Shown here piece after piece: positions 1 to 17,774 of a stretch of DNA of 17,774 bases. The translations under genes and the position numbers were made by a program. The notes under the pieces were generated by a model. That model was not told the origin of the DNA, searched no databases, and saw only the letters and a list, made by a program, of their open reading frames with translations. Origin of the DNA: Marinosulfonomonas sp. (lineage in GTDB: Bacteria; Pseudomonadota; Alphaproteobacteria; Rhodobacterales; Rhodobacteraceae); NCBI GenBank assembly GCA_015494385.1, contig WGBJ01000120.1, positions 1-17,774 of the forward strand, written 5' to 3'. Positions within the stretch are counted from its first letter, which is position 1. Every line of letters begins with the position of its first letter.

Positions 1-1
1 G

Positions 2-244
2 CGTGTGGCGATTGCACGGGCGCTGATCAACAATCCCGACTATGTGATCGCGGACGAGCCAACGGCGAATCTGGACACCCGACTGGTGGGCGAATTCCTG
101 AAAATCGTTGGAAAGCTGCGCGGTGAGGGCAAATCGGTGATCATCACCAGCCACGACCCGCGCATCTGGCAGGCCGATGTGGTGGATCGGGTGATCGGAA
201 TGGAAGACGGCCGCGTGATTGACGACGGGATTGCCGCAACATGA
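2..244 (+). CDS. ABC transporter ATP-binding protein, LolD/MacB-like (5'-truncated by window edge)
   Basis: C-terminal part (about 80 residues) of an ABC ATPase; the reading frame is open to the window start, so the Walker A and signature motifs lie outside. Visible are the end of the signature helix (VAIARAL), the Walker B and D-loop (VIADEPTANLDT) and the H-loop (ITSHDPR). The short C-terminus after the H-loop and the ADEPTANLD wording are typical of LolD/MacB/FtsE-class ATPases, which drive lipoprotein release, efflux or mechanotransmission rather than import. The stop codon overlaps the next start (ATGA), so the ATPase and the downstream membrane protein are probably co-translated and may work together. 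The class is secure; the transported substrate is not known. Confidence 0.85.
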   Translation, partial: RVAIARALINNPDYVIADEPTANLDTRLVGEFLKIVGKLRGEGKSVIITSHDPRIWQADVVDRVIGMEDGRVIDDGIAAT

Positions 245-1239
245 TCTTTCACCCCCCGATACTGGCGCTTGTTCTGGCCTCGTTTATATCCGCGCTGACG
301 GTGCTGTGGGCGGCGTGGTTTGCCCTGCGCGTGCTGCGCCATTGGCAACCTTCCAGCGGGCATGCGTTGCAGATCAACATGGAAAAACGCACTTATCTGG
401 TGTCCACCGCGCTGGCCTTTGTGCTGTTGCTGGAACTGGCGTCGTTGCTGCTATTCGTATCCAACGCCGACCAGATGGCGGTGCTGTTTGTCGGGGCGAT
501 GTGCGCGGTGGGAACGCTGAATGTGAACGCCTATGGTATTCCGGCGCTGTTGCTGAAACTGGCAGTGTTCTTTGTGGCGCTGGTCTGGCTGGTGATCAAC
601 CAGATCGACAACAAGGCGCCGGATTACCCGTTCACAAAACTGAAATACGCCATCCTGCTGCTGCTGGCCCCGCTGGTGGTGGTGGCTGCGGGCATACAAC
701 TGACCTATTTCCTCAATCTGGAAACCGACACGATCACATCCTGTTGTTCGCTGGCCTTCATCCCCGAAGGCGGGGGCGTAGCGGCGGAACTGTCGTCGAT
801 GCCCGCCAAACCCGCGTTGATCCTGCTGTTTGGCGGCTTGGCGGCAATGGTTCTGCTGGGCCTTCTGGCAATGCGGTTCAGGGTGGCACAGGCGCTCTAC
901 GGGCTGGCCAGTGCGGTGTTCTTCGTGATCTCGATCACCGCGATTGTGTCGGTGATTTCATCCTATATCTACGAGCAACCGCACCACCACTGCCCGTTCG
1001 ATGTGATCAAACCGCAATTCGATTATATCGGCTACTGGATGTATCTGCCGCTGTTCACCGCCACCGGCATCGGCATGGCTGCCGGTATTCTGGGGCTGCG
1101 GCGCCCCCCCGACAGCATGGCTGACAGCTTTGCCAGCCTGATGAAAAAACGCATTGCGATTTCGGTCGGGCTTTATCTGTTGTTCGGGCTTGTGGCGCTG
1201 ATTGCAATCCTGAAATCAAACCTGATTTTGATTGGCTAG
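241..1239 (+). CDS. Polytopic membrane protein of unknown function with CC and HHHC motifs
   Basis: 332 residues with about eight or nine hydrophobic segments (near residues 5-32, 51-73, 79-95, 100-120, 134-157, 190-212, 218-243, 262-285 and 304-330), so an inner-membrane protein. I do not recognise a named family. Two motifs stand out in the loops: Cys168-Cys169 after the fifth segment and His248-His249-His250-Cys251-Pro before the eighth. Both loops follow outward or inward turns of the same polarity in a simple count, so they could meet and bind a metal or form a redox pair; that is inference. The start overlaps the stop of the upstream ABC ATPase gene by ATGA, which argues for a functional link. 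It does not look like a MacB/LolCE-type permease (no MacB periplasmic domain), so the true permease may be further upstream. Confidence 0.75.
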   Translation: MIFHPPILALVLASFISALTVLWAAWFALRVLRHWQPSSGHALQINMEKRTYLVSTALAFVLLLELASLLLFVSNADQMAVLFVGAMCAVGTLNVNAYGIPALLLKLAVFFVALVWLVINQIDNKAPDYPFTKLKYAILLLLAPLVVVAAGIQLTYFLNLETDTITSCCSLAFIPEGGGVAAELSSMPAKPALILLFGGLAAMVLLGLLAMRFRVAQALYGLASAVFFVISITAIVSVISSYIYEQPHHHCPFDVIKPQFDYIGYWMYLPLFTATGIGMAAGILGLRRPPDSMADSFASLMKKRIAISVGLYLLFGLVALIAILKSNLILIG

Positions 1240-1269
1240 AGCAAACCCAATTCTGCTGGATACGCTCTA
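1237..1269. terminator. Inverted repeat between convergent genes, possible weak bidirectional terminator
   Basis: TAGAGC at 1237-1242 is repeated in inverted form as GCTCTA at 1264-1269, giving a 6-bp stem with a 21-nt loop that includes the stop codons of both the membrane-protein gene (plus) and dnaE2 (minus). The loop is long and there is no clear T-run, so this is a weak candidate. Confidence 0.25.
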
Positions 1270-4200
1270 ATGAAAATCCCGACTGGGGAACAGCCGCTTG
1301 GCCTGTTCGCGGGGATGGCGTGCCGCTTTGGCCGGTGCCCGACGCGGGACATCATCGGCCTGAGGCAATGTAACCCCGACCGCATCCCCCATCGGATGGC
1401 CCAGATCGTTCAGACGATGTGACATATCGCGGATGTCCTGCGCAATCAGATGCACGACAAGGCCTTCACGTTGCAAATACCCTGTCACCCGCAACAGGCG
1501 TCCGCCCATGACGGCCGGTCTGAACCGCTGATAGACGTTGCGCCAGACCACGATGTTGGACACCCCTGTTTCATCCTCGAGCGTCAGGAAAATCACCCCT
1601 GCCGCCGTGCCCGGCCGCTGCCGCGTGATCACCAGACCGCAAACACTGGTGCGGGCAAGCGGGGCGTTGGGCAGATCGGCATGCGGGGTCAGACCGGACA
1701 TGGCAGGGCGCAGCAATTCCATCGGATGGGCCCGCAGGGACAGGCGCATCGACACATAGTCCTCGACCACTTCTTCGCCCAGATGCATGGTGGGCAGATC
1801 CACATCCGGTTCGACAATGCCTTCGCCTTCGATCCGGCCGTTGAACAGGGGCAAGGGGTTTCGCCCGCGGATCGCCTTGACCTGCCACAACGCGCCCCTG
1901 CGCCCCAGCCCCATATCGCAAAAGGCATCGGCCTCGGCCAGTCGCTCCAGCACGCTGGGCGCAATGCCCGCACGCAGCCACAGGCTTTCGGGATCGGGAT
2001 AGCCATTGCCCCGTGCCGCCACGATCCAGTCGGCGTCCTCCTGACGGAAGCCCTTGATCTGCCGGAACCCCAGACGCAGGGCAAGGCTGGCATCGGGGCG
2101 CATTTCCAGCGTGTTGTCCCATGCGCTGTTGTTCACGCAAATCGGGCGCACCTCGACCTGATGGTTGCGCAGATCGCGCACGATCTGGGCGGGGGCATAA
2201 AACCCCATCGGCTGCGAATTCAGCAGCGCACAGGCAAAGGCCGCGGGATGATGGCATTTCAGCCATGCCGAAACATAGGCCAGCATGGCAAAAGCCGCCG
2301 CGTGGCTTTCCGGAAAGCCGTATTCACCGAACCCTTCGATCTGGGAAAAGCAGCGTTCGGCAAAATCGGGGGCATAACCCCGTTCAAGCATCCCGCCGAT
2401 AAAGCGGTCCCTGAATGTGCTGATCGTGCCCATACGCCGAAAGGTGGCCAACGACCGGCGCAGGCGGTCGGCCTCTTCGGGGCTGAAACCTGCCGCGACA
2501 ACGGCAATCTGCATCGCCTGTTCCTGAAACAGCGGCACGCCCAGCGTTTTCCCCAGCACCTGTTCCAGTTCCTTTGACGGAAACGAGACCTGCTCGCGCC
2601 CTTGTCGGCGGTTGATATAGGGATGCACCATATCGCCCTGAATTGGCCCGGGCCGCACAATGGCCACCTCGATCACGAGATCATAGAATTCGCGCGGCTT
2701 CATGCGGGGCAGGAAATTCATCTGCGCGCGGCTTTCGACCTGAAACACCCCGACGGCATCAGCGATACACAGCATATCATAGGTCGGCGCATCTTCTTGC
2801 GGGATGGCGGCAATGGACAGATCCGGCCCGCCATGCTGCGTGATCAAATCAAAGCATTTGCGGATACAGGTCAGCATTCCAAGGCTGAGTATATCGACCT
2901 TGAGGATCCCCAGTGCGTCAATGTCGTCCTTGTCCCACTCGATCAGTGTGCGATCCTCCATCGCGGCATTTTCAATCGGGCAGATTTCATCCAGCCGCCC
3001 TTTGGTGATGACAAAACCGCCAACATGTTGCGACAGATGGCGCGGGAAGCCGATGATCTCACCGATCAGGCGGATGGTCTGGGCAAGGCGTTGATCGTTC
3101 AGATCAAGCCCCAGTTCGCGGATGCGTTCAGGGTCGGCACCGGCATTGGACATCCCCCAGATCTGCCCCGACAGGTTGGCGGTCACATCCTGGGACAGGC
3201 CCATCACCTTGCCCACCTCGCGGATCGCAGCGCGCGAGCGGAAATGGATCACCGTGGCACAAAGTCCGGCGCGATGGCGGCCGTATTTGGCATAGATATG
3301 CTGGATCACCTCTTCGCGGCGTTCATGTTCGAAATCCACATCGATGTCGGGTGGCTCGCCACGGTGTTCGGATACGAACCGTTCAACGACCATGGTGATG
3401 GTTTCGGGGCTGACATCGGTGATACCCAGCAGATAGCACAGGATCGAATTGGCCGCCGAGCCGCGCCCCTGACACAGGATCCCCCGCGAGCGGGCGAATT
3501 GCACAATGTCATGCACGGTCAGAAAGTAGGCCGGAAAATTCAGCTTCTCGACAAGGGCCAGTTCCTTTTTCACCTGTGCAAGGGCCTTGTCGGGGGCACC
3601 GTCCGGATAGCGCCGTTTCAGCCCTTCGTCCGCAAGGCGCGCCAGCCGGTCCCGAGGGGATTCATCATCCGAAATCTCGTCCGGGTATTCGTAGGACAGT
3701 TCGCTCAGGCAAAACCCGCAGCGGGCGGCAATTTCAAGGCCGCGCCGGATCGCGGCGGGATGGTCCGCAAACATCCGCAGCATGTCCGGCGCCCCCTTCA
3801 GGCGGCGTTCGCTGTTGGGCAGGGCGCGGGTGCCGATCCGGTCAATGGTGATATGTTCGCGCATACAGGTCAGCACATCCGCCAACTGGCGGCGGCTGCC
3901 GTGGTGCATCAGCACATCCCCCAGCGCGACCATCGGGGCGGCGGTTTTATGGGCCAGGCGGGCACAGCGTTTCAGATGGGCCTGATCACTGCCATCATAA
4001 CGCGGGGCGGCGCCCAGAAAAACGTGGTTGGGATACCGGCGCACGGCGTCCTGAATGTGGCAGAGCACATCGCTGTCCCCCAGAGGGGCCTGGGGCAAGG
4101 CCAGCAGAATGATCCCCGTGCATCCCTCTAGCAGATCGACCATATCAAGGTGGCAATCCCCCTTTTGCACGCGCCGCTTTCCCAGCGTCAGCAGGCGGGT

Positions 4201-4494
4201 CAGGCGCGCATAGGCAGGGCGGTCCTGCGGCAGGGCGATCCAGTCAATCGGGCTGTCACGCAAAACCAGCCGGCAGCCGATCACCAGTCTGGGCAGGGGC
4301 TGACCCGCCTTGCCTGTCCGCTCCAGTTCCTTGAGGGCGGAATAGGCCCGCACCACACCGGCCAATGAGTTGCGATCGGTTATGGCAATCGCCGCCAACC
4401 CCAGTTCGGCCGCGCGGGTGACCAGTTCTTCGGGGTGCGATGCCCCCGTCAGAAAGGTAAAGTTGGAGGTGGTGCATAATTCGGCATACATCAT
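1267..4494 (-). CDS. dnaE2: Error-prone DNA polymerase DnaE2 (C-family, alpha subunit type)
   Basis: About 1075 residues, the usual DnaE2 length and shorter than replicative DnaE1. An N-terminal PHP domain opens with the typical SNFTFLTGASHPEELV wording, followed by the C-family polymerase core. Catalytic acidic residues are present in PPDIDVDF (Asp383 and Asp385) and in LKVDIL (Asp534). The finger region, a tandem helix-hairpin-helix region and a C-terminal OB fold (near residues 925-1020) follow; the tau-binding tail of DnaE1 is absent. It performs translesion synthesis after DNA damage together with ImuA and ImuB. The ATG at 4494 was chosen because it overlaps the imuB stop (ATGATG, TGA shared) and because conservation starts at MYAEL; an alternative ATG is the next codon. 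The reading frame continues 29 codons upstream inside imuB but that part is not DnaE2-like. Confidence 0.97.
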   Translation of the reverse strand: MMYAELCTTSNFTFLTGASHPEELVTRAAELGLAAIAITDRNSLAGVVRAYSALKELERTGKAGQPLPRLVIGCRLVLRDSPIDWIALPQDRPAYARLTRLLTLGKRRVQKGDCHLDMVDLLEGCTGIILLALPQAPLGDSDVLCHIQDAVRRYPNHVFLGAAPRYDGSDQAHLKRCARLAHKTAAPMVALGDVLMHHGSRRQLADVLTCMREHITIDRIGTRALPNSERRLKGAPDMLRMFADHPAAIRRGLEIAARCGFCLSELSYEYPDEISDDESPRDRLARLADEGLKRRYPDGAPDKALAQVKKELALVEKLNFPAYFLTVHDIVQFARSRGILCQGRGSAANSILCYLLGITDVSPETITMVVERFVSEHRGEPPDIDVDFEHERREEVIQHIYAKYGRHRAGLCATVIHFRSRAAIREVGKVMGLSQDVTANLSGQIWGMSNAGADPERIRELGLDLNDQRLAQTIRLIGEIIGFPRHLSQHVGGFVITKGRLDEICPIENAAMEDRTLIEWDKDDIDALGILKVDILSLGMLTCIRKCFDLITQHGGPDLSIAAIPQEDAPTYDMLCIADAVGVFQVESRAQMNFLPRMKPREFYDLVIEVAIVRPGPIQGDMVHPYINRRQGREQVSFPSKELEQVLGKTLGVPLFQEQAMQIAVVAAGFSPEEADRLRRSLATFRRMGTISTFRDRFIGGMLERGYAPDFAERCFSQIEGFGEYGFPESHAAAFAMLAYVSAWLKCHHPAAFACALLNSQPMGFYAPAQIVRDLRNHQVEVRPICVNNSAWDNTLEMRPDASLALRLGFRQIKGFRQEDADWIVAARGNGYPDPESLWLRAGIAPSVLERLAEADAFCDMGLGRRGALWQVKAIRGRNPLPLFNGRIEGEGIVEPDVDLPTMHLGEEVVEDYVSMRLSLRAHPMELLRPAMSGLTPHADLPNAPLARTSVCGLVITRQRPGTAAGVIFLTLEDETGVSNIVVWRNVYQRFRPAVMGGRLLRVTGYLQREGLVVHLIAQDIRDMSHRLNDLGHPMGDAVGVTLPQADDVPRRAPAKAARHPREQAKRLFPSRDFH

Positions 4495-5954
4495 GCGAAT
4501 TCCCCCTGCACATACCAGTTCGGGGCCTGCGGAGTGTAAAACAGCCAAAGGCGGCGCCCCTCTTTGGTGTCCACCTGCCAATAGTCCCGCACACCCGTGC
4601 GCCAGTTGTCATCTGACAGCCACCATTCGGGGGCGATGCGTTCCGGCCCAATGGCCCGTCCCGTGGTCATCGCCATGCGCCGCCAGCGAAAGCGGGCCGG
4701 CGGGCGGGGGCCATGACCTGTAATCGCTTCGGGGGCAAACAGGCGCAAAGGACGCGGTCGCGAGGCGACCCAGCCCCCTTGGGGGCGGGAATAGGCGGCA
4801 GGCGAAATGATAAAGCCGCGTTCGGGGATATGGCTGTCGGCGGGCAGGAACCTTTGCACATTTTCCAGCCCGATCCGCACCCCGATCCGGGTGATCAAAT
4901 CCGCCAGTTTGTCATCATGCGTGTCAGTGCCGTGGCTGTGGCTGATCTGGCGGGCGGTCAGCGGTTCAATGCGGGTGGCAACAAGGCGCAGCTGATCAAT
5001 GCCATAGCCCGCATCCACCCCCTCGATCCCGCGCTCAAACAGCGGCAGGATGCGGGCGGCATCATGCAAAGGCTGGGCAAGGCGCAGTTCAACCTGCTGG
5101 CTGGCCTGATCCACCCGCCGCAAGGTCAGCAACAGGATACGCGCGCCTTTGTCGCCGGCCTTCAGTTTGGCGCAAAGGCGGCCCAGCAGGCGTTCGGTGC
5201 CTGCCATCACATCCCCCGTCAGGCCGATCGGGTCCGGCAAGGTCATGCGCACCCCGTAATGGGGGGGGCGGGACAGGGGGGAAATGCTTTCGGGTTGATC
5301 CCCCAGCGCCTGATCCAGACGCAGCACAACATCGGTGCCAAAACGCCGTGACAGCGTGGCGCGCGGCAGGGCCAGAATGTCGGAAATACGACGCAAGCCA
5401 AGGCGCTGCAGGGCAATGCAGGTTTTGCCCCCAAGCCGCAGCGCGGCGACGGGCAAGGCCGCAAGCCGGGATGGGCTGCATATGATACCATCGCCAAAAT
5501 GCGCCATCGCCCATGCCGCCCCGCGCGTATCCGCCAGCCCCAGACGCACCGCGAAACCCGCACGGGCAAGGCGCAACTGCATATCGTCCAGCATTGCCCC
5601 TTCGCCGCCGAACAGATGCGCCGAACCGGAAATATCCAGCACCAGCCCGTCGTCCCCCTCAAGCCCGACCCAGGGGCAATAGCGCGTGGCCCAGCGCGCC
5701 AGCACATGCAAAAAGCGCCGGTCTGCCTCGGGGTCGGCAGGGCGGCTTTGCAGATCACGACAAAAGGCGCGGGCATCCGACAGGCCCATACCACGATGCA
5801 ACCCCGCCTTTTCGGCCTGCGGGTTCAGGCAATAAATCCGCTCGGTGTTGCTTTGGCGCAGGGTCAGGGCAAAAGGGCCCTCAACGGGGCGTGCGCGTAG
5901 AACCCTTTCGCTGGGCAACCTCGGAAACCACATTGATACGACGCGTCTGCGCAT
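4491..5954 (-). CDS. imuB: ImuB, catalytically inactive Y-family polymerase-like mutasome hub
   Basis: 487 residues. The protein follows the Y-family polymerase fold order but begins RRVVSMWFPRLPSERVL, where active enzymes have the Asp-x-Asp metal site; the second acidic motif is also altered, keeping only Asp107 in LVLDISGSAHLFGG. Loss of these residues is the known hallmark of ImuB, which acts as the clamp-binding bridge that brings DnaE2 to stalled forks rather than as a polymerase. A helix-hairpin-helix/little-finger region and a basic, Trp-rich C-terminal tail follow. The start overlaps the end of imuA by 74 nt and the stop overlaps the dnaE2 start by 4 nt, consistent with coupled translation of one operon. 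An internal ATG at 5933 is a less likely start, since it would remove the RRRVVS strand. Confidence 0.93.
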   Translation of the reverse strand: MRRRVVSMWFPRLPSERVLRARPVEGPFALTLRQSNTERIYCLNPQAEKAGLHRGMGLSDARAFCRDLQSRPADPEADRRFLHVLARWATRYCPWVGLEGDDGLVLDISGSAHLFGGEGAMLDDMQLRLARAGFAVRLGLADTRGAAWAMAHFGDGIICSPSRLAALPVAALRLGGKTCIALQRLGLRRISDILALPRATLSRRFGTDVVLRLDQALGDQPESISPLSRPPHYGVRMTLPDPIGLTGDVMAGTERLLGRLCAKLKAGDKGARILLLTLRRVDQASQQVELRLAQPLHDAARILPLFERGIEGVDAGYGIDQLRLVATRIEPLTARQISHSHGTDTHDDKLADLITRIGVRIGLENVQRFLPADSHIPERGFIISPAAYSRPQGGWVASRPRPLRLFAPEAITGHGPRPPARFRWRRMAMTTGRAIGPERIAPEWWLSDDNWRTGVRDYWQVDTKEGRRLWLFYTPQAPNWYVQGEFA

Positions 5955-6459
5955 CCCATCTTACATCCCATGCCATTAATGTTCCTGATTTGTTCTTAAT
6001 AATCTCCCACCGCTGCAGAGTCGAGTCTGCTGGGTCAAAAAGCGAAGAACACCGCCAGCGGGTTTGCGCGGCATTGTTGCCCATCCCTTCGGGAATAATA
6101 CAAAGCCCGGTTGCACCCCCCGACTCGGCTGCCAGTTGCAACCGGCGTCCGGCGGTAAAGCCAAGCGGTTTTGCCAACTCGATCACCATCAGTGACACCG
6201 CACCGGAGCGCAGCGTTTCCTCGGCAACGCCCAGCCCCTCGACCTGATCGGCAACCTTGGCCAACAGCAGGTTTTGCGGGTCCATATAGGTGTGAAACCC
6301 CGTCGGGTTGATTTGTTCCCCCTGCCAGCTTTCGGCGATCCACATCACATTGCCCCCCTTTTGCCCCGCCAGGGCAAAGGCAAAAGACACGGCATTGGCA
6401 CCGCAAACCTCGTGGGTGCGGGAATTACGAAGGGGAAAGAGGGTCGAAAAAGCAGACAT
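5881..6459 (-). CDS. imuA: ImuA, RecA/SulA-related mutasome accessory protein
   Basis: 192 residues from the ATG at 6459; an in-frame TTG six codons upstream is possible but less likely. The central part (ETLRSGAVSLMVIELAKPLGF, then GRRLQLAAESGGATGLCII) matches the RecA-like core of ImuA/SulA-type proteins, in which the ATP-binding P-loop is degenerate; no GxxxxGKT motif is visible. The known role is to bind and stimulate ImuB and DnaE2 during damage-induced mutagenesis. Position as first gene of imuA-imuB-dnaE2 and the overlap with imuB support the assignment more strongly than the sequence alone, since ImuA proteins diverge fast. Confidence 0.82.
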   Translation of the reverse strand: MSAFSTLFPLRNSRTHEVCGANAVSFAFALAGQKGGNVMWIAESWQGEQINPTGFHTYMDPQNLLLAKVADQVEGLGVAEETLRSGAVSLMVIELAKPLGFTAGRRLQLAAESGGATGLCIIPEGMGNNAAQTRWRCSSLFDPADSTLQRWEIIKNKSGTLMAWDVRWDAQTRRINVVSEVAQRKGSTRTPR

Positions 6460-6482
6460 CACGGGAATACTACACAAAGGGG

Positions 6483-6513
6483 GTGTGAAAATGAACAGTG
6501 CTGTGTGATTTTA
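6483..6513 (-). promoter_or_regulatory. Candidate imuA promoter (-10) and possible SOS-type operator
   Basis: Upstream of imuA, reading on the minus strand, TAAAAT at 6513-6508 is a good -10 hexamer, while no convincing -35 is seen. Just downstream, at 6498-6483, the minus strand reads CTGT-N8-ACAC, a seven-of-eight match to the gammaproteobacterial LexA core CTGT-N8-ACAG. Two GTTC words, at 6520-6517 and 6496-6493, are not spaced as in the alphaproteobacterial box GTTC-N7-GTTC. Damage control of this operon is expected from the family, but the operator is not proven here. Confidence 0.3.
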
Positions 6514-6533
6514 GGGGAACGGGGGCGCACAGC

Positions 6534-6803
6534 TCACCGCAGCTGGCTATCCTTGCTTCCCCGCCGGTTGATCCCCGGCCTTGGCTTATAGGCCGCGTCG
6601 CGTTCCTGCATACAGTCGATACACAGCTTCACACCGGGCAGCGCCACCCGCCGCGCTTCGGGGATCGGTTCTTCGCATTCCGCGCAATGGGTCAGGCTTT
6701 CCCCGACCGGTGTTTTGCGAGCCTTCATGCGGGCCAGTTCGTCCGATATGGACGCCTCGATCTGTTCTTCCACCGCGCCATCACGCGCCCATCCGCCGGC
6801 CAT
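6534..6803 (-). CDS. DksA/TraR-type C4 zinc-finger protein (YbiI-like)
   Basis: 89 residues. A helical N-terminal half (residues 10-30) precedes a four-cysteine zinc finger: Cys40-x2-Cys43 and Cys61-x2-Cys64, spaced as in the DksA/TraR family, with the typical IPEARR between the pairs. It is much shorter than DksA itself and lacks the long coiled coil with its Asp-x-x-Asp-Ala tip, so it belongs to the short YbiI/TraR-like group. Such proteins may bind in the RNA polymerase secondary channel; no function is proven for most. A good ribosome site (AAAGGA) lies about 8 nt before the ATG. It is followed on the same strand by imuA after 74 nt and is divergent from the dipeptidase gene. Confidence 0.87.
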   Translation of the reverse strand: MAGGWARDGAVEEQIEASISDELARMKARKTPVGESLTHCAECEEPIPEARRVALPGVKLCIDCMQERDAAYKPRPGINRRGSKDSQLR

Positions 6804-6916
6804 GTGCTGTCCTTTCCTGTGGCATGATGCCAGCCTATCGCGGGACAGGGCAAAAGCAAGGCTGGAAATTACAACCCAAGGGCCGTAACCTGCCCCGAAA
6901 TATAAGGGAGATCACC

Positions 6917-8092
6917 ATGCGCACATTCGGAAAATGGCTGGGGCGGCTTTGCCTGCTGGGGGCTTTGGCCCTGATTGCCACATTCATCTTTTTGCCCGGC
7001 TATGTGGAAAAGGGCCGCAATGCGGTGGCCCCGCATGACCCCTACCCTGTATCCGATGCCGCCCGCGCGCTGCATGACAGCATGGTGATTGGCGACTGGC
7101 ACGCCGACCCCCTGTTGTGGAACCGCGACCTGACCCAGCGGGGCAGTTACGGGCAAGTGGATATTCCACGCCTGCAGGATGGCAACGTGGCGATACAGGT
7201 GTTCACGGCAGTGACGAAAAGCCCCAAGGGGCTGAATTACGAACACAATGATCCGAATGCCTTTGACAACATCAAACTGATTGCGTTTTTCCAGCTCTGG
7301 CCGACACGCACATGGTTCAGCATTTTTGAACGGGCGGTCTATCAGGCCGAGAAACTGCAAGCGTTCGAGGCCGCCGAGCCGGACAACCTGAAGATCATCC
7401 TGACCCGCAGCGATCTGGAAGAGGTGCTGAAACGCCGCGCGGCGGGGGAAAAGATTGTCGGCGGTATTCTGGGGATCGAGGGCGCGCATCCGCTGGAAGG
7501 CAAAATCGAAAATCTGGACAAGCTGGAAGCGGCGGGTTACCGGTTGATCGCCTTGCAGCATTTCTTTGATAACGAGTTGGGCGGCACGCTGCACAGCCGC
7601 GAAAACAACGGGCTGACCGATTTCGGGCGGCAGGTGGTGGAACAGGTCGCCAAACGCGGCATGATTCTGGATGTGGCCCATTCCAGCACCAAGGTGGTCG
7701 AACAGGTGCTGGACATGGTGGATATCCCGTTGGTGCTGTCCCACAGCGGGATCAAATCAAATTGCGACACCAAGCGCAACATTCCCGATGCCTTGATGAA
7801 ACGCATCGCTGCCACCGGCGGGGTGATCGGCATGGGGTACTGGCAGGAAGTGACTTGTGATTACAGCCCCGACGGGATTGCAAAATCCATCAAGGCGGCG
7901 ATTGCCGTGGTGGGTGAGGATGCGGTTTCACTGGGGTCGGATTTTGACGGATCGGTTGCGACGACGTTTGATACATCTGAACTGGCAGCGATCACTGATG
8001 CGATGCTGCGCGCGGGGTTGACAGAAGCGCAAATCCGCAAGGTCGCGGGGGAAAACATGCTGCGGGTTCTGCGGGCGAGGCTGAAGGATTAG
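6917..8092 (+). CDS. Membrane dipeptidase, peptidase family M19 (renal dipeptidase-like)
   Basis: 391 residues from the ATG at 6917, which has a GGGAG ribosome site 6 nt upstream; the longer open frame upstream overlaps the divergent gene and is not used. Residues 8-28 form one hydrophobic segment (signal anchor or uncleaved signal peptide), so the catalytic domain is probably periplasmic and tethered. All binuclear zinc ligands of family M19 are visible: His62 and Asp64 (WHAD; often HND in relatives), bridging Glu188 (GIEGAH), His255 (DVAHSS), His276 (LSHSG) and catalytic Asp342 (GSDFDG). The family hydrolyses dipeptides, including D-amino-acid dipeptides, and some members act on beta-lactams or dehydropeptides. 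It appears to be a single-gene unit. Confidence 0.94.
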   Translation: MRTFGKWLGRLCLLGALALIATFIFLPGYVEKGRNAVAPHDPYPVSDAARALHDSMVIGDWHADPLLWNRDLTQRGSYGQVDIPRLQDGNVAIQVFTAVTKSPKGLNYEHNDPNAFDNIKLIAFFQLWPTRTWFSIFERAVYQAEKLQAFEAAEPDNLKIILTRSDLEEVLKRRAAGEKIVGGILGIEGAHPLEGKIENLDKLEAAGYRLIALQHFFDNELGGTLHSRENNGLTDFGRQVVEQVAKRGMILDVAHSSTKVVEQVLDMVDIPLVLSHSGIKSNCDTKRNIPDALMKRIAATGGVIGMGYWQEVTCDYSPDGIAKSIKAAIAVVGEDAVSLGSDFDGSVATTFDTSELAAITDAMLRAGLTEAQIRKVAGENMLRVLRARLKD

Positions 8093-8248
8093 GGGGGAGT
8101 AAGCTGGGAGGGAGCGTATGGATCGGAACAATGCCTCATAGGGCTTTCCTGGGTGCGCCGATTACATTCAACCAATAAACGGCCACATAGGTCCACACCC
8201 GGATCTTGTAAAAACAGGGAGATTGCAATTCCAGTGTTAGGGAATAGG
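8093..8248. other. AT-richer intergenic stretch before the orphan gene
   Basis: 156 nt between the dipeptidase stop and the chosen start of the orphan gene. A GTG at 8153 keeps the orphan gene's frame open, so part of this stretch could be coding if that start is used, but the peptide it would add (rich in Arg, His and Thr) looks non-coding. I see no tRNA end, insertion-sequence terminus or clear promoter. Confidence 0.4.
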
Positions 8249-8602
8249 ATGAAAGCATTTCGTGAATTAGCCACTCATGCTGATCAGTACATTGCGGATT
8301 TGTCAGTTTCTGGAGAGCCGGTTCCCGGAGTGATAGATGATTACTCCAAACATGACCCACATGATTGGCAGAAAATTGTATTGCACTACCTCTTAAATCA
8401 TAATGACAGGTATCGCTCCAATTTACATTCTGAAGTATTAAAAGAGATATCTGCGATAGAAACGGATGCCCAGTTTTCGGAATTATTGGAAATACAAAAC
8501 GAAGTATCTGGCGTGTATATCATCAGCGAGGAAAACAAACGGCAGGATTTACTGCGCCTTAAAGAAGCATTAAAAAGGGCTGTGGAATCTGGGCTAACCT
8601 AG
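8249..8602 (+). CDS. Hypothetical small soluble protein, AT-rich orphan
   Basis: 117 residues from the ATG at 8249, preceded by AGGGA at a suitable distance. I do not recognise the family. The protein is hydrophilic with no signal peptide or membrane segment, acidic, and predicted by eye to be mostly helical: residues 1-20, 38-55, 60-80 and a final charged helix (NKRQDLLRLKEALKRAVES). Base composition and codon choice (TTA, ATA, AAA, AGG) differ plainly from the GC-rich neighbours on both sides, which suggests recent acquisition. It stands alone between the dipeptidase and the 3' end of the convergent catabolic operon, so context gives no role. It could also be an immunity or antitoxin-like protein that lost its partner; that is only a guess. 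Confidence 0.55.
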   Translation: MKAFRELATHADQYIADLSVSGEPVPGVIDDYSKHDPHDWQKIVLHYLLNHNDRYRSNLHSEVLKEISAIETDAQFSELLEIQNEVSGVYIISEENKRQDLLRLKEALKRAVESGLT

Positions 8603-8611
8603 CAGAGCATA

Positions 8612-8629
8612 GGGTGCATGATATCACCC
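8612..8629. terminator. Small hairpin between convergent genes
   Basis: GGGTG at 8612-8616 pairs with CACCC at 8625-8629 across an 8-nt loop, between the ends of the orphan gene (plus) and the flavoenzyme gene (minus). The stem is short and no T-run follows on either strand, so termination here is only possible. Confidence 0.25.
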
Positions 8630-8666
8630 CCCAGCCGCCATATTCGCGCAATTTCATACGGACATC

Positions 8667-11105
8667 TCAGCCTTTGATCCGCTTCATTATCGCGTCATAC
8701 AGCGGGGTCATGTGGACGGTGCAGGGCACGCGCTCGGTGGCGACTTCCAGTTCATAGCTGCCCTCCATGATATAATCGCGCGTCACCCCGTCCGGATTGC
8801 GGACATAGCCGTAACCGATTGATTTATCGACGGTATATCCAAAACCGCCCGAGGTCAGCCAGCCCACCCGTTCGCCGTTGCGATAGATGGTTTCGCGGCC
8901 CAGAAGCACCACGTCAGGATCACAAGTGAAACAGGCCATCATCTTTTTCACCCCACCGTCCGCCTGCACCTGCGCGGCCTCGCGGCCCTTGAACGGGGTG
9001 TTGCCTTTCAGTTTCACGGCCCAGCCAAGGCCCGCTTCATGCGGGGTGTGGTCGGGGCCGATGTCAGCCCCCCACGCACGGTATCCTTTTTCCAGCCGCA
9101 GGGATTCAATCGCGCGGTAGCCGGCGTTCTTCAGCCCGTGTTCGGCCCCCGCCTGCATCAAAGCCGCGTAAACCGTGGTGGCGTATTCGACCGGCAGGTG
9201 CAGCTCCCACCCCAACTCGCCGACATAAGTCACCCGCAGCGCCAGAACGGGGCAGCCCGCGATACCGATGGTTTTGGTGGTGCCAAAGGGGAATCCCGCG
9301 TTTGACACATCGGCGCGTGTGACCGCTTGCAGGATGTCGCGCGCACGCGGTCCCATCAGGGACAGCACCGCGTTGCTTGAGGTAATATCGAACAGTTGGC
9401 AATTCATCCCGTCGGGAATATTGCGGGAAATCCAGTCGAAATCATGGGTGGCAAAGCCGGTGCCGGTGACGATGTAGAATTCATCCTGCGACACCCGTGC
9501 AATGGTCAGATCGCACTCGATCCCGCCGTGATCGTTCAGCATCTGCGTATAGGTCAGCGCCCCGACGGGCTTGTCCACGTTATTGGCGCAAATCCAGTTC
9601 AGCGCGGCCAGCGCATCCGGCCCTTTCAATGCGAATTTGGCAAAGGATGTCTGGTCGAACAGCACAGCGGCCTCGCGGCACGCCTTATGCTCGCGCCCGA
9701 CCGCGTCAAACCAGTTCTGCCGCCCGAAGCTGTAGACATCCTGCGAGGTTTCGCCAGCACCGGCAAACCAGTTCGGACGCTCCCAGCCCAGCTTCTCGCC
9801 AAAACAGGCGCCCTGATCCTTCAGCACCTCGTAAAGCGGTGACTTGCGGCAGGGGCGACCGGATGAATGTTCCTCGTAAGGCCAGGCCATCGTGTAATGC
9901 TTGCCGTAGGCCTCAATGGTTCGGGTGCGCACCCAGTCGGTATCGAAATGCGGGCGGCCAAAGCGGCGGATGTCGGCGGACCATAGATCAAAGGGCGGCT
10001 CGCCATTTTTCACCCATTCGGCCAGCGCCATACCCGCGCCACCACCGGCGGCGATGCCAAAGGCGTTGAACCCCGCACCGACAAAGAAATTGCGCAATTC
10101 GGGCGCTTCGCCAATGATGAAATTACCATCCGGCGTGAAGCTTTCCGGTCCGTTGGTCAGCGTCTTGATGCCCGCCGTTTCCAGTGCCGGCACACGGCCC
10201 AGCGCCAATTCCATCAGCGGCTCGAAGTGGTCAAAGTTGCTGTCCAGCAGCGTGTAATGGAACCCCTTGGGGGTACCGTCCACCGCCCATGGAATCGGGT
10301 TAGGCTCGTAACCGCCCATCACCAGCCCGCCGACCTCTTCCTTGTAATAGGTCAGGCGGTCCGGGTCGCGCAGGGTGGGCAGGTCTTTGGGCATACCGGC
10401 AATCGGTTCGGTCACCATGTATTGATGCTCCATGCTGACCAGCGGGATGTTGACGCCAAAACGGGCGGCAAAGGTGCGGCTCCACTGCCCCGCACACAGC
10501 ACTACGGATTCACATTCAACGCGGGTCTGATCGGTGATCACCGCCTTGATCACGCCTTTGTCGATCTCAAGGTCCGTGACCTTGCAATCCTCAACAATCT
10601 GCGCCCCGTTCATACGCGCGCCCTTGGCCAGCGCCTGCGTAATATCGGACGGATTGGCCTGCCCGTCCGTCGGCATAAAGGCCGCGCCGACCACATCGTC
10701 CACATTCATCAGCGGCCACAGGTCTTGGGCCTCTTGCGGGGTCAGCAGGTCCATTTGCAGGCCAAAGGATCGGGCGGTGGTGGCCTGTCGTTTGACCTCG
10801 GTCCAGCGTTCCTGATTGCAGGCCAGCCGCAAGCCGCCGTTCATCTTCCAACCCGTGCCCAACCCCGTTTCGGCCTCGATGCTGTTATACAGGTCCACCG
10901 AATAGCCCAAAAGCTGTGTGATGTTGGCATTGGAGCGTAGTTGCCCCACCAGACCGGCCGCGTGAAACGTGGTGCCCGATGTCAGTTTCTGGCGCTCCAG
11001 CAACAGCACCTCGACGCCCAGTTTCGCCAGATGGTAGGCCGTGGAACAGCCAACGATACCACCACCGATAATGACAACACGCGAGGATTTGGGCAGGGTT
11101 TTCAT
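8667..11105 (-). CDS. Dimethylglycine/sarcosine dehydrogenase-like FAD enzyme with C-terminal GcvT domain
   Basis: 812 residues from the ATG at 11105, which lies 7 nt after the kinase stop; the frame extends upstream into the kinase gene but conservation begins at VVIIGGGIVGCS. Layout: an N-terminal DAO-type FAD domain (GGGIVG at 14-19, Glu37 for the ribose), a linker domain (about 400-450), then a GcvT/aminomethyltransferase-like folate domain to the end (GELGWELHLP, RLEKGYRAWGADIG, HEAGLGWAVK). His48 in SGTTFHAAG sits where DMGDH and SarDH attach FAD covalently. The family oxidatively N-demethylates amino acids such as dimethylglycine or sarcosine and passes the one-carbon unit to tetrahydrofolate. 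No signal peptide: cytoplasmic. Being last in a transporter operon, it should act on the imported compound or a product of it. The exact substrate is open. Confidence 0.93.
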   Translation of the reverse strand: MKTLPKSSRVVIIGGGIVGCSTAYHLAKLGVEVLLLERQKLTSGTTFHAAGLVGQLRSNANITQLLGYSVDLYNSIEAETGLGTGWKMNGGLRLACNQERWTEVKRQATTARSFGLQMDLLTPQEAQDLWPLMNVDDVVGAAFMPTDGQANPSDITQALAKGARMNGAQIVEDCKVTDLEIDKGVIKAVITDQTRVECESVVLCAGQWSRTFAARFGVNIPLVSMEHQYMVTEPIAGMPKDLPTLRDPDRLTYYKEEVGGLVMGGYEPNPIPWAVDGTPKGFHYTLLDSNFDHFEPLMELALGRVPALETAGIKTLTNGPESFTPDGNFIIGEAPELRNFFVGAGFNAFGIAAGGGAGMALAEWVKNGEPPFDLWSADIRRFGRPHFDTDWVRTRTIEAYGKHYTMAWPYEEHSSGRPCRKSPLYEVLKDQGACFGEKLGWERPNWFAGAGETSQDVYSFGRQNWFDAVGREHKACREAAVLFDQTSFAKFALKGPDALAALNWICANNVDKPVGALTYTQMLNDHGGIECDLTIARVSQDEFYIVTGTGFATHDFDWISRNIPDGMNCQLFDITSSNAVLSLMGPRARDILQAVTRADVSNAGFPFGTTKTIGIAGCPVLALRVTYVGELGWELHLPVEYATTVYAALMQAGAEHGLKNAGYRAIESLRLEKGYRAWGADIGPDHTPHEAGLGWAVKLKGNTPFKGREAAQVQADGGVKKMMACFTCDPDVVLLGRETIYRNGERVGWLTSGGFGYTVDKSIGYGYVRNPDGVTRDYIMEGSYELEVATERVPCTVHMTPLYDAIMKRIKG

Positions 11106-11112
11106 AAGGGTC

Positions 11113-11994
11113 TCAGCTTTGCTTGTAAGTGTCATAGGCGCGCTGGAAACGGATAAGGTTTTCAGCGGTATAGGCGGCGTAGTCAATGTCGAGGGTTGAT
11201 GTAAGTTCGGACACCATGCTCCACATACATTCGCGCAAAAGCGAGGCGCATTTCATCGCGTGATAACGGTGCAGCAGATCGTCGGTGACCTGTCCCTCAT
11301 AGTAGAGATCCAGCATCACGGCCTCTTGCCCCTCGTTCAGGGAATTGTTGCTGGCCAGCCCGCCCAGATCGAACAGCGGTGAATTGAAACCGGCATAATC
11401 CCAGTCGATCAGCCACAGGCGTTTGCCGTCATCCAGAAAATTCGCCGCCATCAGATCGTTGTGGCCAAAGACGATTTCAACGGGGCCAACGGCGGCCTCC
11501 AGCTTTTCGGAAATGGCAAGGTAATCATCCAGTTGCGCGGCATAGTTGCTGTTACCTTCGCGCAGGGTGGCGGTGTAATCGCGGATCACATGGAACACCC
11601 AGAAGATCAGCGCGGGACCACGGAAATGTTTGGGGATTTCGTGATGGCAGCGCTGCAGCAGCGGGATGATGCGGGCCAGCATATCGGGGTCGGCCACGTC
11701 GGGTTCGTCCAGCGTTTTGGCATCGATATAGTCGATCACGGTCAACCCGTCCTCGACATGGACAACAGCAGGCGACAGACCCGCGGCATGGGCCGCACGC
11801 GCGGCGGCCAGCTCGTTAAAGCGCAGCAACTGGTGCTCGGGCAGATCATCGCCAAACCGGACCACATAACGGCCGGAATCGTCCGTTACAGTAAAGTTCA
11901 GATTGGTGCGTCCGCCGCCCAAAGGCTCAGGTTCGATATCCCCTTGCCAGATCGGCAATGACTTGATGCGGTTCAGGGCGGTCTCTTTATCCAT
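11113..11994 (-). CDS. Choline kinase/aminoglycoside phosphotransferase-family small-molecule kinase
   Basis: 293 residues. The Brenner-type catalytic loop is intact: His178-Asn-Asp180 through Asn185 (HNDLMAANFL), and the metal-binding Asp197 in LIDWDYAG; the N-lobe shows a Gly-rich GGGRTN turn and VVRFG strand. This is the fold of choline/ethanolamine kinases, LicA and APH enzymes, which transfer phosphate from ATP to a hydroxyl group. The ATG at 11994 overlaps the permease stop by 8 nt and has GGAGAG before it; the open frame upstream is inside the permease gene. Its place between transporter and demethylating flavoenzyme suggests that it phosphorylates the imported compound or a breakdown product. 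LicA-like choline kinase is the nearest guess, antibiotic resistance is unlikely in this setting. Confidence 0.9.
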   Translation of the reverse strand: MDKETALNRIKSLPIWQGDIEPEPLGGGRTNLNFTVTDDSGRYVVRFGDDLPEHQLLRFNELAAARAAHAAGLSPAVVHVEDGLTVIDYIDAKTLDEPDVADPDMLARIIPLLQRCHHEIPKHFRGPALIFWVFHVIRDYTATLREGNSNYAAQLDDYLAISEKLEAAVGPVEIVFGHNDLMAANFLDDGKRLWLIDWDYAGFNSPLFDLGGLASNNSLNEGQEAVMLDLYYEGQVTDDLLHRYHAMKCASLLRECMWSMVSELTSTLDIDYAAYTAENLIRFQRAYDTYKQS

Positions 11995-13990
11995 TTGCAC
12001 TCTCCAGTCCATATCTGACCCGCGCCGATCTGGCGCTGGCTGTGATAATTCTGTCGGCAATTATCGCGATAAATGCAATGGCAAAACCGGCGACCAGTCC
12101 GCGCCCCGTGTCGGCCTTGGTCAGGGCGATATAAACCTCTTGGCCCAAGTCGCGTGTACCCACCAGCGCGGTGATCACCAGCATCGACAGGGCCAGCATG
12201 ATGGTCTGGTTCAGCCCCAGCAGGATTTCCGGCAAGGCCAGTGGCAAACGGATGCGCGACAGCAACTGGCGTTTGGTGCAGCCCGAGACCACGCCCGCCT
12301 CGATCAACTCGGGACTGACCGAGCGCACGCCGTGGGCGGCATAGCGCACAGCAGGCACCACGGCGTACAGGACGATGGCGACCATGGCGGTAAAATCACC
12401 GATGCGAAACAGCATCACCACGGGGATCAGATAGACGAAACTGGGCAGGGTTTGCAGCGTGTCGATCAGCACGCCGATGATGCGCCCGGCCCGTTCATTC
12501 ACGGCCGCCAGAACCCCCAAGGGGATGCCGATCACGCTGGCGATCACCACGGATGTGCCGCACAGATATACTGTGATCATTGCCTTTTCCCACATGCCGG
12601 TTGCGGCGATGAATCCGGCCATCAGCAGGTTCATCAGGGCCAGTTTCCAGCCGCCAAAAGTCCAGCCAATGGCAGTGACCATTGCAATGGCCCAGACCCA
12701 CGGGATGCCAAGGAAGAAGCGTTTTACCGGCAGCAGGAACCCTTGCAGGAAGAACAGTTTGACCGCCTCGAACTGGTCATAGAAATTGATATTCAGGTAT
12801 TTCACCCCGTTGTCCCAGAACTTGCCGGTGGTCAGGGTGGCGGCATCCGGATAGGTCTGCACGGCGGGCAGGATCAGGCCAACCCCGTACGAGACCAGCA
12901 GAATGGCCAGCACGATCACACTGCGCGGGTGGCGCTTGATCCATGTGTCGCCTTTGGGCGGTGGGGTGAATGTGGTGGCACGCTGGGCAAAGGCCTGTGA
13001 CAGCCGGTCAATCGCCACCGCCAGAATGACAATCGCAATGCCGGCCTCGAACCCGCCACCGATGTTCAGGCGGCGCAGGGCGCTTAGCACATCAAAGCCA
13101 AGCCCCCCTGCCCCGATCATACTGGCGATAATCACCATGTTCAGCGACAGCATGATCACCTGATTGACCCCCACCACCAGGCTGGCCCGTGCCGAGGGCA
13201 CCAGCACCCGCCACGTCATCTGCCGCCGGGTGCAGCCGGACATCACGCCGAAATCCTTGATCTCGGGATCAACCGCGTGCAGCGCCATGGTGGTGATCCG
13301 CACCATTGGCGGCATGGCATAGATCACGGTCGCCACCAGCGCCGACACGGGACCAAAGCCGAACATGAACAGGATCGGCACCAGATAGGCGAAAATCGGG
13401 ATGGTTTGCATCAGATCCAGAATTGGCTTCAGGATGCGTTCAAACGACGGGTGGCGATAGGCGGTGATGCCCAGCAACAGCCCGCCAGCGACCCCGATCG
13501 GCACCGCAATCACCACCGAGGCCAGCGTCACCATCGCGCTTTCCCATTGCCCGAACACCGCCAGATACAGGAACGCCGCACCAACGATAGCGGCCAGCAG
13601 CCAGTCACGCGCGTAATGGCCCAGCGCCACCACCCCCGCCATGACCGCAATCCAGCTGAACGGCGGCACCAATTGCACCGCGCGGCGGCCGTGTCCTTCG
13701 ACAAACCCTTCGGCCAGCAGGGCGCGGGCCAGATTGTAGGGTTGCTCGATCATCCAGCTGATGCCGCGGGTGAATTCGGTGAAGGTGAACAGGCCGAAGG
13801 ATGCCTCCTCGACCAGCCATATCATCGCCGCCGAAATGCTGTCCTTTAGCGGGATCACCCACGCATCGGGGTATTGCATGGCCCAGCCCATTCCCGCCGC
13901 TTCCAGCCAGCCTTGGCCGAAGGTGGCCAACAGCCACGTCAGGGCAAACAGCCCCAGCCAGATCATGGATTTGGGAGAGACCCGCGCCAT
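11987..13990 (-). CDS. Betaine/TMAO-type ABC transporter permease, two permease domains fused in one chain
   Basis: 667 residues from the ATG at 13990, one nucleotide after the ATPase stop; a TTG start 10 codons upstream is less likely. Two complete ProW-like permease units are joined. Each has the cytoplasmic EAA loop that contacts the ATPase: VDPEIKDFGVMSGCTRRQ in the first half and VSPELIEAGVVSGCTKRQ in the second, each followed by LP-S/L-A and a NQxIMLxL helix. The halves also share QTIPIFAYLVPI and QTLPSFVYLIPV. Hydrophobic segments near the N-terminus and between the halves add further spans. Most ProW/ChoW proteins are about half this length and form homodimers; fused forms are known for TMAO-type (TmoV-like) transporters in roseobacters, from general knowledge. 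It should form the complete membrane channel alone, with two copies of the ATPase. Confidence 0.95.
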   Translation of the reverse strand: MARVSPKSMIWLGLFALTWLLATFGQGWLEAAGMGWAMQYPDAWVIPLKDSISAAMIWLVEEASFGLFTFTEFTRGISWMIEQPYNLARALLAEGFVEGHGRRAVQLVPPFSWIAVMAGVVALGHYARDWLLAAIVGAAFLYLAVFGQWESAMVTLASVVIAVPIGVAGGLLLGITAYRHPSFERILKPILDLMQTIPIFAYLVPILFMFGFGPVSALVATVIYAMPPMVRITTMALHAVDPEIKDFGVMSGCTRRQMTWRVLVPSARASLVVGVNQVIMLSLNMVIIASMIGAGGLGFDVLSALRRLNIGGGFEAGIAIVILAVAIDRLSQAFAQRATTFTPPPKGDTWIKRHPRSVIVLAILLVSYGVGLILPAVQTYPDAATLTTGKFWDNGVKYLNINFYDQFEAVKLFFLQGFLLPVKRFFLGIPWVWAIAMVTAIGWTFGGWKLALMNLLMAGFIAATGMWEKAMITVYLCGTSVVIASVIGIPLGVLAAVNERAGRIIGVLIDTLQTLPSFVYLIPVVMLFRIGDFTAMVAIVLYAVVPAVRYAAHGVRSVSPELIEAGVVSGCTKRQLLSRIRLPLALPEILLGLNQTIMLALSMLVITALVGTRDLGQEVYIALTKADTGRGLVAGFAIAFIAIIADRIITASARSARVRYGLESANG

Positions 13991-13991
13991 A

Positions 13992-15011
13992 TCAGGCCCC
14001 GTTCCCAACCAGCACGTCAATCACCCGCTGCGCATCAATCGCGCCAACGGCTTGCCCGTTTTCATCAATCACTTTCAATGGCTTGCCCGCGGCAACCACT
14101 TGCGAAGCCACCTCGTAAATCTTGGTACTGGCGGGTATACCTTCACCGCCACCATCAGCCCCTGCTTCCATCACGGCGCCCACACTCAACACCTTATCAC
14201 GCGGCACATGGCGGGTGAATTCCTGCACGTAGTCATCTGCCGGATTCAGCACCAGTTCCTCGGGCGTTGCGATCTGGATAATGTGGCCGTCTTTCATAAT
14301 CGCGATGCGGTCGGCAAGGCGAATTGCCTCGTCAAAATCATGGGTGATAAAGACGATGGTTTTCTTCAGCATCCCTTGCAGGCGCAGGAATTCATCCTGC
14401 ATCTCGCGGCGGATCAGCGGGTCCAATGCCGAAAACGGCTCGTCCAGAAACCAGATTTCCGGCTCGACCGCCAAGGAGCGCGCAATCCCGACCCGTTGTT
14501 GCTGCCCACCGGATAGTTCACGGGGGAAATAGCCTTCGCGCCCCTTCAGGCCGACCAGTTCGATCACCTCCAGCGCGCGGGCTTCGGCAGCGGATTTGCG
14601 TTGCCCTTGAATGCTCAGCGGAAAGGCGACGTTTTGCAAAACCGTCAGATGCGGCAACAGGGCAAAGTGTTGGAACACCATGCCCATTTTGTGGCGGCGC
14701 AATTCGATCAATTCGCGTTCGGACATCTTCAACATGTCCTGCCCGTCGATGGAAATCTCGCCCATAGTGGGTTCGATCAGCCCCGACAGCAAGCGCACCA
14801 GCGTGGATTTGCCCGAGCCGGACAGCCCCATAATCACAAAAATCTCGCCAGCCTCGATTTCCAGATCAGCGTGTTTGACCGCCCCGATCACGCCAAGCTT
14901 CTTCAACTCGTCGTCCGTCGGCGAAAACTGCTGGCTGTCCAGCATCTGCGACGGGATCGCACCGTATAGTTTCCACAGGTTTCTGCAGACAAGTTTTGCG
15001 GGGTGGGTCAT
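13992..15011 (-). CDS. Betaine/TMAO-type ABC transporter ATP-binding subunit (ProV/OpuAA-like)
   Basis: 339 residues. Motifs in order: Walker A GLSGSGKST (62-70), Q-loop Gln114, signature LSGGQQQR (166-173), Walker B and D-loop WFLDEPFSALD (187-197) and switch His224 (THD). The N-terminus carries the extra 25-45 residue insertion seen in ProV-like ATPases (LWKLYG to the helix before the first strand). After the nucleotide-binding domain comes a short C-terminal region with only one CBS-like unit (about 285-336), shorter than the paired CBS domains of E. coli ProV or OpuAA. It powers import through the fused permease encoded just downstream. A weak AGGCG ribosome site precedes the start; an out-of-frame ATG at 15015 is ignored. 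Confidence 0.95.
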   Translation of the reverse strand: MTHPAKLVCRNLWKLYGAIPSQMLDSQQFSPTDDELKKLGVIGAVKHADLEIEAGEIFVIMGLSGSGKSTLVRLLSGLIEPTMGEISIDGQDMLKMSERELIELRRHKMGMVFQHFALLPHLTVLQNVAFPLSIQGQRKSAAEARALEVIELVGLKGREGYFPRELSGGQQQRVGIARSLAVEPEIWFLDEPFSALDPLIRREMQDEFLRLQGMLKKTIVFITHDFDEAIRLADRIAIMKDGHIIQIATPEELVLNPADDYVQEFTRHVPRDKVLSVGAVMEAGADGGGEGIPASTKIYEVASQVVAAGKPLKVIDENGQAVGAIDAQRVIDVLVGNGA

Positions 15012-15036
15012 TCATTTCGCCTGTATTCAAGGTGTT

Positions 15037-15062
15037 GCGGGGCCAGCCATGACCGGCCCCGC
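15037..15062 (-). other. Stable GC hairpin between binding-protein and ATPase genes
   Basis: On the minus strand GCGGGGCCGG (15062-15053) pairs with CTGGCCCCGC (15046-15037) around a 6-nt loop, ten pairs including one G-U. No T-run follows, so it looks less like a full terminator and more like an mRNA-stabilising or attenuating stem. Such stems after binding-protein genes are a common way to give more binding protein than transporter. Confidence 0.65.
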
Positions 15063-15069
15063 AGATCGT

Positions 15070-16020
15070 TTACTGTGTAATCCAGCCCTGCCAGCGGGAT
15101 TCATTGGCGTCCATCCATGCGTTGACCACATCCTCGACGGATTTGCCATCCAGATCGACTTCGCCAACCATCGCGCTCATTTCCTCGTTGGTCAGGGTGT
15201 AGGCCTGCACGATCTTGTGCGCGCCGGGCCATTTGTCTTTCATACCCGCCCATGCGGCCTTCCAGATCGGGCCGCGCGGCTTGCCGCAATCATAGGCCTT
15301 GTCGGGGTTCACACCCCATGACGGGTCGGAATAGCATTCCGGTGTATAGGGCGGGAATTCCACAAACTCGCCTTCATATTTTGCCGGTGCCCAGTGTGGA
15401 ACATAGACCCACAAAATGACGGGCGCCTGCCGTTGATAGGCACTTTCCAGCTCGGCAAACAGCGCGGCATCGGTGCCCGCGTGGACCACTTCAAAGTCCA
15501 GCCCCAAGGCATCAACCCGCTCTTCGTCAAACCCGCCCCACGTAACAGGGCCGCCGACATAGCGCCCCTTTGGTGCGGTTTCCGGCGTGGCAAATTCACT
15601 GGCACAGGCCTTTAGCGCCTTCCAGTCGGGCAGACCGGGGCAGCGTTCTTTCATATATAGCGGATACCACCATTCCTCGATCGCTTGCAGACCGGTTTCG
15701 CCAACATTTTCCACCTTGCCGGTGGCAACGGCTTCGTCCAGCGCCTCTTGGCCGGTGGTGGCCCAGATTTCCATCGCCAGCGTCAGATCGCCGGTTTTCA
15801 GGCCAGCACATTGCGCGATGTAGTCGGCCTGCACATATTCGACGTTATAGCCCGCCTCTTCCAGCACAGCGCCCATGATCTGGGTGTTGATCAACTGGCC
15901 GGACCAGTCATGCAAAGTCAGTTTCAATGGATCGGCAGATTCGACCTCTGCCAGCGAAGCCGTGGCGACAAATGCACCAACAGCGGCCCCCATAAGGGTG
16001 CGTTTCAGTATATGCCTCAT
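15070..16020 (-). CDS. Periplasmic substrate-binding protein of the betaine/TMAO type (OpuAC/ProX-like)
   Basis: 316 residues with a classical signal peptide (basic start, hydrophobic 9-23, likely cut after ASLA at residue 24), so a periplasmic protein. The body fits the OpuAC-type family for quaternary amines, whose members hold the ligand in a cage of aromatic residues; candidate Trp are 39 (LHDWSG), 86 (MEIWAT), 117-118 (EEWWYP), 161 (VTWGG), 204 and 210 (LWVYVPHW). Cys127/Cys139 and Cys229/Cys245 are spaced like two disulfides. The ribosome site GGAGGTG lies close before the ATG. It is the first gene of the operon and is followed by a stable hairpin. Glycine betaine, choline, TMAO or a related compound are all possible ligands; the sequence alone does not decide. 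Confidence 0.93.
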   Translation of the reverse strand: MRHILKRTLMGAAVGAFVATASLAEVESADPLKLTLHDWSGQLINTQIMGAVLEEAGYNVEYVQADYIAQCAGLKTGDLTLAMEIWATTGQEALDEAVATGKVENVGETGLQAIEEWWYPLYMKERCPGLPDWKALKACASEFATPETAPKGRYVGGPVTWGGFDEERVDALGLDFEVVHAGTDAALFAELESAYQRQAPVILWVYVPHWAPAKYEGEFVEFPPYTPECYSDPSWGVNPDKAYDCGKPRGPIWKAAWAGMKDKWPGAHKIVQAYTLTNEEMSAMVGEVDLDGKSVEDVVNAWMDANESRWQGWITQ

Positions 16021-16127
16021 CGGGCACCTCCCAGGTTTTTAGTGACGGGATTCGCCCCGCCTTGGGCTCAAGGTGCGGCGATTCCCCGCATCCGTCAACA
16101 TTTTTACCGAATATCTGTGGGTTTCCC

Positions 16128-16182
16128 TTGGTTTTTCGTTGGCTTTTGAGGTTTTGCGCCGTAACTTGGCAAAATCGAAAAC
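16128..16182. promoter_or_regulatory. Divergent control region with TTTTCG-like repeats (candidate DeoR operator and promoter)
   Basis: The 181-nt gap between the binding-protein and DeoR genes holds TTGGTTTTTCG (16128-16138) directly followed by TTGGCTTTTGA (16139-16149) and GGTTTTGCG (16150-16158). The opposite strand has GTTTTCGATTTTG at 16182-16170. Direct repeats built on TTTCG/TTTTG words are known operators of DeoR-family proteins. A possible plus-strand promoter for the DeoR gene, TTGGCT (16139-16144), 17-nt spacer, TAACTT (16162-16167), overlaps them. On the minus strand a TTGACG word (16098-16093) could be the -35 for the transporter operon, with no clear -10. Confidence 0.45.
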
Positions 16183-16201
16183 CCGCAAACCCGAGGCCGG
16201 A

Positions 16202-17002
16202 ATGCCCAATACAGCCACCCGTTCAAACCACCGCGAACAGGAAATCCTGAAGGAACTGCGCCTTGCGGGCGGGTCGTGCCGTGTGGGGTATCTGGCGCAG
16301 CGGCTGGGGGTGTCGGACGAAACAGTCCGACGCAATATCAAGGCCTTGCAGGAAAAATCCCAGGTGCGCAAAGTGCACGGCGGCGTGCTGCTGGCCGAAG
16401 ACCTGACCCTGACCGAGCAACCCTTTCAGGCGCGCATGGATGTCAACGCCGAGGCCAAGCGGCAAATCGCGGGGAAACTGGCGCAAATCATCGAGGACGG
16501 GGATTCGCTGTTTCTAGATATCGGCTCGACCTCGGCCTATGCCGCGCGGGCGCTGAACAACCATCGCAACCTGTATGTCGTCACCAATTCGCTGACCGTG
16601 GCCAGCACACTGGCCGCCCGCAACGGCAACCGCGTGTTTTTCGCCGGCGGTGAATTGCGCGGCCATGACGGCGGGGCGTTCGGGCAGGACGCCATCGGGT
16701 TTATCCGCCGGTTCAACGTGCAATATGCGGTGTTTTCCGCGGGCGCGATCAACTGCGAAGTGGGCGTGATGCTGCACGACATCAACGAGGCCGACTTGCT
16801 GGCACAGGCTATGCCCCGCGCCCAGACCCGCATCCTGCTGGCTGACAGTTCCAAATTCGGTATCCGCGCCCCGATTGCGATCAACGACGCGGCCAGCATC
16901 GACATTCTGATCACCGAAACCGCCCCGCCCGATGCCGTCATCGACATGCTGGGCGAAAATGAAACCTCGCTTGTGATAGCGGGCCATGAAAAAGAACACT
17001 GA
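16202..17002 (+). CDS. DeoR-family transcriptional regulator
   Basis: 266 residues from the ATG at 16202, with GAGG 5-8 nt upstream; an open frame reaching back to 16073 runs through the promoter region and is not taken. An N-terminal DeoR winged helix (residues about 10-62) shows the recognition helix VSDETVRRNIKAL and the wing KVHGGVL. The C-terminal DeoR sensor domain has the phosphate-loop-like DIGSTSAYAA (about 96-105), NSL and ADSSKFG motifs; known members bind phosphorylated sugars or related phosphates and usually act as repressors relieved by ligand. It is divergent from the transporter operon and two nucleotides upstream of the phosphatase gene, so both units are its likely targets. 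A phosphorylated product of the operon's kinase would be a natural inducer; that is inference. Confidence 0.93.
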   Translation: MPNTATRSNHREQEILKELRLAGGSCRVGYLAQRLGVSDETVRRNIKALQEKSQVRKVHGGVLLAEDLTLTEQPFQARMDVNAEAKRQIAGKLAQIIEDGDSLFLDIGSTSAYAARALNNHRNLYVVTNSLTVASTLAARNGNRVFFAGGELRGHDGGAFGQDAIGFIRRFNVQYAVFSAGAINCEVGVMLHDINEADLLAQAMPRAQTRILLADSSKFGIRAPIAINDAASIDILITETAPPDAVIDMLGENETSLVIAGHEKEH

Positions 17003-17004
17003 AT

Positions 17005-17772
17005 ATGCAGCACTACCTGAACACCATTCTGGACATCACGGACACCGCCGAGGACATCCCCAAACGCTATTTCCGCCAGACGCTGGACATCATCCACAAG
17101 GGCGACGACAGCCCGGTGACAGTGGCCGACCAGACCTGCGAGCGGATGATCCGTGATGCGCTGGCACAGCATTTCCCCGAGCATTCCATTCTGGGCGAGG
17201 AATTCGGGCATGAGGATAAAGGCGGCAATCTGTTATGGATCATTGACCCGATTGACGGCACCCGCAGTTTCATATCGGGGATGCCGCTATACAGTATGTT
17301 GATTGCGCTGTTGCAAAACGGAGTGCCAAAACTGGGCGTGGTGCGGATGCCCGAACTGGGCGAAGTGTTCACCGGCAGTGCGGATGGCGCGGCAGTGAAT
17401 GGCACAGCGATTTCCACATCAGACGTCACGGCATTGAAAGACGCCTTTGTCTATATCAACGAGGGCAACAAAATCGCACTGGATGCGCCGGACCTGTTCC
17501 GGCGCCTGTGCCAGTCGGGGCGTGAACAGCGGCTTAGTTATGATGGCTATCCGCATATGTTGGTGGCGATGGGCCATGCGGATGCCTGCATAGATTACGA
17601 CCTGCAACCCTATGATTTCCTGCCGCTGGTGCCGGTGATTGAAGGGGCGGGCGGTGTGATCACCGACTGGTCCGGCGCGCCGTTAACCTTGCAATCGGAC
17701 GGGCGCGTCGTGGCGGCATCGACAAAGGAATTGCACCGCGAAATGCTGGACCTATTAGGGTCAGACCATTAA
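17005..17772 (+). CDS. Inositol-monophosphatase-family phosphatase (HisN-like)
   Basis: 255 residues. All metal-site motifs of the Mg-dependent IMPase family are visible: Asp41 (VTVAD), Glu65 (LGEEFG), Asp81 and Asp84 in WIIDPIDGTRSF, and Asp204 in YDLQPYDFLPLVPVIEGAGG. The last motif resembles HisN-type histidinol-phosphatases and related family members more than classical inositol monophosphatases, but the genes for histidine synthesis are not here. The start is 2 nt after the DeoR stop, so the two genes form a transcription unit. Context suggests that it removes phosphate from a metabolite of the adjacent pathway, opposite to the kinase at 11113-11994. The stop lies two bases before the window end. 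Confidence 0.92.
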   Translation: MQHYLNTILDITDTAEDIPKRYFRQTLDIIHKGDDSPVTVADQTCERMIRDALAQHFPEHSILGEEFGHEDKGGNLLWIIDPIDGTRSFISGMPLYSMLIALLQNGVPKLGVVRMPELGEVFTGSADGAAVNGTAISTSDVTALKDAFVYINEGNKIALDAPDLFRRLCQSGREQRLSYDGYPHMLVAMGHADACIDYDLQPYDFLPLVPVIEGAGGVITDWSGAPLTLQSDGRVVAASTKELHREMLDLLGSDH

Positions 17773-17774
17773 AC

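What the first reader, a model, noticed from the sequence alone, without database searches (positions are those of the whole stretch)
8667..17772. Candidate undescribed uptake and catabolism system for an N-methylated compound
Seen: a tight five-gene operon (binding protein, ATPase, fused permease, choline-kinase-type kinase, DMGDH/SarDH-like GcvT flavoenzyme; gaps of 58, 1, -8 and 7 nt), divergent from a DeoR regulator and a HisN/IMPase phosphatase. Known: OpuAC/ProX systems import quaternary amines, DMGDH-type enzymes remove N-methyl groups to folate, APH/choline kinases phosphorylate hydroxyls. Inferred: one locus imports an N-methylated, hydroxyl-bearing osmolyte, phosphorylates it, and demethylates it. 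I do not know a characterised pathway with exactly this kinase-phosphatase-demethylase set.
Basis: partly seen in the sequence, partly recalled or inferred. Interest (0 to 1): 0.75.

Follow-up and report, generated by a model that had tools for sequence, protein, structure and literature searches.

The report
Kinase-coupled demethylation operon for methylated ethanolamines
A marine bacterium carries a recurring gene set that seems to import a small methylated amino-alcohol, tag it with phosphate and strip off its methyl groups, which would be a new way for bacteria to feed on choline-like compounds if confirmed at the bench.

Summary
In detail: a five-gene operon (gaps 58, 1, -8, 7 nt) divergent from a DeoR regulator and an IMPase-family phosphatase. 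Kinase and GcvT-flavoenzyme are the core. In 149 genomes of the order the kinase occurs in 18 and the flavoenzyme (60% identity or more) in exactly those 18, always side by side; the binding protein (68% or more) in 13, all among the 18. The binding protein resembles the TMAO-binding protein TmoX: aromatic cage and Glu kept, three pocket positions swapped in nearly all of 60 sequences. The flavoenzyme keeps DMGDH catalytic residues but forms its own clade; 16 of the 18 genomes also hold a canonical DMGDH-clade enzyme. Neighbours elsewhere point to ethanolamine: gamma-glutamyl-ethanolamine genes (three lineages) and EutH directly after the flavoenzyme. Best reading: uptake of N-methylated ethanolamines, phosphorylation, folate-linked oxidative demethylation, dephosphorylation to ethanolamine; like the 2025 phosphocholine pathway of Eubacterium limosum, but with flavin instead of cobalamin. 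Against: the window's own draft genome lacks the ethanolamine ligase and a canonical DMGDH, phosphatase and transporter are often missing elsewhere, some kinases stand alone, and in 1.4-Mb genomes the locus sits among choline/betaine-type genes. Substrate and order of steps are inferred.

The parts
15070..16020 (-). substrate-binding protein, OpuAC/TmoX-like, with signal-peptide-like N-terminus (by eye); cage W39 W86 W161, E115, plus G90 W204 Y206
   Evidence: PF04069; best solved relative 4xz6, E 4.7e-80, the TmoX structure (PMC8918994); pocket map
13992..15011 (-). ABC ATPase, ProV type
   Evidence: TIGR01186 351.1 over cut-off 326.6
11987..13990 (-). fused (double) ABC permease
   Evidence: two BPD_transp_1 stretches; start recomputed
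11113..11994 (-). choline/ethanolamine-kinase-type phosphotransferase (KIN)
   Evidence: PF01633 9.3e-19; profile matches 3dxq and choline kinase 4r77
8667..11105 (-). GcvT-fused flavoenzyme (FLAV): DAO, FAO_M, GCV_T, GCV_T_C; H48 (FAD-His, role recalled), H227/Y253 dyad, D532 folate side (role recalled)
16021..16201 (.). divergent promoter/operator stretch with a CCCACA word and a TTGACG -35-like element
   Evidence: 8-mer CACAAAAA in 28 of 60 related stretches, not in the window's own
16202..17002 (+). DeoR/GlpR-family regulator
   Evidence: PF08220, PF00455
17005..17772 (+). inositol-monophosphatase-family phosphatase (HisN-like, below HisN cut-off)
   Evidence: PF00459 4.3e-49; TIGR02067 246.4 < 275.15

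Best explanation
The locus takes up and demethylates N-methylated ethanolamines (N,N-dimethyl- and/or N-monomethylethanolamine). The TmoX-like binding protein holds the methylammonium group in an aromatic cage and the hydroxyl on a Glu, in a pocket enlarged at one position. The choline-kinase-type enzyme phosphorylates the hydroxyl, giving an acidic amine that a DMGDH-like enzyme can bind. The flavoenzyme oxidises an N-methyl group and its GcvT half passes the carbon to tetrahydrofolate, with electrons going to ETF. The phosphatase frees ethanolamine, which in some relatives would enter the gamma-glutamyl-ethanolamine pathway to glycine. The DeoR regulator senses a phosphorylated intermediate. 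Shown: operon, families, strict kinase-flavoenzyme coupling in the order sample, remodelled cage, own flavoenzyme clade, linkage to ethanolamine genes in some lineages. Inferred: substrate, order of steps, role of phosphatase, electron acceptor in this host, inducer.
For: Kinase (E<=1e-40) and flavoenzyme (60% or more) in the same 18 of 149 genomes, adjacent in the window and in all 17 fetched regions; binding protein (68% or more) in 13 of 149, all inside those 18. Flavoenzyme directly after kinase in 77/80, 12/12, 17/17 and 28/40 loci. Pocket, 60 sequences including the window's: TmoX W55, W102, E131, W177 kept in 60; F106 is Gly in 59 and Ala in 1; F220 Trp in 60; W222 Tyr in 60 (TmoX residues from PMC8918994). 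Kinase matches choline kinases. Flavoenzyme keeps FAD-His, His-Tyr dyad and folate-side Asp but lies in a clade (49 rows, SH-aLRT 99, quick tree) apart from the canonical DMGDH-like clade (13 rows, 100); 16 of the 18 genomes also hold an enzyme of that clade (by tree, or 70% or more to its member L127). Ethanolamine links: GGAH-GS-ALDH-FeADH beside the operon in Salipiger L084 and Leisingera L022, GGAH-GS up to the contig end in L028, FeADH-ALDH and a distant GS (30%) in L021, the enzyme classes of the Phaeobacter ethanolamine operon in PMC10132767 (no sequence comparison with it made); EutH directly after the flavoenzyme in Nitratireductor L116 and in G305 (L168), the only one of 385 genomes of the class with EutH at E<=1e-40. 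ETF genes with the pair in L084, L163, L166, L167. Precedent for phosphorylation before demethylation: MthK/MthB (PMC12155760). Class-specific R250 and H386 (FLAV 47/47; DMGDH-like Glu and Gln 13/13, its numbers +1), two chosen after the fact out of 18 listed positions.
Against: The window's own MAG (92% complete) has no GS-like ethanolamine gene at E<=1e-90, no EutH and no canonical DMGDH-clade enzyme. Among the 17 order loci none has a close ethanolamine GS and only L108 has the Fe-ADH; genome-level GS association is weak (16/18 against 88/131, p 0.097). The phosphatase is in 26 of 149 loci. Kinases without a flavoenzyme after them: L009, L011, L012, and 12 of 40 in the class sample, of which L179 has one just before. 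In three 1.4-Mb genomes the flavoenzyme is one of only two such enzymes and lies beside BetA (L166) or a BHMT-like gene (L163, L167), which fits betaine metabolism; G066 too lacks a canonical DMGDH. Six Rhizobium loci have sugar-type ABC genes beside the pair and Shinella/Roseateles plasmids tripartite carriers. R250 is Arg in only 67% of the second, FLAV2, clade.
Confidence: 0.47

Rival explanations
1. Same substrates, other order: the flavoenzyme demethylates free N-methylethanolamines and the kinase phosphorylates the product (or choline) for lipid head groups or retention.
For: Kinases of the family occur without the flavoenzyme; EutH and the gamma-glutamyl pathway handle free ethanolamine.
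Against: Strict kinase-flavoenzyme coupling in the order sample; the nearest characterised enzymes act on carboxylated amines, which a phosphate ester mimics better than an alcohol; class-specific basic residues.
Confidence: 0.2
2. A choline/glycine-betaine module: the flavoenzyme is an alternative dimethylglycine dehydrogenase and the transporter brings in choline or betaine; the kinase is a side enzyme.
For: BetA (above the betA cut-off) beside the locus in L166 and beside a kinase of the family in L174; BHMT-like gene, below the BHMT cut-off, in L163 and L167; no other DMGDH-clade enzyme in those 1.4-Mb genomes, in G066 or in the window's own MAG; FtrA-type, GbdR-related regulators near some loci.
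Against: 16 of 18 order genomes also hold a canonical DMGDH-clade enzyme; own clade; betaine and dimethylglycine carry no hydroxyl for a kinase; the binding protein is far below the ChoX and ProX cut-offs.
Confidence: 0.18
3. Another hydroxylated N-methyl compound, for example an N-methylated amino-polyol or amino sugar.
For: Sugar-type ABC genes in six Rhizobium loci and tripartite carriers in Shinella and Roseateles plasmids beside the pair; DeoR regulators often sense sugar phosphates (recalled).
Against: Ethanolamine-type neighbours and a small TmoX-like cage.
Confidence: 0.12
4. TMAO or general methylamine scavenging with a chance set of neighbours.
For: Binding protein closest to TmoX among solved structures.
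Against: Three fixed pocket swaps; coupling to the kinase-flavoenzyme pair.
Confidence: 0.03

Closest known systems
MthK-MthB choline demethylation of Eubacterium limosum (PMC12155760)
   Same: choline-type kinase beside a demethylase that passes methyl carbon to tetrahydrofolate; phosphorylation comes first there
   Different: cobalamin/MttB methyltransferase, quaternary phosphocholine, anaerobic; here flavin/GcvT, which needs a tertiary or secondary amine
Dimethylglycine dehydrogenase (4p9s, 5l46, PMC5082570)
   Same: whole domain order, FAD-His, His-Tyr dyad, folate side
   Different: own clade, kinase-coupled, class-specific residues
TmoXVW TMAO transporter (4xz6; PMC8918994)
   Same: binding-protein family, aromatic cage, Glu
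   Different: three of seven pocket residues changed and nearly invariant in the changed form
Ethanolamine gamma-glutamylation operon (PMC10132767)
   Same: genes of these classes lie next to the system in some relatives
   Different: no demethylation, TRAP transporter; its ligase was not found in the window's genome

Membership tests
TMAO-binding protein TmoX | pocket W55 W102 F106 E131 W177 F220 W222 | tested here: not met
   4 of 7 kept, 3 changed
Choline ABC system ChoXWV | NCBIfam cut-offs for binding protein and ATPase | tested here: not met
   SBP 34.1 < 379.05, ATPase 299 < 483.75; the double permease does pass TIGR03416 (405.5 > 363, two stretches)
Dimethylglycine dehydrogenase | DAO + GcvT architecture with FAD-His and His-Tyr dyad | tested here: met
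Dimethylglycine dehydrogenase | membership of the canonical DMGDH-like clade of the order | tested here: not met
   the clade was recognised by its tandem 34% partner (12 of 15 loci), not by assay
Dimethylglycine dehydrogenase | activity on dimethylglycine | not testable with these tools
   needs assay
Choline/ethanolamine kinase | family profile and conserved HND / DWD kinase motifs | tested here: met
Choline/ethanolamine kinase | phosphorylates choline or ethanolamine | not testable with these tools
   needs assay
Histidinol-phosphatase HisN | TIGR02067 cut-off | tested here: not met
   246.4 < 275.15
MthK-MthB system | kinase adjacent to demethylase | tested here: met
   analogous arrangement only:
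MthK-MthB system | MttB-type cobalamin methyltransferase at the locus | tested here: not met
   no such family among the seven proteins
Ethanolamine gamma-glutamylation pathway | GS-like ethanolamine ligase in the genome | tested here: not met
   own MAG none at E<=1e-90; MAG is 92% complete

The most novel reading that the evidence does not exclude
A flavin- and folate-dependent N-demethylation that works only on phosphorylated amino-alcohols: kinase, DMGDH-like enzyme and phosphatase run the plant phospho-base methylation route (phosphoethanolamine to phosphocholine) backwards from phospho-dimethylethanolamine to ethanolamine, with a second kinase-flavoenzyme pair taking the next methyl group.
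Probability: 0.38. Interest if true: 0.75.

Novelty: new variant of a known kind. Interest (0 to 1): 0.6.

Why it matters
If true it gives aerobic bacteria a way to use dimethyl- and methylethanolamine, for which no gene-level pathway turned up in the searched library of openly licensed papers, links them to ethanolamine, folate and ETF metabolism, and shows that phosphate as a temporary acidic handle for demethylation arose outside the cobalamin system. The pair is in 18 of 149 genomes of the order; the kinase is in 42 of 385 of the class at E<=1e-55, including three 1.4-Mb genomes. It also warns that some 'dimethylglycine dehydrogenase' and 'TMAO/betaine transporter' annotations may be wrong.

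Tried and rejected
TMAO uptake: rejected on the pocket swaps. Plain DMGDH: weakened by clade and co-presence of canonical DMGDH, but kept as a rival because of the 1.4-Mb genomes, G066 and the own MAG. Genome-level association of the pair with the ethanolamine ligase: tested, not significant (p 0.097). Phosphate-binding residues: only class-specific candidates found; no structure was predicted, and whether R250/H386 face the active site is unknown. RNA families at gathering thresholds and tRNAs: none in the window. Paper searches for a described kinase plus DMGDH system or methylethanolamine catabolism: no such description in the listings (two searches listed papers on neighbouring pathways, some of which I read in part); one search listed the E. 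limosum precedent; one search listed no functional study of the R. pomeroyi genes SPO1131-1135 beyond PMC10030565 that I recognised from its titles. Rows dropped: four long-branch or odd flavoenzyme rows left out of the residue comparison (L091, L133, L040, L047); similar sequences thinned from 147 to 94 before the tree; one class hit (G342) of 41 not fetched; 53 of 113 plasmid records were not listed; of the 60 listed 14 were fetched: 12 with the pair (of the 19 whose kinase is 46% or more) used in the counts, and 2 of the distant kinase group, L088 and L089, left out. The sets overlap: L098, L101 and L147 have the contig lengths of L024, L034 and L071, so pooled counts, and the 60 binding proteins, are not independent.
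Full report
What is there. The window is one whole contig (C120, 17,774 bases) of a 3.04-Mb, 540-contig draft genome. On the minus strand lie a binding protein, an ATPase, a fused permease, a choline-kinase-type enzyme and a GcvT-fused flavoenzyme, with gaps of 58, 1, -8 and 7 nt. On the plus strand, 181 nt away, start a DeoR regulator and, 2 nt after it, an IMPase-family phosphatase. The contig ends 2 nt after the phosphatase. In the nearest relative fetched (L003, a Marinosulfonomonas MAG; kinase 93%, the part of the flavoenzyme held 93%) that operon continues with a second flavoenzyme and a second kinase; contig C370 of the window's own genome starts inside a kinase 87% identical over 102 residues to the second kinase of L003.

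The conserved unit. In a sample of 149 genomes of the order, the kinase (E<=1e-40) is in 18 and the flavoenzyme at 60% identity or more in the same 18; the next flavoenzyme hits are at 51%. In all 17 fetched regions they are adjacent. The binding protein at 68% or more is in 13 of the 149, all within the 18; its next hit is at 51%. In four partly overlapping sets a flavoenzyme directly follows the kinase in 77 of 80 named genome loci, 12 of 12 plasmid loci, 17 of 17 order loci and 28 of 40 class loci; the binding protein is in 41, 6, 12 and 12 of them, the phosphatase in 12, 3, 9 and 2, a DeoR relative in 56, 11, 14 and 11, a second kinase in 8, 3, 7 and 2 (lower bounds, since loci end at contig ends). 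Exceptions: L009, L011 and L012 have close kinases (68-70%) with no flavoenzyme after them, and 12 of the 40 class loci, with kinases of 36-57%, likewise, though L179 has one just before its kinase.

The binding protein. Its best solved relative by far is 4xz6, given as the TmoX structure in PMC8918994, where the seven pocket residues are listed (passages read). In 60 sequences, the window's included, W55, W102, E131 and W177 of TmoX are kept in all; F220 is Trp and W222 is Tyr in all; F106 is Gly in 59 and Ala in one. So it is a TmoX-like cage with its own fixed specificity and more room at one position. In PMC10030565 (section 17 read) two other OpuAC-type binding proteins of Ruegeria pomeroyi did not bind DMSP; whether one of them is this protein was not tested.

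The kinase. It matches PF01633 and, by profile, 3dxq and the choline kinase 4r77, with the kinase motifs and the C-terminal Trp and Tyr aligned. That 4r77 is LicA and that such residues form the choline cage in choline kinases is recalled.

The flavoenzyme. Closest solved relatives are rat and human DMGDH and Arthrobacter DMGO. The dyad His/Tyr (H227, Y253) aligns with DMGO His225/Tyr259 (named in PMC5082570, passages); the FAD-binding His (H48) and the folate-side Asp (D532, aligned to DMGO D552) are present, their roles being recalled. In a quick tree of 94 rows the kinase-linked enzymes form a clade of 49 rows (SH-aLRT 99), the second, KIN2-linked type another of 15 rows (100), and the widespread 44% enzymes a third of 13 rows (100); FLAV is nearer to the third than to the KIN2-linked clade (94). 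The 44% enzymes stand beside a 34-35% type in 12 of 15 loci. PMC4744692 (passages) names SPO3400 (DMG dehydrogenase) and SPO3396 (sarcosine dehydrogenase) in R. pomeroyi; that the 44/34% tandem corresponds to them is inference. 116 of 149 genomes have some match at E<=1e-190. An enzyme of the 44% clade (in the tree, or 70% or more to its member L127) is in 16 of the 18 kinase genomes; the own MAG and G066 have none. Positions R250 and H386 are Arg and His in 47 of 47 FLAV rows and Glu and Gln in 13 of 13 canonical rows; in the 15 KIN2-linked rows Arg is in 67% and His in all; 18 positions passed that filter (its numbering +1).

Clues to the substrate. Salipiger abyssi plasmid pPABY1 has DeoR-phosphatase divergent from binding protein-ATPase-permease-kinase-flavoenzyme, followed by ETF beta and an FAD-binding (ETF alpha-type) gene, folD, purU, then N-formylglutamate-amidohydrolase-type, GS-type, ALDH, iron-ADH and glyA. 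The amidohydrolase-GS-ALDH-ADH set matches the enzyme classes of the ethanolamine operon of Phaeobacter MED193 (PMC10132767, section 9). Leisingera L022 has the same set after the operon, L028 as far as its contig reaches, L021 (Rhodospirillaceae) has ADH-ALDH (55-56%) and a distant GS (30%) on the other strand, and four Kiloniella loci and L108 have the iron-ADH without the rest. Nitratireductor OM-1 has DeoR, kinase-flavoenzyme, then EutH, which passes a EutH equivalog cut-off. EutH (E<=1e-40) occurs in 1 of 385 genomes of the class, and there too it directly follows the flavoenzyme. Three fetched Shinella loci and one Roseateles-labelled plasmid carry a metal/formaldehyde-sensitive repressor after the flavoenzyme. 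These neighbours, the cage and the kinase family agree on a small amino-alcohol. A flavin amine dehydrogenase cannot take a quaternary ammonium (established chemistry), so dimethyl- or methylethanolamine is preferred to choline.

Results against. The own MAG has no ethanolamine GS, no EutH and no canonical DMGDH. None of the 17 order loci has a close GS nearby. Genome-level GS association is not significant. In G177, G404 and G481 (1.4 Mb, fetched loci 31-32% GC) the pair is followed by ETF and ETF-QO-like genes; beside it are BetA (L166, above the betA cut-off) or a homocysteine-methyltransferase/BHMT-like gene (L163, L167; below the BHMT cut-off), and only one other such flavoenzyme exists in each genome at E<=1e-60. 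There the flavoenzyme may serve as the dimethylglycine dehydrogenase. L174 has a kinase of this family with a HAD-like gene and BetA and no flavoenzyme. Six Rhizobium loci have sugar-type ABC genes and Shinella/Roseateles plasmids tripartite carriers beside the pair.

Mechanism. The coupling of an alcohol kinase to an enzyme whose relatives bind carboxylated amines suggests that phosphate supplies the acidic handle. This idea is stated by the authors of PMC12155760 for MthK/MthB (abstract, passages and section 10), where phosphocholine and not choline is the substrate of the demethylase. The phosphatase would complete the cycle; its patchy presence means that other phosphatases must do it elsewhere. 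DeoR-type regulators commonly sense phosphorylated metabolites (recalled). A second kinase lies at 20 of 149 loci, not always with a second flavoenzyme; in Rhizobium rosettiformans both pairs follow each other in one run of genes. Two pairs could take successive methyl groups. The methylating route phosphoethanolamine to phosphocholine is known from plants (PMC12473159, search listing only).

Verdict. The block is real and recurring, and no description of it was found in the searched library. It is a new variant of phosphorylation-first demethylation if the order of steps holds, and otherwise a new N-methyl-aminoalcohol catabolic module.

Noticed in passing
window 1267-6477: A DnaE2-type polymerase gene (PHP, DNA_pol3_alpha, finger domains) after an ImuB-type gene (IMS domain) and a short upstream ORF without a Pfam match, like a mutasome cassette (label recalled; domains).
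   Followed up: partly
window 6581-8092, 241-1239, 8153-8602: A membrane dipeptidase (Peptidase_M19) and two ORFs without Pfam matches at E<=1e-8.
   Followed up: no
G000 contig C370 (L002:3-311): The contig starts inside a kinase 87% identical over 102 residues to the second kinase of L003, so C120 and C370 may flank an unassembled second flavoenzyme.
   Followed up: partly
L134, L135: Flavoenzymes 50% identical to the window's with DeoR (and in L134 a phosphatase and an SBP_bac_6 binding protein) but no recognised kinase.
   Followed up: no
L009, L011, L012: Kinases 68-70% identical to the window's with no flavoenzyme after them.
   Followed up: no
L174:9346-14260: Run of FAD enzyme, BetA, HAD-like gene and a kinase of this family.
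   Followed up: no
L116:15391-16623, L168:12710: EutH, found in 1 of 385 genomes of the class at E<=1e-40, sits directly after the flavoenzyme.
   Followed up: yes
window 16021-16201 and related DeoR-SBP intergenic stretches: Repeated ACCACAAAA / TTGTGGTTTT words near a TTGACA-like element, a candidate DeoR operator; 28 of 60 stretches share CACAAAAA, the window's does not.
   Followed up: partly
L038, L086: Records labelled Mesoflavibacter and Roseateles (unverified) carry alphaproteobacterial-type versions of the locus; the names may be wrong.
   Followed up: no
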